Origin: Clostridiales bacterium VE202-21
GTDB lineage: Bacteria > Bacillota > Clostridia > Lachnospirales > Lachnospiraceae
DNA length: 64,000 nt
Direction: 5' to 3'
NCBI GenBank assembly: GCA_000509105.1
Contig: BAIF02000008.1
Span: forward strand, 1 to 64,000
Of the stretch, positions 1 through 64,000 are shown one piece after another. How positions within the stretch are numbered: position 1 is the first letter of the stretch; every line of letters begins with the position of its first letter. Below the pieces are notes generated by a model, which made no database searches, was not told the DNA's origin, and saw only the letters and a program-made list of their open reading frames with translations. A program made the position numbers and the translations under genes.

Positions 1-19
1 AAGATACATATCTTCATAT

Positions 20-93
20 GGCCCAGTGGCTCAGTTGGTTAGAGCGCCGCCCTGTCACGGCGGAGGTCGAGAGTTCGAGTCTCTTCTGGGTCG
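20..93 (+). tRNA. tRNA-Asp(GTC)
   Basis: The sequence folds as a cloverleaf. Acceptor GGCCCAG pairs with CTGGGTC with one G-U pair. The anticodon loop CTGTCAC carries GTC, and the T arm has GTTCGAG. No CCA is encoded. It is the first of a tight run of tRNA genes that probably continues upstream of the window. Confidence 0.96.
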
Positions 94-144
94 TTGCTTA
101 TTTACCGTATAGGCTTTTAATCTGGTAAATAGCATTAATTTTGT

Positions 145-217
145 GGGATCTTAGCTCAGCTGGGAGAGCATCTGCCTTACAAGCAGAGGGTCATAGGTTC
201 GAGCCCTATAGGTCCCA
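145..217 (+). tRNA. tRNA-Val(TAC)
   Basis: Acceptor GGGATCT pairs with AGGTCCC with one G-U pair, the D arm is TAGCTCAGCTGGGAGAGCA, and the anticodon stem TCTGC/GCAGA closes the loop CTTACAA with anticodon TAC. The T arm GGTTCGAGCC is canonical. Confidence 0.96.
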
Positions 218-229
218 CTTAACAAGAAT

Positions 230-311
230 GGATGGATTCCCGAGTGGCCAAAGGGGGCAGACTGTAAATCTGTTGGCGACGCCTTCGAAGGTTCGAATCC
301 TTCTCCATCCA
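230..311 (+). tRNA. tRNA-Tyr(GTA)
   Basis: Acceptor GGATGGA pairs with TCCATCC. The anticodon loop ACTGTAAAT carries GTA. The 82-nt length and long variable arm mark it as a class II tRNA, as expected for bacterial tRNA-Tyr. Confidence 0.96.
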
Positions 312-346
312 CTTGAGAAGTAATTCTCATAAGCCGTAAGGTTTGT

Positions 347-417
347 GCTGATGTGGCTCAATTCATTAAGATTGACTAAGTCAATCACAAGCAGAGTGCT
401 GATTACAAATCAGTCGC
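347..417 (+). pseudogene. Degenerate tRNA-Thr-like remnant
   Basis: Positions 347-363 (GCTGATGTGGCTCAATT) match the 5' end of the intact tRNA-Thr at 437 with one change. A later piece, GCAGAG followed by an anticodon-arm-like hairpin, sits at 391-413. That hairpin reads CTGATTACAAATCAG, the exact reverse complement of the tRNA-Thr anticodon arm CTGATTTGTAATCAG. There is no T arm and no acceptor 3' strand, so it cannot be a working tRNA. It looks like a broken copy of its neighbour. Confidence 0.6.
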
Positions 418-436
418 TTTGAGAAGATGTAATTAT

Positions 437-509
437 GCCGATGTGGCTCAATTGGCAGAGCAGCTGATTTGTAATCAGCAGGTTATCGGTTCGAGTCCGA
501 TCATCGGCT
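437..509 (+). tRNA. tRNA-Thr(TGT)
   Basis: Acceptor GCCGATG pairs with CATCGGC. The stem GCTGA/TCAGC encloses the loop TTTGTAA with anticodon TGT. The T arm is GGTTCGAGTCC. The degenerate copy lies directly upstream. Confidence 0.96.
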
Positions 510-541
510 TTATCTCATTAGAGATAAGAAAAATTTAATAG

Positions 542-615
<74 letters not shown>

Positions 616-636
616 CTCAGACTTTTTAAGTCTAAT

Positions 637-709
<73 letters not shown>

Positions 710-742
710 TTTTCTTTGCAAAAAAGAAAGACAACCTAATAT

Positions 743-815
743 GGGCGTGTAGCTCAGGTGGTAGAGCACTTGACTTTTAATCAAGTTGTCCGGGGTTCGA
801 ATCCCCGCACGCTCA
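743..815 (+). tRNA. tRNA-Lys(TTT)
   Basis: Acceptor GGGCGTG pairs with CACGCTC with one wobble pair. The stem TTGA/TCAA closes a loop with anticodon TTT. It is the last tRNA of the cluster and is followed by a terminator-like hairpin. Confidence 0.96.
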
Positions 816-822
816 TGACAGA

Positions 823-872
823 GAAATGCCGTAAATCCTTAAATACAGAGGGTTTGCGGTATTTTAATTTTT
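823..872 (+). terminator. Terminator of the tRNA cluster
   Basis: AAATGCCGTAAATCC (824-838) can pair with GGGTTTGCGGTATTT (850-864) through G-C, A-T and a few G-U pairs, and the hairpin is followed by TTAATTTTT. It sits just after the last tRNA. The rest of the gap to 1046 shows nothing else recognisable. Confidence 0.7.
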
Positions 873-1046
873 ATGCAAATTGTGATTATTTGCACTCTGC
901 AGGCGCACATCTGTCCCATTTGCCCAAGACAGCTAAAAAGATTGTGGTAATCACTTAATTTATGGTACCATATAAGAGAGGGAATGGACGGAAAAATAGG
1001 ACGTAGAAATGTAATTTACGGCGTTAGCTGAAGTATAGGAGCATGA

Positions 1047-2477
1047 ATGGATAATTTATATAAGAAATTGCGGGATTACAGCCGTTCGGATTATTATGGA
1101 TTTCATATGCCGGGGCACAAGCGGAGAGGAATCCTGACGGGTTGTGACCTGCCTTATTCAATTGATATTACAGAGATAGAAGGTTTTGATGATCTGCACC
1201 ATGCAAGAGGTATACTAAAGGAGGCTGAAGAGCGTGCTGCTGCATTGTATCATTCTTTGGAGACACATTACCTGATTAATGGAAGCACAACAGGGATATT
1301 GAGTGCTGTAATGGGTTGTACGGCAAAAGGGGACAGAATATTAATGGCAAGAAACTGCCATAAATCAGTTTACCATGCAGTTTTAATGCATGAACTGAGA
1401 CCAGTCTATATTTATCCGGAATTTTATGCAGATGTGGAATTAAACGGGCCTGTTAAACCAAAAGATATAGAAAATGCCTTGGATAAGTATGAGGATATCA
1501 AGGCGGTGGTAATCACCTCTCCAACATATGACGGAGTTATATCGGATATAAAATCTATTGCGGCTGTGGTTCACAGGAAAGGAATTCCTTTGATTGTCGA
1601 TGAGGCTCATGGAGCCCATCTGGGGTTTCATCCGTATTTTGCGAAAAATTCAGTGTCCCTTGGGGCGGATGTGGTTATACACAGCCTTCATAAAACTCTT
1701 CCTGCGCTGACGCAGACAGCCTTAATCCATATCAATAAAAATAAGAATTTAAAAGAAAATCTGGATATCAGCGGGGAGATTACGCAGTATCTGCATATGC
1801 TGCAGACAAGCAGTCCTTCCTATGTACTGATGGCAGGTATAGATGAATGTATTGAGATGATGTCCTATGGAGGACATATGTATCTTGATAAATATGCAGT
1901 ATTATTACAGCAGACACGTGAATCGCTGCAGAAACTGAACTGTTTAAAACTACTTGAAACAGAATTATATGATAAATCTAAGATAGTGATTTCAGTAAAA
2001 GGGACTGGTATAACGGGTCGGCAGCTCTATATGACTCTTTTGGAGCGATACCATCTTCAGATGGAGATGGCGGCCGGGTCTTATGTGATTGCCATGACCT
2101 CAATGGCAGACACGAAAGAGGGCATGAAGCGCCTGACGGATGCGCTGCTGGAAATTGACGCGGGCCTGTCATCTGAAAAAAAGTTGTCTGTAGAATTTTT
2201 ACTTCCTCCGCTTAGGCAGATATATACGAGTGCAGAGACCAAAGAAGCTGTGGGAAGAGGAAGCGGACGAAGAACTCAAAGCCTGGAATGGGGGAAATCT
2301 GTTGGAAAAGTTTCATCAGAATATGCTTATGTTTATCCTCCTGGGATTCCCTTAATTGTTCCCGGGGAAGAGATTTCTGAAGAAGCAGCAGCTTTACTTG
2401 AAAAATACCGGGATCAGGGATTTTCTGTGGAAGGTATGAAAGAAGAAGGTAAAATTGAGGTGTTGATAAATGGGTAA
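1047..2477 (+). CDS. Orn/Lys/Arg decarboxylase family PLP enzyme (YaaO-like)
   Basis: Predicted cytosolic pyridoxal-phosphate enzyme of the Orn/Lys/Arg decarboxylase family, which decarboxylates a basic amino acid to a polyamine or its precursor. Seen in the protein are GFHMPGHKR at residues 18-26, INGSTTG near 77, DEAHGAH near 185 and HSLHKTLP near 211, whose Lys should hold PLP. At 476 aa it is the short Firmicutes form without the N-terminal wing domain of the enterobacterial enzymes. A TAGGAG site precedes the ATG. The 3' end overlaps the next gene by 8 bases, so the two are probably one transcript. In Bacillus the homologue yaaO also lies just before a nucleotide kinase gene and holB. 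Which amino acid it uses cannot be told. Confidence 0.88.
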   Translation: MDNLYKKLRDYSRSDYYGFHMPGHKRRGILTGCDLPYSIDITEIEGFDDLHHARGILKEAEERAAALYHSLETHYLINGSTTGILSAVMGCTAKGDRILMARNCHKSVYHAVLMHELRPVYIYPEFYADVELNGPVKPKDIENALDKYEDIKAVVITSPTYDGVISDIKSIAAVVHRKGIPLIVDEAHGAHLGFHPYFAKNSVSLGADVVIHSLHKTLPALTQTALIHINKNKNLKENLDISGEITQYLHMLQTSSPSYVLMAGIDECIEMMSYGGHMYLDKYAVLLQQTRESLQKLNCLKLLETELYDKSKIVISVKGTGITGRQLYMTLLERYHLQMEMAAGSYVIAMTSMADTKEGMKRLTDALLEIDAGLSSEKKLSVEFLLPPLRQIYTSAETKEAVGRGSGRRTQSLEWGKSVGKVSSEYAYVYPPGIPLIVPGEEISEEAAALLEKYRDQGFSVEGMKEEGKIEVLING

Positions 2478-3063
2478 GATATGTTACATTATGGGCAAAA
2501 GTTCCTCCGGAAAAGATACTATTTTTAAAAAATTGAAGGAAATTCTGCCTCAGTTCAGAACAATTATTCTATATACGACAAGGCCGATCCGGGCAGGGGA
2601 AACGAATGGGGTGGAGTATTATTTCACTGATGAGGCAAAGCTGAAAATTTTGGAAAAGCAGGGGGCTGTAATTGAAATGCGAGCCTATCATACAAAATGC
2701 GGGGTATGGAAGTATTTTACGGCAGACGACGGGCAGATTGATCTGGAAAAATATCACTATATTGTTATTGGGACGCTGCAGTCTTATGAGGAAATGCGCC
2801 GGTATTTTGGGGAGGACAGGCTGGTACCTGTTTATATAGAAGTGGAGGACGGGGAAAGGCTCTCAAGGGCGCTTATGAGAGAGAGGCAGCAAAGTGAGCC
2901 TAAGTATTCCGAGATGTGCAGACGGTTTCTGGCAGACCAGGAGGATTTTTCAGAAGAAAACCTGGAGAATGCAGGAATTATGAAGCGGTTTCAAAATAAT
3001 AATATGGAAGAATGTATTCAGGAAATACAGATGTATCTGGAGAGAGAGATGGAGGAGGGATAG
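2470..3063 (+). CDS. Guanylate kinase-like P-loop protein
   Basis: A 197-aa protein related to guanylate kinase, which phosphorylates GMP with ATP. Residues 9-16 form the P-loop GKSSSGKD, with Asp where Ser or Thr normally follows the Lys. TTRPIRAGETNGVEYYF (about residues 36-52) matches the GMP-binding segment of the family. The length fits guanylate kinases. The gene begins inside the upstream decarboxylase gene. In Bacillus the equivalent place holds thymidylate kinase (tmk), so this may be a paralogue rather than the housekeeping Gmk. The odd P-loop residue and the C-terminus, which is poorly similar to Gmk, leave its true activity open. Confidence 0.8.
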   Translation: MGKICYIMGKSSSGKDTIFKKLKEILPQFRTIILYTTRPIRAGETNGVEYYFTDEAKLKILEKQGAVIEMRAYHTKCGVWKYFTADDGQIDLEKYHYIVIGTLQSYEEMRRYFGEDRLVPVYIEVEDGERLSRALMRERQQSEPKYSEMCRRFLADQEDFSEENLENAGIMKRFQNNNMEECIQEIQMYLEREMEEG

Positions 3064-3076
3064 TTTATTTAAAGAA

Positions 3077-3110
3077 AGAGGGAGAAACAGATTACTCTGC
3101 TTCTCCCTCT
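3077..3110. terminator. Convergent terminator hairpin
   Basis: AGAGGGAGAA (3077-3086) is the inverted repeat of TTCTCCCTCT (3101-3110). On the minus strand the hairpin is followed by TCTTTCTTTAAAT, so it best serves the small minus-strand gene, but it also lies just after the plus-strand kinase gene. Confidence 0.55.
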
Positions 3111-3247
3111 GCTACTATATCCTCGAGTACACGAATCAGGTCGTGAATGTTCTTTAATTGGACATTTCTTTCGAGTATACAGTCTTTCAAGTTGATCGGT
3201 AATGATTCAAACTTGTCCCGGAGTTCCGGTGCTATATAAGATGCCAT
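3092..3247 (-). CDS. Small conserved-looking protein, 51 aa
   Basis: This minus-strand frame encodes 51 residues, beginning MASYIAPELRDKFESL and ending in the acidic tail VAEGEAE. A GAGGTGAG ribosome site lies 3-4 bases before the ATG, and the stop is within the convergent hairpin. The protein is hydrophilic and mostly predicted helical, with LKNIHDLIRVLEDIV as a likely amphipathic helix; it has no signal peptide or membrane segment. I do not recognise the function. The good ribosome site, the terminator and the clean reading frame argue that it is a real gene. Confidence 0.65.
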   Translation of the reverse strand: MASYIAPELRDKFESLPINLKDCILERNVQLKNIHDLIRVLEDIVAEGEAE

Positions 3248-3694
3248 ATTCTCACCTCGGTATAGGATGTCCGGATCGGGGATAAATTATGAGTTAATAA
3301 TAAAAAAATGAGTGACAGTTTAAAAAACATTTCATGCCTTATTTGGGACAATACAGATGTTAGACGGAGAAAATCTCCTTTCCCTTTATTTTTTTGATTT
3401 TGGCGCGTTTTAAGGACATTGAAAAGTGTTTTATGGACTCAGTGTGATAAAAGTTGTTTCTTAAAAAATAATTCGTTAATAAATTATTTTACTGTGATAG
3501 GCCAGTGATAAATTCTCGAAGAAATCCCGTATTTATGGGCTATATCTTCATGAAAATTTATGATATACTTAATGAGTAGTTCACAACTTTGTAAGAAACC
3601 TATAGTACAATAAACGTAACTGTTCATACTTTGAACAAATGCAGTAACCAGATGGTAAATTACAAAGGAATACGGAGAGGCAGCAGGTGATGTA
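3248..3694. other. Intergenic region before holB
   Basis: About 450 bases, AT-rich. It holds the upstream region of the small minus-strand gene and a weak hairpin (GGAGA/TCTCC near 3366-3378) followed by pyrimidines. No gene with a credible ribosome site is seen, and no convincing promoter for holB could be fixed. Confidence 0.4.
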
Positions 3695-4690
3695 ATGAGC
3701 GGTTTTAAGGATGTAGTTGGACACAAAAATATCATACAATATATAGGCAATGCAGTGAAGACGGACAAGGTATCACATGCATATATAATGAATGGGGAAA
3801 AAGGGGCAGGCAAAAAGCTGCTTGCTAATTTATTTGCAATGAGCCTGCAGTGCCAGAACCGGGAGGAAGACGGAGATGCCTGCGGCAAATGTCAGTCCTG
3901 TAAACAGGCGATGAATCATAATCAGCCGGATATCATTAAGGTTACGCATGAGAAACCGAATACGATCAGTATCGACGATATCCGTGAACAGGTAAATAAT
4001 GATATTGTGATCAAACCATACAGCAGCAGATATAAGATATACATTATAGCAGATGCGGATATGATGAGTGTACAGGCCCAGAACGCGATTCTTAAGACTA
4101 TTGAAGAGCCGCCGGAATATGCGGTTATTATGCTGCTTACGGAGAATGCGGAGACGCTGCTTCCCACAATCAGGTCCAGATGTGTGATGCTCAAGCTGCG
4201 GAATATTAAGGACCAGCTTGTAAAAAAGTATTTGATGGAACAGATGCAGGTGCCGGATTATAAAGCAGATGTCTGTGTGGCGTTTGCTCAGGGCAATATG
4301 GGAAAGGCCATTATGCTGGCTACTTCGGAACATTTTAATGAGATTAAGGAAGAAGCGGTTCATCTGCTGAGAAATATCAATGATTTGGATCTGAATGAAC
4401 TGATTGAGGCAGTGAAGAGATGCATGTCCTATAAGCTGGAGATCACGGATTACATGGATGTGATCGCAGTATGGTACAGGGATGTGCTCATTTATAAGGC
4501 AACCAGAAATGTGGACAGGGTTGTATTTTCGGATCAGCTGAAGTATATTAAAGAACGGGCGAGCAAGAGTTCTTATGAGGGAATTGAGATTATTCTGGAT
4601 GCACTGGAAAAGGCAAAGTCCCGCCTGAAGGCGAATGTAAACTTTGAATTGACTATGGAATTGCTTTTATTGACAATAAAGGAGAATTAA
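3695..4690 (+). CDS. holB: DNA polymerase III delta' subunit
   Basis: Clamp-loader subunit delta', an AAA+ protein that with delta and tau/gamma loads the sliding clamp during replication. The P-loop-like GEKGAGKK is near residues 31-38. Four cysteines in CQNREEDGDACGKCQSCKQ form the zinc module. SRC in TIRSRCVML is the conserved sensor-1 motif. The 331-aa length is normal. It begins the order holB-ricT-trmN6-rsmI known from Bacillus and Clostridia. A GGTGATG stretch precedes the ATG, and the stop is four bases before the ricT start. Confidence 0.95.
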   Translation: MSGFKDVVGHKNIIQYIGNAVKTDKVSHAYIMNGEKGAGKKLLANLFAMSLQCQNREEDGDACGKCQSCKQAMNHNQPDIIKVTHEKPNTISIDDIREQVNNDIVIKPYSSRYKIYIIADADMMSVQAQNAILKTIEEPPEYAVIMLLTENAETLLPTIRSRCVMLKLRNIKDQLVKKYLMEQMQVPDYKADVCVAFAQGNMGKAIMLATSEHFNEIKEEAVHLLRNINDLDLNELIEAVKRCMSYKLEITDYMDVIAVWYRDVLIYKATRNVDRVVFSDQLKYIKERASKSSYEGIEIILDALEKAKSRLKANVNFELTMELLLLTIKEN

Positions 4691-4694
4691 CGGG

Positions 4695-5600
4695 ATGACG
4701 AAAGTAATAGGTGTGAGATTCCGCACTGCAGGAAAGATATACTTCTTTGCACCGGGGAAGTTTGAGATCACACAGGGTGACAATGTAATTGTTGAGACAG
4801 CGAGAGGCGTAGAATACGGGCGTGTTGTAAGCGGGCCAAAAGAGGTGAAGGACGAGGAAGTTGTGCAGCCGCTGAAGTCGGTGATCCGTGTGGCTACTGA
4901 GCAGGACCGCAAAGTAGAGGAGAAGAACCGTGAGAAGGAAAAGGATGCCTTTAAGATCTGTCTGGAGAAGATCCGCAAGCATGGCCTGGATATGAAGCTT
5001 ATTGATGCAGAATATACATTTGACAATAATAAGGTGCTGTTTTACTTTACGGCGGATGGCAGGATCGATTTCAGAGAACTGGTAAAGGATCTGGCAGCAG
5101 TATTCAGAACCAGGATTGAACTCCGTCAGATTGGTGTGAGGGATGAGACAAAGATCCGCGGAGGAATCGGGATATGCGGGAGACCTCTGTGCTGCAATAC
5201 TTATTTATCTGAATTTGCTGCAGTTTCTATAAAGATGGCGAAGGAACAGAATCTGTCCCTGAATCCGACGAAGATATCGGGAGTTTGCGGCCGTTTGATG
5301 TGCTGTCTGACTAACGAGGAAGAGACATACGAGGAGCTGAACAGCCAGCTCCCTACTTTGGGAGATACCGTGACAACGCCAGAGGGGCTTTCAGGAACGG
5401 TTCATTCACTGAGCGTACTGCGGAAGCTTGTAAAGGTAATTGTGGTTCTGGAAAACGATGAAAAAGAGATACGCGAATACAGAGCTGAGGAACTGAAGTT
5501 CAGGCCGCGGCGTAAAAAGGCAAAAGTGTCCAAGGAAGAGATGAAGAAACTGGCCGCGCTGGAAAAAGGTGAAGGAGCATCGAAGTTAGATGACAACTAA
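4695..5600 (+). CDS. ricT: PSP1 domain protein RicT (YaaT)
   Basis: Homologue of Bacillus RicT/YaaT, part of the Ric (Y-) complex. In Bacillus this complex binds iron-sulfur clusters and steers RNase Y, affecting sporulation, competence and biofilm. The PSP1 domain is seen with its cysteine motifs CGRPLCCNTYL (near residue 161) and CGRLMCC (near 199). The C-terminus is a lysine-rich tail. Its position between holB and trmN6 is the classical one. The 3' end overlaps trmN6 by 11 bases. Confidence 0.93.
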   Translation: MTKVIGVRFRTAGKIYFFAPGKFEITQGDNVIVETARGVEYGRVVSGPKEVKDEEVVQPLKSVIRVATEQDRKVEEKNREKEKDAFKICLEKIRKHGLDMKLIDAEYTFDNNKVLFYFTADGRIDFRELVKDLAAVFRTRIELRQIGVRDETKIRGGIGICGRPLCCNTYLSEFAAVSIKMAKEQNLSLNPTKISGVCGRLMCCLTNEEETYEELNSQLPTLGDTVTTPEGLSGTVHSLSVLRKLVKVIVVLENDEKEIREYRAEELKFRPRRKKAKVSKEEMKKLAALEKGEGASKLDDN

Positions 5601-6285
5601 GTTAAGACCGGGAGAGAGGCTGGATGATCTCCAGCTGGACGGATATGAGATTATTCAGAATCCGGAGAGGTTCTGTTTTGGGATCGATGCCGTTTTGCTC
5701 TCCGATTTTGTAAGAGTAAAAAAAGAGGAGACGGTTCTGGATCTGGGAACTGGGACGGGTATCCTGCCCATTCTCCTCGCTGCAAAGACGCGGGGAAAGC
5801 ATTTTACGGGGCTGGAGATACAGACGGAAAGCGCGGATATGGCGGTGAGAAGTGTGGAGCACAACCGGCTGGGAGAACGGATTGATATTGTAACAGGAGA
5901 TATCAAAGAGGCAGCGGAGATATTTCGGCCTGCCTTTTTTGATGTTATCGTGACAAATCCTCCGTATATGCTGGCGGAGCACGGACTTCAGAATCCCAGG
6001 GATGCCAAAGCCATTGCCAGGCATGAGGTACTCTGTACGCTGGATGATATACTGCGGGAGAGCGGAAAGCTGCTGCAGGAGAGCAAAGGCAGATTTTATA
6101 TGATTCACAAACCGTTTCGTCTTGCGGAGATTATTATTAAGATGAATCAGTATAAGATCGAACCGAAGCGTATCCAGTTTATCCACCCGTATGTGGATAA
6201 AGAGCCGACGATGGTTCTGCTTGAAGGAATCAAGGGCGGAAAGTCCAGGGTAAAAATTGAACCTCCTGTTATTATGTACAAATAG
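5590..6285 (+). CDS. trmN6: tRNA1(Val) (adenine(37)-N6)-methyltransferase family (YabB/TrmN6)
   Basis: SAM-dependent methyltransferase of the TrmN6/YabB family, expected to methylate N6 of adenine 37 in tRNA. DLGTGTGILPILLA (near residues 51-64) is motif I, and TNPPYM (near 122) is the catalytic NPPY of N6-adenine methylases. The length of 231 aa fits. It overlaps ricT by 11 bases, so translation is coupled. A perfect hairpin lies just after the stop. Confidence 0.9.
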   Translation: MTTKLRPGERLDDLQLDGYEIIQNPERFCFGIDAVLLSDFVRVKKEETVLDLGTGTGILPILLAAKTRGKHFTGLEIQTESADMAVRSVEHNRLGERIDIVTGDIKEAAEIFRPAFFDVIVTNPPYMLAEHGLQNPRDAKAIARHEVLCTLDDILRESGKLLQESKGRFYMIHKPFRLAEIIIKMNQYKIEPKRIQFIHPYVDKEPTMVLLEGIKGGKSRVKIEPPVIMYK

Positions 6286-6287
6286 AT

Positions 6288-6317
6288 GTAACCGTTCAGA
6301 CTTGCCCGAACGGTTAC
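6288..6317. repeat. Perfect 10-bp inverted repeat between trmN6 and rsmI
   Basis: GTAACCGTTC and GAACGGTTAC flank a 10-base loop. There is no T-run after it, so it may be a processing or stability hairpin rather than a terminator. A related but decayed copy lies at 7226-7255, after rsmI. Confidence 0.6.
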
Positions 6318-6361
6318 CAATAGATAGCGGGTGAGACATCTGGGGCTGATAAGGAGGATTT

Positions 6362-7201
6362 ATGTCAGGAATATTATACTTATGCGCTACCCCGATCGGG
6401 AATCTTGAGGACATGACGTTTCGGGTGATACGGACTCTGAAGGAGGCTGATCTGATTGCGGCGGAGGATACGCGCAATAGTATCAGGCTGCTGAATCATT
6501 TTGAGATACGTACTCCTATGACAAGCTACCATGAATATAATAAGTTTGAGAAGGGCCGAAAACTTGTGGAAAAACTGCTGGAGGGCCAGAATATTGCGCT
6601 GATTACTGATGCGGGAACACCCGGGATCTCAGATCCGGGAGAGGAACTGGTCCGAATGTGCTGCGAAGCGGGAATCACGGTGACCTCTCTTCCGGGTGCG
6701 TCGGCTTGCATTACGGCGCTGACAATATCCGGTCTGTCCACCAGGAGGTTTGCTTTTGAAGCCTTTCTTCCCACGGACAAGAAGGAGCGGGAGTGGGTGC
6801 TGGAAGAACTGGAGGGAGAGTTTCGGACAATCATTTTGTATGAGGCGCCCCACAGGCTTGTGAAAACGTTGAAGCTGCTTCTGGAACGTTTGGGGAACAG
6901 ACGGATTACCGTCTGCAGAGAGCTGACGAAAAAGTATGAGACTGTATTTACCTCGACCCTTGAGGAGGCGGCTTTGTTTTATGGGGAGCATGAGCCAAAG
7001 GGGGAATGTGTGCTTGTGGTTGAAGGCCGCAGCCGCAGTGAGGCTGTCCGAGAAGAACAGGAAAAATGGGAAGCGATGAGCATTGAGGCACATATGGAAT
7101 ATTATACTTCCAGGGGAATGGCAAAAAAAGAGGCCATGAGGATGGTAGCAAAAGACCGTGGAGTTCAGAAACGGGAGATTTACAATTATTTGGAACGTTA
7201 G
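6362..7201 (+). CDS. rsmI: 16S rRNA (cytidine(1402)-2'-O)-methyltransferase
   Basis: RsmI methylates the ribose of C1402 in 16S rRNA, close to the ribosomal P site. The tetrapyrrole-methylase fold is recognised from LYLCATPIGNLEDMTFR at the N-terminus, AEDTRNS near 39, ITDAGTPGISDPG near 81 and YEAPHR near 161. The 279-aa length is normal. An AAGGAGG site lies just before the ATG. It closes the holB-ricT-trmN6-rsmI block. Confidence 0.95.
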   Translation: MSGILYLCATPIGNLEDMTFRVIRTLKEADLIAAEDTRNSIRLLNHFEIRTPMTSYHEYNKFEKGRKLVEKLLEGQNIALITDAGTPGISDPGEELVRMCCEAGITVTSLPGASACITALTISGLSTRRFAFEAFLPTDKKEREWVLEELEGEFRTIILYEAPHRLVKTLKLLLERLGNRRITVCRELTKKYETVFTSTLEEAALFYGEHEPKGECVLVVEGRSRSEAVREEQEKWEAMSIEAHMEYYTSRGMAKKEAMRMVAKDRGVQKREIYNYLER

Positions 7202-7582
7202 AGATAACTATATTGTTAAGAATTTGCAACAGTTCAAACCTAGCTTAACGGTTACGAGAATTAGTCAACATAGACAGAGAGATTAAAAATTTGCATTGGA
7301 ATTTTAGAAAATTGTAACATTGACGATTTGGGAAGGAAAGTATAGAATAAATTACAAGTTCAAGAAGACCAGGCAGACGAAGGCGTCTCATTTAAAGGAG
7401 GCCCTTTTTCTTTTAAGATTTCCGGACAGGACATTTTGGACAGACATCGGGTAAGACAGCAGGACAGACATCAGGTACAGTCAGCAGGTAAGGCATCTTG
7501 AAGAAACATCGGATCAGGCATCCATGCAGAGCATGATAGGAGTTCCGGAACATACAGCATCAGACTTGGATTGAACTATGTT
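7202..7582. other. Intergenic region after rsmI with imperfect repeats
   Basis: About 380 bases with no credible gene. It contains a decayed copy of the 6288 hairpin (7226-7255) and a possible promoter with TTGACG near 7320 and TAGAAT 17 bases later, followed by a small hairpin AGACG/CGTCT. At 7438-7486 two imperfect tandem units begin GGACAGACATC. A short RNA starting near 7356 and ending near the T-run at 7415 is possible but unproven. Confidence 0.35.
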
Positions 7583-7615
7583 AGGGCGTATTACATTTTA
7601 TGTAATGCGCCTTTT
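7583..7615 (+). repeat. 33-bp hairpin repeat, left copy (terminator-like)
   Basis: The stem GGCGTATTACA pairs with TGTAATGCGCC and is followed by TTTT, so it can end transcription from the left. The same 33 bases, with one change, occur in the same orientation at 19923-19955. The two copies bracket the AT-rich transketolase cluster. Confidence 0.8.
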
Positions 7616-7640
7616 CATGTGGTGTGCGTGTTTACTATAC

Positions 7641-7703
7641 AAAAAAATCACCTTTCCGTTATAATAAGCCTGTTCAAGCCGAGTTATAACGGAAAAGTGG
7701 TTA
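7641..7703 (-). terminator. Terminator of the GntR-SDR operon
   Basis: Read on the minus strand, TAACCACTTTTCCGTTATAA pairs with TTATAACGGAAAGGTGATT across a 19-base loop that has its own small stem. It ends in a run of T (7641-7647). It follows directly after the stop of the short-chain dehydrogenase gene. Confidence 0.85.
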
Positions 7704-7728
7704 TTTATGTTTTTGTAAGTAGTGAAAC

Positions 7729-8514
7729 TTATTTTGGCATATAACGTCCGCCGTCTACGCCAATTACCTGACCACACTGATGACATCCAGTAATATCAGA
7801 GGCAAGGAAGAGAACTGCATACGCTACATCCCAGGGAGTTCCAACCTGCCCTAAGGGGCTAAAAGTCTTCCAATACTCTAAAGTTTCTGGATTTGAAGTG
7901 AATGCCGGCCACGGTGAACCTGATGTGAAATGTCCATCAATTGGAGGAGTTGCACCTGGAGCAACGCAGTTGATACGGATGCCGTCTTTTGCAACATCCT
8001 GTGCAATTGTCTGAGCTAAGTGGATGACAGCACTCTTTAATGCACCGTATACACACTCATCAGAGTCGTGAACACGTCCACAAGTAGAAGCGTTATTTAC
8101 AAAATTGCCATGTCCTTGTTTTTGCATGATTGGTAAAATATATTTCCAAGCATTCATACATGATAAAAAATTAATTTCGTAAATTTTTTGCCATAAGTTT
8201 CTATCGAGTTCGAGGAATTTTCCAAGAGAATCCCAGCCAACACCGTGATAAACACTGTCGATAGCACCATGCAGTAAAGCAGATTCTGCAGCATGAGCTG
8301 TATCTTCGTAACTTGTTGCATCGCATTTAACGATTTCGGCCCATGGAGCACCTGCCTCAAGAGCCTCTAAAGCAACTTTTTCACAAGATTCTAAATCTCT
8401 TCCAGCAATTGTTACACCAGCACCTTCCTGAGCAAATGCGAGAGTAACACATCTTCCAATATTAGAATGTCCCCCAAATAATAAAATATTTTTGTTTTTT
8501 AAACCTAAATCCAT
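7729..8514 (-). CDS. Short-chain dehydrogenase/reductase
   Basis: NAD(P)-dependent oxidoreductase of the classical SDR family, about 261 aa from the preferred start. The Rossmann nucleotide site is LLFGGHSNIGR near the N-terminus, NNAST is the active-site strand, and the catalytic pair is Tyr and Lys in YGALK with a Ser upstream. The C-terminal GQVIGVDGGRYMPK is typical. I chose the ATG before DLGLKN because AAGGTGG lies at the right distance; an upstream ATG exists six codons earlier. It sits 52 bases after the GntR gene on the same strand and probably oxidises a sugar or polyol, or reduces a ketose, in the pathway of this cluster. The exact substrate is unknown. Confidence 0.88.
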   Translation of the reverse strand: MDLGLKNKNILLFGGHSNIGRCVTLAFAQEGAGVTIAGRDLESCEKVALEALEAGAPWAEIVKCDATSYEDTAHAAESALLHGAIDSVYHGVGWDSLGKFLELDRNLWQKIYEINFLSCMNAWKYILPIMQKQGHGNFVNNASTCGRVHDSDECVYGALKSAVIHLAQTIAQDVAKDGIRINCVAPGATPPIDGHFTSGSPWPAFTSNPETLEYWKTFSPLGQVGTPWDVAYAVLFLASDITGCHQCGQVIGVDGGRYMPK

Positions 8515-8566
8515 ATAGGTACCACCTTTCATAATTTAGACGATATGTGGCGGTACACAAGGTTAA

Positions 8567-9367
8567 TTAACGCTGATGTGAGAGCATTGGAACGGGCTTA
8601 AAGTCAAAATAAACATTGTTATTATTGTTTTCGCTGAAACAATCAACGCTAAAACAAACAGAATATAAATCCTCATCAGGTCTGTGATGAGTAATTCCCC
8701 ACCATAGAGGAATATGATCTTTGATATAACCAATACTTTCAATGATGGAATAAGGGGTTCCAATAGGTCTTTCTAAGATAGAAGACTCTTTTTCATCAAG
8801 AACACCATGAAGAAATCTTTCTTCATAAAAAGTGATATCAATTGAAAAATCGTTTGTAAAAAAATCATTATAATTATCAATTGTAAGTCCAGGGCAATGT
8901 TTGCATACGATATAACGCAATTCATGAAGAAACGGAATATCGTGGTGAACATAACGGAGACTGTCAAGTACAAGAATTGTATCATCATCTTCAACCGCTA
9001 ATACACGTTTTAAGTGACGGCTTAAATCTTTTCCTGTCCGCTGTTCGATTGAGCGAAATCTTGAACGGAAAGAAATTCCCTGTGCTTTTGCGGATGCAGT
9101 TAAGCTGGTCATTGTAAAATAATCATTTAAAGTCTGTTTTGAACGAACAAAGGTACCGACTCCTTTTCGAAACTCTAAGTATCCTGCGCTAATCAGATTA
9201 CTAATCGCTTTATTGGAAGTTGAACGACTAACGCCATATTGCTGGCAGATCGCACGTTCTGCTAAAAATTTATCGCCAGGCTGATATTCATCCGAAAGTA
9301 TACGATCACGCAAAAGTATATATAGCTGTTCATATAAACTAGTCGTATTTAATACATTTGATGTCAT
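8567..9367 (-). CDS. GntR-family regulator with UTRA domain
   Basis: Transcription factor of 266 aa. Residues about 9-75 form the winged helix-turn-helix of the GntR family (QYGVSRSTSNKAISNLISAG), and residues about 95-235 the UTRA ligand domain of the HutC subfamily, which usually binds a sugar phosphate or small metabolite. It is transcribed away from the first transporter operon. A 15-bp palindrome TGTGG-N5-CCACA is seen before this gene and twice before the transporter gene, and again before the second transporter. It is therefore the likely local regulator, mostly a repressor in this family. Confidence 0.9.
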   Translation of the reverse strand: MTSNVLNTTSLYEQLYILLRDRILSDEYQPGDKFLAERAICQQYGVSRSTSNKAISNLISAGYLEFRKGVGTFVRSKQTLNDYFTMTSLTASAKAQGISFRSRFRSIEQRTGKDLSRHLKRVLAVEDDDTILVLDSLRYVHHDIPFLHELRYIVCKHCPGLTIDNYNDFFTNDFSIDITFYEERFLHGVLDEKESSILERPIGTPYSIIESIGYIKDHIPLWWGITHHRPDEDLYSVCFSVDCFSENNNNNVYFDFKPVPMLSHQR

Positions 9368-9404
9368 AGGAAAAATGTCCTTTTCTTTAAATTATTTGTG
9401 AGCA

Positions 9405-9419
9405 TGTGACCCTACCACA
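9405..9419. promoter_or_regulatory. Putative GntR operator, site 1
   Basis: TGTGACCCTACCACA has the form TGTGR-N5-CCACA shared with the sites at 9592, 9684 and 13971. It is 38 bases upstream of the GntR start codon, suitable for autoregulation. Confidence 0.6.
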
Positions 9420-9546
9420 TAATTTTATTCTGAAAAGACGAAGAAGTCAAGAGGTTCATTTAAGTATGCAAAAAAAAGAATTATATAATATAAACAAAAA
9501 AATGTAGTAAAAAATATGAAAAATAGAGAAAATGATGATTAATATA

Positions 9547-9575
9547 TTGACAAATAAAACAAAGCCGAGTATTAT
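9547..9575 (+). promoter_or_regulatory. Sigma-A-type promoter of the first transporter operon
   Basis: TTGACA (9547-9552) and TATTAT (9570-9575) are 17 bases apart. The predicted start of transcription near 9582 lies just before the operator at 9592, so bound repressor would block the polymerase. Confidence 0.7.
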
Positions 9576-9590
9576 AATTCTAAAGATGAT

Positions 9591-9607
9591 ATGTGGACAG
9601 ACCACAT
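9591..9607. promoter_or_regulatory. Putative GntR operator, site 2 (best palindrome)
   Basis: ATGTGGACAGACCACAT is a near-perfect palindrome, TGTGG-N5-CCACA. It directly follows the predicted transcription start of the first transporter operon. Confidence 0.7.
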
Positions 9608-9683
9608 AGTGGCTACACAAAAAAGTGGACGGATTAATGTAATTAAAAAAAAGAAGGGAGGTTTGGTAAAAAAAGGGAAAAAT

Positions 9684-9698
9684 ATTGGACAGGCCACA
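9684..9698. promoter_or_regulatory. Putative GntR operator, site 3
   Basis: ATTGGACAGGCCACA keeps the TGG-N5-CCA core and the complete right half of site 2. It lies about 34 bases before the transporter start, between promoter and ribosome site. Confidence 0.55.
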
Positions 9699-9731
9699 TA
9701 ACAACTAAAGAAAAGGAGATGAGAAAACGTA

Positions 9732-11087
9732 ATGGGTAATTCAGTTGATTTCAAAGAAGACATTAAATTACGAGAAAAATTGTGTTACACCTCAGGTAAC
9801 GTAGCAGCTGTATTAGTTAATACAACATTATCCAGTTACTTGATGTATTTTTACACGGACATCTTAGGAATCGCAGCATCAGCAGCGGCAGCAATCTTTT
9901 TATTCTCGCGTATTTGGGATGCTTTTAATGATCCATTAATGGGAATGGTTGCGGATCGCACCAGAAGCAGATGGGGTACATATCGGCCATGGATATTATG
10001 GGTTGCTTTACCAATGACAATTTGCGGAATCTTATGTTTCACTGCACCTGATTTTTCCTATACAGGGAAATTAATATGGGCATGGGTAACCTACATAGCA
10101 TGTGGTATGTGTTACACAGGGATTTATATTCCATATGGTGTTATGAATAACGTTATGACGAGGGATATGAATCAAAGATTAACATTAGCTACATTCAGAG
10201 AGACAGGTTCAGATATTGCTTCTATGATCATTGGTTTCACAACAATGCCGCTCGTACTTGCAATTGGTCATGGAAATGAAGCAAAAGGATTTCAGGGAAC
10301 AATGACTGTTTATTCTTTAATCGGATTAGCTTGTTTAGTAATCTGCTTCCTTGGAATTCGAGAAAGACGTACTCCTGAAATCAGTAAACTTACATTAAAA
10401 GAATCTATTGGATCTTTGAAGGGGAACAAACCTGCATTAGTAATCATGTTAGCTATGATAGTGATGAACGGAATCGTAATGTATGAATTTAGCTGGTTCG
10501 TTTACTATATTAAATATTTCTTACATAGAATGGATTTACAGCCAATTATCATGACAATGATTCCCGGTGTTGCTCTTATTTGTAAATTTATTATTAATCC
10601 CATTGCACAGAGGGTTGGAAAGAAACCGATGTTAATCGTTGGCAGCTGCATTTATTTGTTAGATGGAATATTGTTCTTAGCTGCCGGATCAAATCTAGTA
10701 TTAGCGATTATAGCATGTGCAGGATTTGGGGCAGGACTTACTTTCTTCTTTGTAATGGTATGGGGGAGCGTTCCTGATATTGTAGAGTACGGGGAGTGGA
10801 AGACAGGAGTCAGAGCACCTGGTTTCCTTTATTCTATGGGAACATTATCAAATAAACTTGGCTTAGGATTTTCTGGTTTATTAGCTGGATGGATGCTTAC
10901 AGTAATTAACTATGTTCCAGGTGCTGAACAAACAGCGGCAGTACAGCACGGAATTTACCTTTCAACAGGTATTCCATTAGTAGTTGCAGGAATTCTTTGT
11001 GTCATCCTTTTCTTATTCTATGATTTAACACAGGAAAAATATAACGAGATTCTTACAGAACTTGCAGAAAGAAATGCACAAAAATAA
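9732..11087 (+). CDS. GPH-family sugar:cation symporter (first copy)
   Basis: Membrane symporter of 451 aa from the glycoside-pentoside-hexuronide (MelB/XylP) family, which imports sugars with Na+ or H+. About 12 membrane segments are seen. The family loop between helices 2 and 3, DRTRSRWGTYRPW, is near residues 75-87, and WNDP-like DAFNDPLMG comes before it. A strong AAAGGAG site precedes the ATG. It heads the operon transporter-dehydrogenase-transketolase and has two GntR operators in front. It resembles the second transporter at 14022 from the N-terminal LREKLCYTSGN onward, so the two are paralogues. The sugar is unknown. Confidence 0.92.
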   Translation: MGNSVDFKEDIKLREKLCYTSGNVAAVLVNTTLSSYLMYFYTDILGIAASAAAAIFLFSRIWDAFNDPLMGMVADRTRSRWGTYRPWILWVALPMTICGILCFTAPDFSYTGKLIWAWVTYIACGMCYTGIYIPYGVMNNVMTRDMNQRLTLATFRETGSDIASMIIGFTTMPLVLAIGHGNEAKGFQGTMTVYSLIGLACLVICFLGIRERRTPEISKLTLKESIGSLKGNKPALVIMLAMIVMNGIVMYEFSWFVYYIKYFLHRMDLQPIIMTMIPGVALICKFIINPIAQRVGKKPMLIVGSCIYLLDGILFLAAGSNLVLAIIACAGFGAGLTFFFVMVWGSVPDIVEYGEWKTGVRAPGFLYSMGTLSNKLGLGFSGLLAGWMLTVINYVPGAEQTAAVQHGIYLSTGIPLVVAGILCVILFLFYDLTQEKYNEILTELAERNAQK

Positions 11088-11127
11088 ATCCCTTAAAGGG
11101 AAATAAATAAATAAAAGGAGAAACAAA

Positions 11128-12138
11128 ATGAAAATGAAATCAGCATTATGGGACAAAATCGGACATATGTCTGTAGTTGAAATGGATGTTCCAGAACCAA
11201 AGAGAAATGAAGTAAAAATTAAGATCGCATATTGTGGTATCTGTGATAATGATCCTCAGATCATTAACGGGGGATATCCAATCCTTCAGCCACCCATGAC
11301 TATGGGTCATGAGTACACGGGAACAATCGTTGAAGTTGGAGAAGATGTAACTACATGTAAAATAGGAGATCGAGTTGTAGCCAATATGCATGCTTTCTGT
11401 GGAGCCTGCCATTACTGCCATAACGGTATGGAGCACTTCTGCGAGAATATGACTTTCGCTACAGGTGCGTTTGCTGATTATGCTACAGTTGCAGCAACAG
11501 CAGTTACAAAAATTCCAGATTCAATGACATTTGAGCAGGCTGCATTGGCAGAGCCACTGAGTGCAGCAATTCACGGTATGGACATTCTGCAGATGTCTGC
11601 TGGAAAATCAGTAATCATCTATGGCGGAGCAGCTATCGCCCAGATGTACATTATGCTTGCCCACCGTGCAGGAGCCAGTAAAATATTCATGGTAGATCCA
11701 GTAGAAGAGAAGAGAAAAATGGCACTCAAATGTGGCGCAAACTTGGTAATTGACCCAGCATCTCAGAGCGTAAAAGAAGTCGTCGCAGAAGAGACAAATG
11801 GATATGGCGTAGATTATTGTATCGATGTAAGCGGATCTGTAGAGAATGCAGAAGAGTGTGTTGAGATTGTAGCAAAATGTGGACGTATCTTATATGCTGC
11901 ATCTTACGACTTTGGTGACAGACCAATGAATTTGAACTTATTCACTGCAAGATGTGAGAAAGAATTAAGTATTGTAACATCGCAGCAGTCTCCATACTCA
12001 TTTGATCGAGCAGTAGCTTTAATGGAAAACATGGACATGAGACATTTAATCACAGGAATTTATGATTTAGATTGTCTTGATGAGGCATTAGAAAATGTAT
12101 TTACAGGAAAAACAATCCGTGTATTAATCCGCCCTTAG
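11128..12138 (+). CDS. Zinc-dependent medium-chain alcohol dehydrogenase
   Basis: NAD(P)-dependent dehydrogenase of 336 aa, related to sorbitol, xylitol and threonine dehydrogenases. Catalytic zinc ligands are Cys in CGICDND (near residue 36) and His-Glu in GHEYTG (near 61). The structural-zinc loop CGACHYCHNGMEHFC (near 90) has all four Cys. The nucleotide site is a modified Rossmann motif, YGGAAIAQMYIM. It lies in the operon between the first transporter and the first transketolase, 40 bases after the former, with an AAAGGAG site. A role in oxidising an imported polyol to a ketose, or reducing an aldehyde product of the transketolase, is inferred. Confidence 0.9.
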   Translation: MKMKSALWDKIGHMSVVEMDVPEPKRNEVKIKIAYCGICDNDPQIINGGYPILQPPMTMGHEYTGTIVEVGEDVTTCKIGDRVVANMHAFCGACHYCHNGMEHFCENMTFATGAFADYATVAATAVTKIPDSMTFEQAALAEPLSAAIHGMDILQMSAGKSVIIYGGAAIAQMYIMLAHRAGASKIFMVDPVEEKRKMALKCGANLVIDPASQSVKEVVAEETNGYGVDYCIDVSGSVENAEECVEIVAKCGRILYAASYDFGDRPMNLNLFTARCEKELSIVTSQQSPYSFDRAVALMENMDMRHLITGIYDLDCLDEALENVFTGKTIRVLIRP

Positions 12139-12158
12139 TATGTTGGAGGTAAAAAAGA

Positions 12159-12986
12159 ATGACTAGAGAAGAACTAATCAAACAGTTGACTGGAAAGTCA
12201 AAAGAAATGAGATTAAATATTTTGGATATTGCAGGGAAATGTGAGAACACACATGTTCCATCTGCAAGTTCATGTTGTGATATCGTAACAGCACTATATT
12301 TCCACTTTATGAACTATGATCCAAAGAACCCGTTGGATAAGAACAGAGATCGTTTCATTTTAAGCGCAGGACATAAGAGTATGGTCCAATACGCCGCATT
12401 GAATTTACTTGGTGTTATTCCAGATGAAATGATTGATACAATCGAACAATATAATAGTCCATTAGCTGGGCATCCTGTATATAAAAAATGCCCAGGAGTA
12501 GAAGCATCTACGGGTTCATTGGGACATGGCTTATCTATTGCAGCAGGAATGGCCCAGGCTGCAAAAATGGATGGTGAAGATTACAAAGTATATTGTATAG
12601 TTGGAGATGGCGAGAGCAATGAGGGATCAATTTGGGAAGCCGCGATGTCAGCTGCTAAATACAAATTAGATAATCTCGTTATGATTCTTGACAGAAATAG
12701 GATGAGTGCAACATATCCAATATCCATGCCAATGACAGACTATAAAGCTGCATTAGAGTCTTTTGGATTTGCCTGCAGAGAAATCAACGGAAACAATATG
12801 GCAGAAGTTGTTGAAGCGTTAGAAACACTTCCATACGCAGAGGGAAAACCAAACGCAATTATAGCAAACACTATTAAAGGTTATGGAATTCCATTTGCAA
12901 TAAATAATTCAAAATGGCATGCTGCATATTGGTCTCCTGAGAAAGTAGCAGAAGCAAAAAAACTTATTGAAGAAATGGAAGGATAG
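12159..12986 (+). CDS. Transketolase N-terminal subunit (first pair)
   Basis: Thiamine-diphosphate-binding half of a split transketolase, 275 aa. TGSLGHGLSIAAGM (near residue 116) and the cofactor motif GDGESNEG (near 148) are intact; the end of that motif reads ILDRN rather than the usual NN. KWHAAYW near the C-terminus keeps the conserved His of transketolases. It must pair with the C-terminal subunit that starts five bases after its stop. Split transketolases of this type include AptAB (apulose-4-phosphate) and SqwGH (sulfofructose) as well as housekeeping enzymes, so a special substrate is likely here. Coding DNA is rich in TTA and ATA codons. Confidence 0.9.
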   Translation: MTREELIKQLTGKSKEMRLNILDIAGKCENTHVPSASSCCDIVTALYFHFMNYDPKNPLDKNRDRFILSAGHKSMVQYAALNLLGVIPDEMIDTIEQYNSPLAGHPVYKKCPGVEASTGSLGHGLSIAAGMAQAAKMDGEDYKVYCIVGDGESNEGSIWEAAMSAAKYKLDNLVMILDRNRMSATYPISMPMTDYKAALESFGFACREINGNNMAEVVEALETLPYAEGKPNAIIANTIKGYGIPFAINNSKWHAAYWSPEKVAEAKKLIEEMEG

Positions 12987-12991
12987 GTCTT

Positions 12992-13933
12992 ATGGAACGA
13001 AAATCAGAAAATATCCAGCGTGCGATTGTACAGGAATTAAATAATATCATGGTTGAAAACGATCAGGTCGTTGTTGTTAATGCAGATATAGCACTTTTAT
13101 TTAAAGATGGACCAGACTCAATCTCTTGTCCGGACAGGGTGCTTGATGTAGGTATTGCAGAGCAGAATATGATTGGTTTTGCATCAGGATTGGCTTACTC
13201 AGGAAAAACAGTATTTACAACAACAATTGCTGAAATGGCAGTAGCAAGAGTTATAGAGCAGATTCGATTAGATGGATGTTATCCAGATCTCAACATCAAC
13301 ATGTTTGGACAGGGCAGAGGATTTGCTTATGGTATTGGTGGAAACTCACATATTATTACCGAGGACTTTGCAATGCTGCGCGGTATTCCTAATATTAAAA
13401 TTATTATTCCAGCAGATGCAAGAGAAGCAAGAAAAGTTATGCATGAAGCATTGAGTGTAAATGGAACAAAATATATCGCTATTTCCAGAGGAAATACGCC
13501 AAATGTATATGAAGATGACTACGAGTTCCACATAGGAAAAGCAGTAACAATGAGAGATGGAATGGATGTAACAATCATTGCTGTTGGTGATATGGTTGCT
13601 CCGGCACTTGACGCAGTAGAAATCCTTAAAGAAAAAGGAATCAATGCAAGAATGATTAATATGCATACATTGAAACCGTTGGATCATGAAGCAGTGATAA
13701 AAGCAGCTAAAGAGACAGGCGCAATATTAACAGTAGAGACACACAATGTTTTAGGCGGTCTTGGATCAGCTGTTTCAGAAGTTGTTTGTGAGGAATGCCC
13801 TATTCCAATGAAAAAAATGGGCGCTCCAGACCAGTTCTCTAAAGTTGGACCAATGAATGAATTAATAGCACACCTTGGTCTTGATGCAGAGCACATTGCT
13901 GCTGAAACAGAAAAACTCATTCAGAGAAAATAA
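12992..13933 (+). CDS. Transketolase C-terminal subunit (first pair)
   Basis: Pyrimidine-binding and C-terminal domains of the split transketolase, 313 aa. GIAEQN (near residue 54) contains the catalytic Glu that activates thiamine. The C-terminal part has the TH..LGGLGSAV type of motif (VETHNVLGGLGSAVSE). It is the last gene of the first operon. After it comes an 88-base gap with a further GntR operator before the second transporter. Confidence 0.9.
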   Translation: MERKSENIQRAIVQELNNIMVENDQVVVVNADIALLFKDGPDSISCPDRVLDVGIAEQNMIGFASGLAYSGKTVFTTTIAEMAVARVIEQIRLDGCYPDLNINMFGQGRGFAYGIGGNSHIITEDFAMLRGIPNIKIIIPADAREARKVMHEALSVNGTKYIAISRGNTPNVYEDDYEFHIGKAVTMRDGMDVTIIAVGDMVAPALDAVEILKEKGINARMINMHTLKPLDHEAVIKAAKETGAILTVETHNVLGGLGSAVSEVVCEECPIPMKKMGAPDQFSKVGPMNELIAHLGLDAEHIAAETEKLIQRK

Positions 13934-13970
13934 AAATTAAAATATCGCCGTCTTATTTATTTTTGCCATA

Positions 13971-13985
13971 AGTGGAAAGTCCACA
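13971..13985. promoter_or_regulatory. Putative GntR operator, site 4
   Basis: AGTGGAAAGTCCACA matches the TGTGG-N5-CCACA operator in nine of ten arm bases. It lies 37 bases before the second transporter gene, tying both operons to the same regulator. A promoter here is not clear. Confidence 0.6.
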
Positions 13986-14021
13986 TGTCAACATTTATCA
14001 TGTGAACAAAAAGGAGTTTAT

Positions 14022-15362
14022 ATGGAAAATCACAAAATCCCATTAAAAGAAAAATTATGTTATACATCAGGCAACTTATCACAATGTTTAATTAACAACA
14101 CAATGTCAAGCTTCCTGCTGTTCTTTTTTACAGATATCTCAAAAATTCCGGCAGCTTCTGCAAGTTTGATTTTTATGATCGGTACAATCCTTAACATTAT
14201 TATTGGACCAGTAGTCGGAACACTTTCTGACCAGACTAGAACAAAATTAGGATGTTATAGACCATGGGTAATGTATGGTGGATTTGCCGTATCCATTATT
14301 TCTGCATTATGTTTTGTTGCTCCCCCATTCGGAACATCAGGACGTGTTATTTGGGCGGGTATTGCTTACGTATGCTGGATCATTGCTTTCTCTGCAGCAT
14401 ATACACCATACGGTGTTATGAATAATGTTATGACAGAAGATACGATCGAAAGAGGAACACTGGCTACATTTAGAGAAACAGGTTCTGATATTGCCGGAAT
14501 GGTAGTAGGCAGTTTAACACTGGCTTTGATCGGTTTCTACGGACATGGTCAGGATACAAAAGGTTACACACCAATGATGATTACTTATGCAGTATGCTCT
14601 ATTATTTTGATCATTATCTGTGTAAAGGGAACAAAAGAGAGACTTCTTCCGGTAGAGGAGAAATCATCTATAGCATCTTCTTTTGGAACATTAAAAGGAA
14701 ACCGTCCGGCAATTATCATTTACATTGCAATGATCGTTATGAACCTTGCAGTTATGATGCAGTTTAGCTGGGTTATGTACTATTGTACATACTGTTTAGG
14801 AAATGGAGAATTAACAGGTTCTTTCATTAGTATGTGGTGTTTTGTAGCATTCCTCTGCAAATTTATTATTATGCCGATTATCAAAAAAATGGGTAAGAGA
14901 AACGCTATGATTATAGGAAGCGCAGCATATCTTATCGATGGAATTCTCTTTTTGGCTGCAAAAGATAATATGATTTTGAACTATGCGGCTGTAGTATTCT
15001 TCGGTATTGGATTAACGGTATTCTTTACAACAATTTGGGGGGCTTTACCAGATGTAGTAGAGTATGGCGAGTACGTAAGCGGTATCAGGGCTCCAGGTTT
15101 CTTATATTCCTTGGGCGCAATGTTCAACAAAGTAGGGAATGGACTTAGTGGCGTAGTCGCTGGTCTGGTGCTTACATTTATTGGATACAATGCAGCCGGA
15201 GAACAGACAGCAAGTACAATTGCGGGTATTCGCATGGCAGCCGGTGTACCTTTAATTATAGCAGGTCTCGTATGTATCATCTTATTTGTGTTCTATAACT
15301 TAAGCACAAAAGAATACAACGAAGTGGTTGAAGAACTTAATAAACGCAGAGAGAAGCAGTAA
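14022..15362 (+). CDS. GPH-family sugar:cation symporter (second copy)
   Basis: A paralogue of the 9732 transporter, 446 aa, with about 12 membrane segments and the family loop SDQTRTKLGCYRPW near residues 68-81. An AAGGAG site precedes the ATG. It heads a second operon with RidA, DhaL, DhaK, an RpiB-like isomerase and another transketolase pair. Two importers of one family under one operator suggest two related substrates, or one substrate and a released intermediate. Confidence 0.92.
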   Translation: MENHKIPLKEKLCYTSGNLSQCLINNTMSSFLLFFFTDISKIPAASASLIFMIGTILNIIIGPVVGTLSDQTRTKLGCYRPWVMYGGFAVSIISALCFVAPPFGTSGRVIWAGIAYVCWIIAFSAAYTPYGVMNNVMTEDTIERGTLATFRETGSDIAGMVVGSLTLALIGFYGHGQDTKGYTPMMITYAVCSIILIIICVKGTKERLLPVEEKSSIASSFGTLKGNRPAIIIYIAMIVMNLAVMMQFSWVMYYCTYCLGNGELTGSFISMWCFVAFLCKFIIMPIIKKMGKRNAMIIGSAAYLIDGILFLAAKDNMILNYAAVVFFGIGLTVFFTTIWGALPDVVEYGEYVSGIRAPGFLYSLGAMFNKVGNGLSGVVAGLVLTFIGYNAAGEQTASTIAGIRMAAGVPLIIAGLVCIILFVFYNLSTKEYNEVVEELNKRREKQ

Positions 15363-15365
15363 ATT

Positions 15366-15737
15366 ATGGGAAGGTTTGAATATTTAGAAGGAGAAGTTCC
15401 AGATATACCTTGTGCAGCCGCCGTAAAAACATCAACACATGTGTATGTTTCTGGTACAGCAGTGTTTCAGGATGAACAGGGAAATGTCATTTCTGATGTT
15501 AAGGATCAGACATGTAAGTGTTTGAATAAGATTGAACAGATTTTGTCAAAATGGGACTTAACTCGTAAAGATATTGTAATGGTAACTGTATTTGTTCGCG
15601 GGAAAGAAAATTTTATGGGTATGAATGAAGCATACAGAGGATTCTTTGGTGATGTATTTCCATCAAGAACAGCATGTGTGTCTGATCTTGGCCATCCAGA
15701 TATGTTAGTTGAAATTTCCTGTGTAGCTTGTTTATAA
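15366..15737 (+). CDS. RidA family protein (YjgF/UK114)
   Basis: A 123-aa protein of the RidA family. True RidA members hydrolyse reactive enamines and imines, while many relatives have other roles in catabolic operons. FPSRTACVSDL (near residue 98) carries the Arg that is essential in RidA, and the C-terminal VEISCVA matches the family. The start is three bases after the transporter stop. A reactive enamine, or a related unstable carbonyl compound, in this pathway would explain its presence; that is inference. Confidence 0.88.
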   Translation: MGRFEYLEGEVPDIPCAAAVKTSTHVYVSGTAVFQDEQGNVISDVKDQTCKCLNKIEQILSKWDLTRKDIVMVTVFVRGKENFMGMNEAYRGFFGDVFPSRTACVSDLGHPDMLVEISCVACL

Positions 15738-15797
15738 GTAAATTTAGATAGCCGGAGGGGCATTTGAGATGATCAAATGCCCAATATAGGAGGATAT

Positions 15798-16430
15798 ATG
15801 GAAAAAATTACACTTCAGCAAGTGCAGACAATTGTTAGAACAATGGCAAAAACAGCAGAAGATAATGAAGAATACTTCTCAGAATTAGATGGCGTAATGG
15901 GGGATGCAGATTTTGGAGTGTCATTAGCTGCTGGTTTTAGGAGCGTAATGTCAAAATGGGACAGCTATGATATGACATCTATCGGAAGTTTTCTTTTAAA
16001 TGTAACTTCTGTAATTACAAGTAGCACAGGTGGATGTTCAGGTCCAGTCTGGGGGACACTTTTCATGAGATGCGGGATGGCATTTCGTGATAAAACAGAA
16101 ATTACTCTTGAAGAGGCTTCGGCAGGATTAAAGAGTTCTATTGAAGGGATTATGAAAAGAGGTGGCGCACACCTCGGTGATAAAACTTTATTAGATGCTT
16201 TTCAGGCAATCGTTGAATCTTTTGATAAAGCGGATAAAAACGGAACATTGATGGAAGCTCTCGAGGCAGCAGCAGACGCAGCTTATGAAACAAGAGAAAT
16301 TACAAAATCATGGATTGCAAAACGAGGACGCCAGTCATTTACCGGAGAGCGTAGTATTGGAACCTATGACCCAGGCATTGTAGCAGTCGGTGATATGGCT
16401 AAAGCAATCGTAGAAGCGTTAAAAGCATAA
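15798..16430 (+). CDS. dhaL: DhaL-like dihydroxyacetone kinase nucleotide subunit
   Basis: DAK2-domain subunit, about 210 aa, that holds ADP/ATP for the dihydroxyacetone kinase family. LDGVMGDADFG (near residues 29-39) has the three Asp residues spaced D-x4-D-x-D that bind Mg-nucleotide in DhaL. STGGCSGPVWGTLF and GDKTLLDAF are further family motifs. I chose the ATG at 15798 because AGGAGG lies directly before it; an in-frame ATG exists seven codons upstream. No DhaM-like PTS subunit is nearby, so the kinase is probably ATP-dependent. Its substrate could be a C3 or C4 ketose. Confidence 0.88.
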   Translation: MEKITLQQVQTIVRTMAKTAEDNEEYFSELDGVMGDADFGVSLAAGFRSVMSKWDSYDMTSIGSFLLNVTSVITSSTGGCSGPVWGTLFMRCGMAFRDKTEITLEEASAGLKSSIEGIMKRGGAHLGDKTLLDAFQAIVESFDKADKNGTLMEALEAAADAAYETREITKSWIAKRGRQSFTGERSIGTYDPGIVAVGDMAKAIVEALKA

Positions 16431-16443
16431 GGAGGAGCTCATT

Positions 16444-17436
16444 ATGAAGAAAATTATGAATGATGCAAATGATTTTGTAAAAGAAATGATCGAAGGTGTA
16501 TACCTTGCCAATAAAGATAAATTAGAGTGGGTACCTGAAATTAACACATTATATCGTAAAAATATTCCGGAAGGAAAAGTTACTATAATGCAGGGATCAG
16601 GATCAGGACATGAGCCGGCACATATTATGTGTGTAGGCAAAGGTATGTTGGATGCCTCTTGTCCTGGAAATGTATTTGCTGCCCCACCAATGGATTTTGT
16701 ATATCAATGTACAAAGAAAATTGCTTCTGATGCAGGTGTTCTTCACATTATCAATAACTATCAGGGAGACCGTATGTCATGGGATATGGGTCGGGAGATG
16801 GCTGAGATGGATGGCATCAAAGTTGGTGTAGTAGTAGTAAATGATGACGTTTCTGTAGAAGATAGTTTATACACCGTTGGACGTCGTGGCGTTGCTGGTA
16901 ACTTCTTTGTAATCAAATGCTGCGGAGCTGCTTCAGAGAAAGGTGCTTCATTAGAAGAATTGGTAGCATTAGGAAATAAAGTAAATGCAAATGTCCGTAC
17001 AATGGGAATGGCCTTATCATCATGTACACCTCCTTCAAAAGGAACAGCAATCTTTGAAATTGAAGATGATGAAATCGAGATGGGCGTTGGTATTCATGGG
17101 GAACCAGGACGTCGTAGAGATAAAATCAAATCTGCACATGAAATCGTAGAAGAAATGTTCAAAGCAGTTTCTGAAGATCTTCCATTCAAAAAAGGTGACC
17201 GTGTAGCATTAATGATTAATGGTATGGGCGGAACTCCTATCAGTGAATTATATATTACATACAGAGAAGCAGCTTTAATGTGCGAAGAAAAAGGTCTTAC
17301 TATTGTTAAAAATTATGTTGGCAACTACTGTACATCGCTAGAAATGGCAGGATTCTCGTTAACATTACTTAAATTAGATGATGAGATGGAAGCTTTACTT
17401 GATGAACCGGCAGAGATTCCTGTTCGTATTTTTTAA
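16444..17436 (+). CDS. dhaK: DhaK-like dihydroxyacetone kinase substrate subunit
   Basis: Substrate-binding subunit, 330 aa, of the dihydroxyacetone kinase family. GSGSGHEPAH (near residue 51) is the family loop with the conserved His. GIHGEPG places His218 exactly where E. coli DhaK forms a covalent hemiaminal with its substrate. It follows DhaL by 13 bases with an AAGGAGG site. Family members also phosphorylate erythrulose, so with the neighbouring isomerase and transketolases a tetrulose or branched ketose is as likely as dihydroxyacetone. Confidence 0.92.
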   Translation: MKKIMNDANDFVKEMIEGVYLANKDKLEWVPEINTLYRKNIPEGKVTIMQGSGSGHEPAHIMCVGKGMLDASCPGNVFAAPPMDFVYQCTKKIASDAGVLHIINNYQGDRMSWDMGREMAEMDGIKVGVVVVNDDVSVEDSLYTVGRRGVAGNFFVIKCCGAASEKGASLEELVALGNKVNANVRTMGMALSSCTPPSKGTAIFEIEDDEIEMGVGIHGEPGRRRDKIKSAHEIVEEMFKAVSEDLPFKKGDRVALMINGMGGTPISELYITYREAALMCEEKGLTIVKNYVGNYCTSLEMAGFSLTLLKLDDEMEALLDEPAEIPVRIF

Positions 17437-17455
17437 TCACTAGGAGGCGTATAAA

Positions 17456-17896
17456 TTGAAAATAGCGGTTGGTTGTGATCCTAATGCAGAAAACTTTAAA
17501 AAAGAACTGATTACCTATATTCAGAAATTAGGACATGAGGTAGAAGATTTTGGAAGTACAGATCCAATTTATGCAAATGTAGCAATTGCTGTTGGAGAGG
17601 CAGTAGCTTCAAAACAGTATGACAGAGGCATATTGATTTGTGGAACTGGTATCGGAGTCTGCATTGCAGCAAACAAAGTAAAAGGAGCATATGCAGCATT
17701 AGTTAATAATGTTTATCAGGCACAGAGAGCTGAATTAAGTAATCACGCAAACATTATGACAATGGGTGCTCAGGTAATAGGTATTGAATTAGGAAAATGC
17801 CTGGTGAAAGAGTATCTTGGCCGTACATTTGATCCAAATAGCCGATCGGTACCAAAAATCAAGAGAATTTATGATTATGAGGGGGCAGAAGGCTAA
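17456..17896 (+). CDS. RpiB/LacAB-family sugar-phosphate isomerase
   Basis: Aldose-ketose isomerase of the RpiB/LacAB family, 146 aa. The catalytic base Cys62 in LICGTGIGVCIAANK is present. The usual N-terminal DHAG reads DPNA here, so the phosphate or substrate contact from His is missing, and the canonical REHNDAN helix reads ELSNHAN. Translation starts at TTG, which an AGGAGG site supports at eight bases distance. It ends on the first base of the next gene. A tetrose or modified-sugar isomerase is therefore more likely than plain ribose-5-phosphate isomerase. Confidence 0.87.
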   Translation: MKIAVGCDPNAENFKKELITYIQKLGHEVEDFGSTDPIYANVAIAVGEAVASKQYDRGILICGTGIGVCIAANKVKGAYAALVNNVYQAQRAELSNHANIMTMGAQVIGIELGKCLVKEYLGRTFDPNSRSVPKIKRIYDYEGAEG

Positions 17897-18765
17897 TGCA
17901 GAATCAGAAAAGAATTAAGCAATTAGAACTTTATGCAGCAAAATGCAGACAAAATGTTATGCATATGATTCGTGCAGGTGGCCACGGTCATGTAGGTGGA
18001 GCATTGTCAGCTATTGATGTAGTAACCGCGCTCTATTTTGATAAGATGAATGTTGATCCAAAAAATCCAAAAATGGAGAACAGAGACCGTTTTTTATTAT
18101 CTGCAGGACATAAATGCTTATCTCAGTATGCAGTTTTAGCTGAAAAAGGTTATTTTGACAAAGCTATCCTTAAAAGTTATGGGTCATTTAAGTCGCTGAT
18201 ACCAGGACATCCGGATATGCACAAATTACCAGGTATAGAAGCTAATACAGGGGCACTTGGACATGGAATGTCTATTGCTGCAGGTATGGCAATGGCTGCA
18301 AAACAAAACGGCAGCAGCTTTAACGTTTATGTTGTTACAGGAGATGGCGAATTGCCAGAAGGATCAAACTGGGAAGCAGCTGCAGCAGCAGCAAAGTTTG
18401 GTGTAGATAATTTAACTGTTTTTGTCGATAATAATGGACTTCAAATCAGCGGGAAAGTAACTGATGTAATGAATATGGAGGATATAAGTGGAAAATTCAA
18501 ATCATTTGGATGGTCTGCAATTGAGATTGATGGCAATAACATGGAAGAACTAGTTAACACATTGGATAAATTACCAATTCAGGAGGGAAAACCGACAGCT
18601 GTTATCATGCATACAACAAAAGCAAAAGGTCTTTATGCAGGAGAAAATAAACCGGAGTATCATTTCTGGAATCCAACAGAAGAAGACTTAGATAAAGCAG
18701 ATAAAGATTTAGAGATGCTCGTTGCAAAACTGGAAAAAGAACTGGAGGAAAAGAGGAATGACTGA
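17896..18765 (+). CDS. Transketolase N-terminal subunit (second pair)
   Basis: Thiamine-diphosphate half of a second split transketolase, 289 aa. GGHGHVGGALSAIDV near residue 29 has the conserved His residues, TGALGHGMSIAAGM is near 117, and GDGELPEG (near 149) with VDNN completes the cofactor motif. The C-terminal segment ENKPEYHFWNP differs from the first pair and from housekeeping enzymes, so it probably has another substrate. The gene touches the isomerase upstream and overlaps the next gene by eight bases. Confidence 0.9.
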   Translation: MQNQKRIKQLELYAAKCRQNVMHMIRAGGHGHVGGALSAIDVVTALYFDKMNVDPKNPKMENRDRFLLSAGHKCLSQYAVLAEKGYFDKAILKSYGSFKSLIPGHPDMHKLPGIEANTGALGHGMSIAAGMAMAAKQNGSSFNVYVVTGDGELPEGSNWEAAAAAAKFGVDNLTVFVDNNGLQISGKVTDVMNMEDISGKFKSFGWSAIEIDGNNMEELVNTLDKLPIQEGKPTAVIMHTTKAKGLYAGENKPEYHFWNPTEEDLDKADKDLEMLVAKLEKELEEKRND

Positions 18766-19690
18766 AAAATTTGATCCAAGAAAAGTGTTTGGACAGGCTG
18801 TAACAGAAGTTGCAGAACAAAATAAAAATGTTGTTGTTCTTTCTGCCGATAGTGGAAAAAGTTCAGGATTTGGCGACTTTATGAAAAAATATCCAGAACG
18901 TTACTATGAATGTGGGATTATGGAGCAAGGTGTTGTAGGAATTGCAGCTGGAATGGCAACTGTAGGGATGATTCCCGTATTCTGTGCAATCGCTCCATTT
19001 GTAACATGCCGTCCATATGAAATGGTAAGAAATGATATAGGTTATATGCGTCAAAATGTAAAACTAGTAGGGCGTAACTGTGGATTTACTTATTCAGACC
19101 TCGGAGCAACACACCAGAGTTTGGATGATTTTGCAATTATGCGGATGATTCCTGGTATGACAATACTTGCACCACAGGATCCAAATGAGATTAAAGCAGC
19201 TGTACGAGCTATGATAGAACATGAAGGTCCGGTATATATGAGAGTTGGAAATCCAAAGATTTCAAATATCTTACCAGAGAAAGAATTTGTAATTGGAAAA
19301 GGAACAGTTCTTGAAGATGGTGAAGATATTACAATTATTTCTACTGGATCAACAACAGAAGCAGCTTTAACAGCTGCAAAAGAGTTAAAGGAAAGAGGAA
19401 TTTCTGTACGTGTAATTGGTATGCCGACAGTTTATCCGTTAGATACCAAACTTGTTGAAGAGTCTGCTAAGAAAACTGGTGTTATTCTTACCGTTGAAGA
19501 GCATTATGCAGAAGGTGGACTGGGAACACTTGTAACGGAGGCATGTAGTGCATTTTCTGATATTAAAGTATATCGTTTAGGTGTACCTGCAATATATGCA
19601 GCTACAGGTAGCTATCCAGAGTTACTTCATTACTATCATATCGATGCGGAGGGTATCGCAGGTGAAGTAAAAAAAGTGTTAAGTAAATAG
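18758..19690 (+). CDS. Transketolase C-terminal subunit (second pair)
   Basis: Second half of the second transketolase, about 310 aa. GIMEQG (near residue 53) carries the catalytic Glu. GATHQSLDDFAIMR and VEEHYAEGGLGTLV are family segments. I chose the ATG at 18758 because GGAGG and AGAGGA lie just before it and the protein then begins like its relatives; an in-frame start 12 codons earlier lacks this support. It ends the second operon, and a strong terminator follows 90 bases later. Confidence 0.9.
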   Translation: MTEKFDPRKVFGQAVTEVAEQNKNVVVLSADSGKSSGFGDFMKKYPERYYECGIMEQGVVGIAAGMATVGMIPVFCAIAPFVTCRPYEMVRNDIGYMRQNVKLVGRNCGFTYSDLGATHQSLDDFAIMRMIPGMTILAPQDPNEIKAAVRAMIEHEGPVYMRVGNPKISNILPEKEFVIGKGTVLEDGEDITIISTGSTTEAALTAAKELKERGISVRVIGMPTVYPLDTKLVEESAKKTGVILTVEEHYAEGGLGTLVTEACSAFSDIKVYRLGVPAIYAATGSYPELLHYYHIDAEGIAGEVKKVLSK

Positions 19691-19781
19691 TAAAAGAGCT
19701 GTCGTGCGGAAAATTTTTATTACCGGTGAAGCTGCAGCCGCAGCAGAATAAAGTATCCATCCACATAAAAACCTACCCTAT

Positions 19782-19814
19782 AGTGTGCTGTTAAAAACGG
19801 CACACTTTTTTTTT
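19782..19814 (+). terminator. Terminator of the second transketolase operon
   Basis: AGTGTGCTGTT pairs with the complementary ACGGCACACT across a short A-rich loop and is followed by nine T. It lies about 90 bases after the last transketolase gene. Confidence 0.9.
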
Positions 19815-19922
19815 GAGATAATGAAAGTATCAAAGGGCTGCGGGATGTTTCTATGATGACTCAGAATACGAATGAAAGCCGGGCTTACATTTGCCTGCAA
19901 GAATTTTAAAAAGCTGGCGAGG

Positions 19923-19955
19923 AGGGCGTATTACATTCTATGTAATGCGCCTTTT
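19923..19955 (+). repeat. 33-bp hairpin repeat, right copy (terminator-like)
   Basis: Same 33 bases as 7583-7615 with one change in the loop, in the same orientation, 12,340 bases away. GC-rich stem GGCGTATTACA/TGTAATGCGCC, then TTTTT. Together the two copies bracket the AT-rich cluster. Confidence 0.8.
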
Positions 19956-19999
19956 TATTTGCAGATTTATTGAAAAAAATAGAATAGCTGCGGAAAAAG

Positions 20000-20022
20000 A
20001 AAAAGGGGGCTGCCCCTTTTTT
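20000..20022. terminator. Bidirectional terminator-like hairpin
   Basis: AAAAGGGG and CCCCTTTT enclose the loop GCTG, with A-runs before and T-runs after, so it could act on both strands. The rest of 20023-20290 is very AT-rich and shows no gene. Confidence 0.6.
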
Positions 20023-20290
20023 ATTCGTTTTTACGAAGATAAGGCTGTTTAGTAAATATTTCAGTCTATCTCTTTTATTGGACTTAAAAAACGCAAGATA
20101 AAATAAGGAGAAATAAAAAAAGTTCGTCAAAATGAACATAATAATAGTTTTAAACAGAATAAATAATGGTAATAATGCACTAGATGATTTCGCTAAATAA
20201 TAAAAGTTAGTATAAAAATATAATAAAAACGAAATAAAACAGAAAATAAATGTTGAATATGCACAACTGCAATGCTAGAATGTTAAAAAA

Positions 20291-20365
20291 TGAAATCGCG
20301 ATTCATTATATGAAATGCAAGTCCTGCATTTTTCACTTATTACCTAAAAATGAAATGGTGTTTCA
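20291..20365. promoter_or_regulatory. Three TGAAA...TTTCA palindromes, probable IclR operators
   Basis: TGAAATCGCGATTCA (20291-20305), TGAAATGCA...TGCATTTTTCA (20311-20334) and TGAAATGGTGTTTCA (20351-20365) lie in a row before the aminotransferase start. All share TGAA(A) and (T)TTCA arms. The only regulator encoded in the operon is of the IclR family, whose members bind such palindromes. The assignment is inferred. Confidence 0.5.
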
Positions 20366-20390
20366 CAATGTGGGACAAAGGAGGAATCAT

Positions 20391-21548
20391 ATGGAAATAT
20401 CCAGAAATACGCAAGGTATAAAACCATCCTCCATACGGAAGATGTTTAATAAAGCATTGCAGTATGATGATGTAATTAGTTTTACATTGGGGGAGCCGGA
20501 TTTTACAGCTTCCGAAAATGTCGTAGAAGCAGGATGCCGGGCCATCCGGCAGGGATATACAAAATATTCCGCGAATGCAGGGCTGCTTCCGCTTAGAAAA
20601 GCGATTGGTGAAGCCCTAAATAAAGAGACTGGGCAGAACTATGATGCGGATCGTGAGATTACGGTAACAGTAGGGGCCATGGGGGCTTTGTATCTTTCAC
20701 TGAAAGTACTCATCAATCCGGGGGATGAAGTCATTATATGTGAGCCTTACTGGACGAATTATGTACAGCAGGTAAAGATGTGTGATGGGGTTCCTGTATT
20801 CGTCATATGCAGAGAAGAAAATAACTTTATACTGGATGTAAATGATCTGGAGAAGGCGATTACGGAGAAGACAAAAGCGGTTATATTAAACTCCCCTTCC
20901 AATCCGACCGGAGGAGTGCTTGATATGCAGAGCCTGGAAGCAATTGCACAGACAGCCAAAAAGCACGGGCTTGCGGTGATCTCGGATGAGGTATACAAAA
21001 CCATTGTTTATGATGGAACGAAAGCTCCCTCCATTGCATCCGTGGAAGGAATGAAAGAACGTACCATTGTGATTAACAGTTTCTCAAAAGGGTATGCCAT
21101 GACAGGGTGGAGAGTGGGATATGCCGCAGGACCGGAAGAGGTGATAAGCAATATCACGAAACTGCAGGAAAATGTGGCGGCATGCGCAGCTATGCCCAGC
21201 CAGTATGCGGCCCTGGAAGCTTTGAACGGCCCGCAGGATTACAAGGAATATATGGTGGGGAAGTATAAGGAAAGGCGCGATGTGATGGTGGCAAGGCTGA
21301 ATGCAATTCCCGGCATATCCTGCAGGGCGCCAAAAGGTACCTTCTATGCGTTTGTGAATATCAGGAATCTTCCTTTGACATCAGAAGAGTTTGCAGACAG
21401 GCTTTTAGAAGAAAAACAGGTGGTGGTAGTTCCGGGAACTGCTTTTGGCGAAGGCGGAGAAGGATATATCAGGCTGTCTTATGCAACTTCTCTGGAAGCG
21501 ATTGAAAGAGGCATGGATTTAATCGAAGAATTTGTAAAAACCCTTTAA
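20391..21548 (+). CDS. Class I/II aminotransferase
   Basis: PLP-dependent aminotransferase of fold type I, about 385 aa, similar to aspartate/aromatic-type enzymes. NSPSNPTGG (near residue 168) and SFSKGYAMTGWRVGYA (near 231), whose Lys binds PLP, are clear, and an Arg in YIRLSYA near the C-terminus binds the substrate carboxylate. The ATG at 20391 has an AAAGGAGG site; an upstream in-frame ATG would add 47 residues from the operator region and is unlikely. As first gene of the hydantoin operon it probably converts the released amino acid into a 2-keto acid. Confidence 0.9.
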   Translation: MEISRNTQGIKPSSIRKMFNKALQYDDVISFTLGEPDFTASENVVEAGCRAIRQGYTKYSANAGLLPLRKAIGEALNKETGQNYDADREITVTVGAMGALYLSLKVLINPGDEVIICEPYWTNYVQQVKMCDGVPVFVICREENNFILDVNDLEKAITEKTKAVILNSPSNPTGGVLDMQSLEAIAQTAKKHGLAVISDEVYKTIVYDGTKAPSIASVEGMKERTIVINSFSKGYAMTGWRVGYAAGPEEVISNITKLQENVAACAAMPSQYAALEALNGPQDYKEYMVGKYKERRDVMVARLNAIPGISCRAPKGTFYAFVNIRNLPLTSEEFADRLLEEKQVVVVPGTAFGEGGEGYIRLSYATSLEAIERGMDLIEEFVKTL

Positions 21549-21567
21549 CAGCCGGGAGGTAACCTGA

Positions 21568-22742
21568 ATGGACATTAATGGCGACAGGCTCCTCAGGGAG
21601 CTCACAGAACTTGGGAATATAGGATATAAAGAGGGCGTTGGAACCAGCCGAATGGCATACTCCGAAACATTCAACCAGGGTCGGGATTATGTGAAGCAGC
21701 TGATGGAAAGTACCGGGATGTCAGCAAGGGTTGATGAAGTCGGTAATCTTACCGGTGTGCTGAAAGGGGAAACCGAAAAAATTATATCCATAGGCTCCCA
21801 TATTGATACAGTACCGGGAGGCGGAATCTATGATGGAGCCTGGGAGTTCTGGCCGGGATTGAAGCAGTAAGGGCATTAAAATCAGCCGGATACCGCAGCA
21901 GACACAGCATAGAAGTGATTGCATTTACCGAGGAAGAGGGGAATGTGGTTGGCGGCACATTTGGAAGTAAGGCGTTCACCGGACAGCCGCAGGAAACAGA
22001 TTCACTGCGAAAGGCAGTCGGGTACAATATTACGGAAACGGATATCCTAAATGCCAGGCGGAATCCGGAAGATTACAGATGCTATCTGGAATTACATATT
22101 GAACAGGGAGGTCGGCTGGAGCAAGAGCAGATACCCATTGGGATTGTACAGGGCATCGTAGGGATTGCCCGATACAGGGTGACTGTTGCAGGTAAAACCA
22201 ATCATGCCGGCAGTACTCCGATGAATCTGCGCGATGATGCTCTGGTAAAAGCAGCCCCGATGATTACGGGAATGATGGATATCGCCCGGGATATAAACTC
22301 CGATATGACATGCACCATAGGGCAAATCCGGGTGGAACCCGGCGCAGTCAATGTAATCCCCGGGCTGGCGGAATTTATGATTGAACTGAGATGTATGGAT
22401 ACACAGGATATCAATAAAGCCATCCATAGATTTGAATCAGAGTTTCAGAGTGAGGGTATTACAATTGAGAACTTTCTGTGGCAGGAAGCCACAAACATGG
22501 ATGGAGAATTGATGAATGTTTTTCAAAAGTGCTGCCTTGGAAGAAAAACAAACTTCTGCCATATGCCAAGTGGTGCGGGGCATGATGGGATAAACATGGC
22601 ATTATTCACACCTTCAGCAATGATCTTTATCCCGAGTATGGGCGGAATCAGCCATAATATCAGGGAAGAAAGTAGGCCGGAAGATATCATAAAAGGAAGT
22701 AATATACTGCTGGATGCGATTCAAATGATTGACCGGCAGTAA
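21568..22742 (+). pseudogene. M20-family N-carbamoyl amino acid hydrolase / allantoate amidohydrolase, frameshifted
   Basis: The intact protein would be about 391 aa and belongs to the M20 amidases that cut N-carbamoyl-amino acids or allantoate to free the amino acid, CO2 and ammonia. Zinc-site motifs are visible on both sides of the break: GSHIDTVPGGG, FTEEEGNVVGGTFGSKAF, LELHIEQG and MPSGAGHDG. A single base is missing at about 21838-21841: after GGAGC the frame shifts to a stop at 21868, while the continuation LGVLAGIEAVRALKSAG is read in the next frame. Whether this is a real mutation or a sequencing error cannot be told. Coding stays well conserved after the break, which favours a recent change or an error. 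Confidence 0.85.
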
Positions 22743-22757
22743 TGAGGGAGATGCAGT

Positions 22758-23522
22758 ATGAAAATAAAACTGATCAATCCAAATACGACAGCTGCTATGA
22801 CTCAGAGCATTCAAAGTTGCGCAGAAAAGTATGTGCGCAAAGATACTGAAATATATGCGGTCAACCCAACTGTCGGTGTAAACAGTATTGAGTGTTATGT
22901 AGACGAATATCTGGCGATCCCCGGAGTATTGCGGGAAGTCCAGAAAGGGGAGCAGGAAGGGGCCGATGCGTATGTAATTGCATGCTTTGGAGATCCCGGT
23001 CTTCAGGCAGCAAGGGAAATCACAGACAAACCGGTGGTAGGAATTGCAGAATCTGCCATTGCCGCTGCCAAAGTAATTGCGCCGTATTTTTCAATTGTAT
23101 CTGTTCTGGACCGTTCGATTAAGGTGACTGAGGATGTGGTTGTCAATTATGGAGCAGAAAAATTCTGCAGATCCATCCGCTCCACCGGACTCAGTGTTCT
23201 GGAATTTGGAGAAAGCCCACAAAGAGGACTAGATGCGCTTCTGCATCAGAGCAGACTTGCAGTGAGTGAGGATAAGGCGGAGTGTATTCTTCTCGGATGT
23301 GCAGGGTTTGTTGATTTTGTAGAAAAGATAAAGAAGGAACTGGGGGTTCCGGTGCTAGACGGGGTTATGCCGGCCGTAAAATTTGCAGAAACATTTGTGG
23401 AAATGGGGCTCTGCACCAGCAAAACAAATACATGGAGTTATCCCGAGAAGAAAGAATATGCAGGTTATGATCTTGAAACGGTAACATGGATGCCAGGGAA
23501 ACCGATGATATGTGGTAAATAG
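22758..23522 (+). CDS. Asp/Glu/hydantoin racemase family protein
   Basis: A 254-aa cofactor-independent racemase of the Asp/Glu/hydantoin family. Two Cys residues act as acid and base: ACFGDPG (near residue 76) and LGCAGFVDF (near 179). The N-terminal KLINPNTT is the signature of hydantoin and allantoin racemases. A GGGAGATG site precedes the ATG. Lying between the carbamoyl hydrolase and the transporter, it likely interconverts the optical forms of a 5-substituted hydantoin so both can be used. Confidence 0.9.
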   Translation: MKIKLINPNTTAAMTQSIQSCAEKYVRKDTEIYAVNPTVGVNSIECYVDEYLAIPGVLREVQKGEQEGADAYVIACFGDPGLQAAREITDKPVVGIAESAIAAAKVIAPYFSIVSVLDRSIKVTEDVVVNYGAEKFCRSIRSTGLSVLEFGESPQRGLDALLHQSRLAVSEDKAECILLGCAGFVDFVEKIKKELGVPVLDGVMPAVKFAETFVEMGLCTSKTNTWSYPEKKEYAGYDLETVTWMPGKPMICGK

Positions 23523-23534
23523 GAGGAAATATGT

Positions 23535-24581
23535 ATGAGAAAGAAAAGATTGTTAGCATTTGTACTTAGTTGTGTAATGGTATGTTCCGCACTTCTTGCA
23601 GGATGTTCCGGGGGAAGCAAAGAAGAAAAACAGCCCGAACCTAAAGCAGAACAGACAGAGGAGACAAAAGAAGAATCCGGTGAGCCGGCTAAGGTATTGG
23701 ATTCCGGTGATGTTAAGGTCGGTATCAGCATCAATGCGCTGGATGCGATTAATAACCGCCAGGTATTTGAAATGATGCAGAATAAGGCAGAGGCAGCCGG
23801 TTATGAATACGTTGCCACCAATGCAAACGGCACGGCAACCCAGCAGTCCACGGATATTGAGAACCTGGTTCAGCAGGGATGCAATGTGATTGTTGTTTTG
23901 AACGGCGATACAGAAGGGCTGACCAATGCGGTAAAAGAGGCATCTGAAAAGGGTGTCTACGTAATCAGTGTAGAATCAGGATATATCCCGGGTATTTCTG
24001 CTTACTTTGCAAAAAACGATTTTGCCCTGGCATCCGCAATGTATATGATGCTGGCAGGAGAGATGGGGTATGAGGGTGAAATTATAGCAACCGGGCATAA
24101 CGACCATCCAGCTATCCGGGCAAGAGTAAATGTCCAGGAAGCAATGCTGAAAGAATACGCGAATATCAAGCTGGTAAACCGCGTAACAACGGGTTACCCG
24201 GGAACGACGGAACTTGCTTATAACGGCGTGGAAAGCGCACTGCAGCAGAATCCGGACGTTAAGACAATTTGGTGCACCTTTGACCTGGAGGCACTGGGAG
24301 CGGCGCAGGCATGCGAAGCGCTGGGCAAGAAGGATATCAAAATTGTAGGAGCCGACGGAGAAATTGATGTGCTCCGTATGATAAAAGACGGAAAATATAT
24401 TATTGCGACATCCGTAGCTGATTTGGAGGCAACGACCGATGATGTCATTCAGACAGTGGCTGATTTATCTTCCGGAGCGGAAGTAAAGATGTTCCATGAG
24501 ATGCCATTTATTATGATTACAGAGGAAAATGTAGATGAATGGATTGAAAGAACAGAGTCCTATCTGAAAGAAAGCGAATAA
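23535..24581 (+). CDS. Ribose-type ABC transporter, substrate-binding lipoprotein
   Basis: Extracellular binding protein of 348 aa, cluster-B type (RbsB-like). A signal peptide with lipobox LLAGC ends near residue 24, followed by an acidic linker and then a two-domain sugar-binding fold. The binding fold starts near VKVGISINALDAINNRQ. AGGAGG precedes the ATG. The RbsB-like relationship points to a polyhydroxy ligand, yet the operon enzymes handle hydantoins; the ligand may combine both. A hairpin just after the stop probably raises the amount of this protein relative to the permease. Confidence 0.88.
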   Translation: MRKKRLLAFVLSCVMVCSALLAGCSGGSKEEKQPEPKAEQTEETKEESGEPAKVLDSGDVKVGISINALDAINNRQVFEMMQNKAEAAGYEYVATNANGTATQQSTDIENLVQQGCNVIVVLNGDTEGLTNAVKEASEKGVYVISVESGYIPGISAYFAKNDFALASAMYMMLAGEMGYEGEIIATGHNDHPAIRARVNVQEAMLKEYANIKLVNRVTTGYPGTTELAYNGVESALQQNPDVKTIWCTFDLEALGAAQACEALGKKDIKIVGADGEIDVLRMIKDGKYIIATSVADLEATTDDVIQTVADLSSGAEVKMFHEMPFIMITEENVDEWIERTESYLKESE

Positions 24582-24591
24582 AAATTGTAAA

Positions 24592-24609
24592 GGGCGCTTG
24601 CAGGCGCCC
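24592..24609 (+). other. Hairpin between binding-protein and ATPase genes
   Basis: GGGCGC and GCGCCC enclose TTGCAG; no T-run follows. Such hairpins often stabilise the message of the binding protein or partly stop transcription. Confidence 0.6.
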
Positions 24610-24653
24610 AATACTTAAATACAAAAACTGTTTCAAGCCGGAAAGGAGTAAAT

Positions 24654-26153
24654 ATGGCAGAGCAGGAAATGGCAGTAGAAATGAGAAATATCAGTAAATA
24701 TTTCAATGGCATATGCGCACTCCATAACGTAAACCTGCAGATAAAAAAGGGGACGATCCATGCCCTGCTTGGCGAGAACGGGGCGGGAAAATCTACCTTA
24801 ATGAAGATACTTTGCGGAATTATTAAGAAAGAACAGGGGTCCGTTTATCTGTTCGGAAAAGAAATGAACATAAGGTCTGTGATAGAAGCCCAGGAACATA
24901 AGCTTGCGATTGTGCCTCAGGAACTGGCATTAGTAGATTATTTTACCGTAGCCGAAAACATTTATCTGGGGCGTGAGCAGGTAAAAGGGCCGGGCCTGGT
25001 ATCACGCAGCAAAATGTTTGAAGAAGCAGAAACTATTCTGAAAGAACTCAAGATTCATCTGGATCCAAGAACGGCTGCCGGTAAATTGAGTGTTTCAGAT
25101 AAACAAATGCTTGTAATTGCAAAAGTGCTGTCGCTGGATGCGGAAGTGATTATTATGGATGAACCTACCGCAAGGCTGGGCGTTAAGGAAATCAAGGAAT
25201 TTCTGGAGTACATGAAATACTTGAGAAGCATTGGAAAAACCATTATTTACATATCCCATAAATTAGAAGAGATTTTTGAAATCTGTGACGAAATCACGGT
25301 ATTGCGCGACGGTCAGACGATCGGAACCCATCGGACCGCCGATATCACGGTTGACCAGCTGATTAAAGAGATGGTAAACAGATCCTCGGAAAGCCTGGAT
25401 ATCAAAAAGAACCATAAAGAATTTGGGGAAGATATCCTGAAGGTAGAGGGACTGTCATGTGAAAAAATGGTGGCGGACGTTCATTTTTCTTTGAAAAAAG
25501 GAGAAATCCTGGGCTTTTATGGACTAGTTGGTTCTGGGCGTACAGAGATGATACGCGCGGTGCTTGGCATTGATCCTATAAAGAGCGGTGAAGTTACCTA
25601 TAAAGGAAACCGGGTCAGGTTTAAAAATATCCGTGAATCCATGGCGGCAGGGCTGGTCTTAATCCCGGAAGAGAGGAGAAAGCAGGGGCTTGTCATGAAT
25701 CTGTCTATCCGTCAGAATGCGTCGCTTACGAAGCTGAAAAGATTCAGTAAAGCCGGATTTATGAATAAGAGTAAAGAAGTGGAAAGCGCGGAAAAACTGC
25801 GGGAGGAGCTACAGCTCTCCTGCCCCGGCATTGAAAGCCCGGCCGGTGCATTAAGCGGCGGGAACCAGCAGAAGGTTGTCCTGGCAAAATTTGTAGACAT
25901 GCCGGTGGATATCTTTATATTTGATGAACCGACCAGAGGGATAGATGTGGGGGCAAAAAGTGAGATTTATACATTGATAGAGAAAATTTCAGAACGGGGA
26001 GCATCTGTCATTATTATTTCATCCGAAATACCGGAACTGCAGTCAATCTGCGACAGGGTTGCAGTCATGCGGGAGGGCCGGGTTACGGGCGTATTGGGCA
26101 GTGAAGAGTTCCAGGATGCGGAGACCATTCTGAAATATTCTATAGGAGGCTAA
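24654..26153 (+). CDS. Ribose-type ABC transporter, double ATPase
   Basis: Cytosolic ATPase of 499 aa with two nucleotide-binding domains (RbsA/MglA type). Domain 1 has Walker A GENGAGKST near residue 41 and Walker B IIMDEPTARLG, but a weak signature LSVSDKQ. Domain 2 has the usual degenerate Walker A GLVGSGRTE and an intact signature LSGGNQQK. The start has an AAAGGAG site. It ends two bases before the permease gene. Confidence 0.93.
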   Translation: MAEQEMAVEMRNISKYFNGICALHNVNLQIKKGTIHALLGENGAGKSTLMKILCGIIKKEQGSVYLFGKEMNIRSVIEAQEHKLAIVPQELALVDYFTVAENIYLGREQVKGPGLVSRSKMFEEAETILKELKIHLDPRTAAGKLSVSDKQMLVIAKVLSLDAEVIIMDEPTARLGVKEIKEFLEYMKYLRSIGKTIIYISHKLEEIFEICDEITVLRDGQTIGTHRTADITVDQLIKEMVNRSSESLDIKKNHKEFGEDILKVEGLSCEKMVADVHFSLKKGEILGFYGLVGSGRTEMIRAVLGIDPIKSGEVTYKGNRVRFKNIRESMAAGLVLIPEERRKQGLVMNLSIRQNASLTKLKRFSKAGFMNKSKEVESAEKLREELQLSCPGIESPAGALSGGNQQKVVLAKFVDMPVDIFIFDEPTRGIDVGAKSEIYTLIEKISERGASVIIISSEIPELQSICDRVAVMREGRVTGVLGSEEFQDAETILKYSIGG

Positions 26154-26154
26154 T

Positions 26155-27126
26155 ATGACAGGACAGGTGCAAATGAAAAAGAAAGTGCATTTTTCAGAAT
26201 TTGTGATGAAATACGGGACATTGATGTTTTTGGTGCTTCTGTGCATCGCATTTTCGGTATTACGGCCAAGCACATTTTTAAGTGTGGGCAATCTATTGAC
26301 CGTATTGAGGCAGATTGTAATCTTGAGCATACTGGGCGGAGGCCTTACGGTTGTTATGATCACAAACCGTATCGACCTGACGATAGGCTATACGACCAGT
26401 TTTCTTGGAATTGTTGCAGGTGCGCTGATGGTAGACTTCGGAATTCCTGTTCTGCCTGCCGCAATCCTGACTTTGATAGCGGGGGCCATACTGGGGAGCC
26501 TGAGCGGTATTGCTGTGGCATTGATTGGGATTCCTGATTTTATTGCGACTTTATCATTGGGATTTTTGATTTCAGGCTTTAACCAGTCCTATACAAAAGG
26601 ACATCCAATCTCAGGGCTCCCGGCGGAGTTCAGCATATTCGGCGCTAAGTTTGTTAAAGGAATACCGACTTCCATATTCTTTATGATCGTATTTCTGGTT
26701 ATTATTTTTATACTGCTTAACTTCACAAGATTCGGAAGGCATGTTTATGCAATCGGCGGCAATGAAGAGGCATCCCTGATGTCCGGTGTAAATGTAAAGG
26801 CGAATTTGATCTGGGCTTATGTTGTCAGCGGCGTTGGCGCAGGACTGGCCGCATTGATCCTGGCGTCTAAGCTTGGAACCGCACATCCTACGGCGGGAGA
26901 TAATTACCTGATGGAAGCGCTGGCCACCGTCTATGTGGGGGGAACCGCATTTAAGAGCGGGGAGCCTAATATTGCAGGAACCTTTGTGGGCGCTATGATT
27001 ATCGGAGTCCTTACAAATGGGCTGACCCTCTGCAATGTTCAGTATTACAACCAGGACATTGCGAAAGGGCTTGTCATTTTTCTGGCGGTCACCATAACAT
27101 CCATCCAGAGAATGAAAAAGAAATAA
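26155..27126 (+). CDS. Ribose-type ABC transporter, permease
   Basis: Membrane permease of 323 aa (RbsC-like) with about eight to ten membrane helices. IGGNEEASLMSGVNV (near residue 199) is the conserved cytoplasmic loop that meets the ATPase. AGGAGG precedes the start. It completes the importer of the hydantoin operon with the binding protein and ATPase; a single permease gene suggests a homodimer. Confidence 0.92.
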   Translation: MTGQVQMKKKVHFSEFVMKYGTLMFLVLLCIAFSVLRPSTFLSVGNLLTVLRQIVILSILGGGLTVVMITNRIDLTIGYTTSFLGIVAGALMVDFGIPVLPAAILTLIAGAILGSLSGIAVALIGIPDFIATLSLGFLISGFNQSYTKGHPISGLPAEFSIFGAKFVKGIPTSIFFMIVFLVIIFILLNFTRFGRHVYAIGGNEEASLMSGVNVKANLIWAYVVSGVGAGLAALILASKLGTAHPTAGDNYLMEALATVYVGGTAFKSGEPNIAGTFVGAMIIGVLTNGLTLCNVQYYNQDIAKGLVIFLAVTITSIQRMKKK

Positions 27127-27144
27127 GAAGGAAGGGGCATACAT

Positions 27145-28550
27145 ATGAGTATTTTAATAAAGAATGGAACCGTATTGACAGCGGAAAACGAGGTAAAAGC
27201 CGATGTTTGATCATTGATGAGAAAATCGCTGCGGTCGGGCAGAATATAGTGCAAGATGTTCATGAGGTGATCGATGCAGAGGGGAAATATGTATTTCCGG
27301 GAGGAATCGACCAGCACACTCATTTTTCTGCGCTTTGTAATTCCGGGGATAAGGATACCGCGGGATACGAGACAACGAAAGCAGTTATTGTAGGGGGGAC
27401 TACTACAATCATAGATTACGCGCCCCAGGATCCGGGCTGCGGGCTGATTGAATCCGCACAGTACCGCATCAACACGAGGGCAAAGGGAAAGACATGCGTT
27501 GATTTTGCTCTGCATTCTCTGGTAACCGAAGTGACGGACGCTATGTTTGACGAGATAAAACAGCTGCCGGACTATGGCATTGCAAGTATCAAGGTGTTTA
27601 TGGCATATATCGGTTCCCCGCTCCATGTAGGGGACGATACCTTATATAAGGTGCTCCAGGAAAGTAAAAAGGTGGGGGTAACCGTATTTGTGCATGCGGA
27701 AAATGGAGAGATCATTGATATGCTGCAGAAGGAGTGTGTAAAAGCCGGGAATGTGACGCCCGAATTCCATGCGGTATCCCGCCCGCCGCTTGTTGAGACA
27801 GAGGCTGCTCAGAGAGCTATCTACATAGCGGATCAGTTAGACGCCCCGCTCTTTATCGTACATGTCTCCTGTAAGGGGGCGTCGGGTGCCATTGCAGAGG
27901 CAAGGTATAAAAAACAGAGAGTATATGGCGAGACCTGTACACAGTATCTTACGACGACAAAGGATCGCCTGAAAAATCCGGACTTTAATATTGCCGCCCA
28001 ATTCGTATGTTCGCCGGCACTCCGTGATGAGAGTGATATTGACGCCATGTGGCAGGCATTATATGATGGTGTATTAAGCGCCGTGGTATCGGATCACTGC
28101 GGAATTGACCTTGCAGAAATGAAGCAGACGGGAAGGGATAATTTTGTGGATATACCAAACGGGGCGCCGGGGGCGGCCGACCGCATTCATATGATCTGGA
28201 CAAATGGCGTGGCTAAAAACAGGATTTCCAGACAGAAGTTTGTGGAGGTATGTTCGGAAATGCCTGCAAAGATTAATGGCATATATCCAAGAAAAGGTAC
28301 CATAGCAGTTGGCTCAGATGCGGATATTGTAATTTTCAATCCGGACTACAGAGGTGTTGTACAGCTTGCGGATAACCCGAATGGCGTAGACTACAATATT
28401 TATGAAGGAAGGGAGCAGATCGGACAGGTAGAAACCGTACTGCTGCGCGGTAAAAAAGTAGTTGAACATGCCCAATTTGTGGGCGAAATGGGACAGGGAG
28501 AGTTCATACCAAGTAAACCATATGCTTATTGCTTTGAAGGAAGAGAATAG
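27145..28550 (+). pseudogene. Dihydropyrimidinase/D-hydantoinase family, frameshifted near the N-terminus
   Basis: Zinc amidohydrolase that opens hydantoin or dihydropyrimidine rings; the whole protein would be about 468 aa. The HxH metal site is PGGIDQHTHF, the bridging carboxylated Lys lies in ASIKVFMAY, and HAENGE, HVSCKGASG and SDHCGID supply the other ligands. The ATG at 27145 opens MSILIKNGTVLTAENEVKAD, but a stop follows at 27208. The frame continues as LIIDEKIAAVGQN one base off, so one T is missing in the run at 27206-27208. A TTG at 27207 could restart translation but lacks a ribosome site and would lose a core beta strand. A real mutation and a base-calling error are both possible. 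Confidence 0.85.
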
Positions 28551-28565
28551 TCAGGAGGCTGTTTT

Positions 28566-29522
28566 ATGGACAAGATATTAGAAAAAATCCGCGAGTACGG
28601 AGTGATGCCTCTTGTTACGCTGGATGATCCGCAGGATGCGTATGTACTTGGCAGAGCGCTGACGGATTGCAGCCTGCCCATTGTAGAGATTACGTTTCGG
28701 TCCGGCGCGGCGGAGGAAGCAATCCGTATTCTCAGAAGCACCTATCCGGATATGTTAGTCGGAGCAGGAACGGTGCTGGATGCGGATACGGCGGAGCGGG
28801 CGATCAAAGCGGGGGCACAGTTCGTACTGGCGCCTGGTATGAATCCCGGCATGATAGAATTTTGTCTTGCGGAGGGAATTCCCGTATTTCCGGGATGTAT
28901 GACTCCGACAGATCTGGGACTGGCGCAGAACCTGGGGCTAAAGGTTGTGAAGATATTTCCGTTCATGCAGATGGGCGGGATCCCGATGCTCAAAGCCATC
29001 TCAGCTCCCTACGGTAAAATGGAATTTTTGGCAACCGGAGGGATCAATGACGAGAATTTGGCCTCGACCCTTGCATTTCCAAGAATGGCTGCATGCGGAG
29101 GCAGCTGGCTGATTAAAAAAGAAAAGCTTAGAAAAGGCGACCTGGAAGGCTTGAAAAGCGATATTAACCGGACTTTAACGGCAATGCTCGGGCTGCGGTT
29201 TGCACATCTTGGGATCAATCATGGGATGGAGGCAGCAAAAAAATTGGAGCAGATTCTGAATGTACAGACTCTCTGGGGGCAGGCGTCCGGCTTTATCGGA
29301 GATTATGTTGAGGCTGTAAAAACCGCAGGGCAGGGGAAAAATGGGCATATAGCGGTTGGAACCAGTGATATCGGGCGGGCAATATTCTATCTGCAAAGGA
29401 AGGGGTTTGGTATTCAAGCGGAATCTGTCAAAAAAAATGAAGCAGGTCATATCTTAGCTGCTTACCTGAAAGTAGATGCGGGCGGTTTTGCAGTCCATCT
29501 TCTTCAGGAAACATTAGGCTGA
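28566..29522 (+). CDS. KDPG/KHG aldolase fused to a VOC-like domain
   Basis: The first ~210 residues are a class I 2-keto-3-deoxy-6-phosphogluconate/4-hydroxy-2-oxoglutarate aldolase, which splits a 2-keto-3-deoxy acid into pyruvate and an aldehyde. Seen are VEITFRS (Glu near 40), GAGTVLD and the Schiff-base Lys in VVKIFPF (near 129). The last ~100 residues (from LRFAHLGINHG) look like a glyoxalase/VOC module, making the protein 318 aa against about 210 for plain Eda. AGGAGG precedes the ATG. In this operon it would act after the KDG kinase at 30575. Confidence 0.88.
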   Translation: MDKILEKIREYGVMPLVTLDDPQDAYVLGRALTDCSLPIVEITFRSGAAEEAIRILRSTYPDMLVGAGTVLDADTAERAIKAGAQFVLAPGMNPGMIEFCLAEGIPVFPGCMTPTDLGLAQNLGLKVVKIFPFMQMGGIPMLKAISAPYGKMEFLATGGINDENLASTLAFPRMAACGGSWLIKKEKLRKGDLEGLKSDINRTLTAMLGLRFAHLGINHGMEAAKKLEQILNVQTLWGQASGFIGDYVEAVKTAGQGKNGHIAVGTSDIGRAIFYLQRKGFGIQAESVKKNEAGHILAAYLKVDAGGFAVHLLQETLG

Positions 29523-29542
29523 GAAATCTGGAAAGGGTTACT

Positions 29543-30301
29543 ATGTCAACAGCAACGGTACAATCAATTGATAGGGCATTTGAAATTCTGGAGGCGTTGG
29601 GAAACTGCCCGAATGGGATGCAGGTCAAAGAACTGTCAGCCGCGCTTGCACTGAATAAAAGCACGGTGAGCCGTATTCTTTTGACTTTGGCCAGTAAAGG
29701 CTATGTGGTTAAAAATAAAGATAATTATTATCGGCTGGGAATGCGTCTGGTGGATTTGTGCAGCTTCTATTTAAACAGTCTCCAGCTTAAAACGGAGGCG
29801 CTTCCGTTTTTAGAAGAGCTTAGAAACCAGACGGGACTCATCGTGCATCTGGGAAGTTTGGATGAAAATGAAGTAGTTTATTTGGATAAAATCAGTTCAT
29901 TTAATAATATACGTATGTATTCCCAGATAGGGAAACGTGCCTATGTTCATTGCACAGGGCTTGGAAAGGCAATGCTCTCCCGGATGAGCCGGGAAGAAGT
30001 GGAGGAGATCCTGGCCGCGAAAGGACTTCCGATGATGACACAATATACCTGTACGGACCAAAAAAAATTTTTTGCTGAACTGGATCAGACACGTGCCAGG
30101 GGCTATGCCGTAGATGAGCAGGAAAATGAGGCGGGAATCAGGTGCGTGGCGGCTCCTGTTTTCGACTACAGAGGCAATGTGATAGCCGCTGTAAGCGCAA
30201 CGGGATTTATTGATATGTTTCCAAAAGAACGGATAGAAGCAATGTCTGTGTATGTGAAGAAATGTGCGGAGAGTATTTCAAGAAGCATGGGGTATCGCTG
30301 A
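29543..30301 (+). CDS. IclR-family regulator
   Basis: A 252-aa transcription factor. Residues about 6-65 form the winged helix-turn-helix (KELSAALALNKSTVSRILLTL), and the rest is the IclR ligand domain (GLGKAMLS; VDEQENEAGIRCVAAPVFD). It is the only regulator within the hydantoin cluster and is transcribed with it. Likely targets are the TGAAA...TTTCA palindromes at 20291-20365. Confidence 0.92.
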   Translation: MSTATVQSIDRAFEILEALGNCPNGMQVKELSAALALNKSTVSRILLTLASKGYVVKNKDNYYRLGMRLVDLCSFYLNSLQLKTEALPFLEELRNQTGLIVHLGSLDENEVVYLDKISSFNNIRMYSQIGKRAYVHCTGLGKAMLSRMSREEVEEILAAKGLPMMTQYTCTDQKKFFAELDQTRARGYAVDEQENEAGIRCVAAPVFDYRGNVIAAVSATGFIDMFPKERIEAMSVYVKKCAESISRSMGYR

Positions 30302-30366
30302 AAATCCGCGCGTGTTATTATTTAGATACCCCACTTATTCCGAAAATCGGATGAGCACGGAAAGCA

Positions 30367-30435
30367 ATACCCAAAGGGCACCCCGTAACTCATGCCCTGC
30401 GGGCGGGTCTGCAGCAAAGCTGCAGAATAAGGTAT
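30367..30435 (+). repeat. ~70-bp dispersed repeat, copy 1
   Basis: Starts ATACCCAAAGGGCACCCCGT, contains TGCAGC-AAAGC-TGCAG and ends AATAAGGTAT. A clearly related copy lies inverted at 33411-33481. It holds several short palindromes and no coding frame. The function is unknown; it resembles bacterial intergenic palindromic repeats. Confidence 0.7.
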
Positions 30436-30474
30436 ACCCAAAGGGCACCCCGTAATGCATGCCCTTTGGGTATA
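30433..30474. repeat. 15-bp perfect inverted repeat joined to the dispersed repeat
   Basis: TATACCCAAAGGGCA (30433-30447) and TGCCCTTTGGGTATA (30460-30474) are exact inverted copies. The left arm repeats the start of the ~70-bp element, so part of that element has been duplicated and inverted here. No T-run follows. Confidence 0.65.
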
Positions 30475-30574
30475 GGAATGGGATATATTTATTAAGGGAT
30501 ACTCCCGGGAAGACACCGCCCATTTAAGCGTCTGTATTTCCGGGAGTAGTCTGAAGAAAAGCGAGGTGAGACAT

Positions 30575-31528
30575 TTGGCGGAAGTGATTACATTTGGTGA
30601 GGCAATGGTTGTCTTTATTTCTGAGGAAACAGGGGAGTTTAAAGATGTTTCTGACTTTACAAAAGGCCTTGCCGGTGCGGAATTGAACGTTGCGGTTGGA
30701 ATCACCAGGCTTGGACACAATGTAAAATACATAACCAGGCTAGGCACGGATCCATATGGTGATTATATTTTTGACTTTATTAAAAAAGAAGGCATTGATA
30801 CAAGCGGGGTAATATTTGACAAGGACCATTTGACAGGTTCTTATATCAAGTCGAAAGTCCATCAGGGGGATCCGCAGGTTTTTTATTATAGAAAGAATTC
30901 GGCGGCATCCTGTGTGAGCAGGAAGGATATAGATCAGGTGGACTTTGAAGGCGCAGGGGTATTACATCTCAGTGGAATTACGGCGGCTATCTCTGAAAGT
31001 TGTCTGGATGCATGTTATTATGCGTTGGAGAAAGCAAGACAATGCGGAATGAAGGTAGTATTTGATCCGAATATCAGACGGAGGCTTTGGAACAGCGAGG
31101 AAGAAATGATTTCGACTTTGAATGACCTTGCAGGCAAATGTGATGTTGTATTACCCGGGATCGAGGAAGGCAGAGTGCTGGCGGGCACAAAGGATGAAAA
31201 AGAAATCGCCAGGTTTTATTTGTCACTGGGGGCCAAAACGGTAGTTGTTAAGTTAGGGTCATCCGGAGCATTTTATCAGGAATATACTGGAAGAAACGGT
31301 TATGTGAAAGGTTTTAAGGTGGACAATGTTGTAGATACAGTCGGTGCGGGGGATGCTTTTGCATCCGGCTTTATCAGCGGTATTCTGGAGGGAATGCCGG
31401 TTGAAGATGCGGTTGTCAGGGGGAATGCAATGGGGGCTATTATTATTACCTCCAAGACCGATAATGAGATATTGCCGACAAAAGAGGAATTAGAAAAGTA
31501 TTTGCAGGAACACTTGATGCTGGGATGA
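30575..31528 (+). CDS. kdgK: PfkB-family sugar kinase, probable 2-keto-3-deoxygluconate kinase
   Basis: Cytosolic kinase of about 317 aa. The N-terminal EVITFGEAMVVF, the substrate region GAELNVAVGITRLG near 40 and the catalytic VGAGDAFASGF (Asp near 260) are typical of KdgK-like PfkB enzymes. The best start is TTG at 30575, four bases after GAGGTGAG; a GTG three codons upstream is inside that site. It would phosphorylate KDG to KDPG for the aldolase at 28566. It is separated from the rest of the cluster by repeats, so it may be transcribed apart. Confidence 0.85.
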   Translation: MAEVITFGEAMVVFISEETGEFKDVSDFTKGLAGAELNVAVGITRLGHNVKYITRLGTDPYGDYIFDFIKKEGIDTSGVIFDKDHLTGSYIKSKVHQGDPQVFYYRKNSAASCVSRKDIDQVDFEGAGVLHLSGITAAISESCLDACYYALEKARQCGMKVVFDPNIRRRLWNSEEEMISTLNDLAGKCDVVLPGIEEGRVLAGTKDEKEIARFYLSLGAKTVVVKLGSSGAFYQEYTGRNGYVKGFKVDNVVDTVGAGDAFASGFISGILEGMPVEDAVVRGNAMGAIIITSKTDNEILPTKEELEKYLQEHLMLG

Positions 31529-31538
31529 GGAAAACAGG

Positions 31539-31994
31539 ATGAACGAATTAGACAAAATTGACATTCAGCTTCTGAAAGCACTACAGGAGAATGCGCGGAC
31601 TTCGATCAAGGAACTGGCCAGTCAGGTATACCTTTCTTCGCCGGCTACAGCATCCCGGATATCCAGAATGGAGAAGATGGGGTATATCAAGGGATACACT
31701 GTTATCGAAGGAGAAAGCGAACTGGGGTATCCAATCAAAGCAATCATTAATATTCAAACGGATAGAAAAGGCAGAGAAAGTCTGTTTTCTTTTATCTATA
31801 GATGCCCGAATGTTACAGAATGCGCTTTTGTTTCGGGAATATATTCCATAGTGATATCTGTCTTTTTTGAAAACACACAAAAACTGGATAAGTTTATTAA
31901 TGAAATCCAGAAACGTGGGGCTGATACGATGACACAGATCGTGCTGTCAACACCTATACTGCACAGAGGCATAGGTGGAATTATGGAGGATTAA
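31539..31994 (+). CDS. Lrp/AsnC-family regulator
   Basis: A 151-aa leucine-responsive-type regulator. Residues about 4-60 carry the helix-turn-helix (TSIKELASQVYLSSPATASRISRME), and the rest the RAM ligand domain. It starts 10 bases after the KDG kinase, so the two may be co-transcribed. Members sense amino acids, which would suit a pathway that passes through an amino acid. The stop codon lies within the shared terminator. Confidence 0.9.
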   Translation: MNELDKIDIQLLKALQENARTSIKELASQVYLSSPATASRISRMEKMGYIKGYTVIEGESELGYPIKAIINIQTDRKGRESLFSFIYRCPNVTECAFVSGIYSIVISVFFENTQKLDKFINEIQKRGADTMTQIVLSTPILHRGIGGIMED

Positions 31995-32017
31995 AAAAGG
32001 GGTCTGACCCCTTTTTT
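31993..32017. terminator. Bidirectional terminator between lrp-type gene and ABC ATPase
   Basis: AAAAAAGGGG and CCCCTTTTTT enclose TCTGA. The hairpin overlaps the stop codons of both converging genes. Its core GGGGTCTGACCCC also occurs in the hairpin at 62678. Confidence 0.88.
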
Positions 32018-32687
32018 AATCTCTGCCGATGTGCTCTCTGATCTCGGTGATCTTCCCTTCCTTCATGAATATTACCCGGTTCCCCAGCGTAACAGCTTCG
32101 TCGTAATCATTTGTCACGTATAATACGGTAATTCCAAGCACTTTATTGATCTTCTGAATATCTTCGATCATCTCCATCCGCCGCTGTTCATTCTGCCTTG
32201 CAAAATCTTCATCAACAAGAAGAACCTTGGGGTGGCAGACAACAGCACGTCCAAGTGCAACTTTCTGTCTGGCTTCATCTGAGATCGACTTAATCTTTTT
32301 ATCAAGCTTATCTGCGATGCCGAGAAATTCAGCAGCCGTCTTCACACGGGTATCGATCACTCCGCGCGGAAGATTCCGAAGCCTTAGGCCAAGTGCCATA
32401 TTATCATAAACATTAAAATAGGAATACAGTACATAGTTCTGAAAAGCCATTGCGAGGCTTCTGTCCCTGGGAAGTATGTCATTGAGGAGATCATCTCCCA
32501 GGTATATCTCTCCTGAGGTAATATCCTCCAGGCCTCCAATCATGCGGAGAATGGTGGACTTTCCGCAGCCGCTGGGGCCGTGAAAGGCAACGAATTCTCC
32601 ATCTTTAATATGGAGAGATACGTTCTTTACGGATATAAATCCGTTAGGATATGTCTTATTTAAGTTCTTAAATGTCACGCTTGCCAT
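32016..32687 (-). CDS. Truncated, degenerate MsmX/UgpC-type ABC ATPase
   Basis: About 223 aa, related to the shared sugar-importer ATPases MsmX/UgpC/MalK, which are normally about 370 aa. Walker A GPSGCGKST (near residue 37) is intact. The signature is ISDEARQK instead of LSGGQ, Walker B reads LLVDEDFAR instead of DEP, and the switch His is lost (VTNDYDEA instead of VTHDQ). The C-terminal TOBE domain is absent. GGAGGTG precedes the chosen ATG. It may be a non-catalytic regulator or a decaying paralogue. No permease lies next to it. Confidence 0.85.
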   Translation of the reverse strand: MASVTFKNLNKTYPNGFISVKNVSLHIKDGEFVAFHGPSGCGKSTILRMIGGLEDITSGEIYLGDDLLNDILPRDRSLAMAFQNYVLYSYFNVYDNMALGLRLRNLPRGVIDTRVKTAAEFLGIADKLDKKIKSISDEARQKVALGRAVVCHPKVLLVDEDFARQNEQRRMEMIEDIQKINKVLGITVLYVTNDYDEAVTLGNRVIFMKEGKITEIREHIGRD

Positions 32688-32781
32688 AGAAACACCTCCG
32701 CTTATTCTTATCACAATTTTAGCACATACCGTATATCAATGCAAAGGGGGGCAAGGTTTTTTAAGGGAGTTTTTATTAAAA

Positions 32782-32824
32782 GTTCAGAATATTCAGAAAA
32801 CGGTGAGCAAAGGGGTCAGAACCC
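32782..32824 (+). repeat. 43-bp dispersed repeat, copy 1
   Basis: Begins GTTCAGAATATTCAGAAAA and ends CAAAGGGGTCAGAACCC. The same element with about four changes lies inverted at 62678-62720. The GGGG/CCC part forms a small hairpin that could end spmB transcription on the minus strand. Confidence 0.7.
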
Positions 32825-32825
32825 T

Positions 32826-33350
32826 TTACATCATTCCTGCGATCAGTACGCTTGCGGCAAGTCCGGCTAAGGTTGCCAGCAGAGCTCCGGTGAGTGTATA
32901 GCGCGTTTTTTTAATTTTTGCGGTCATGAAATATACGCTCATCGTATAGAAAATTGTTTCTGTGCAGGCCATGGATATGGAGGCGATAAGCCCCAGCCGG
33001 GAATCGGTGCCATATTCTTTGAAGATGTCCAGGAGGAGGCCGGTGGCAGCGGAGGAGGAGAACATTTTTACAATGGTGAGTGGGACGAGTTCTCCGGGGA
33101 AGCCTATGTATGCGGTAAAATGGCCGATGATTGACGACAGGAAATCAAGGAAGCCAGAGGCGCGCAGGATTCCGACTGCAACCATGAGGCCGATGAGGGT
33201 GGGCATGATTTTTATGACGGTGAAGAAACCGCTTTTTGCCCCTTTAATAAAGTTGTCGTATACATTGGTTCTCATAAGTATGCCGTAAGTAACGATAGCC
33301 AGAATAATAAACGGAACTATAAAATCCGTAATATACAGAAAAAACTGCAT
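32826..33350 (-). CDS. spmB: Spore maturation protein B
   Basis: Membrane protein of about 174 aa of the nucleoside-recognition (Gate) fold. SpmA and SpmB together are needed in Bacillus for spore core dehydration. Four to five hydrophobic segments are seen, with the family part FSSSAATGLLLDIFKEYG and SMACTETIFYTMSVYF. GAGGGATG precedes the chosen ATG; another ATG lies two codons upstream. Normally spmB follows spmA directly, but here spmA is 3.2 kb away on the other strand. Confidence 0.92.
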   Translation of the reverse strand: MQFFLYITDFIVPFIILAIVTYGILMRTNVYDNFIKGAKSGFFTVIKIMPTLIGLMVAVGILRASGFLDFLSSIIGHFTAYIGFPGELVPLTIVKMFSSSAATGLLLDIFKEYGTDSRLGLIASISMACTETIFYTMSVYFMTAKIKKTRYTLTGALLATLAGLAASVLIAGMM

Positions 33351-33410
33351 AAACATCCCTCGGCAATCTGTAATATCATTGCTTTATTTATATGCTTATC
33401 CGGAGAAAAC

Positions 33411-33481
33411 GATACCTTATTTTGCAGCTGGGCTGCAAATCCGCCCGTCAGGGCGTGAGCTTACGGGGTATCATTGGGTAT
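33411..33481 (-). repeat. ~70-bp dispersed repeat, copy 2 (inverted)
   Basis: The reverse complement reads ATACCCAATGATACCCCGTA...TGCAGCCCAGCTGCAAAATAAGGTAT and matches 30367-30435 over its whole length with a few changes and small gaps. It lies between spmB and the DUF885 gene, in the upstream region of both. Confidence 0.7.
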
Positions 33482-33565
33482 GAATTAAAAGGATGGAATG
33501 TCTGGCGTTAGCATAACAGGGGATTTTTACTCATAATATGAAACAAAGACTTTGGGGGAGTTCCT

Positions 33566-35317
33566 ATGCCATCTCTAATTCCCAAACATATCAGAAAACG
33601 GCTTCTTGCCGCGTGTCTTACCGTCAGCACAACAGCGGCCCTTTTGTTTACAGGGTGCAGCGTCAGTACAAATACCAACCAGAATAAAACATTCCAGTCA
33701 TTTACAAAAGAGGTGTTCTGCCAGGAGGTTTCCTCGAATTCGATCAGTCTGCATTATTCACTGAAGGAGCCGGAAAAGTATGGAATCAAGGAAGCACCGG
33801 TTACTTTTGGCGGTTTTACTGCGGATTCGAAAGAAGCGGCGGCCTCATTGGAAAATCTTCGTGCGGCACTTGATAGGTTTTCTTATGACAGCCTGTCGGT
33901 GGAAAATCAATTGACCTATGACGTCCTGGACTATTACCTGAATATGGCAGAAAAGAATACAGATTATCTGCTGTACGATGAGCCTCTCGGCCTGGTCAGC
34001 GGAATCCAGACGCAGCTGCCGGTGCTTTTATCGGAATACCAGTTCTATGACGAGAAAGATGTGGATACATATTTAAAATTGATGCAGTCAACGCCGGAAT
34101 ATTTTGAGTCACTTATTGCATTCGAAAAGCAAAAATCGGCAGCAGGCCTGTTTATGGCGGATTATGCAGCGGATACGGTGATTTCCCAGTGTACGGCTTT
34201 TATGGAAATGGGTGAAAGCAATTATTTGATTTCTACCTTCGTGGAGCGGATCAAACAGCTTGGACTATCGTCTGAGACTCAAAGCCGCTATATTAAGAGA
34301 AATGCACAGATGCTCCAAAGTTATGTCCTGCCTGCTTATAATCAGCTGATTTCAGCCGTACAGTCTTTAAAAGGTACTGGAAAAAACGAGGAGGGGCTCT
34401 GCCACCTTCCCGACGGAAAGACCTATTATGAACAGATCGTGGCTGAATCAACAGGGTCAGAAAAGACTGTTCCAGAGCTGGAGGATCTGACCAGGAGACA
34501 GATTATATCTGACCTTGAGGCCATGGAGGAAGTGCTCAATATAACCGGAAACCAGGCAAAAGAGACAGCAGCCATGGAGGAGAGTAATCCGGTTACTATA
34601 CTGAATGAACTGGAGCGCAAAACGGGCGGGGCATTCCCAGAGCCGCCTGAAACGGTGACACAGGTCAAATACGTGCCGGAGGCTATGGAAGAACACCTGA
34701 GCCCCGCATTTTATATGATTCCCGCCATTGATAATACGGCGGAAAATGTAATCTATGTGAACCAATCTCATATGAGCAACAACCTGACACTCTATACCAC
34801 ACTTGCACATGAAGGGTATCCAGGCCATTTGTATCAGACAGTATACTATGCCGGGACAGATCCCGACCCGTTAAGAAGCATTTTTAATTTTGGCGGATAC
34901 GTGGAAGGATGGGCAACTTATGCGGAAATGTGCAGCTATTACCTGTCCTCACTGAGTAAAGAGCAGGCTACACTGCTGCAGAAAAACAGCTCCATTGTAC
35001 TCGGGCTCTACGCACTTGCGGATATGGGGATTCACTACGACGGGTGGAGCAGGATTGACACGGTGGCATTTTTCAAAAATTATGGGATCAAAGACGCGAA
35101 AACAATAGAACGTATTTATGAACTTATTATAGGTTCGCCGGGAAATTATCTAAAGTATTATATCGGTTATGTAGAATTTTTGGAACTGAAAAAAGAATGG
35201 GCCGCAAAAAAGGGGAATCATTTTTCACAGAAAGAATTCCACGAGGCAGTGCTGTCTGTAGGACCGGCTCCTTTTGCTCTCGTGGAAGAATATATGTGGA
35301 AAATGCCTGTTGATTAG
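33566..35317 (+). CDS. DUF885-family lipoprotein, putative metallopeptidase
   Basis: A 583-aa secreted lipoprotein. The signal peptide ends at the lipobox LLFTGC (Cys near residue 29). The DUF885 catalytic region has HEGYPGHLYQ (near 415), the family form of a zinc-peptidase HExxH-like motif, and GWATYAEM (near 450). The family is thought to be peptidases on the cell surface, but few members have been tested. GGGGGAG precedes the ATG. It appears to be a single-gene transcript. Confidence 0.85.
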   Translation: MPSLIPKHIRKRLLAACLTVSTTAALLFTGCSVSTNTNQNKTFQSFTKEVFCQEVSSNSISLHYSLKEPEKYGIKEAPVTFGGFTADSKEAAASLENLRAALDRFSYDSLSVENQLTYDVLDYYLNMAEKNTDYLLYDEPLGLVSGIQTQLPVLLSEYQFYDEKDVDTYLKLMQSTPEYFESLIAFEKQKSAAGLFMADYAADTVISQCTAFMEMGESNYLISTFVERIKQLGLSSETQSRYIKRNAQMLQSYVLPAYNQLISAVQSLKGTGKNEEGLCHLPDGKTYYEQIVAESTGSEKTVPELEDLTRRQIISDLEAMEEVLNITGNQAKETAAMEESNPVTILNELERKTGGAFPEPPETVTQVKYVPEAMEEHLSPAFYMIPAIDNTAENVIYVNQSHMSNNLTLYTTLAHEGYPGHLYQTVYYAGTDPDPLRSIFNFGGYVEGWATYAEMCSYYLSSLSKEQATLLQKNSSIVLGLYALADMGIHYDGWSRIDTVAFFKNYGIKDAKTIERIYELIIGSPGNYLKYYIGYVEFLELKKEWAAKKGNHFSQKEFHEAVLSVGPAPFALVEEYMWKMPVD

Positions 35318-35356
35318 AGGAACAGCCGGAAACCACGGTGATTCATTATCTGAAAA

Positions 35357-36433
35357 TCATGGAAGAATATGATAGAACGCATACTGATTCTTGCCATTTT
35401 GCTTTGAAAGGTACAGCGCTTCATCCGCGTGCTTAAACAGCTCCCTGAAAGTGCATCCGTCTTCCGGGGCCAGAGCGATGCCTATGCTGGCTCCTATTAG
35501 GGGGAGTTCCCTGTCAGCCGCAGTGTTTATCGCATTGATTGCTTCAAGAAACTGTACAATACGGTCCCGGGGGACGTCGTCACTTGAACAGTCGGGGAGA
35601 AAAATTAAAAACTCATCGCCTCCGATGCGCCCAATAATATCCGAAGAGCGGAACGTTTCCTGCAGTACGGCCCCTACTTCTTTGAGCACCTGATCGCCGC
35701 AGTCATGCCCACGGGAATCATTGACCAGTTTAAAATTATCAATGTCGATGACTAAAAGTGCACCCTGGGCATTGGCGAGGGAAAGATGGGAAGTAATCTT
35801 TCTCTCACAGAATCCGCGGTTCCAGAGACCGGTCAGCTTATCCGTATCTCTTTGCATTTCCAGAATGTTATTAGACATGATCTGCCGGAAATTGAGGTAG
35901 TTGAACTGGTGTGAAGTAAAAATGCTGAGCAGATAAAACACAACGGTATTTATAATATCATAAGAGGCAGTGTAAGGAGTCTTATATATTTTGGATAACA
36001 TACAAAAGATCACACAGAATATGCCCATAAACATGCAGATGCGGGACGGTATGTCAACGATAAAGAGGGGAAGCCCCACAAGAAATACTATAAAGGCTAC
36101 TGCGTTGAGCTCCGGCTGCATAATGGTACCTAAATAGACTGAGACCCCGAGTATGATGGCAGCCATAGTATAAAGGGCAGCAGGTATTAGCCTTTTATGC
36201 GCCTTCAGGGATGTTTTCGCCAGGATATTCAGAAAAACGGAAGCTGCGGTAATAATAGTATACGGAACCGTTGCTTTCAGGAAGTTTTCCAGAAAAAGGC
36301 TGACCAAAATGAGCGGAACGCCCATTAAGAATCCCAGAGTTGTTATAAGACGCAGGCTTTTCAGATTTCTGTCTGCAATATCTTCATAATAAGTATGATA
36401 ATTTTCAACAAAATAGTTACTATATGGAATCAT
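35357..36433 (-). CDS. Membrane diguanylate cyclase (GGDEF)
   Basis: A 358-aa protein with about six hydrophobic segments in residues 25-170, followed by a GGDEF domain from about residue 195. The motif is intact: RIGGDEF (Gly-Gly-Asp-Glu-Phe at 271-275), with DIDNFKLVND as the Mg/GTP site, so it should make cyclic di-GMP from GTP. The N-terminal membrane part is a sensor of unknown signal. There is no EAL domain. The spmA gene is divergent upstream. Confidence 0.92.
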   Translation of the reverse strand: MIPYSNYFVENYHTYYEDIADRNLKSLRLITTLGFLMGVPLILVSLFLENFLKATVPYTIITAASVFLNILAKTSLKAHKRLIPAALYTMAAIILGVSVYLGTIMQPELNAVAFIVFLVGLPLFIVDIPSRICMFMGIFCVIFCMLSKIYKTPYTASYDIINTVVFYLLSIFTSHQFNYLNFRQIMSNNILEMQRDTDKLTGLWNRGFCERKITSHLSLANAQGALLVIDIDNFKLVNDSRGHDCGDQVLKEVGAVLQETFRSSDIIGRIGGDEFLIFLPDCSSDDVPRDRIVQFLEAINAINTAADRELPLIGASIGIALAPEDGCTFRELFKHADEALYLSKQNGKNQYAFYHILP

Positions 36434-36533
36434 AATGATAACCCCCGATTAAATATACTGATACATTGTTTCTATTCTATCATATAAAGTACGTAATATT
36501 ATGAATAAAATAAAAAATTTTAGGAGGGAACCT

Positions 36534-37151
36534 ATGCTGAATTACTTATGGGCGGGCATGATTATAGTCGGTGTTATCTTCGGGGCTTTTAACGGGAAGA
36601 TGCCGGATATTACGAATGCGGCGCTGGACTCTGCAAAAGAGGCAGTAACCCTGTGCATCACGATGATGGGAGTGATGTCTTTTTGGGTGGGTATGATGGA
36701 GATTGCAACAAGGGCTGGGATTATTGAGATTGCTTCTAAGAAGCTGCGGCCGCTGGTACGGTTTTTGTTTCCGGATATACCGGAGGGGCATAAGGCGAAT
36801 GATTATATTACGACAAATTTTATTGCAAACTTTCTGGGACTGGGCTGGGCGGCTACTCCTGCAGGACTGCAGGGGATGGGGGCGCTGGCAGATCTGGAGA
36901 GGGAGAGACAGGAAGGGCGGGCGCCGGGTGCAGCGCAGAAGCCAGGGGTCGCCTCGGATGAGATGTGTACGTTTTTGATTATGAATATTTCATCATTGCA
37001 GTTGATACCGGTGAATGTGATCGCTTACCGGAGCCAGTACGGGAGCGTGAATCCCGCGGGAATTGTCGGGGCGGGAATTGTGGCCACGGCGGTGAGTACG
37101 GTGGTGGCTATGGTTTATTGTAAGATGAAGGCGAAGAGGCGGAGGGCTTGA
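36534..37151 (+). CDS. spmA: Spore maturation protein A
   Basis: Membrane protein of about 205 aa, partner of SpmB in spore core dehydration. GWAATPAGLQGMGALADLE and the Gate-fold segments are typical. I chose the ATG at 36534 after TTAGGAGGG; an upstream ATG would add 11 residues. The central linker GAAQKPGVASDE is normal for clostridial SpmA. Its last 22 codons plus stop and terminator are duplicated at 49739-49821. Confidence 0.92.
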   Translation: MLNYLWAGMIIVGVIFGAFNGKMPDITNAALDSAKEAVTLCITMMGVMSFWVGMMEIATRAGIIEIASKKLRPLVRFLFPDIPEGHKANDYITTNFIANFLGLGWAATPAGLQGMGALADLERERQEGRAPGAAQKPGVASDEMCTFLIMNISSLQLIPVNVIAYRSQYGSVNPAGIVGAGIVATAVSTVVAMVYCKMKAKRRRA

Positions 37152-37166
37152 TTGCCCTCTGCTTTT
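37084..37166 (+). repeat. 83-bp direct repeat, left copy (3' end of spmA and its terminator)
   Basis: Covers the last 22 codons, stop and hairpin terminator (GAGGGC/GCCCTC, then TGCTTTT) of spmA. An 83-base copy with one mismatch lies in the same orientation at 49739-49821, 12,655 bases away, directly after cas7. Confidence 0.95.
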
Positions 37167-37434
37167 GTAATCATATATTTTCATAAACCACCTGCTATTC
37201 AGATATGTTTACAGCCGGCTTATAAAGGGCTTACTTTGATTAGCCCACCTGTCACGACGAAACAGATCACTTGTTACGGAGTAGTAACCAATTATGTATC
37301 GTCCTCTTATAATAGATGTGGCACACTCGGTATGACTACTATTTTGCTGTCTGAATTGATTTTCATGATCAGGGAGCAGTCATTGTTGTATATTGGCATA
37401 AGATGAATAAGCGAAATAAAACATGTATTATCTG
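37167..37434. other. Intergenic region after spmA
   Basis: About 270 bases between spmA and the end of the DeoR gene. A short stem GGGCT/AGCCC near 37228 is visible. An 84-codon plus-strand frame crosses this region but lacks a ribosome site and looks random. No integrase or tRNA piece is seen. Confidence 0.4.
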
Positions 37435-38241
37435 CTAAGCGGGAGAACCAAGGATAATCTCTACACCTGCTTCTTTAAGTCTGGTTACATAAGTGGGATC
37501 CAGGCCGCTGTCAGATATCAGGCATGTGATCTCGTTGATATCTATTGTTTTTTCGATGAACGGTTTTACAGAAAATTTAGTTGAATCAGCCAGGATATAG
37601 CATTTTTTTGCGCACTTAATCAGGCTTTGTTCTGTTCTGGGATCAATATCGAGAGAGGTAATTCCCACATCAAGATCCACAGAGTCACAGCCGGAATATG
37701 CTTTGTCCACCTTCACAGTGCTAAAAAAGGCTTCGGATGTAGGACCAAAACACGCACCGTTGCGTTCGCGGATCTGGCCGCCGCAGACATAAAGCTTTAT
37801 GTTGGGATGGAACAGAAGAAGGTTTGCTACAGGGATGGAGTCCGTAACGACAGTCAAATTTTTCTTATTTGTAATTTTAGACGCAAGAAGAAGAGCCGTA
37901 GACCCACTGCTGATGGCAATAAAATCGCCGTCTTCAATCGTTTCAGCTGCGGCGGCAGCAATCTCCTGCTTCTTATTAAAATTGACAATCCCATCAAAGA
38001 TATCCGGCTGAACCGTTCTCGTATTAAAATCTTTTGGATAATCCGCCTTGATTGCGCCACCGTGGGTGCGCAATAGTAATCCTTTTTCATGCATACTTTG
38101 GAACTGAAGGCGTATTGTAGAAACGGACAAGCCTGTGAGCTCGGCTGCTTCAGCAACAGTTATCCTGCCATTCTTTTGAAGTAAATCTAATATCACTTTT
38201 TCTCGTTCTTCGTAAAAAGAACCGTGTGTTTTGCCTGCCAT
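37435..38241 (-). CDS. DeoR-family regulator
   Basis: About 268 aa. The N-terminal helix-turn-helix (RITVAEAAELTGLSVSTIR) is followed by LLRTHGGAI, the DeoR signature, and then the sugar-phosphate-sensing DeoR C-terminal domain (ISSGSTALLLA; ILADSTKF). I chose the ATG before AGKTHGSF, which has a GGAG site; upstream in-frame ATGs fall in an AT-rich leader. It is divergent from the permease-kinase operon at 38604 and probably represses it in response to a phosphorylated sugar. Confidence 0.9.
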   Translation of the reverse strand: MAGKTHGSFYEEREKVILDLLQKNGRITVAEAAELTGLSVSTIRLQFQSMHEKGLLLRTHGGAIKADYPKDFNTRTVQPDIFDGIVNFNKKQEIAAAAAETIEDGDFIAISSGSTALLLASKITNKKNLTVVTDSIPVANLLLFHPNIKLYVCGGQIRERNGACFGPTSEAFFSTVKVDKAYSGCDSVDLDVGITSLDIDPRTEQSLIKCAKKCYILADSTKFSVKPFIEKTIDINEITCLISDSGLDPTYVTRLKEAGVEIILGSPA

Positions 38242-38496
38242 ATAATTCTCCAAATAATAAAAGGTTAATCTGTGAATGCATTGTAACTGTTCATGATTCT
38301 GAGCAGTTATAATGTATTTTATAATTATATCATTGGGAATGTTGGAAAACAAGTGAAAATGATAATTCACTGTTTTTCATCAGCGATATTAATTGATAAT
38401 CAGTTATATTCAATTAAAGAACACAGCATAATTAACAAATATCGATGATTTAAATTGGTGATAATAACAAATACAATTAAAAACAATAAAAAACGC

Positions 38497-38525
38497 TTGA
38501 TATTAATTAAAAACGGTGATAATCT
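38497..38525 (+). promoter_or_regulatory. Probable promoter of the permease-kinase operon
   Basis: TTGATA (38497-38502) and TAATCT (38520-38525) are 17 bases apart. Around it the sequence ATTAAAAAC is repeated near 38477 and 38507, which could be DeoR sites. The whole 38242-38603 gap is AT-rich and otherwise empty. Confidence 0.45.
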
Positions 38526-38603
38526 AAAGATAGACACCCGGGGAACAGTTAATAAAATTTAGAAACAGTGTGAATAATTCATATTGAGAAAGGATGAGTG
38601 GCT

Positions 38604-38783
38604 ATGGCGGGAAATAACAACAGATATTCTAAAGAATATCTCCAGGAAGCAGAGATACGACTTGAGGAAATGGAAGATCCCAATTATGAATTTCCAACTC
38701 CATTCAGTAAATTAGATTGGATTCTGGCAATTGCAACAATTATAGTATCCGGAGCACTGCTTATTGGCGGATATTGGATGTAA
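38604..38783 (+). CDS. Small single-pass membrane protein next to permease
   Basis: A 59-aa protein: a charged N-terminal half (YLQEAEIRLEEMEDPNYEF) and one C-terminal membrane helix (WILAIATIIVSGALLIGGYW). AAAGGATG precedes the ATG; a GTG two codons earlier is possible. It starts the operon, with the NCS1 permease 36 bases on. I do not recognise the family. By analogy with small subunits next to other transporters (YhdT beside PanF), it may be an accessory subunit of the permease. Confidence 0.75.
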   Translation: MAGNNNRYSKEYLQEAEIRLEEMEDPNYEFPTPFSKLDWILAIATIIVSGALLIGGYWM

Positions 38784-38819
38784 TATAAAGGGATTTTACT
38801 GTATATGAGGAGGAATAAA

Positions 38820-40259
38820 ATGGCAAAGAATCGAAATAGTTCAGATGATCAATATACAAAAGAAGCAACATTTGGCACACTGCCGGTTCGCAGATCAGAA
38901 CGTCAGTATGGAATGTTAGATGCATTCCTCGTGCTCAGTGGGTACGGCGTAGCAACCTGGTGTTATACGCAGGGAACTTTTCAGGCGGCTTACTGTAATT
39001 TTAAACAATTGTTGACAACTACCTTTGCAGCAAACATTTTTGTACTTGCGTTATATTTATTGCCGGTACTTTTTGCGACAAAGTATGGTATCGATATGTG
39101 GCAATGGCTTAAGTCTACATTTGGCACAAAAGGAGCCGGAGTTGTTGCGTTAGTTCTCACTGCGGTTAATTTTCCATGGTTTGGACAATGTGCAGAGATA
39201 TTTGCAAACACAATAGACAATTTGATTCGAATGGCAGGCATGACCCCTCCGGCATTCTTACATAAACCAATGGGTCTGCTTTGCATTGCATTGGGTACAA
39301 TTATTGCAATTGCCGGACCATTGGTAATTAAGTGGGCAAACCGCATTATCGTTCCATTGCTTCTTCTGGTTGGTGTTGCTATTTGTGTTGTAGCATTTAC
39401 TTCCGTACCACTTGGCGATATTGTTGCATATAAACCGGATCTTTCATTTCTTGGTGGTGACAGCGGTGCAGCTTATGCAATCGCGTGTGAGGCCGGTCTT
39501 GCATTTGGGATGTCCTGGTGTGCAAGTACTGCGGTTACCCCGCGTTTGTGTAGAAAAGAAAGGGACGGTTATTGGGCTACAATCGGAGCATATGGTGTGG
39601 TTGCCCCATTTTTTGTAATGGCAGGCGGGGTACTCGGTATTGCAACCTTTATAAAGACTGGCGTTATGGGGAATGATATTACAGAAATGCTGGTAACACT
39701 CAGCAGTCCTATCATGGCTCTCACAACATTAGCGCTGGTTATATTTGCGAATATTGCAACGCAGGGGACTGGATCATATATGTGGTCTGTAGTTCTCAAA
39801 TCCACATTCCCAAAGGTAAAGTTCAATATAATTGCTATTGTTCTCGGTGTTTATGCCGGAATTATGGTTATATGGGGACAGCTCCTTGATTATATCGGGG
39901 CAATGATTACAATTGCGGCATTCTTCTATGGACCAGTCATGGGGATTATGTTTGTTGACTATTTCTTTATTCGTAAAAGAAAAGTTTCGCTGCGTGCGGT
40001 CTATGAACTCGAAGGACATGACTGCTACAAATACACCAAAGGATTTAATGTGGTGGCATTTGGATGCGCTATCATAGGAATTATCGGCGACCTTCTGATT
40101 TTCGATCCAATTGGATATGTGCCCAAAAGCCCGGTCTTTAATTTTGCAACATGTACATTTTTTGGATTTATACTTACAGCGGTTTTATTCTTTATTGCGA
40201 ATCAGATTCCGGCAATCAAGAAGTATATGATTCGTGACCGTGAAGATATAACTGTATAA
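38820..40259 (+). CDS. NCS1-family permease (nucleobase/allantoin/thiamine type)
   Basis: Membrane transporter of about 479 aa with 12 membrane helices, of the NCS1 family that imports purines, cytosine, allantoin, hydantoin or thiamine with a cation. SERQYGMLDAFLVLSGYGVATW near the N-terminus is the family start. AGGAGG supports the ATG at 38820; an ATG five codons upstream lies in the ribosome site. Finding an NCS1 permease with a sugar kinase suggests a nucleoside-like or ring-linked sugar, but this is inferred. Confidence 0.88.
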   Translation: MAKNRNSSDDQYTKEATFGTLPVRRSERQYGMLDAFLVLSGYGVATWCYTQGTFQAAYCNFKQLLTTTFAANIFVLALYLLPVLFATKYGIDMWQWLKSTFGTKGAGVVALVLTAVNFPWFGQCAEIFANTIDNLIRMAGMTPPAFLHKPMGLLCIALGTIIAIAGPLVIKWANRIIVPLLLLVGVAICVVAFTSVPLGDIVAYKPDLSFLGGDSGAAYAIACEAGLAFGMSWCASTAVTPRLCRKERDGYWATIGAYGVVAPFFVMAGGVLGIATFIKTGVMGNDITEMLVTLSSPIMALTTLALVIFANIATQGTGSYMWSVVLKSTFPKVKFNIIAIVLGVYAGIMVIWGQLLDYIGAMITIAAFFYGPVMGIMFVDYFFIRKRKVSLRAVYELEGHDCYKYTKGFNVVAFGCAIIGIIGDLLIFDPIGYVPKSPVFNFATCTFFGFILTAVLFFIANQIPAIKKYMIRDREDITV

Positions 40260-40288
40260 AGCTTTATATGAAAAGAGGAAATGATAAA

Positions 40289-40963
40289 ATGAAACCTGAA
40301 CTTATAATTATGTTAACATACAATGATGTAACAGTATCGAATGCTTCCGAAGTTTTTGAATCCTGTAAGGACTTGCCTATAACCCGCTGGGGATTTAAAG
40401 ATGTTGGGCTTAAGAAAGAAGAGATGATTGCGCTGAATCGTGAAATGAAGGCTGCCGGCAAGACAACATATTTGGAAGTAGTTACATATACGGAGGAAGG
40501 CTGCTTAGAAGGTGCGAAGTTAGCCGGAGAATGTGGCTTTGACTTTTTGACCGGGACAGTTTATTATTCAAGTGTAGACAGTTTGCTGCAAAAATATGGA
40601 TTAAAATATTTTCCTTTTGCCGGCAAAGTCGGCGGAAGTCCGGTGGCATTAACAGGAACAATTGAAGAGATTGCAGCTGACGCTGTCAGACTCATTGAAG
40701 CTGGTGCTGACGGTGTAGACCTTACGGCATATCGTTATGTGGATGGAGATCCTCTTGAACTGGCACGCGCGGTAGGGGAAAAAATAGGTATGGATAAGCT
40801 TGCAATAGCAGGCAGCGTAGGGAACAAGGAGCGAATGGCTCAGATGGCCAGGCTGGGGTGCCATTCCTATACGATGGGAAGCGCATTGTTTGATTCTAAG
40901 TTTGTAGAAAACGGAACGTTCCGGGAAAATCTGGAATACGTTCTTAATTATTGTAACCAATAG
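40289..40963 (+). CDS. TIM-barrel protein of unknown function (HisA/TrpF-like fold)
   Basis: A 224-aa protein, probably a beta/alpha barrel: regular strand-helix units, ADGVDLTAYRYVDGD in the middle and a C-terminal IAGSVGNKERMAQMARLGC...MGSALF that resembles a phosphate-binding turn. AAGAGGAAA precedes the chosen ATG. It lies between permease and FGGY kinase. It could be an aldolase, epimerase or lyase on the phosphorylated product; I cannot name the reaction. Confidence 0.65.
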   Translation: MKPELIIMLTYNDVTVSNASEVFESCKDLPITRWGFKDVGLKKEEMIALNREMKAAGKTTYLEVVTYTEEGCLEGAKLAGECGFDFLTGTVYYSSVDSLLQKYGLKYFPFAGKVGGSPVALTGTIEEIAADAVRLIEAGADGVDLTAYRYVDGDPLELARAVGEKIGMDKLAIAGSVGNKERMAQMARLGCHSYTMGSALFDSKFVENGTFRENLEYVLNYCNQ

Positions 40964-40997
40964 GCGGATATAAGAATAACGCAGAAAGGCTGTAAAA

Positions 40998-42509
40998 GTG
41001 AGATATATTCTTGGCATAGATATAGGAACGACTGCAATTAAGGCGGCAGTGATAGGTGAAGATGGAAAAGTATATGGCGAAGAGACATGTGAATATGTGC
41101 TGACAACGATGCCGTCCGGTGAGGTTGAGGCAGACTTACAATTATATTCAGAGGCATTTTCAGGTGCGGTCAGGGGAGCGGTCCGAAATTCAAACGCTGA
41201 TAAAAAGGATATAAAATGTATAGGGTTCTCTTCAACAGCGGAAACATGTGTGTTCCTAGATGAAAATAATAAACCGCTTTGCAAAGTAATTGCGTGGATG
41301 GATATGCGGGGAACCAAAGAGGCAGAATATCTGTCAAAGCATTTCAGCAAGAAAGATATTATCAGTAAGGTAGGATTTGATAATATATATGCGATCCATC
41401 CAATCAGTAAAATATTGGCAGTGAAAAATAAATCTCCGGAAGTATTTTCCAACACCAGGATGTTTGCACAGATTAAAGACTATTTTGTTTATGTACTTTC
41501 GGGAAGATTTATTACGGAATATTCCGTAGCCAGCGATCATGGTTTTTTCGATATAACGAACAGATGCTATTGGCAGGAAATGCTGGATTTTGTCGGCATT
41601 GACAGAAAGTATCTTCCGGAACTTGTTGAGCCGGGAACGGAAATCGGAAAAATAACAGAAGAAGCAGCAGAAGCATTTGGGCTGGATCCGGATACTGCGA
41701 TTAATGTAGGGGCATTTGACCAAGCCTGCGGGGCAATCGGAGCAGGAAATATAAAGCCAGGAATCGCCTCTGAAAGCACAGGATCGGCGCTTGTAACTGT
41801 TGCGACCATTGAAGAATTAAGCCCTGATTCAAAAGGTGATGTACCGACACTCTGCAGTGGCATTGCGGGGAAATATATATATCAGCCATATTGTACAGGG
41901 GCTATGATTACAAAATGGTTTAGGGATGCATTTTGTGAGCAGGAAAAAGAGCTGGAAAAGGAGACAGGGCTCAATGCATATACGCAGATGGATCAATTAG
42001 TGGAATCAACGCCTCCGGGTGCGGATGGCCTGATTATGCTTCCATATTTTCAGGGGTCTGGTATTCCAGAACTTAATGAAAAGGCAAGCGGTGTCTACTA
42101 TGGTATAAATGCAGGACATACAAGAGGGCATTTTATCAGGGCTATTATGGAAGGGCTTGCAATTGCTTTGAAAAGGATGCTTGAATGTGAAAAAGAGCTC
42201 GGGGCGGCCATGGATGAAATCCGTTCACTCGGCGGCGGCTCTAAATCAAAGGCCTGGTGCCAGATTAAGGCGGATATACTCGGGATTCCGGTTAAGGTGA
42301 TTAAAAATAGCGGCAGCACTCCATGTATGGGGTGCGCAATACTTGCCGGAGTAGCAAATGGGATATGGGCATCAGTAGAAGATGCGGCGGAGAAGTTTGT
42401 GGAGATTAAGGAGACTTATTATCCTAATCCAGAAAACGCAGAGGTTTATGCGGAAGCTTATCAAAAATATGTGGAGATTACAAATGCACTTAATCCTACA
42501 TTCCGATAA
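40998..42509 (+). CDS. FGGY-family carbohydrate kinase
   Basis: ATP-dependent sugar kinase of 503 aa, similar to xylulokinases. N-terminal GIDIGTTAIKAAVI is the phosphate-binding loop, VIAWMDMRGT the substrate region, and GAFDQACGAIGAGN with the C-terminal LGGGSKSKAWCQIKADILGIPV the FGGY signature. It starts at GTG with GAAAGG before it. It is the last gene of the DeoR-linked operon and ends before a strong terminator. The sugar is unknown. Confidence 0.9.
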   Translation: MRYILGIDIGTTAIKAAVIGEDGKVYGEETCEYVLTTMPSGEVEADLQLYSEAFSGAVRGAVRNSNADKKDIKCIGFSSTAETCVFLDENNKPLCKVIAWMDMRGTKEAEYLSKHFSKKDIISKVGFDNIYAIHPISKILAVKNKSPEVFSNTRMFAQIKDYFVYVLSGRFITEYSVASDHGFFDITNRCYWQEMLDFVGIDRKYLPELVEPGTEIGKITEEAAEAFGLDPDTAINVGAFDQACGAIGAGNIKPGIASESTGSALVTVATIEELSPDSKGDVPTLCSGIAGKYIYQPYCTGAMITKWFRDAFCEQEKELEKETGLNAYTQMDQLVESTPPGADGLIMLPYFQGSGIPELNEKASGVYYGINAGHTRGHFIRAIMEGLAIALKRMLECEKELGAAMDEIRSLGGGSKSKAWCQIKADILGIPVKVIKNSGSTPCMGCAILAGVANGIWASVEDAAEKFVEIKETYYPNPENAEVYAEAYQKYVEITNALNPTFR

Positions 42510-42566
42510 CGCAGGCGTGAATAGTAATGACCGCTCGTTACTTTTTATAATCCAGCCAGTATCAGT

Positions 42567-42603
42567 AAATCGGAGGTTAGTCTCGTCGACTAACCTCCGA
42601 TTT
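42567..42603 (+). terminator. Strong terminator after the FGGY kinase
   Basis: AAATCGGAGGTTAGTC (42567-42582) and GACTAACCTCCGATTT (42588-42603) are perfect inverted copies around a 5-base loop. Only a weak T-run follows, but the arms are flanked by T and A so it may work in both directions. Confidence 0.8.
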
Positions 42604-42670
42604 AGTTGTTGGTTGGAGTGTGAAAAGTAAGGATCACTCAATTAAATATAAGGAGAAATTAGATAAATTA

Positions 42671-42699
42671 TTGCAGCTATGATAATATTATGATAAAAT
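42671..42699 (+). promoter_or_regulatory. Promoter of the toxin-antitoxin pair
   Basis: TTGCAG (42671-42676) and TAAAAT (42694-42699) are 17 bases apart. GATAA is repeated several times from 42681 to 42716 and could be the autoregulation site. Confidence 0.5.
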
Positions 42700-42733
42700 T
42701 AAGATAAAATAAAAGGATAAAGGAGCATCACAT

Positions 42734-42994
42734 ATGATACAGATACGTCCTGTTTCTGACCTTCGAAATAAATTTCCAGAGATTGAGGAAATTGTAAACG
42801 GAGGAAAACCTGTCTATCTAACGAAAAATGGTTATGGCGCAATGGTGGTCATGAGTTTAGAGCAGTATGCGAATCTAACCGACAATATCGAAAGAAAATT
42901 GGATGAAGCCGACAAAATGGCCGAATATACGGATGAACGACTTTCACATGAAAGCGTTTTTGGACATGTCAGGGATGTGATTAATGGAAAATAA
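42734..42994 (+). CDS. Phd/YefM-family antitoxin
   Basis: An 86-aa antitoxin. The N-terminus (IRPVSDLRNKFPEIEEIV) is the Phd/YefM DNA-binding fold that represses its own operon, followed by KPVYLTKNGYGAMVVMS. The acidic C-terminal half should wrap the toxin. AAAGGAG precedes the ATG. It overlaps the toxin gene by 11 bases. Confidence 0.92.
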   Translation: MIQIRPVSDLRNKFPEIEEIVNGGKPVYLTKNGYGAMVVMSLEQYANLTDNIERKLDEADKMAEYTDERLSHESVFGHVRDVINGK

Positions 42995-43298
42995 AAAGTA
43001 TAGGCTGCAGTATCTGCCATTATTTGAGCAGGATTTAATTGAGACAGTTCATCACATTACGTATGTACTGAAAAATCCAGATGCTGCCTTGCGTTTGGCA
43101 GATGATGTGGAAGCCGCTATATTAGAGAGGCTTTCAAATCCACTTGCATTTGAGCCGTTTCGTTCGGCGAAGGAAAGAGAACTTTTATATTATCGGATTT
43201 ATATTAGAAACTATGTAGTCTTTTATGTTGTTATAGATGATGTTATGGAAGTTCGGCGGCTCATATACAGAAAGCGAGATATAGACAGGCACTTATAA
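42984..43298 (+). CDS. RelE/ParE-family toxin
   Basis: A 104-aa basic protein of the RelE/ParE superfamily, which either cleaves mRNA on the ribosome or inhibits gyrase. YLPLFEQDLIETVHHITYVL and the C-terminal YYRIYIRNYVVFYVV...VRRLIYRKRD match the family beta-sheet core. Translation is coupled to the antitoxin. The pair may help to keep the surrounding segment in the chromosome. Confidence 0.92.
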   Translation: MENKKYRLQYLPLFEQDLIETVHHITYVLKNPDAALRLADDVEAAILERLSNPLAFEPFRSAKERELLYYRIYIRNYVVFYVVIDDVMEVRRLIYRKRDIDRHL

Positions 43299-43516
43299 AG
43301 ATATAGAACACAAAAGTTGGTTTACCATATATAAACTACTTTTTATAGTTACCAATATTCCGATAACTTATTAGGATGTTGGTAAGTAGAAATGAGAATA
43401 ATTCCTGGTAATGTTTCATTAAGGATCAAAATTTGCCGAGGGTACCCGCTAAGACATTAAAATAACATAGGTTAGGGTCATAGATTAGATATAATTAATA
43501 TGATCGCGAAAGATGT
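43299..43516. other. Intergenic region after the toxin
   Basis: About 220 AT-rich bases without a credible frame, promoter or repeat. It leads into the long inverted repeat at 43517. Confidence 0.4.
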
Positions 43517-43578
43517 AACAGGGGATGTTATAAAATCTATTTCAATTAAAAAATAGATATTTTATAACATCCCCTGTT
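43517..43578. repeat. Long inverted repeat upstream of cas3
   Basis: AACAGGGGATGTTATAAAAT at the left and ATTTTATAACATCCCCTGTT at the right are exact inverted copies, and the stem continues inwards with ATCTATTT/AAATAGAT, about 26 pairs in all with one small bulge. T-rich DNA follows. It could be a terminator for the toxin operon or the mark of a small mobile element. Confidence 0.8.
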
Positions 43579-43609
43579 TGGAGTTTTATTGACTTTCCTC
43601 TATTTATTC

Positions 43610-43642
43610 TTCAATCCACACTATTTTTCAATCCACACTATT
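43610..43642 (-). repeat. Two 16-bp direct repeats resembling the end of a type I-C CRISPR repeat
   Basis: TTCAATCCACACTATT occurs at 43610-43625 and again at 43627-43642. On the minus strand this reads GTGTGGATTGAA, and type I-C CRISPR repeats usually end in GTGGATTGAAA. The spacing of 17 bases is too short for a working repeat-spacer unit and the rest of a repeat is absent. The remainder of 43643-43822 is empty and AT-rich. Confidence 0.35.
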
Positions 43643-43822
43643 AAAATATTTTATTATGTGAACTTCAAATAATGACTATAACTATTGGCCATTATAAAAT
43701 ACTTAACATTATATTACAAGCATAAAATTAAATAAATTCATAAAAAGAGGTAAGTATTGAAATTATATTTATAATGTGATACCATCAGTTGTAAGAAAAG
43801 AAATCCTGGAGGTATATCCCAT

Positions 43823-46234
43823 TTGAAATTATTGGCACATATTACTACATACAAAGGCAAGCGGAAAGAGCAGTCTTTAAAAGAACACAGCTATAAGACC
43901 GCCAAGTACGCTTCAGAATGTCTGTCAAACAGAAAGTTTTCCAATACTGCCTATCTTGCAGGCCTTCTGCACGACATAGGAAAGGCAACCCAGCTTTACA
44001 ATGAGTATTTGGAGAAAGCATTCCAGGGAGAAAAGGTACAGCGTGGCAGTGTAAACCATACTTTTGCAGGTGTTATTTATCTTTTTGAAAAGTTCCATAC
44101 AGATGTTAACTCACCGATGGAAAAGCTGACATGTGAAATTACCGCAACGGCTATAGGTTCCCATCATGGGCTGTTTGACTGTGTTGACCTGGATGGTAAC
44201 AATGGTTTTATACATCGGCTGCGGAAAGACAGGTCATCGCTGTGCTATGATGAGGCTGTCAGTAGTTACTTTGAACAGGTAGCTGATGAAAGCGAAGTGC
44301 AGATGTATTTCCAAAAGGCTGTAAAAGAGATTACGGACTTTTTCGAAGAGGCAAGAATAACATACAATAATAATGGTTATAAAACATTTTTTCAAATAAG
44401 TATGCTGTCCAGGCTGATTCTGTCTTCAGTGATAGAAGGGGATCGAAGGAATACTGCTGAATTCATGAGTCAATGGAAGGAGGATGAAGGGGAAGATATA
44501 AACTGGGATAAGTGGCTGGCCTACTGTGAAGACCAACTATCAAAGCTGGATACGTCATCTACGCTTAACCGTATCAGGCATGATATTTCAGGACAGTGCA
44601 TTGCTTTCGCAGGCAATCCCCCGGATATCTATCGTTTGAATGTACCAACCGGTGGCGGAAAGACATTAAGTTTGCTGAGATACGCACTGGCACATGCACA
44701 AGAATTTAATAAAAAACGGATTATCTATAGCATTCCGCTGCTCAGTGTGCTGGATCAGAATGTCCGGGTAATACGTGATTATGTTCCGGATAAAGAGAAG
44801 GTATTGGAACACCATTCTAATGTAGTGCATGAAAAAGACAAGGGAGAAGAGCTGGATCCATATGAGCTGCTGAAGGAAAGCTGGGGTGCCCCGGTTATCG
44901 TATCAACACTGGTTCAGCTGCTGGACATTTTGTTTAAGCACCAGACCTCTGCAATAAGACGGATGCAGGCATTATGTGACAGCGTGGTTGTGATAGATGA
45001 GGTTCAGTCATTGCCGGTGAAGGTAACGGAAATGTTTAATACGGCAATGAATTTTCTGAAGCAGTATTGTAATGCAACAATTATTTTATCTTCTGCGACA
45101 CAGCCCTGCTTTGAAGAGCTGAAGTGGCCGATCCATCTGGCAAAGGAGCCAGACATGGTTCATCTGGATTCATTACAGCTTCGGACATTTATCCGGGCAC
45201 AGGTGATTGATTGTACAAGCCCTTACGGGATGGACTTAGATGAGTGTACAGAATTTTGCGGCAATTTGGTAAAAAAGCACTCTTCGGTTCTGATCGTATG
45301 TAATACAAAATCACAGGCACGAAAACTGTTTCGGCGTCTGCAAAAGGAAGCCAAACAGTTAGGCGGCTATATATTACATCTTTCCACATCCATGTGCCAG
45401 GAACATCGTTCAAATGACCTGAAAGAACTGCAAAATAAATTATCTCTGCTGCAGGATGACGTAAGAAATGGAGGCGGGCAGCAGAAGGTGATTTGTGTTT
45501 CCACACAGGTAATCGAAGCAGGAATGGATATTTCATTTGAAGCAGTAGTGCGTGTTCTTGCGGGAATTGATAATCTGGTACAGGTTATTGGAAGATGCAA
45601 CCGAAGCAATGAGTACGGAAATATCGGAAAGGTCTATTTGATTCATCTTAAAAATGAGAACCTGGGTATGCTGCAGGATATCAAATACCGGCAGATTTGT
45701 ACCCGGAAAGTGTTGGAATTAAGGAAGCAGATTGGTGAAACCTTCTCAATCAGCGGGCAGGCAGTACATAGATATTATCAATACCTGTTTGAAGAGATTC
45801 GGGGCAAAGTACGGTATCCGGTGAAGTCTTACGGAACGGAGATTTATCTCATGGATCTATTGTCAAATAATAATGGGAGTGCTAACGGGAAAGAAAACGA
45901 TGGATATCTGCTGCATCAGCCATTTAAAACGGCCGGCCAGATTTTTGAAGTATTTGATAAGGATACCATAGACGTGCTGGTCCCGTATCAACAGGGAAAG
46001 AAGCTGATTGAGCAGCTCAAAAGTATGGAGGAAAAGCAGTTTTATCTGGAGAACTTTAAAGAAATTATGCAAAAGGCAAAAAAATATACGGTCAGCATTT
46101 TTGAGAATGAGAAAGAAAGGCTTGAGAGACAAGGCGTACTGCATGGTATACTGGAGAACAGAATTTTTGTTCTGGATGATAAGGCATATCATAAAAGCTA
46201 TGGATTGATGGACATGGAAGAATACGGGGAATAA
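43823..46234 (+). CDS. cas3: CRISPR-associated helicase/nuclease Cas3 (type I-C)
   Basis: Effector nuclease of 803 aa that is recruited by Cascade to nick, unwind and degrade target DNA. The N-terminal HD nuclease has LLHDIGKA (near residue 50) and GSHHG. The helicase has Walker A PTGGGKT (near 277), DEVQ (near 392), SSATQ (near 424) and QVIGRCNR. All motifs are intact. Translation starts at TTG; GGAGG lies 10 bases upstream and the downstream frame has no better start. It is the first gene of the cas operon. Confidence 0.95.
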   Translation: MKLLAHITTYKGKRKEQSLKEHSYKTAKYASECLSNRKFSNTAYLAGLLHDIGKATQLYNEYLEKAFQGEKVQRGSVNHTFAGVIYLFEKFHTDVNSPMEKLTCEITATAIGSHHGLFDCVDLDGNNGFIHRLRKDRSSLCYDEAVSSYFEQVADESEVQMYFQKAVKEITDFFEEARITYNNNGYKTFFQISMLSRLILSSVIEGDRRNTAEFMSQWKEDEGEDINWDKWLAYCEDQLSKLDTSSTLNRIRHDISGQCIAFAGNPPDIYRLNVPTGGGKTLSLLRYALAHAQEFNKKRIIYSIPLLSVLDQNVRVIRDYVPDKEKVLEHHSNVVHEKDKGEELDPYELLKESWGAPVIVSTLVQLLDILFKHQTSAIRRMQALCDSVVVIDEVQSLPVKVTEMFNTAMNFLKQYCNATIILSSATQPCFEELKWPIHLAKEPDMVHLDSLQLRTFIRAQVIDCTSPYGMDLDECTEFCGNLVKKHSSVLIVCNTKSQARKLFRRLQKEAKQLGGYILHLSTSMCQEHRSNDLKELQNKLSLLQDDVRNGGGQQKVICVSTQVIEAGMDISFEAVVRVLAGIDNLVQVIGRCNRSNEYGNIGKVYLIHLKNENLGMLQDIKYRQICTRKVLELRKQIGETFSISGQAVHRYYQYLFEEIRGKVRYPVKSYGTEIYLMDLLSNNNGSANGKENDGYLLHQPFKTAGQIFEVFDKDTIDVLVPYQQGKKLIEQLKSMEEKQFYLENFKEIMQKAKKYTVSIFENEKERLERQGVLHGILENRIFVLDDKAYHKSYGLMDMEEYGE

Positions 46235-46245
46235 AGGAGGAAAAG

Positions 46246-46968
46246 ATGGAGCACAGAAATTCAGTAGAGTTTGAAGTGACGGGAAAGTACGGGATGTTTG
46301 CAGATCCCGTCACCCGGGTCGGCGGAGAAAAGTTTAGTTATCAGGTTCCGACCTATGAAGCGTTGAAGGGGATTTTACATAGTGTATACTGGAAGCCGAC
46401 TCTGATTTGGATCATTGACAGTGTGCGCGTCATGAATCCTATTCAGACAGAGACAAAGGGCATCCGTCCTATAAAATATTATAATAATAAAAACGATCTT
46501 TCTTATTACACATACTTAAAAGAGTGCAGATATCAGGTGAAGGCACATTTTATAATGAACGAGAACCGACCGGAGCTGGAAAAGGATCGCAATGAGCACA
46601 AGCATCATAATATTGCCAGACGCATGATTGAAAGGGGCGGCAGGAGGGATATCTTTCTTGGAGCGAGAGAGTGCCAGGGGTATGTAAAACCCTGTGTGTT
46701 TGGCCAGGGAGAGGGATTTTATGACGATATTCCCGAGATCAACTTCGGTACAATGTATCATGGGATCACATATAGTGACGAGGCATATTCGGAAGAGACA
46801 AGAGGAAAGATGTCTGTACGTTTTTGGCAGGCTGTCATGAATAACGGGGTGATTGCATTTATACCTCCCTGGAAATGTATCCACAGGCCGGTGCGTGAGA
46901 TGAATATCAAAAAGTTTGGCGTGAAGCAGGAGAACTTTTCTGTGATCCAAGAGGAAGAGGTGATGTAA
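46246..46968 (+). CDS. cas5c: Cas5 of type I-C (Cas5c/Cas5d), crRNA-processing subunit
   Basis: A 240-aa RAMP protein. In type I-C, which lacks Cas6, this subunit cuts the precursor crRNA. VEFEVTGKYGMFADPVTRVGG opens the ferredoxin fold, the conserved PTYEALKGILHSVYWKP follows near residue 36, and EHKHHNIARRMIERGGRRD (near 116) holds the Lys-His pair expected at the active site. AAGGAGG precedes the ATG. It is 11 bases after cas3. Confidence 0.94.
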   Translation: MEHRNSVEFEVTGKYGMFADPVTRVGGEKFSYQVPTYEALKGILHSVYWKPTLIWIIDSVRVMNPIQTETKGIRPIKYYNNKNDLSYYTYLKECRYQVKAHFIMNENRPELEKDRNEHKHHNIARRMIERGGRRDIFLGARECQGYVKPCVFGQGEGFYDDIPEINFGTMYHGITYSDEAYSEETRGKMSVRFWQAVMNNGVIAFIPPWKCIHRPVREMNIKKFGVKQENFSVIQEEEVM

Positions 46969-46971
46969 CAG

Positions 46972-48903
46972 ATGTCCTGGATGAGCCAGATTTATAAAAC
47001 GTATGAAGAAAATGTAGGAAAGGGACAGAATCCGGACGAACAGATGACTCCGGTGGCGCATATGAACGCAAATGCACAGATTGAGGTTACACTGAGCAGG
47101 CGGGGAGAGTTTCTGGGCGCAGCAAAGGTAGAAAAAGAAGATGCGGTTACGCTGATTCCCGTCACAGAAGCATCTGCCGGAAGAAGCTCGGGGAAGACGC
47201 CCCATGCATTGTGTGATACGCTTTCCTATGTTGGGGGGGATTATTGTCATTATTGTGAAAATGAGAAGGAGAGGAAAAGCGCCGAGGCCAAGTATAAACT
47301 CTATATGGAAGCCCTGAAAAAGTGGACGGAGTCAAAATACAGCCATCCCAAAGTTGAGACAGTACACCAATATTTGTTAAGAAAAGAGCTGATTCGGGAT
47401 TTGGTGAAAGCGGGAGTAGTTGAGCTGAAAGAGGATGGTACATTCCAAAATAAAAAATTAAGCGGGAAGCCTTATGAAAAAGCACTGGTCAGATTCAGAG
47501 TACAGAGCACAGAAAAGGAAGCTGACGGCACATGGCAGGATGCATCACTGATTCAGGCCTATACGGAATATTATTTTGCCAACCAGGATGGGAAAAGGGA
47601 TATCTGTTATTTTCTGGGACAAGAAAGCGCAATTTCCCAAAACCACCCCAAGGGAATTGTGGCGGCTAATTATGGTGCGAAACTTATAACTGCAAATGAT
47701 AAGCAGGGTTATACTTACAGGGGAAGGTTTCAAGATGAAGAGCAGGCCCTTGCATTTAGCTATGAGGCGTCTCAGAAAATACACAGTGCGCTGACATGGC
47801 TTGCAAAGCAAAACGGAGCCTATGCGGGGACGCAGGACAAGAGGCTTTTTATCTGCTGGAATCCTGAGGGGAAAAAGGTACCGTCCATATTTGGGGATCT
47901 GGGACTTACGGGGGATGATTCTGTGGAGGCTGTGGAACCGAACTACCGGAAAAAGCTGATCAAGACATTTCAGGGATACAGAAATCAGTTTGATGAATCA
48001 GATTCCGTAGTGATCATGGGACTGGATGCGGCCACCACGGGGCGCCTTTCTGTTACGTACTATTATCAGTTAATGGCCTCCGATTTTTTCGATAGAATTA
48101 CATACTGGGGAGAGACTTGTAACTGGTTGCTTTTGAAGTTTGACGGGCAAAATCATCCTTATTACGGTATCGAGACGCCTACTTTTGAAAGAATTGTAAA
48201 ATGTGCGTTTGGACGTGAAAGGGATAGCTCCCATGGAAAGAGCAGATTCATTGAAATAGGTGATAAGCTCCTGAAGGAACAGATACAGAGGTTGGTGAAA
48301 TGCATGGTAGAAAAGCAGCCTGTCCCGTACGATCTGGTACAGGCGCTGGCGGTACGTGCATCCACGCCGATGGCTTACACAAGAGGAAACAGGGAAAGAG
48401 TCTTATCGACAGCGTGTGCAATAATCAGAAAATACTATTACGAGAGAGAAACGGAAAAGAAAGGGGAAGAGGAGTATATGAAGCTGAATTTAGAAAACCA
48501 TGACAGAAGTTATCTGTTTGGAAGATTATTGGCTGTGCTGGAGAAAGTGGAGAGGCTGACCTACGACAGGGATGAAAAACGTGAGCCCAATGCGATCCGT
48601 CTGCAGTCGGCTTACGTCAATCATCCAATGCAGACGTGGAAGATATTAACAGATCAGTTGAATCCATATCTTCAGAAGCTGCACCCAGAGGCGAGAAAGA
48701 AATATAAGGATATGATTACCGATATTGTTACTGCCCTTGAGGAAAAGGATGAACAGCAATTGAACAGGGGATTAGAAGAAACATATCTGATTGGATATTA
48801 TCTGCAGCGGGCAGAATTGAATAAGCGTGTAGATATAAAGACAGGAAAACAAAATACAAATGATCATGAGGAGGCAGGAGAAAATGAGCATCTTACAGAA
48901 TAA
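46972..48903 (+). CDS. cas8c: Cas8c (Csd1), large subunit of type I-C Cascade
   Basis: A 643-aa Csd1-family protein, the large subunit that recognises the PAM and in I-C systems also yields the small subunit from an internal start. MSWMSQIYKTYEENVGKG, CDTLSYVGGDYCHYCENEK and VIMGLDAATTGRLSVTYYYQ are family landmarks. The length is usual. GAGGTGATG lies before the ATG. The 3' end overlaps cas7 by 20 bases. Confidence 0.94.
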   Translation: MSWMSQIYKTYEENVGKGQNPDEQMTPVAHMNANAQIEVTLSRRGEFLGAAKVEKEDAVTLIPVTEASAGRSSGKTPHALCDTLSYVGGDYCHYCENEKERKSAEAKYKLYMEALKKWTESKYSHPKVETVHQYLLRKELIRDLVKAGVVELKEDGTFQNKKLSGKPYEKALVRFRVQSTEKEADGTWQDASLIQAYTEYYFANQDGKRDICYFLGQESAISQNHPKGIVAANYGAKLITANDKQGYTYRGRFQDEEQALAFSYEASQKIHSALTWLAKQNGAYAGTQDKRLFICWNPEGKKVPSIFGDLGLTGDDSVEAVEPNYRKKLIKTFQGYRNQFDESDSVVIMGLDAATTGRLSVTYYYQLMASDFFDRITYWGETCNWLLLKFDGQNHPYYGIETPTFERIVKCAFGRERDSSHGKSRFIEIGDKLLKEQIQRLVKCMVEKQPVPYDLVQALAVRASTPMAYTRGNRERVLSTACAIIRKYYYERETEKKGEEEYMKLNLENHDRSYLFGRLLAVLEKVERLTYDRDEKREPNAIRLQSAYVNHPMQTWKILTDQLNPYLQKLHPEARKKYKDMITDIVTALEEKDEQQLNRGLEETYLIGYYLQRAELNKRVDIKTGKQNTNDHEEAGENEHLTE

Positions 48904-49732
48904 GATTGATTTTACAGTGTTAGTTAAGGTCATCAATGCAAACCCAAATGGTGATCCGCTTAATGGAAACCGTCCAAGGACAACGTATAGCGGTCAGGGA
49001 GAAATATCCGATGTATGTATAAAACGGAAAATCAGAAACCGTCTGCAGGATATGGGAGAAAATATTTTTGTACAGTCAGCAGAACGCAGTGATGATGGTT
49101 ATACGTCTCTGAGTGAAAGGGCTTCCCAAAATATAACCAATTACCAGTCGGATGATGACTATGCAGAACAGGCATGTAAAAAATGGATAGATGTACGTAC
49201 CTTTGGGCAGGTATTTGCCTTTAAAGCAAAAGATAAAAAAGAGGGTGTTTCAGTAGGGGTGAGGGGTCCTGTGTCAATTCATCAGGCTTTAAGCTGTTCA
49301 CCGGTAGATATTAACAGCATGCAGATTACAAAAAGCGTCAATGGGGAACCATCTGAAAAAAGAGGCCCCGACACAATGGGGACGAAACATCTGGTTGAAT
49401 TTGGACTGTATAGAATTAAAGGTTCTGTAAATGTCCAGCTGGCAGAAAAAACTGGGTTTTCGGAGGAGGATGCCGGAAAGCTGAAGGAGACGCTTTGTAC
49501 ACTTTTTGTAAACGATGCATCTGCTGCAAGACCTGATGGAAGTATGGAGGTTGTGAGCGTATACTGGTGGAAACATAATAACAAGATTGGACAGTATTCG
49601 GCAGCCAAAGTGCACGACTCATTAAAAATATCCTTGAAAGAAGGAGTAGTGATTCCGTCTTCGGTCGAGGATTATGAGATTAGGCTGGAGGAATTACCGG
49701 CATTGGAAGCTGAGGTGATTTCGGGAATGTGA
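48884..49732 (+). CDS. cas7c: Cas7 (Csd2), backbone subunit of type I-C Cascade
   Basis: A 282-aa RAMP protein that coats the crRNA. VLVKVINANPNGDPLNGNRPR is the family N-terminus, and SVGVRGPVSIHQALS follows in the centre. I chose the ATG at 48884 after AGGAGGCAGGAG; an earlier ATG adds eight residues. It is the last cas gene seen: cas4, cas1 and cas2, which normally follow, are missing. Six bases after the stop the spmA-derived 83-bp repeat begins. Confidence 0.94.
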   Translation: MSILQNKIDFTVLVKVINANPNGDPLNGNRPRTTYSGQGEISDVCIKRKIRNRLQDMGENIFVQSAERSDDGYTSLSERASQNITNYQSDDDYAEQACKKWIDVRTFGQVFAFKAKDKKEGVSVGVRGPVSIHQALSCSPVDINSMQITKSVNGEPSEKRGPDTMGTKHLVEFGLYRIKGSVNVQLAEKTGFSEEDAGKLKETLCTLFVNDASAARPDGSMEVVSVYWWKHNNKIGQYSAAKVHDSLKISLKEGVVIPSSVEDYEIRLEELPALEAEVISGM

Positions 49733-49738
49733 TTAAGT

Positions 49739-49821
49739 CCACGGCGGTGAGTACGGTGGTGGCTATGGTTTATTGTAAGATGAAGGCGAAGAGGCGGAGG
49801 GCTTGATTGCTCTCTGCTTTT
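49739..49821 (+). repeat. 83-bp direct repeat, right copy (spmA 3' end fragment)
   Basis: Identical to 37084-37166 except for one base in the terminator stem. It encodes the last 22 residues of SpmA and its terminator, but there is no spmA gene in front, only cas7. It can act as the terminator of the cas operon and marks a recombination join. Confidence 0.95.
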
Positions 49822-49893
49822 AAATTTAATTAGTAAAGATGACTAAAAAAGAACGATTATTATTGTGAATAATGGACAAAATATAAAATTTTG

Positions 49894-49946
49894 TTGACAA
49901 ATTTAAATACAAAGAGTTATAATCCACTTATAAATGAAACGTTTCA
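49894..49946 (+). promoter_or_regulatory. Promoter and LacI-type operator before the lacI-type gene
   Basis: TTGACA (49894-49899) and TATAAT (49918-49923) are 18 bases apart. The perfect palindrome TGAAACGTTTCA (49935-49946) lies just after the predicted transcription start, so the regulator probably represses itself. The stretch 49822-49893 is AT-rich and empty. Confidence 0.8.
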
Positions 49947-49967
49947 ATTAAAGCATAGAGGTAAAGA

Positions 49968-50996
49968 ATGTCAGCAATAAAAAAAGAAAAAACAACAATC
50001 ACTCAGGTAGCAAAATATGCAGGTGTGTCAATTGGAACTGTTTCAAATTATCTGAATGGAACTGCTCAGGTTTCCCCACAGAAAGCGGAGAATATCCAGG
50101 CCGCGATCGATAAATTACATTATACCCCGGATACGGTTGCAAGCTCTTTAAGGAGGAAGAACAGCAAGACGATATATATCCTGACGCCAAATCTGAATAA
50201 TACATTTTACACCCGGATTATCAGTTCCTATATGGCATATGCGTACCAGGCGGGATATACGGTACAGATTTCCGGTTATGAATACTCTGCCGAAGTGGAA
50301 AAGAAGCAATTGGCTGCTCTTGAAAACTGTAAACGGGGAACCATTGTAATCATCTTCAATGGCAGTAAAGATGAGGCGGAGATCAGGAGGCTTATGCAGA
50401 ATGATATCCATGTCATATTAGCCGACCGGAATGCAGAGGGCTTAAATGTATCCAGTGTATCATTTGATAACCAGGATATGTTATATACAATTGTAGAAAT
50501 GTTAAAGAAAAAGAATTACAAAAGAATTGGCTTGTTTATAGAACCTGTTACTTTATCGAATTTACAGAAAAGATATGAACATTTTTTAAAGGCTTCCGAA
50601 AAATTTGGCTATAAAAATCCTTTAGATAATGTATTTACGGATAAAAGTCTGGCTCTTAATAAATTACACAGCAGTTATATTTTTATGAAAACAATTCTGG
50701 AAAATCATAAGAAAAAAGATTTGCCGGATGCCTGGATTGCCTCATCGGATTACCTGGCGATTGGTATGATGCGGGCAATGAATGAATTGGGATACCGTGT
50801 TCCACATGATTTTGGGATCATAGGTTTTGATAATCTGGATATTTCAGGGTATGTAAACCCAAGGCTTACGACTGTGGAGCAGAATCAGGAACTGTTCGGC
50901 GAAATGCTATGGAAGGTAACAAAGAAGCTGGTTAAAACACAGGAGAATCAACATTTGGTAATTCCACAAAAATTAGTTGAAAGGGAATCCTGTTAA
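49968..50996 (+). CDS. LacI-family transcriptional regulator
   Basis: A 342-aa repressor. Residues about 9-58 form the LacI helix-turn-helix and hinge (ITQVAKYAGVSIGTVSNYLNG), followed by a periplasmic-binding-protein-like sensor (DAWIASSDYLAIGMMRAM; FDNLDISGYVNPRLTTVEQ). The operator TGAAACGTTTCA is found in front of this gene and twice, once with a one-base change, before the binding-protein gene. It should control the sugar ABC operon that follows. Confidence 0.93.
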   Translation: MSAIKKEKTTITQVAKYAGVSIGTVSNYLNGTAQVSPQKAENIQAAIDKLHYTPDTVASSLRRKNSKTIYILTPNLNNTFYTRIISSYMAYAYQAGYTVQISGYEYSAEVEKKQLAALENCKRGTIVIIFNGSKDEAEIRRLMQNDIHVILADRNAEGLNVSSVSFDNQDMLYTIVEMLKKKNYKRIGLFIEPVTLSNLQKRYEHFLKASEKFGYKNPLDNVFTDKSLALNKLHSSYIFMKTILENHKKKDLPDAWIASSDYLAIGMMRAMNELGYRVPHDFGIIGFDNLDISGYVNPRLTTVEQNQELFGEMLWKVTKKLVKTQENQHLVIPQKLVERESC

Positions 50997-51041
50997 AATA
51001 ATATGTATTGCGTAAGCGGTACATTTATTTTTATAAAATAT

Positions 51042-51053
51042 TGAAACGTTTCA
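51042..51053. promoter_or_regulatory. LacI-type operator, site 2
   Basis: Perfect palindrome TGAAACGTTTCA, flanked by T and A, identical to the site at 49935. It lies 98 bases before the binding-protein start codon. Confidence 0.75.
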
Positions 51054-51101
51054 ATCTGTACTTCATCAGGTATGTCAGTTATTATTTTTTTACACACATT
51101 T

Positions 51102-51113
51102 TGAAACGTTTTA
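51102..51113. promoter_or_regulatory. LacI-type operator, site 3
   Basis: TGAAACGTTTTA differs from the palindrome by one base. It is 49 bases from the start codon of the binding protein and 60 bases, close to six helix turns, from site 2, so a DNA loop is possible. Confidence 0.65.
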
Positions 51114-51150
51114 ATATAGAAACCCAAAAATATTAAAGGAGGAACAGGAA

Positions 51151-52242
51151 ATGAAAAAAGGTATCGCAGCATTATTATGTGCAACAATGGTATTGGGTCT
51201 AACGGCTTGTGGATCTGATACAAAGGAAACGTCCGGAGAGAAAAAGACAGAAGAAACAGCGGCATCAGAAAGTGTGTCATCCTTGGCGTCAGACGAGGCC
51301 GTAAAAAAGGCCTCAGAGGAGGGGTGGGAGATTGCCGTAGTGCCGAAGGATTCTACAAACCCATGGTTCGTAAGAATGAATACAGGAGTAGAAGAATTTG
51401 CGGATCAGACAGGTGTCAACTGCTACCAGATTGATACAGGTGAAATTGATGCAACGCATCAGGCTCAGATGGTCGAAGATTTGATTGCCCAGGGTGTAGA
51501 TGCAATTTGTGTGGTTCCTGTAGATGTGCAATCCATGGATGTGGTACTTAAAAAAGCCCAGGATGCAGGAATTGTAGTAATCGCCCATGAAGGCGCAGAA
51601 CTGAAAAATGTAGACTATGACATCGAGGCTTTTTCGAATGCAGGGTATGGCGCTTTTATTATGCAGAATCTTGCAGAAGCGATGGGAGAAGAAGGTGTGT
51701 ATACCACTATGGTGGCATCGTTGACAAACGGCTCACATAATGAGTGGGCGGATGCTGCAGTTGAATATCAGAAAGAACACTATCCTAAGATGACTCTGCT
51801 GGAAGAAAATCCGCGTGTGGAATCAAATGATAATGGAGACACAGCATACAATGCAGCAAAAGAACTGATTAAGACCTATCCGGATCTGAAGGGTATTTTA
51901 GGTACTTCTTCCTACGACGCACCGGGTGTCGCAAGAGCAATCCAGGAGCTGGGACTGCAGGATAAATTCTTTACTACAGGGACAGGCATGCCGGCAGATA
52001 ATGCGGAGCTGCTTAAATCGGGTATTATTAAATCTCTGACGTTATGGGATCCGGCCATGTCCGGCGAAGCTATGGTTTCACTGGCTTGTAAAGTCCTGGC
52101 GGGAGAGAGTATCACAACACCATTAAACCTGAATGTAGACGGATATACAGAGATGTCCGAACGAGAAGGTTCTAAAACCGTACTGGAAGGCCAGGGCTGG
52201 ATCACAATTGATGCAGACAATGTAGATAGTTTTGGTTTCTAA
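51151..52242 (+). CDS. Sugar ABC transporter, substrate-binding lipoprotein
   Basis: A 363-aa extracellular binding protein of the RbsB-like cluster. Signal peptide with lipobox GLTAC ends near residue 20, followed by a Ser/Thr/Glu-rich linker. IAVVPKDSTNPWFVRMNTGVE is the typical first strand and loop for sugar binding. AAAGGAGG precedes the ATG. It is the first gene of the LacI-regulated transporter operon. Confidence 0.9.
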   Translation: MKKGIAALLCATMVLGLTACGSDTKETSGEKKTEETAASESVSSLASDEAVKKASEEGWEIAVVPKDSTNPWFVRMNTGVEEFADQTGVNCYQIDTGEIDATHQAQMVEDLIAQGVDAICVVPVDVQSMDVVLKKAQDAGIVVIAHEGAELKNVDYDIEAFSNAGYGAFIMQNLAEAMGEEGVYTTMVASLTNGSHNEWADAAVEYQKEHYPKMTLLEENPRVESNDNGDTAYNAAKELIKTYPDLKGILGTSSYDAPGVARAIQELGLQDKFFTTGTGMPADNAELLKSGIIKSLTLWDPAMSGEAMVSLACKVLAGESITTPLNLNVDGYTEMSEREGSKTVLEGQGWITIDADNVDSFGF

Positions 52243-52252
52243 TAAACTTTGA

Positions 52253-52290
52253 GAATCGGAGCGCCGTTTCGGCGGCGGTTCGATTCTTTT
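52253..52290 (+). other. Hairpin between binding-protein and ATPase genes
   Basis: GAATCG...GCGCCG pairs imperfectly with GGCGGCGGTTCGATTC and is followed by TTTT. It probably works as a partial terminator that lowers expression of the ATPase and permeases relative to the binding protein. Confidence 0.65.
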
Positions 52291-52312
52291 AAAAGCGAAG
52301 AGGAGGACGCAT

Positions 52313-53797
52313 ATGTCAGAGTGTTTGTTAAAGGCAGAGCATATTCAAATATCATTTGGAAGTGTTCATGCACTCAAAGATGTTTCATTGGAAATCGTTC
52401 CTGGAGAAATTCATTGTCTGGCAGGTGAAAACGGCTGCGGGAAATCTACACTTATTAAAATCATCTCGGGTGTACACCAGCGCAGCGGGGGGACCATCGA
52501 ATTTGATGGGAAAAAACTGGAAAAGATTACACCAATTGACGCAATCAATATGGGGATTCAGGTTATTTATCAGGATTTCTCTTTATTCCCTAATTTGACT
52601 GTAGCAGAAAACCTGGCATTAAATTCAGAATTAGCATCAGGCAAAAAAACAATCAGTTGGAAGAACGTAAGGAAAATCGCGGAAGAAGCAATTAAAAAAA
52701 TCAATATGGATATTGATTTGGATGAAAAAGTAAGCCGTTTATCTGTTGCCCAAAAACAAATGGTAGCAATCAGCAGAGCGCTTATGTTCAATGCAAAATT
52801 GATTATAATGGACGAACCAACGACTGCATTGACTAAAAAAGAAGTAGATGCACTATTCAAAATCATATTAAAACTGAAAGAACAAGGGATTGCAATTCTC
52901 TTTATCAGCCATAAATTAAATGAAGTATTTGAAATATCAGACCGGTTTACAATCTTTAGAAATGGAGAGATGGTGGCAACTGGAAGAACGGATGAATTAG
53001 ATGATAAGAAATTTACCTACTATATGACAGGACGTGAATTCGCAGACAAAACTTTTGTTCCTGAAAAGGTGACAGATACACCTATTTTTGAACTAAGGAA
53101 TCTTTCTTTGGAAGGTTCATTTAAAAATATCAGCCTTACTTTACGGGGCGGTGAAATCCTGGGGATTACAGGTCTTCTGGACTCAGGCCGTACGGAACTT
53201 GCGCTGTCTATGTTTGGGCTGAAGCCCGCTACATCGGGGGAGATCATCCGAAATGGAAAACCTGTAAAAATCACAAATCCGAGAGAGGCCATTGCCAACA
53301 AAATAGGATATGTACCAGAAGACCGTCTGTCGGAAGGGTTGTTTTTACAGAGATCCATTGGTGACAATATTATTATTTCTGAGATCGATTCTTTAAAGAA
53401 GAAAAATGGCCAGTTTGATCTGAAAAAAAGAGATGAAGAAGTAGACCGATGGGTAAAAGAATTCGAGATAAAAACAAAGAATCCGGATAATCCCGCAACC
53501 ACCTTATCAGGCGGAAACCAGCAGCGCATAGTTTTGGCAAAATGGCTGGCATGTAATCCGGATGTTCTGATCTTAAATGGCCCGACAGTCGGTGTCGATA
53601 TTGGATCGAAACATGATATTCATGCAATCCTTCAGCGATTAGCCCAAAAAGGCCTGGGTGTTATTATTATTTCTGATGATCTCCCGGAAGTAATACAGAA
53701 CTGTTCACGCCTTTTAGTCATCAAAGAAGGTTCTATAGTTGCCGAATATGATACTCAGCAGGTAAAAGAACAGATGATTATTGATGCAATGATGTAA
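52313..53797 (+). CDS. Sugar ABC transporter, double ATPase
   Basis: A 494-aa RbsA/MglA-type protein. Domain 1 has Walker A GENGCGKST (near residue 38) and Walker B IIMDEPTTAL. Domain 2 has the degenerate GLLDSGRTE and the signature LSGGNQQR; its Walker B reads ILNGPTVGVD, with Asn-Gly in place of Asp-Glu, so this domain may not hydrolyse ATP. GAGGAGG precedes the ATG. Confidence 0.93.
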   Translation: MSECLLKAEHIQISFGSVHALKDVSLEIVPGEIHCLAGENGCGKSTLIKIISGVHQRSGGTIEFDGKKLEKITPIDAINMGIQVIYQDFSLFPNLTVAENLALNSELASGKKTISWKNVRKIAEEAIKKINMDIDLDEKVSRLSVAQKQMVAISRALMFNAKLIIMDEPTTALTKKEVDALFKIILKLKEQGIAILFISHKLNEVFEISDRFTIFRNGEMVATGRTDELDDKKFTYYMTGREFADKTFVPEKVTDTPIFELRNLSLEGSFKNISLTLRGGEILGITGLLDSGRTELALSMFGLKPATSGEIIRNGKPVKITNPREAIANKIGYVPEDRLSEGLFLQRSIGDNIIISEIDSLKKKNGQFDLKKRDEEVDRWVKEFEIKTKNPDNPATTLSGGNQQRIVLAKWLACNPDVLILNGPTVGVDIGSKHDIHAILQRLAQKGLGVIIISDDLPEVIQNCSRLLVIKEGSIVAEYDTQQVKEQMIIDAMM

Positions 53798-53809
53798 GGA
53801 GACAGGCGA

Positions 53810-54832
53810 ATGAATAAAAAATTAAAATCAACATTTAAATCCAATGAAATATACATATTTTTCATTATAATTGCGTTAGGAATCTTGGTGCAGATTCGCT
53901 CGGGACAGTTTTTTACCGGAAATAATATGGTGGATTTGTTAAGTGCGATGATTGTACCCGGAATGTTTGCGGTGGCGGAATTCTTAGCGATCATTGCCGG
54001 AGGCATTGATGTATCTTTTCCGGCATTGGCTTCTCTGTCTGCATATGCATCCACCAGGATTTTGCTGGACCAGAATTATGGCGGCAATGTGGTTCTGGCT
54101 TTTGTGATTGCCATGGCGATTGGCGCGCTGTTAGGCGCTGTAAATGGTTTTCTGATTGGTTATCTGAATCTCAATGCTATGATCGTTACATTAGGTACTT
54201 CCAGCGTATTTCAGGGATTCATGCAGGGAGCACTGCGGGCAAAACAGTTATCTGTTATACCAGCTGGTATGAAAGAATTTGGGACAAATTCGTTTATCAC
54301 AGCAACAAACAAAACGAATAACCTGACTTCCATCCTGCCCTACACTTTTATTATTTTGTTGATTGTTTGTGCAGCGATGTTCCTTATCCTGCGGTATACG
54401 ATTTTTGGACGTGGTATCTATGCGATCGGAGGGAATCCGGTCAGCGCACATACGGTAGGATTCAATGTAAAACGAACAAAATTTTTCATGTATATTATCA
54501 TTGGCATGATTGCAGCAGCAGGCGGTATCTGCCGTGTATGTATGATGCAGCAGATGCACCCGACCAACATGCTTGGAATGGAAATGAATATTATTGCAGG
54601 TGTTGTGCTTGGCGGAGTTGCGCTGACTGGCGGGGCCGGAACCCTGATCGGATGCATACTGGGTACATTTTTGATTATACTGGTTCAGAACTCCATGATT
54701 CTCCTGGGCGTGCCGACTACATGGAGTAACGTGTTTGTTGGAATCGTAATTGTTGTGGGCGTGGCATTAAGTGCATACCAGTCTATCAGGACTGAAAAAG
54801 CAAAAAGTAAGATGGTAAAGGAGGCAGCATAA
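53810..54832 (+). CDS. Sugar ABC transporter, permease 1
   Basis: A 340-aa RbsC-like membrane protein with about ten helices. EFLAIIAGGIDVSFPALASL and IGGNPVSAHTVGFNV (ATPase contact loop) are seen. The last base of its stop is the first base of the second permease gene, so the two are translated together and probably form a heterodimer. Confidence 0.92.
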   Translation: MNKKLKSTFKSNEIYIFFIIIALGILVQIRSGQFFTGNNMVDLLSAMIVPGMFAVAEFLAIIAGGIDVSFPALASLSAYASTRILLDQNYGGNVVLAFVIAMAIGALLGAVNGFLIGYLNLNAMIVTLGTSSVFQGFMQGALRAKQLSVIPAGMKEFGTNSFITATNKTNNLTSILPYTFIILLIVCAAMFLILRYTIFGRGIYAIGGNPVSAHTVGFNVKRTKFFMYIIIGMIAAAGGICRVCMMQQMHPTNMLGMEMNIIAGVVLGGVALTGGAGTLIGCILGTFLIILVQNSMILLGVPTTWSNVFVGIVIVVGVALSAYQSIRTEKAKSKMVKEAA

Positions 54833-55824
54833 TGGAGAGAGTAAAATGTTTTTATTCAAAAAACCGGGAAGTGAGCCGTCTTTTTATTATTATGATTGCC
54901 TGGCTGATCTTTATGCTGCTGACACAGGCCGGTAAGTTTTTTACAGGTGCAAATTTCCTGACTATGGCAGGACAGTTCCCGGAGTATGGCCTGATGGCAT
55001 TAGGAGGCATGCTCTGCATGATGACCGGAGGAATTGATTTATCAGTAGTTGGAACAGCCAATATGACAACGATTATCAGTGTCTACGTGCTGAACTGGAT
55101 TTTTGGTGTAGACGGAACGATGCCGGCAGGCTTCTCTGTTGTGATATTTCTGATTGCCATACTTACCGGCTGTGTGATAGGGGCTTTTAATGGTTTTCTG
55201 ATTTCGGAATTAAAGGTGCCGCCTATTTTGGCCACCTTAGGAGTAAATCAGCTGATTACCGGTTTGTGTATTGTTATTACAGGGGGGGCGGCTGTATCTT
55301 CCTTCCCAAAACAATTTTGCGATATTTTTTCAACGAATTTGTTTGGCATTATTCCGGTTCGTGTAATTGTCTTCATACTGGCGGCTGTTATGATCTGGTT
55401 TATGCTGGAGAGAAGTACCTATGGGACGAAATTGAGGTTATATGGATCAAGCGCGCATGTAGCGGAGTTTTCCGGAATAAACACAAAGAAATTAGTTTTT
55501 AAAACCTATATGGCTTCGGCTGTTTGTGCCTCTGTAGGCGGTCTGATGATGCTTAGTACATACGCATCTGCAAGAGCAGATTATGGGAGTAATTATACCA
55601 TGCAGTCAATTCTGCTGATTGTGTTGGGCGGTGTCAGCCCGAATGGCGGGAAAGGCAGATTATCTGGTGTGGCTGCGGCAATCATTCTTTTAAAATTTAT
55701 AGAATCAGGTATTAACCGTTTCAGAAGCGTTTCCACATACTATGTAACACTGATTTGGGGCGCGGTTTTAATCCTGGCTCTTGTAATAGATTATTTTAGC
55801 GCACGTCCTAAAAAAGTAAAATAG
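54832..55824 (+). CDS. Sugar ABC transporter, permease 2
   Basis: A 330-aa RbsC-like membrane protein with about ten helices. MLCMMTGGIDLSVVGTANMT and YGSSAHVAEFSGINTKKL match the family. It begins on the last base of permease 1. Two distinct permeases distinguish this importer from the one in the hydantoin cluster. Confidence 0.92.
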   Translation: MERVKCFYSKNREVSRLFIIMIAWLIFMLLTQAGKFFTGANFLTMAGQFPEYGLMALGGMLCMMTGGIDLSVVGTANMTTIISVYVLNWIFGVDGTMPAGFSVVIFLIAILTGCVIGAFNGFLISELKVPPILATLGVNQLITGLCIVITGGAAVSSFPKQFCDIFSTNLFGIIPVRVIVFILAAVMIWFMLERSTYGTKLRLYGSSAHVAEFSGINTKKLVFKTYMASAVCASVGGLMMLSTYASARADYGSNYTMQSILLIVLGGVSPNGGKGRLSGVAAAIILLKFIESGINRFRSVSTYYVTLIWGAVLILALVIDYFSARPKKVK

Positions 55825-55839
55825 TATGGGAGAATAACT

Positions 55840-56187
55840 ATGAGCAGAAAAGTTTTTGGGCAGATTGGCCGGCTTAAAAAAGATAAAATCCAGGAGTATA
55901 GAAAGCTGCATATGGATGATGTACATACACCGCATTGGGAAGGGGTGCTGCGCATGATTCATGACTGCAATATACGGAACTACAGAATCTTTATGAAAGA
56001 TGATTTAGTTTTTGGATATTTTGAATATGTTGGAGACGACTATGAGGCAGATATGGCAAAGATGGAAGCTGATGAAGTAACCAGGCAGTGGTGGAAACTT
56101 ACGCGCCCCTGTTTTACAGAATATTCAGCTTCCAGTAAGGAAGCATTTTATGAGGACATGGATCAGATCTTTGATTTTGCAGAATAG
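55840..56187 (+). CDS. L-rhamnose mutarotase family protein (RhaM/DUF718)
   Basis: A 115-aa protein of the RhaM family, which interconverts the anomers of L-rhamnose or a related sugar. FGQIGRLKKDKIQEYRKLHM holds the conserved His, and FGYFEYVGDDYEADMAKM and the C-terminal WWKLTRP complete the ferredoxin-like fold. AGAATAAC leads to the ATG, so the ribosome site is weak. Its place after the transporter suggests a sugar with slow ring opening, possibly a 6-deoxyhexose or pentose. Confidence 0.88.
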   Translation: MSRKVFGQIGRLKKDKIQEYRKLHMDDVHTPHWEGVLRMIHDCNIRNYRIFMKDDLVFGYFEYVGDDYEADMAKMEADEVTRQWWKLTRPCFTEYSASSKEAFYEDMDQIFDFAE

Positions 56188-56205
56188 AAAGTAGAGGCGA
56201 TTATA

Positions 56206-56790
56206 ATGAAAACAATTAAAGACAAACAGATTCTTGTTGGAGCAGATTTTGCAGGATTTCCATTAAAGGAGGCAGTTGTAGCTCATTTGAAGGAATATGG
56301 ATGGACCGTAACAGATGTAGGGGTTCAGTCTGAGGATGACAGTAACACAGAATTAATGTTTCACAGAATTGGACTTCGTGTTGGTTCCATGATATCGGAA
56401 AGAGAATTTGAACGCGCATTAATTTTTTGCGGAACTGGGATGGGGATCCATATTGCGGCTAGCAAGTGTCCGGGGGTATTTTCCGGCGTGGTGGAAAGTG
56501 TACCGGCGGCACTTCGTGCGATTACAGGGAACGGAGTAAATGTACTGGCAATGGGAGCCTTTTATGTAGCACCTAAGATGGGATGTGATATTGCAGATGC
56601 GTATCTGAGTAATAATCTGGGTGATGGGTATGAGTGGTGGCCCAATTTTTATGAATTTCATAAACTTGCGTGTGATGAACTGAACAGCTTTGATTATAAC
56701 AGATATAAAGAAAGCGGGTATAAACTTGAACATTTGGGAGATTATCCTTTAGAGCTGATGCAGGATCCGAGGCTTTTCGGCTGCAGGTAG
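56206..56790 (+). CDS. RpiB/LacAB-like sugar isomerase, extended form
   Basis: A 194-aa protein of the RpiB/LacAB family. The catalytic Cys is in LIFCGTGMGIHIAAS (near residue 76). The N-terminal DHAG reads DFAG. The C-terminus is about 45 residues longer than RpiB (from EWWPNFYEFHKLACDEL). The gene ends the LacI-linked operon; no sugar kinase is present, so the substrate may be a free sugar or be phosphorylated by an enzyme coded elsewhere. Confidence 0.85.
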   Translation: MKTIKDKQILVGADFAGFPLKEAVVAHLKEYGWTVTDVGVQSEDDSNTELMFHRIGLRVGSMISEREFERALIFCGTGMGIHIAASKCPGVFSGVVESVPAALRAITGNGVNVLAMGAFYVAPKMGCDIADAYLSNNLGDGYEWWPNFYEFHKLACDELNSFDYNRYKESGYKLEHLGDYPLELMQDPRLFGCR

Positions 56791-56833
56791 AAATGAGAAA
56801 AATTATATACTTTAGAACAATAGAAAAGGTTTG

Positions 56834-56895
56834 ATATGCTCCCTTCCGGGCAGCAAGTTGAAGTAATAAGGACTTGCGCTTGGGAGGGAGCATAT
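56834..56895 (+). terminator. Long nested hairpin after the LacI-linked operon
   Basis: ATATGCTCCC pairs with GGGAGCATAT at the base, extended by CTTCC/GGGAGG-type pairs, and an inner stem GCAAGT/ACTTGC lies within the loop. TTTTAT follows. It is probably the terminator of the operon, but the nested form would also suit a small structured RNA. Confidence 0.65.
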
Positions 56896-56928
56896 TTTAT
56901 GGGAAGAAATAGCAGGGGAGCGGCAGAG

Positions 56929-56995
56929 AGTATAAAAATACACCCCTAAAGTATAAAAAACGACTCTTATAAGGCAACTGGAATCCGTATATAAT
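56929..56995 (+). promoter_or_regulatory. Activator-dependent promoter with 21-bp-spaced direct repeats
   Basis: AGTATAAAAA occurs at 56929-56938 and 56950-56959, exactly 21 bases apart, a spacing typical of AraC-type activators. TATAAT (56990-56995) is a good -10 box, with no matching -35 box. The two-component system beginning at 62739 (YesM type, whose partner is an AraC-like regulator) is the likely controller. Confidence 0.6.
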
Positions 56996-57065
56996 AGATT
57001 CAGGATATCCGAAGAAGAAACTCATTTAGCAGTGAAAAAGTGAAAAGTACGTGGGAGGGTTCATC

Positions 57066-58385
57066 ATGAAAAGAAGATTAAAAAAATTGGCCGCTTTTGG
57101 TTTGGCAGCAGTTATGACAACTGGTTTGCTGGCAGGCTGCGGCAACGGACAGGCCGGCAGTGAGAAAACAGATTCCAAGGAAGCGGATAAGTCAGCAAAA
57201 AAAGAGACTACGCTGGAGGTCGAGGTTATCTATACGGGTCAGCCGTTGGATCAGTTCCGGGAAGTTCTGGATGGATTCACAGAAGAGACAGGAATTGGAA
57301 TTGAATTGGTTACACCGGGTTCAGATTATGAGGCTGTTATGAAAACAAGGATGGCATCCGGAGAAATGCCGGATGTTTTTGTGACACACGGCTGGTCTAT
57401 TGCAAGGTATAAGGAATACCTGACAGCCTTGAATGACGAAGAGTGGTACGACAGAATTGATGATCCGGTTCTGCCGATTATTTCTGACGAAGACGGCAGC
57501 ATATACGTACTGCCTGTCAGCCAGGTGACAAACGGTGTTGTATATAATAAGACAGTGCTTGAGAATGCGGGAGTAAATGTCGGCGATATCCGCACTATGG
57601 ACGATTTTAAAGATGCCTGTGAGAAGATTAAAGCTTCCGGCGTTACCCCATTTTTTGTGGGAGGAAAAGACACCTGGACTGCAGCGGTTCTCTATAATGC
57701 GATGGCGCCGGCATTTTATACCACAGAAGGCTGTAAATACCCATCAGGTGAGGAACTGAAAGATGGAACCTTCGACTGGGATACAAAAGGAAGCTGTGTT
57801 TTGGAAGAAATCGCAGATATGGTACAGGCTGGTTACTTTAACAAAGACCTTGTTACGGCTGATAATGCGGCAACCCTTACAGCTTTGGGTGAAGATGCCT
57901 GTGGATTTAGTACCGAGGTTGAGATTGTGAAAGTGTTAAACGTAGCTCCGGATGCACAGCTTGGGATTATGCCGATTCCGTGTACGACTGAGGAGGGCAA
58001 ATCCCAGTATATGATTGGGGAAGGAAGCTGCTTTGGAATCTGGAAAGATACAGAAAAGATGGATGAAGCAAAACAGTTTTTAAATTACCTTGCAAAACCG
58101 GAAGTGGCAGACAAGATCATGGAATTGGACGGGGGACTGCCTGCTCTTAAGGATATGAATACGGAAAATGTAAGCTACAAGGCATTTTCAGAAAGCCAGG
58201 AAATCTTTGAAGGTGATATCTTCTACGATAATCTGTTTGACCGGGAATATTTCCCAAGCGGAATGTTTAATGCAGATGCCGATGCAGTGATCGAGGTATT
58301 TATGGACCCAACTGAAAAAGGGATTAACGCCGGACTGCAGCATTTAAAGAGCACGTTCCAGGATAAATATGTAGCAGCAGAGTAA
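57066..58385 (+). CDS. Extracellular solute-binding lipoprotein, family 1 (MalE-like)
   Basis: A 439-aa sugar-binding protein. Signal peptide with lipobox GLLAGC ends near residue 25. The binding fold begins at TLEVEVIYTGQPLDQF, with SGEMPDVFVTHG and GIWKDTEKMDEAKQFLNYL as family segments. GGGAGGG precedes the ATG at 57066; an upstream in-frame GTG falls before that site. It brings an oligosaccharide or glycoside to the two permeases that follow. No ATPase gene is in the operon, so a shared MsmX-type ATPase must serve it. Confidence 0.9.
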   Translation: MKRRLKKLAAFGLAAVMTTGLLAGCGNGQAGSEKTDSKEADKSAKKETTLEVEVIYTGQPLDQFREVLDGFTEETGIGIELVTPGSDYEAVMKTRMASGEMPDVFVTHGWSIARYKEYLTALNDEEWYDRIDDPVLPIISDEDGSIYVLPVSQVTNGVVYNKTVLENAGVNVGDIRTMDDFKDACEKIKASGVTPFFVGGKDTWTAAVLYNAMAPAFYTTEGCKYPSGEELKDGTFDWDTKGSCVLEEIADMVQAGYFNKDLVTADNAATLTALGEDACGFSTEVEIVKVLNVAPDAQLGIMPIPCTTEEGKSQYMIGEGSCFGIWKDTEKMDEAKQFLNYLAKPEVADKIMELDGGLPALKDMNTENVSYKAFSESQEIFEGDIFYDNLFDREYFPSGMFNADADAVIEVFMDPTEKGINAGLQHLKSTFQDKYVAAE

Positions 58386-58409
58386 GCGATGTAAAGGAGT
58401 GAAACCAAA

Positions 58410-59279
58410 GTGAGGAAACGAGCAGTAAAAATGAGCTGCTTTTACATTCCGGCCATTTGTCTGATTTTGTTTTTTGTGGTGAGGCCCTTTTGTGAAACGG
58501 TTTATGTATCTTTGTGTAAGTGGAATGGGTATTCGCCGGAAAAAATCTTCATAGGACTTGAAAACTACAAGGAAATGTTTTCGGACAAGCGTCTCCTGAC
58601 GGCATTTATCAATACACTCATATACGGTTTTGTGTCCACTGTGCTTCAGAATATCATCGGATTGGGGGCGGCATTGTTTGTCAATTCCCGTTTTAAGGGC
58701 AATAACCTGATCCGTGTGGTGATCTATATGCCGATTATGATATCAAGCCTGATTATGGGGTACATCATGTATTTCTTTTTAACCTATGACAATGGTGTGC
58801 TCAACGACATTCTGGGGGTATTTGGCAAGGGGGCAGTGGATTGGCTGGCAGACGGAAGGAATGGAGTTCTGTTTATTACCATAATTAACACCTGGCAGTA
58901 CGCGGGATATTGTATGATTATATACCTTTCCGGGCTTCAGAATATCTCGAAAACATATATTGAGGCGGCAGAAATTGATGGAGCAGGCTCATTTGCACGT
59001 TTCCGGTACATTACCCTGCCCATGCTGATTCCGGCCATCACAAGTGCTGTGATGATCGACCTGATCGGCGGACTGAAAATATTTGACGGCATTATATCAT
59101 TAACAAACGGCGGGCCGAATTACAGCACACATTCGATGATGACGTATTTGAACAGCCAGTATTTTCTGGCGGAGAAAGCGGGTTATGCATCTGCCATAGG
59201 TATTACCACTTTTGTTATGATTATGGTGGTCGCTCTGTACAGCAATCACTATTTAGAGAAAAAGAGTATAGAAGCGTAA
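58410..59279 (+). CDS. Sugar ABC transporter permease, MalF/UgpA type
   Basis: A 289-aa membrane protein with six helices. EAAEIDGAGSFARFRYITLPML is the EAA loop that contacts the ATPase. It starts at GTG with AAAGGAG before it. It pairs with the next gene. Confidence 0.93.
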   Translation: MRKRAVKMSCFYIPAICLILFFVVRPFCETVYVSLCKWNGYSPEKIFIGLENYKEMFSDKRLLTAFINTLIYGFVSTVLQNIIGLGAALFVNSRFKGNNLIRVVIYMPIMISSLIMGYIMYFFLTYDNGVLNDILGVFGKGAVDWLADGRNGVLFITIINTWQYAGYCMIIYLSGLQNISKTYIEAAEIDGAGSFARFRYITLPMLIPAITSAVMIDLIGGLKIFDGIISLTNGGPNYSTHSMMTYLNSQYFLAEKAGYASAIGITTFVMIMVVALYSNHYLEKKSIEA

Positions 59280-59300
59280 AGAAAGCGGGACGGTTAACAG

Positions 59301-60140
59301 ATGAAAACAGGAACATTAAAAAAACAGATCAAACAGAATTGGTGGAAGTATCTAGTGGCGGCCGGCATTTTGATTATTTATCTGCTTCCGATTTATGTTG
59401 TAGTAGTTACATCCTTAAAACCTATGACAGATCACACGTCCAGGCTGCTGCCGCCCATGGAACTTCATTGGGAGAATTATATCAGGGCATTTCAAAACAG
59501 CAACATATTGAATGCCATTAAAAATTCCTTTATTATTACAGTTGGAACAGTTATGATTGTAGTGATTGTGGGCTGCCTTGCAGCTTATCCCATGGCGAGG
59601 AATAGAAACCGTCTCAGTAAGACCATGAAGACTTTTGTGCTGGGCGTGATGATGGTGCCGGGAATGTCTATGGTTGTAGGTATTTATTCCACCCTGGTCT
59701 CGATTCACGCGATTTCTACCTACTGGGGAATTATCGCGGTAAGTGCGGCGTTTGGACTGCCGGTGTCCATTTATATGTACAGTAACTTTATTATGGCAAT
59801 CCCGACGTCTCTGGACGAAGCAGCCTATATGGATGGCGCCGGAATTTTAAGGACATTTTTTCAGATCATCCTTCCGCAGCTGAAGCCGGTGACGGCCACG
59901 GTTGTGCTGATGCAGGCGGTTTCAACCTGGAATGAATATGGATATTCCCTCTATATTCTGCAGAAGAAGGAAATGTATAATGTCACTCTGACCGTAAAGC
60001 AGTTTTTCGGGGAGCAGATGAAGGACTTAAACGGTGCAGCTGCCTGTGCGGTGATTGCGATTGTTCCGGTGGTGATTGCCTATTTATTTTTACAGAAATA
60101 TTTTATCCAGGGCAGCCTGGACAGTGCGGTAAAAGGGTAG
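59301..60140 (+). CDS. Sugar ABC transporter permease, MalG/UgpE type
   Basis: A 279-aa membrane protein with six helices. DEAAYMDGAGILRTFFQIIL is the EAA loop. GVMMVPGMSMVVGIYSTL is typical of MalG-type permeases. The start lies 21 bases after the partner permease; GGGACGG is a weak ribosome site. Confidence 0.93.
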   Translation: MKTGTLKKQIKQNWWKYLVAAGILIIYLLPIYVVVVTSLKPMTDHTSRLLPPMELHWENYIRAFQNSNILNAIKNSFIITVGTVMIVVIVGCLAAYPMARNRNRLSKTMKTFVLGVMMVPGMSMVVGIYSTLVSIHAISTYWGIIAVSAAFGLPVSIYMYSNFIMAIPTSLDEAAYMDGAGILRTFFQIILPQLKPVTATVVLMQAVSTWNEYGYSLYILQKKEMYNVTLTVKQFFGEQMKDLNGAAACAVIAIVPVVIAYLFLQKYFIQGSLDSAVKG

Positions 60141-60204
60141 GGAAGAGGAAAGTGTTCCTATCCATGAGCCGTCACAATGAGACACGATACAAGGAGTAAA
60201 TAAG

Positions 60205-61518
60205 ATGAAAAAAATTGCATTTATAGGCGCAGGCAGCGTTGTATTTACCAGAAGCTTAGTGCGGGATCTGATGACGTTTCCGGCATTTCAGGATGCCACG
60301 ATAGCCCTGATGGATATTGATGACGAAAAACTGATGTATGCAGCAAAATCTGTGGAAAAAATAATTGGATCAGGGAACTATCCAGCTAAAGTAATTTCTA
60401 CCAAAAGTCGGATTGAGGCTCTTAAGGATGCCGACGGCGTTGTCAGTACCATCAATATAGGAGACCTTGATGTCTGGGCAAATGATATTACGATTCCCAA
60501 GAAATACGGTGTAGACATCAATGTGGGGGATACGAGGGGACCGGCCGGAATCTTCCGGGCGATGCGGACCCTGCCGGAGATGCTTGCTATCTGTAAGGAT
60601 ATTGAAACCTACTGTCCCGGGGCCATATTTTTGAACTATACCAATCCAATGGCAATGCTGTGCAGAGGGATGCAAGGCGAAACAAAGGTAAATGTGACGG
60701 GACTCTGCCACAGTGTACAGGGAACGGCAGAAATGCTGGCGAAGTGGATCGGAGCCGATATGGAGGATATTACATATACTTGTGCCGGCATCAACCATCA
60801 GGCCTTTTATCTGGATTATAAATGGAAGGGGGAGGATGCATACCCTCTGATTAAACAGGCGGCAGAAGAGCATTATCAGGAGGAGATCGTGCGAAATGAG
60901 ATGCTCCGCCATCTTGGCTATTATGTGACAGAGTCCAGCGGACATGCCTCAGAGTATGTGGCCTGGTTCCGCAAACGTCCGGATCTTATTGAAAAATACT
61001 GTACTCACGGAACAGGCTGGAACCCCGGACACTATTTCATGGTGAAGGACGAGTACGAAAAAAGAGAACATACCTGGAAGAAAGAATTTTTGGAATGGGC
61101 CGACAATCCGGTCAATCTGAAACGTGGAAATGAGTATGCCGCGAATATTTTCAATGCCATGTTTGGTGATGGCATGCTGTATAAATTCAACGGGAATGTA
61201 AGAAACTTCGGGCTGATTGACAACCTTCCGGAAGGCTGCTGTGTGGAAGTGCCGGTACTTGCCTCCAAAGGTACGCTGGAGCCGATTCATGTAGGTCCGC
61301 TGCCTTCTCATCTCGCGCTTTTAAATAATGTGAGCGCCAGAATCGAAGAGCTGGCTGTAGAAGGGGCAATTACCGGAGATCCGCAGAAGATCTACCAGGC
61401 CTGCTATTTTGACCCATTGACGTCCGCAGTCTTAAGCCTTGCAGAGATTAAGTCTATGGTGAGGGAAATGTTTGAAGCAAATAAAGAATATCTGCCGCAA
61501 TTCAAATACTACGAATAA
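60205..61518 (+). CDS. Glycoside hydrolase family 4, alpha-galactosidase (MelA)-like
   Basis: A 437-aa GH4 enzyme. These cytosolic glycosidases use NAD+ and Mn2+ and cut by an oxidation-elimination route. [16 protein letters not shown] (from residue 6) is the NAD site; NYTNPMAM, Cys in GLCHSVQ (near 168) and His in GINHQAFYL (near 197) form the metal site. The sequence is closer to MelA than to the 6-phospho-glucosidases, and the ABC importer delivers unphosphorylated sugar, which agrees. AAGGAG precedes the ATG. Confidence 0.9.
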
Positions 61519-61537
61519 ATATAGAGGAGATTATAGA

Positions 61538-62662
61538 ATGACATTTCGTGAGAACGTACTGGCAATCCTGCATTATGAAACATTTGAACACTTCCCGGTA
61601 GTTTCCTTTGGATATTGGGAAGAAACCTTGGACAAATGGGCGCAGGAAGGCCACATTACCCGGGAAGAGGCAGAAGGATACCGCAGGGAAGGGGACAATT
61701 CCCCCGCTGATAAGTCTGTCATGAAGCGGTTGGGATTCGATTTTATCTGGAATTCCTGTCTAAGCGCAAAAAATCAGATGTTCCCAGCCTTTGAAAAAAA
61801 GATTCTGGAAGAAAAACCAGATGGCAGCAGGATTGTAAGGGATGAGCAGGGACTGATTGTTCTGGAAAAACCGGACACCATTTCAATTCCGGCGGAAATT
61901 GGAACCTCCCTTATGGACCGGGGGGCATGGGAAGAACTTTATCTGCCAAAACTTCAGTGGAAGGAAACACGGGTGGACCGGGAATTTTTCAGAAATATTT
62001 CTTCTCAGGACAGTAGGGAAATCCCCATCGGCCTGCACTGCGGCTCTCTGATTGGGTATATGAGAAATCTGCTGGGGGTTGAGCAGTTAAGCTATCTGTA
62101 TGTGGATGATGAGGACCTGTATGTGGAGATCATTGACACTATCGCAGAACTGGGGTATCAATGCCTGGAAGAGGTCTTAAAGACAGGAGCGGAATTTGAT
62201 TATGCTCATTTCTGGGAGGATATTTGTTATAAGAATGGCCCGTTGGTTACACCAACCGTCTTTGAGGATTATGTGGCTCCTCATTATAAAAAGTATACGG
62301 CATTGCTGAAGCAGCATGATATTGACATCGTTTCTGTGGACTGTGATGGGTGTATTGACCGGCTGGTACCTATCTGGCTTGAGAACGGGGTTAATACCAT
62401 GTTTCCCATTGAGGTGGGTACCTGGAATGCAAGTATTGGGCCATGGAGAGCACAGTATGGCAAAGAGCTCCGCGGCGTGGGCGGCATGAACAAGACGGTA
62501 TTTGCCCGTGATAATAAGGCGGTCGACGAGGAGATAGAGAGGTTAAAGCCGCTGATTGAACTGGGAGGATATATCCCATGTCCGGACCATAGAATTGCGC
62601 CGGATGCTAAGTTCGAGGTGGTTCAATACTACTGTGAGAAAATGCAGAATTTGAAATTATAA
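61538..62662 (+). CDS. Uroporphyrinogen decarboxylase-fold protein in a sugar operon
   Basis: A 374-aa member of the URO-D/MtaA superfamily. MTFRENVLAILHYETFEHFPV is the typical N-terminus, GLHCGSLIGYMRNLLGVEQLS the central strand, and VDCDGCIDRLVPIWLENGVN with PCPDHRIAPDA near the C-terminus completes the barrel. It is not the heme enzyme by context. The ATG at 61538 has AGGAGA before it. No corrinoid protein is nearby. Its role beside a GH4 glycosidase is unknown; a methyl transfer or decarboxylation on a modified sugar or glycoside is possible. Confidence 0.82.
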   Translation: MTFRENVLAILHYETFEHFPVVSFGYWEETLDKWAQEGHITREEAEGYRREGDNSPADKSVMKRLGFDFIWNSCLSAKNQMFPAFEKKILEEKPDGSRIVRDEQGLIVLEKPDTISIPAEIGTSLMDRGAWEELYLPKLQWKETRVDREFFRNISSQDSREIPIGLHCGSLIGYMRNLLGVEQLSYLYVDDEDLYVEIIDTIAELGYQCLEEVLKTGAEFDYAHFWEDICYKNGPLVTPTVFEDYVAPHYKKYTALLKQHDIDIVSVDCDGCIDRLVPIWLENGVNTMFPIEVGTWNASIGPWRAQYGKELRGVGGMNKTVFARDNKAVDEEIERLKPLIELGGYIPCPDHRIAPDAKFEVVQYYCEKMQNLKL

Positions 62663-62677
62663 AGAATGGGGCGCAAT

Positions 62678-62720
62678 GGGGTCTGACCCCTTTGCGTACC
62701 ATTTTCTGAATATTCTGAAC
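62678..62720 (-). repeat. 43-bp dispersed repeat, copy 2, with terminator-like hairpin
   Basis: The reverse complement matches 32782-32824 with about four differences. On the plus strand the hairpin AATGGGGTCTGACCCCTTTG (62676 on) can end the glycosidase operon, so the sensor kinase may be transcribed separately. Confidence 0.7.
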
Positions 62721-62738
62721 ATTTTCAGGGAGGGCATA

Positions 62739-64000
62739 ATGAAAAAATATTCTTTGAAGGTATCTTTGTACCGGGCATTTGCCAGTTCTGTGCTTATGCC
62801 CTTCATTGTAATCAGTTTTATTTTATTGAACTTTTTTAACCATCAACTCTTAAACAGCTACAATACAAACAATAGGATTATTCTTCAGACTCTTACAAAT
62901 CAGCTGGACAGTTCCCTGCAGAATGGAGAGCATTTTTTTCTGCAGTATTTGGCTGACACGAATATTGCCAGGTTTTATCAATATGTTAATAACAATAGAA
63001 TTGATGCGTCGCAGGAGAATTTGTATGGTTATATCCGATATTCGGTCAAGTACAGAAGCGCATTGAATAAGTATCTGACCGTGTCGGACCCGATTCACAG
63101 AGGCATTGGATTTTTGCCGGAAAATGCGAATAAGGGAAATTTCTTTTATTTGAATAAGTATGGAGGATCAATCCTGCGGTATGAGGAGAATGCAGAGCCG
63201 TTGTATGAAGAGCTGACAAAGCTGTTATCTGGCGAGGTGAGATTTTTCCCCGGCAGCCTTATGTCCAAAAGTGAGGAATATCAAGAAGAGCAGCCTGTCT
63301 TTACCATGCTGTGTCCGGTGAGCAATCTGGAAACGGCATCCCGGCAGGGATATGCGTTTTTGGAACTGTCTCAATCAGTATTTTCAGACCTGAATGAAAA
63401 AATTACGCTGCCTGAGGGCGCTGGACTGGTTATTTATTTTCCAGACGGGACTCCGGCCTATGCCACAGAGGAAAGGTTTATCACAGAGCAGGATGATATG
63501 GAGGACACGAAAGAACTCATGGGCAGGAAGGTGAAGATAGAAGGAGATATACATTATCTGTACCATATGAAGGAGGAGAAATATGGGTTCCAAATTGATT
63601 ATGTGCTGCCTCACAGCACCATATTAAGGGAGGCTAACCATACCTCATTTGTGATCCTGCTGTTTTGGTTTTGTGCTATGGCAGCGGCATTTTTTATTTT
63701 TATGAATTTAAGCCGCCGTATATCTGTCTCCACGGAAAGGATTGTCTCGTATATCCAGAAGTACCGGTTGGGAGATGAGGAGAGCAGCGGGAATATGCCT
63801 GCAATCCCTATAGAGGAGTTTTCGGAGATTTCTCTGGCAATGACGGAAATGACAGAGCGGATCACGGATCTTGTACAGCACGAGTATATCTGGAAAATGA
63901 ATCAGCAGATGGCGGAATATAAGGCTATGCAGGCGGAAATTAATCCTCATTTCTTCTATAATGTAATGAACTCCCTTCAGGCGTTGAACCGGATCGGAGA
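62739..64000 (+). CDS. Sensor histidine kinase, YesM type (cut off by window end)
   Basis: The reading frame is open from ATG 62739 to the window end, about 420 residues. A membrane helix near residues 10-30 and a second near 305-325 enclose a large extracellular sensor. Then follows a linker and the His_kinase domain with EINPHFFYNVMNSLQ (phospho-acceptor His near 403). GGGAGGG precedes the ATG. YesM-type kinases work with AraC-like response regulators to control sugar transport operons, so the operon at 57066 is the likely target. The ATPase domain lies outside the window. Confidence 0.92.
   Translation, partial: MKKYSLKVSLYRAFASSVLMPFIVISFILLNFFNHQLLNSYNTNNRIILQTLTNQLDSSLQNGEHFFLQYLADTNIARFYQYVNNNRIDASQENLYGYIRYSVKYRSALNKYLTVSDPIHRGIGFLPENANKGNFFYLNKYGGSILRYEENAEPLYEELTKLLSGEVRFFPGSLMSKSEEYQEEQPVFTMLCPVSNLETASRQGYAFLELSQSVFSDLNEKITLPEGAGLVIYFPDGTPAYATEERFITEQDDMEDTKELMGRKVKIEGDIHYLYHMKEEKYGFQIDYVLPHSTILREANHTSFVILLFWFCAMAAAFFIFMNLSRRISVSTERIVSYIQKYRLGDEESSGNMPAIPIEEFSEISLAMTEMTERITDLVQHEYIWKMNQQMAEYKAMQAEINPHFFYNVMNSLQALNRIG

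Follow-up and report, generated by a model that had tools for sequence, protein, structure and literature searches.

The 13 genes at 7729–19690 of the window, the 64,000-nt stretch of DNA from a gut-type bacterium analysed here, may form a single catabolic cluster, controlled by the GntR regulator, that breaks down a short-chain polyol or ketose via a ketose 4-phosphate, a reading that we favour tentatively. The two halves of the cluster are similar to systems already known to degrade steroids, tetritols and apiose; their combination is uncharacterised.

Organization of the cluster

All 13 genes named in the first-pass annotation are intact open reading frames of the expected families (Table 1), with folds evident from their sequences, and its central claim of two complete split transketolases (TK1 and TK2) together with DhaL, DhaK and an RpiB-like isomerase is confirmed. 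The pairs are divergent, as it had said, with TK1 and TK2 sharing 44% identity in their N halves and 34% in their C halves; the genome carries further transketolase genes, with 8 Transket_pyr matches in total. The proposed division into two operons is right as a description of layout, with an 88-bp gap bearing its own operator-like palindrome preceding GPH2. No Rfam matches were found within positions 4000–24000.

Table 1. Genes and predicted regulatory features of the cluster, in window coordinates.
Feature	Position	Strand	Basis or remark
SDR dehydrogenase	7729..8532	-	Pfam/NCBIfam SDR, no equivalog cut-off reached
GntR/HutC-type (UTRA) regulator	8567..9367	-	profile families
Operator-like palindrome, gntR promoter side	9404..9420	.	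1 mismatch
Promoter-like TTGACA-17-TATTAT before GPH1	9547..9575	+	11/12 positions; regional promoter-like matches overall do not exceed shuffles
Operator-like palindrome ATGTGGACAGACCACAT before GPH1	9591..9607	.	perfect
Degenerate third palindrome copy before GPH1	9683..9699	.	3 mismatches
GPH1 cation symporter	9732..11087	+	TIGR00792, 389 bits vs cut-off 231
ZnDH, threonine-dehydrogenase/DesC-like zinc dehydrogenase	11128..12138	+	best solved match 4OH1; 43% in G201
TK1N, ThDP-binding half of transketolase 1	12159..12986	+	59% over 175 aa in G201 L121
TK1C, second half of transketolase 1	12992..13933	+	pocket Q-L-I-G-I-G-H-R
Operator-like palindrome before GPH2	13970..13986	.	1 mismatch
GPH2 cation symporter	14022..15362	+	47% identical to GPH1
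RidA/YjgF-family protein	15366..15737	+	PF01042
DhaL kinase subunit	15777..16430	+	TIGR02365, 161 bits vs cut-off 138; Asp metal-binding motif GDxDxG kept
DhaK kinase subunit, altered pocket	16444..17436	+	residue comparison, E. coli numbering
RpiB-like, EryI-like sugar-phosphate isomerase	17456..17896	+	TTG start; profile and structure matches
TK2N	17896..18765	+	59–69% relatives
TK2C	18758..19690	+	ORF opens 18722 (TTG), ATG 18758 likelier start; pocket R-S-I-N-D-L-H-N
Terminator-like hairpin after TK2C	19782..19806	+	sequence prediction

The palindrome copies at 9404, 9591 and 13970 precede gntR, the first transporter gene and the second transporter gene, respectively, and the cluster has a GC content of 38.0%, compared with about 43.5% outside it. 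Further, the closest ZnDH (43% identity), TK1N (59%, a 175-aa match in L121 ended by a contig edge), DhaK (85%) and TK2 (69%) all occur in one other Lachnospiraceae genome, G201. Because palindromes lie in both promoter regions, GC is low and the nearest ZnDH, TK1N, DhaKL and TK2 co-occur in G201, the 13 genes appear to be one unit under joint control. A genome-wide regulon for the palindrome was not supported: five other high-scoring genomic sites were examined, and all lie in or at coding regions.

Two transketolases with different pockets

In a residue alignment, both transketolases depart from the canonical phosphate and substrate pocket R-[SA]-F-H-E-D-H-R of the housekeeping type, which supports the interpretation in the first-pass annotation. 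In TK1 (QLIGIGHR), most of the phosphate-gripping residues are gone, and the Asp contacting the substrate hydroxyl is absent from TK1 and the ZnDH-linked transketolases. TK2 (RSINDLHN), and not TK1, has the AptB pocket, sharing with AptB of E. coli, Rahnella and Caballeronia the changes of H to N and D to L and the loss of the last Arg; the pattern N-x-L-H-(N/G) is common to TK2 and AptB. The substrate of AptB is also a ketose 4-phosphate, which we count in favour of the main reading.

In the tree, TK2 and a Cryobacterium transketolase form a clade at 100/100. TK2 grouped with AptAB at 95/92 when one AptAB was included, and a close sister relationship was weakened to 87/87 once more AptB sequences joined the tree, three AptAB and relatives then being a weak sister. 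The first-pass annotation also drew an analogy with sulfofructose degradation: the RAFDR residue pattern, the head-group motif reported for SqwGH (PMC11659671), is found in neither TK1 (Q-L-I-G..R) nor TK2 (R-S-I-N..N), and SqwGH membership was dropped on this motif.

Kinase, isomerase and dehydrogenase

DhaK carries the pocket changes T79A, S80A and K104N (E. coli numbering) and keeps His56, Asp109 and His218; the same changes occur in G201 and Cryobacterium. DhaM was searched for genome-wide and not detected. RpiB matches 5IFZ at 116.5 bits, above the 99.2 bits of canonical RpiB, and 5IFZ in turn is highly similar to the RpiB encoded in an ery-type operon of Shinella. In the window RpiB, the canonical His11 and His102 are Pro and Asn, respectively. 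By these comparisons it resembles EryI more than ribose-5-phosphate isomerase, a relationship that the first-pass annotation did not name. Catabolism of erythritol and tetruloses uses EryI and DerI isomerases together with DhaK-type erythrulose kinases. Among solved structures in the PDB, the top match of ZnDH is 4OH1, which is DesC, at 162.4 bits, a small margin over the next, a threonine dehydrogenase at 150.4 bits.

Conservation of the two halves

The GPH–ZnDH–TKN–TKC cassette is conserved across Clostridia. When genome contigs were scanned with TK1C, no relative exceeded 43% and none had ZnDH or DhaKL neighbours. The other half recurs as DhaL–DhaK–RpiB–TK2 on Cryobacterium plasmid pA10BH1 (L103) and as DhaKL–RpiB–TK on Enterococcus gilvus plasmid pCR1A; the logic of kinase, isomerase and transketolase is conserved elsewhere, in support of the interpretation in the first-pass annotation. 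Transketolases of the TK2 clade usually adjoin an RpiB that is 68–75% identical to that of the window, and RpiB–TK2 and ZnDH–TK1 are separate modules in many genomes. Five loci with RpiB of 55–62% identity (L014–L018) were rejected as orthologous clusters, being without TK1, TK2, ZnDH and GPH. A 434-aa transaldolase-like protein that neighbours TK2 in relatives proved not to be TK2-specific, having a 57% homologue in the window's own genome within a nucleoside cluster that lacks TK2.

A candidate pathway

In the proposed scheme, the GPH symporters would import a polyol or ketose, and ZnDH would oxidise the carbinol beside a terminal CH2OH to an α-ketol, in the way that DesC acts reversibly at C20. 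From the unphosphorylated ketose so formed, TK1 would pass a two-carbon ketol unit to an aldose phosphate. A short ketose or aldose, larger than dihydroxyacetone, would be phosphorylated by DhaKL, probably at the expense of ATP. The EryI-like RpiB would convert a linear tetrulose 4-phosphate to a tetrose 4-phosphate and back, and TK2 would supply the pentose phosphate pool with a ketol taken from a ketose 4-phosphate. The substrate is perhaps a tetritol or an apiose-like compound, and a tetritol, D-threitol for example, would be the simplest fit. That the two transketolases, each dedicated to the pathway and each with its own pocket type, make successive ketol transfers on one substrate, TK1 on the free ketose from the DesC-like dehydrogenase and TK2 on the ketose 4-phosphate, linked by a DhaKL of new specificity and the EryI-like isomerase, is conceivable and, in our judgement, doubtful.

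Several observations count against the ketose 4-phosphate reading. RpiB scores 138.8 bits against the DerI equivalog, below the cut-off of 240. The cluster has no TPI-like isomerase, and an L-erythrulose branch would depend on one encoded outside it. If erythrose 4-phosphate is simply the product, the scheme leaves TK2 without an explained role, since ordinary transketolases suffice. Additionally, in several relatives the partner of RpiB–TK2 is not DhaKL but an FGGY kinase or transaldolase-like protein, and in G201 TK2 has other genes around it. The scheme leaves RidA and the SDR unaccounted for.

If right, the scheme would add a subfamily of DhaK that acts on a new substrate and a TK2 transketolase clade with a defined pocket signature, spanning Bacillota and an Actinomycetota plasmid, and would link operons of the steroid desmolase type with sugar catabolism. 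It offers tetritols, tetruloses and apulose as concrete candidate substrates for a small set of enzymes.

Alternative readings

The AptB-like residues of TK2, together with its weak sister position, invite an apiose route, in which ZnDH or the SDR would convert apiose or apiitol to apulose, and TK1 (acting on free apulose to give dihydroxyacetone for DhaKL), TK2 (acting on apulose 4-phosphate to give DHAP) or both would cleave at the tertiary carbon. The missing substrate-contacting Asp of TK1 and the ZnDH-linked transketolases fits this route, and DhaKL would suit a dihydroxyacetone product. We consider it unlikely: the sister relation is weakly supported, the DhaK pocket is unlike those of dihydroxyacetone kinases, and RpiB is EryI-like and absent from the apiose clusters examined. 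Among the 13 genes there is neither an AplK-type FGGY kinase nor the fucose-isomerase-like gene that the Rahnella apiose cluster has in place of an RpiB, and RpiB was for this reason dropped as a candidate apiose isomerase; in place of ApsI or an SDR pair there is one SDR, at only 27%. The double loss of two carbons put forward in the first-pass annotation, read as starting from a C6 ketose by analogy with the sulfo-transketolase pathway, seems improbable; in it, RpiB would convert the C4 aldose to a ketose, and phosphorylation by DhaKL would come at the C4 stage. SqwI, the C4-sugar isomerase of that pathway, is RpiB-like, and RpiB beside a transketolase fits the SqwI–SqwGH logic, and TK1 is suited to an unphosphorylated donor. 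However, RAFDR is missing from both transketolases, SqwGH performs both rounds with one enzyme, RpiB–TK2 and ZnDH–TK1 occur apart, and no SQ isomerase or sulfoacetaldehyde enzyme is recognisable among the 13 genes.

That occurrence of each half alone, ZnDH–TK in L079, L081–L083, L085 and L090 and DhaKL–RpiB–TK2 in L103, would also be expected of two unrelated clusters that happen to adjoin, a desABCD-like module and a tetrulose module. The shared palindromes with a single local regulator, the one low-GC block and the presence of both the closest ZnDH–TK1N and the closest DhaKL in G201 speak against such a division, which we likewise judge improbable. Least credible of all is TK1 as a desmolase proper, cleaving a steroid side chain or another non-sugar diol: the gene set is that of desABCD and ZnDH matches DesC best, but ZnDH scores only slightly lower against threonine dehydrogenases, the cassette is widespread in Clostridia, and DhaKL, RpiB and TK2 would have no role in desmolysis.

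Comparison with known systems

The analysis found no close orthologue of the entire cluster to which a sugar has been assigned. The first-pass annotation could name no matching pathway; parts of the cluster do have relatives that it left unnamed, among them the desABCD gene set and the two plasmid clusters. Both plasmid clusters, for which no characterisation was found in the literature searched, bring together DhaL, DhaK, RpiB and a split transketolase; that of Cryobacterium has the TK2 pocket and adds TPI, an aldolase and a HAD phosphatase, and that of E. gilvus has a canonical transketolase and adds Fsa, TPI and DhaM. Erythritol and tetrulose systems share the DhaK-type kinase, and the window RpiB is closer to their EryI than to ribose-5-phosphate isomerase; the window cluster differs in that its RpiB falls short of the DerI model, a TPI-like partner is missing and two transketolases are extra.

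AptAB of the D-apiose cluster of E. coli SE15 (PMC13001218) is likewise a split transketolase of sugar catabolism, and its pocket shows the same N, L and H residues and the same lost Arg as TK2; identity is 35–42%, and an FGGY kinase, an RbsABC-type transporter and SDRs stand in place of DhaKL, GPH and RpiB. SqwGH–SqwI (PMC11659671) similarly places a transketolase pair beside a C4-sugar isomerase, and both window pairs differ from it in the head-group motif. Finally, desABCD of Clostridium scindens encodes steroid-17,20-desmolase, with similar clusters noted in C. ljungdahlii, C. leptum and others (PMC3735941, PMC13348027). Compared by gene set, it shares with the window a split transketolase pair, a threonine-dehydrogenase-like zinc dehydrogenase and a Na+/melibiose (GPH-type) symporter in one operon; the window cluster has another gene order and adds the DhaKL–RpiB–TK2 half.

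Gene content and control of the cluster

Open reading frame calling and family profile searches recovered every reading frame and family listed in the first-pass annotation. The two split transketolases, TK1 and TK2, are 44% identical in their N halves and 34% in their C halves, the GPH symporters GPH1 and GPH2 are 47% identical, and for TK2C the likelier start codon is ATG 18758, not TTG 18722. A profile search of the 5.3 Mb genome gave eight Transket_pyr matches, so that both pairs are additions to the normal enzymes. The cluster has a GC content of 38.0%, whereas the sequence before it has 43.8% and that following it 43.4% (about 43.5% on either side), which suggests acquisition.

Copies of a palindrome lie around a predicted promoter and before GPH2 (see table). 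At up to two mismatches the motif has six matches across the window versus 2.73 expected, and by itself lacks window-wide significance; at up to one mismatch, all three window sites fall in intergenic spaces of the cluster. The five other high-scoring genomic sites examined all lie in or at coding regions. The cluster is thus probably one unit under GntR control, perhaps acquired, in which transcription starts at two points.

Predicted promoter and palindrome copies in the cluster
Feature	Position	Remark
Near-consensus promoter, TTGACA-17-TATTAT	9547-9575	predicted from sequence
Perfect palindrome, ATGTGGACAGACCACAT	9591	downstream of the promoter
Palindrome copy, one mismatch	9404	gntR side
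Palindrome copy, one mismatch	13970	immediately before GPH2
Palindrome copy, degenerate	9683	

Elsewhere in the window, an allantoate/hydantoinase-type M20 amidohydrolase (21568-22742) is split into two reading frames (profile 1-95, then 120-411), reflecting a frameshift, a pseudogene or an assembly error; it adjoins an aminotransferase and an Asp/Glu/hydantoin racemase.

The first half and desmolase genes

The zinc dehydrogenase (ZnDH) has as its top match among solved structures 4OH1, which is DesC of Clostridium scindens (PMC13348027). In that steroid-17,20-desmolase operon, desA and desB encode transketolase halves, desC the zinc dehydrogenase and desD a Na+/melibiose-type symporter, and des-like neighbourhoods are reported in a few clostridia (PMC3735941). 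GPH1-ZnDH-TK1N-TK1C is the identical gene set; because ZnDH matches DesC better than threonine dehydrogenase by only a small margin, this link is architectural and no proof of steroid use. The same order recurs at two Clostridia loci (L083, L090), and ZnDH-TKN-TKC at L079, L081, L082 and L085, at 31-43% identity. ZnDH-split-transketolase cassettes are widespread in Clostridia, and desmolase screens may misread them as desmolase genes.

Transketolase pockets, kinase and isomerase

Over eight alignment columns compared across split transketolases, the canonical pocket reads R[SA]FHEDHR, TK1 QLIGIGHR, TK2 and its clade RSINDLH(N/G), and AptB, of the apulose-4-phosphate transketolase, (A/R)TANPLH(G/N); ZnDH-linked pairs mostly have (R/K)SFH, an altered E-D loop, then HR. 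Normal transketolases carry RSFHR and the sulfo-transketolase SqwGH RAFDR (PMC11659671), a pattern absent from the TK1 and TK2 pockets. By its look, the TK1 pocket would suit an unphosphorylated donor. TK2 shares its pocket changes with AptB, whose donor has its phosphate on C4, and a C4-phosphate may be their common cause. Tree support for the TK2 clade with Cryobacterium included is 100/100; its placement as sister of the AptAB group is weakly supported (87/87), and TK1 found no placement in the trees. The window's genome has another split pair (contig C120, L145 5788-9381), with the strongly altered pocket TGFEYWHL; it is preceded by TRAP transporters, a 2-hydroxyacid dehydrogenase and an HpcH-like aldolase.

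DhaK retains His56, Asp109 and His218, and its pocket has A79, A80 and N104 (T, S and K in E. coli), as in Cryobacterium and another Lachnospiraceae genome, G201. No DhaM was detected in the genome, making ATP the likely phosphoryl donor, although the draft is 96.8% complete. The RpiB-like protein keeps the ICGTGIG catalytic loop, with Pro replacing His11 and Asn replacing His102; H102N abolished ribose 5-phosphate activity (PMC4783025, whose numbering is used). The RpiB-like protein matches 5IFZ, which closely resembles the RpiB encoded in a Shinella ery-type operon, with a higher score than it does ordinary RpiB, and stays below the equivalog cut-off of NCBIfam DerI. Because furanose ring closure is impossible for a four-carbon 4-phosphate, the loss of ring-handling residues would fit a C4 substrate.

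Relatives in other genomes

G201 holds the best relatives of TK2 (69%) and ZnDH (43%), the latter followed by TK1N (59% over 175 aa) up to a contig edge. Its DhaK and DhaL (85% and 72% identical), downstream of a ribose-type ABC transporter, include the only DhaK besides the window's own at E<=1e-105 among 328 genomes. These relatives share one genome, spread over several contigs.

TK2 relatives at 58-69% occur in 5 of 397 sampled family genomes, four with RpiB (68-75% identical) nearby. Their partners vary: L073 and L074 have an FGGY kinase, and L072, L075 and L076 a transaldolase-fold protein of 434 aa. This family (434-441 aa, weak TAL_FSA match; L072 5364-6668, L075 7967-9271, L144 7268-8593) lies near RpiB-TK2 in the relatives, and in the window's genome its member adjoins a DeoC-like gene. 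In Lachnospiraceae, RpiB also pairs with a second DhaK type, which has a GHKPA motif (L018 10077-16956 and L020 8157-10431); in L018 the pair is accompanied by a sugar kinase and a gene resembling class II aldolases, another uncharacterised sugar cluster.

The small Cryobacterium plasmid pA10BH1 (L103 6983-15812) has the order aldolase-HAD phosphatase-DhaL-DhaK-aquaporin-HbpS-TPI-RpiB-TKN-TKC-GntR, with identities to the window of 55% (DhaK), 44% (DhaL), 57% (RpiB), 53% (TKN) and 50% (TKC), apparently a complete portable tetrulose/DHA route. E. gilvus pCR1A carries RpiB-Fsa-TPI-DhaM-DhaK-DhaL-TKN-TKC but, unlike TK2, its transketolase is canonical.

Proposed pathway and known systems

With gene content, a shared putative operator and co-occurrence established, we infer the substrate and reactions. 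In the most likely scheme, an oxidation would come first, TK1 would transfer a ketol from a free ketose, DhaKL would phosphorylate, the RpiB-like protein would isomerise a C4 compound and TK2 would transfer a ketol from a ketose 4-phosphate. A tetritol would be the simplest substrate, with apiose or apiitol as the main rival. The cluster is assigned to none of the known systems compared, since for every one of them at least one defining trait was missing or in doubt.
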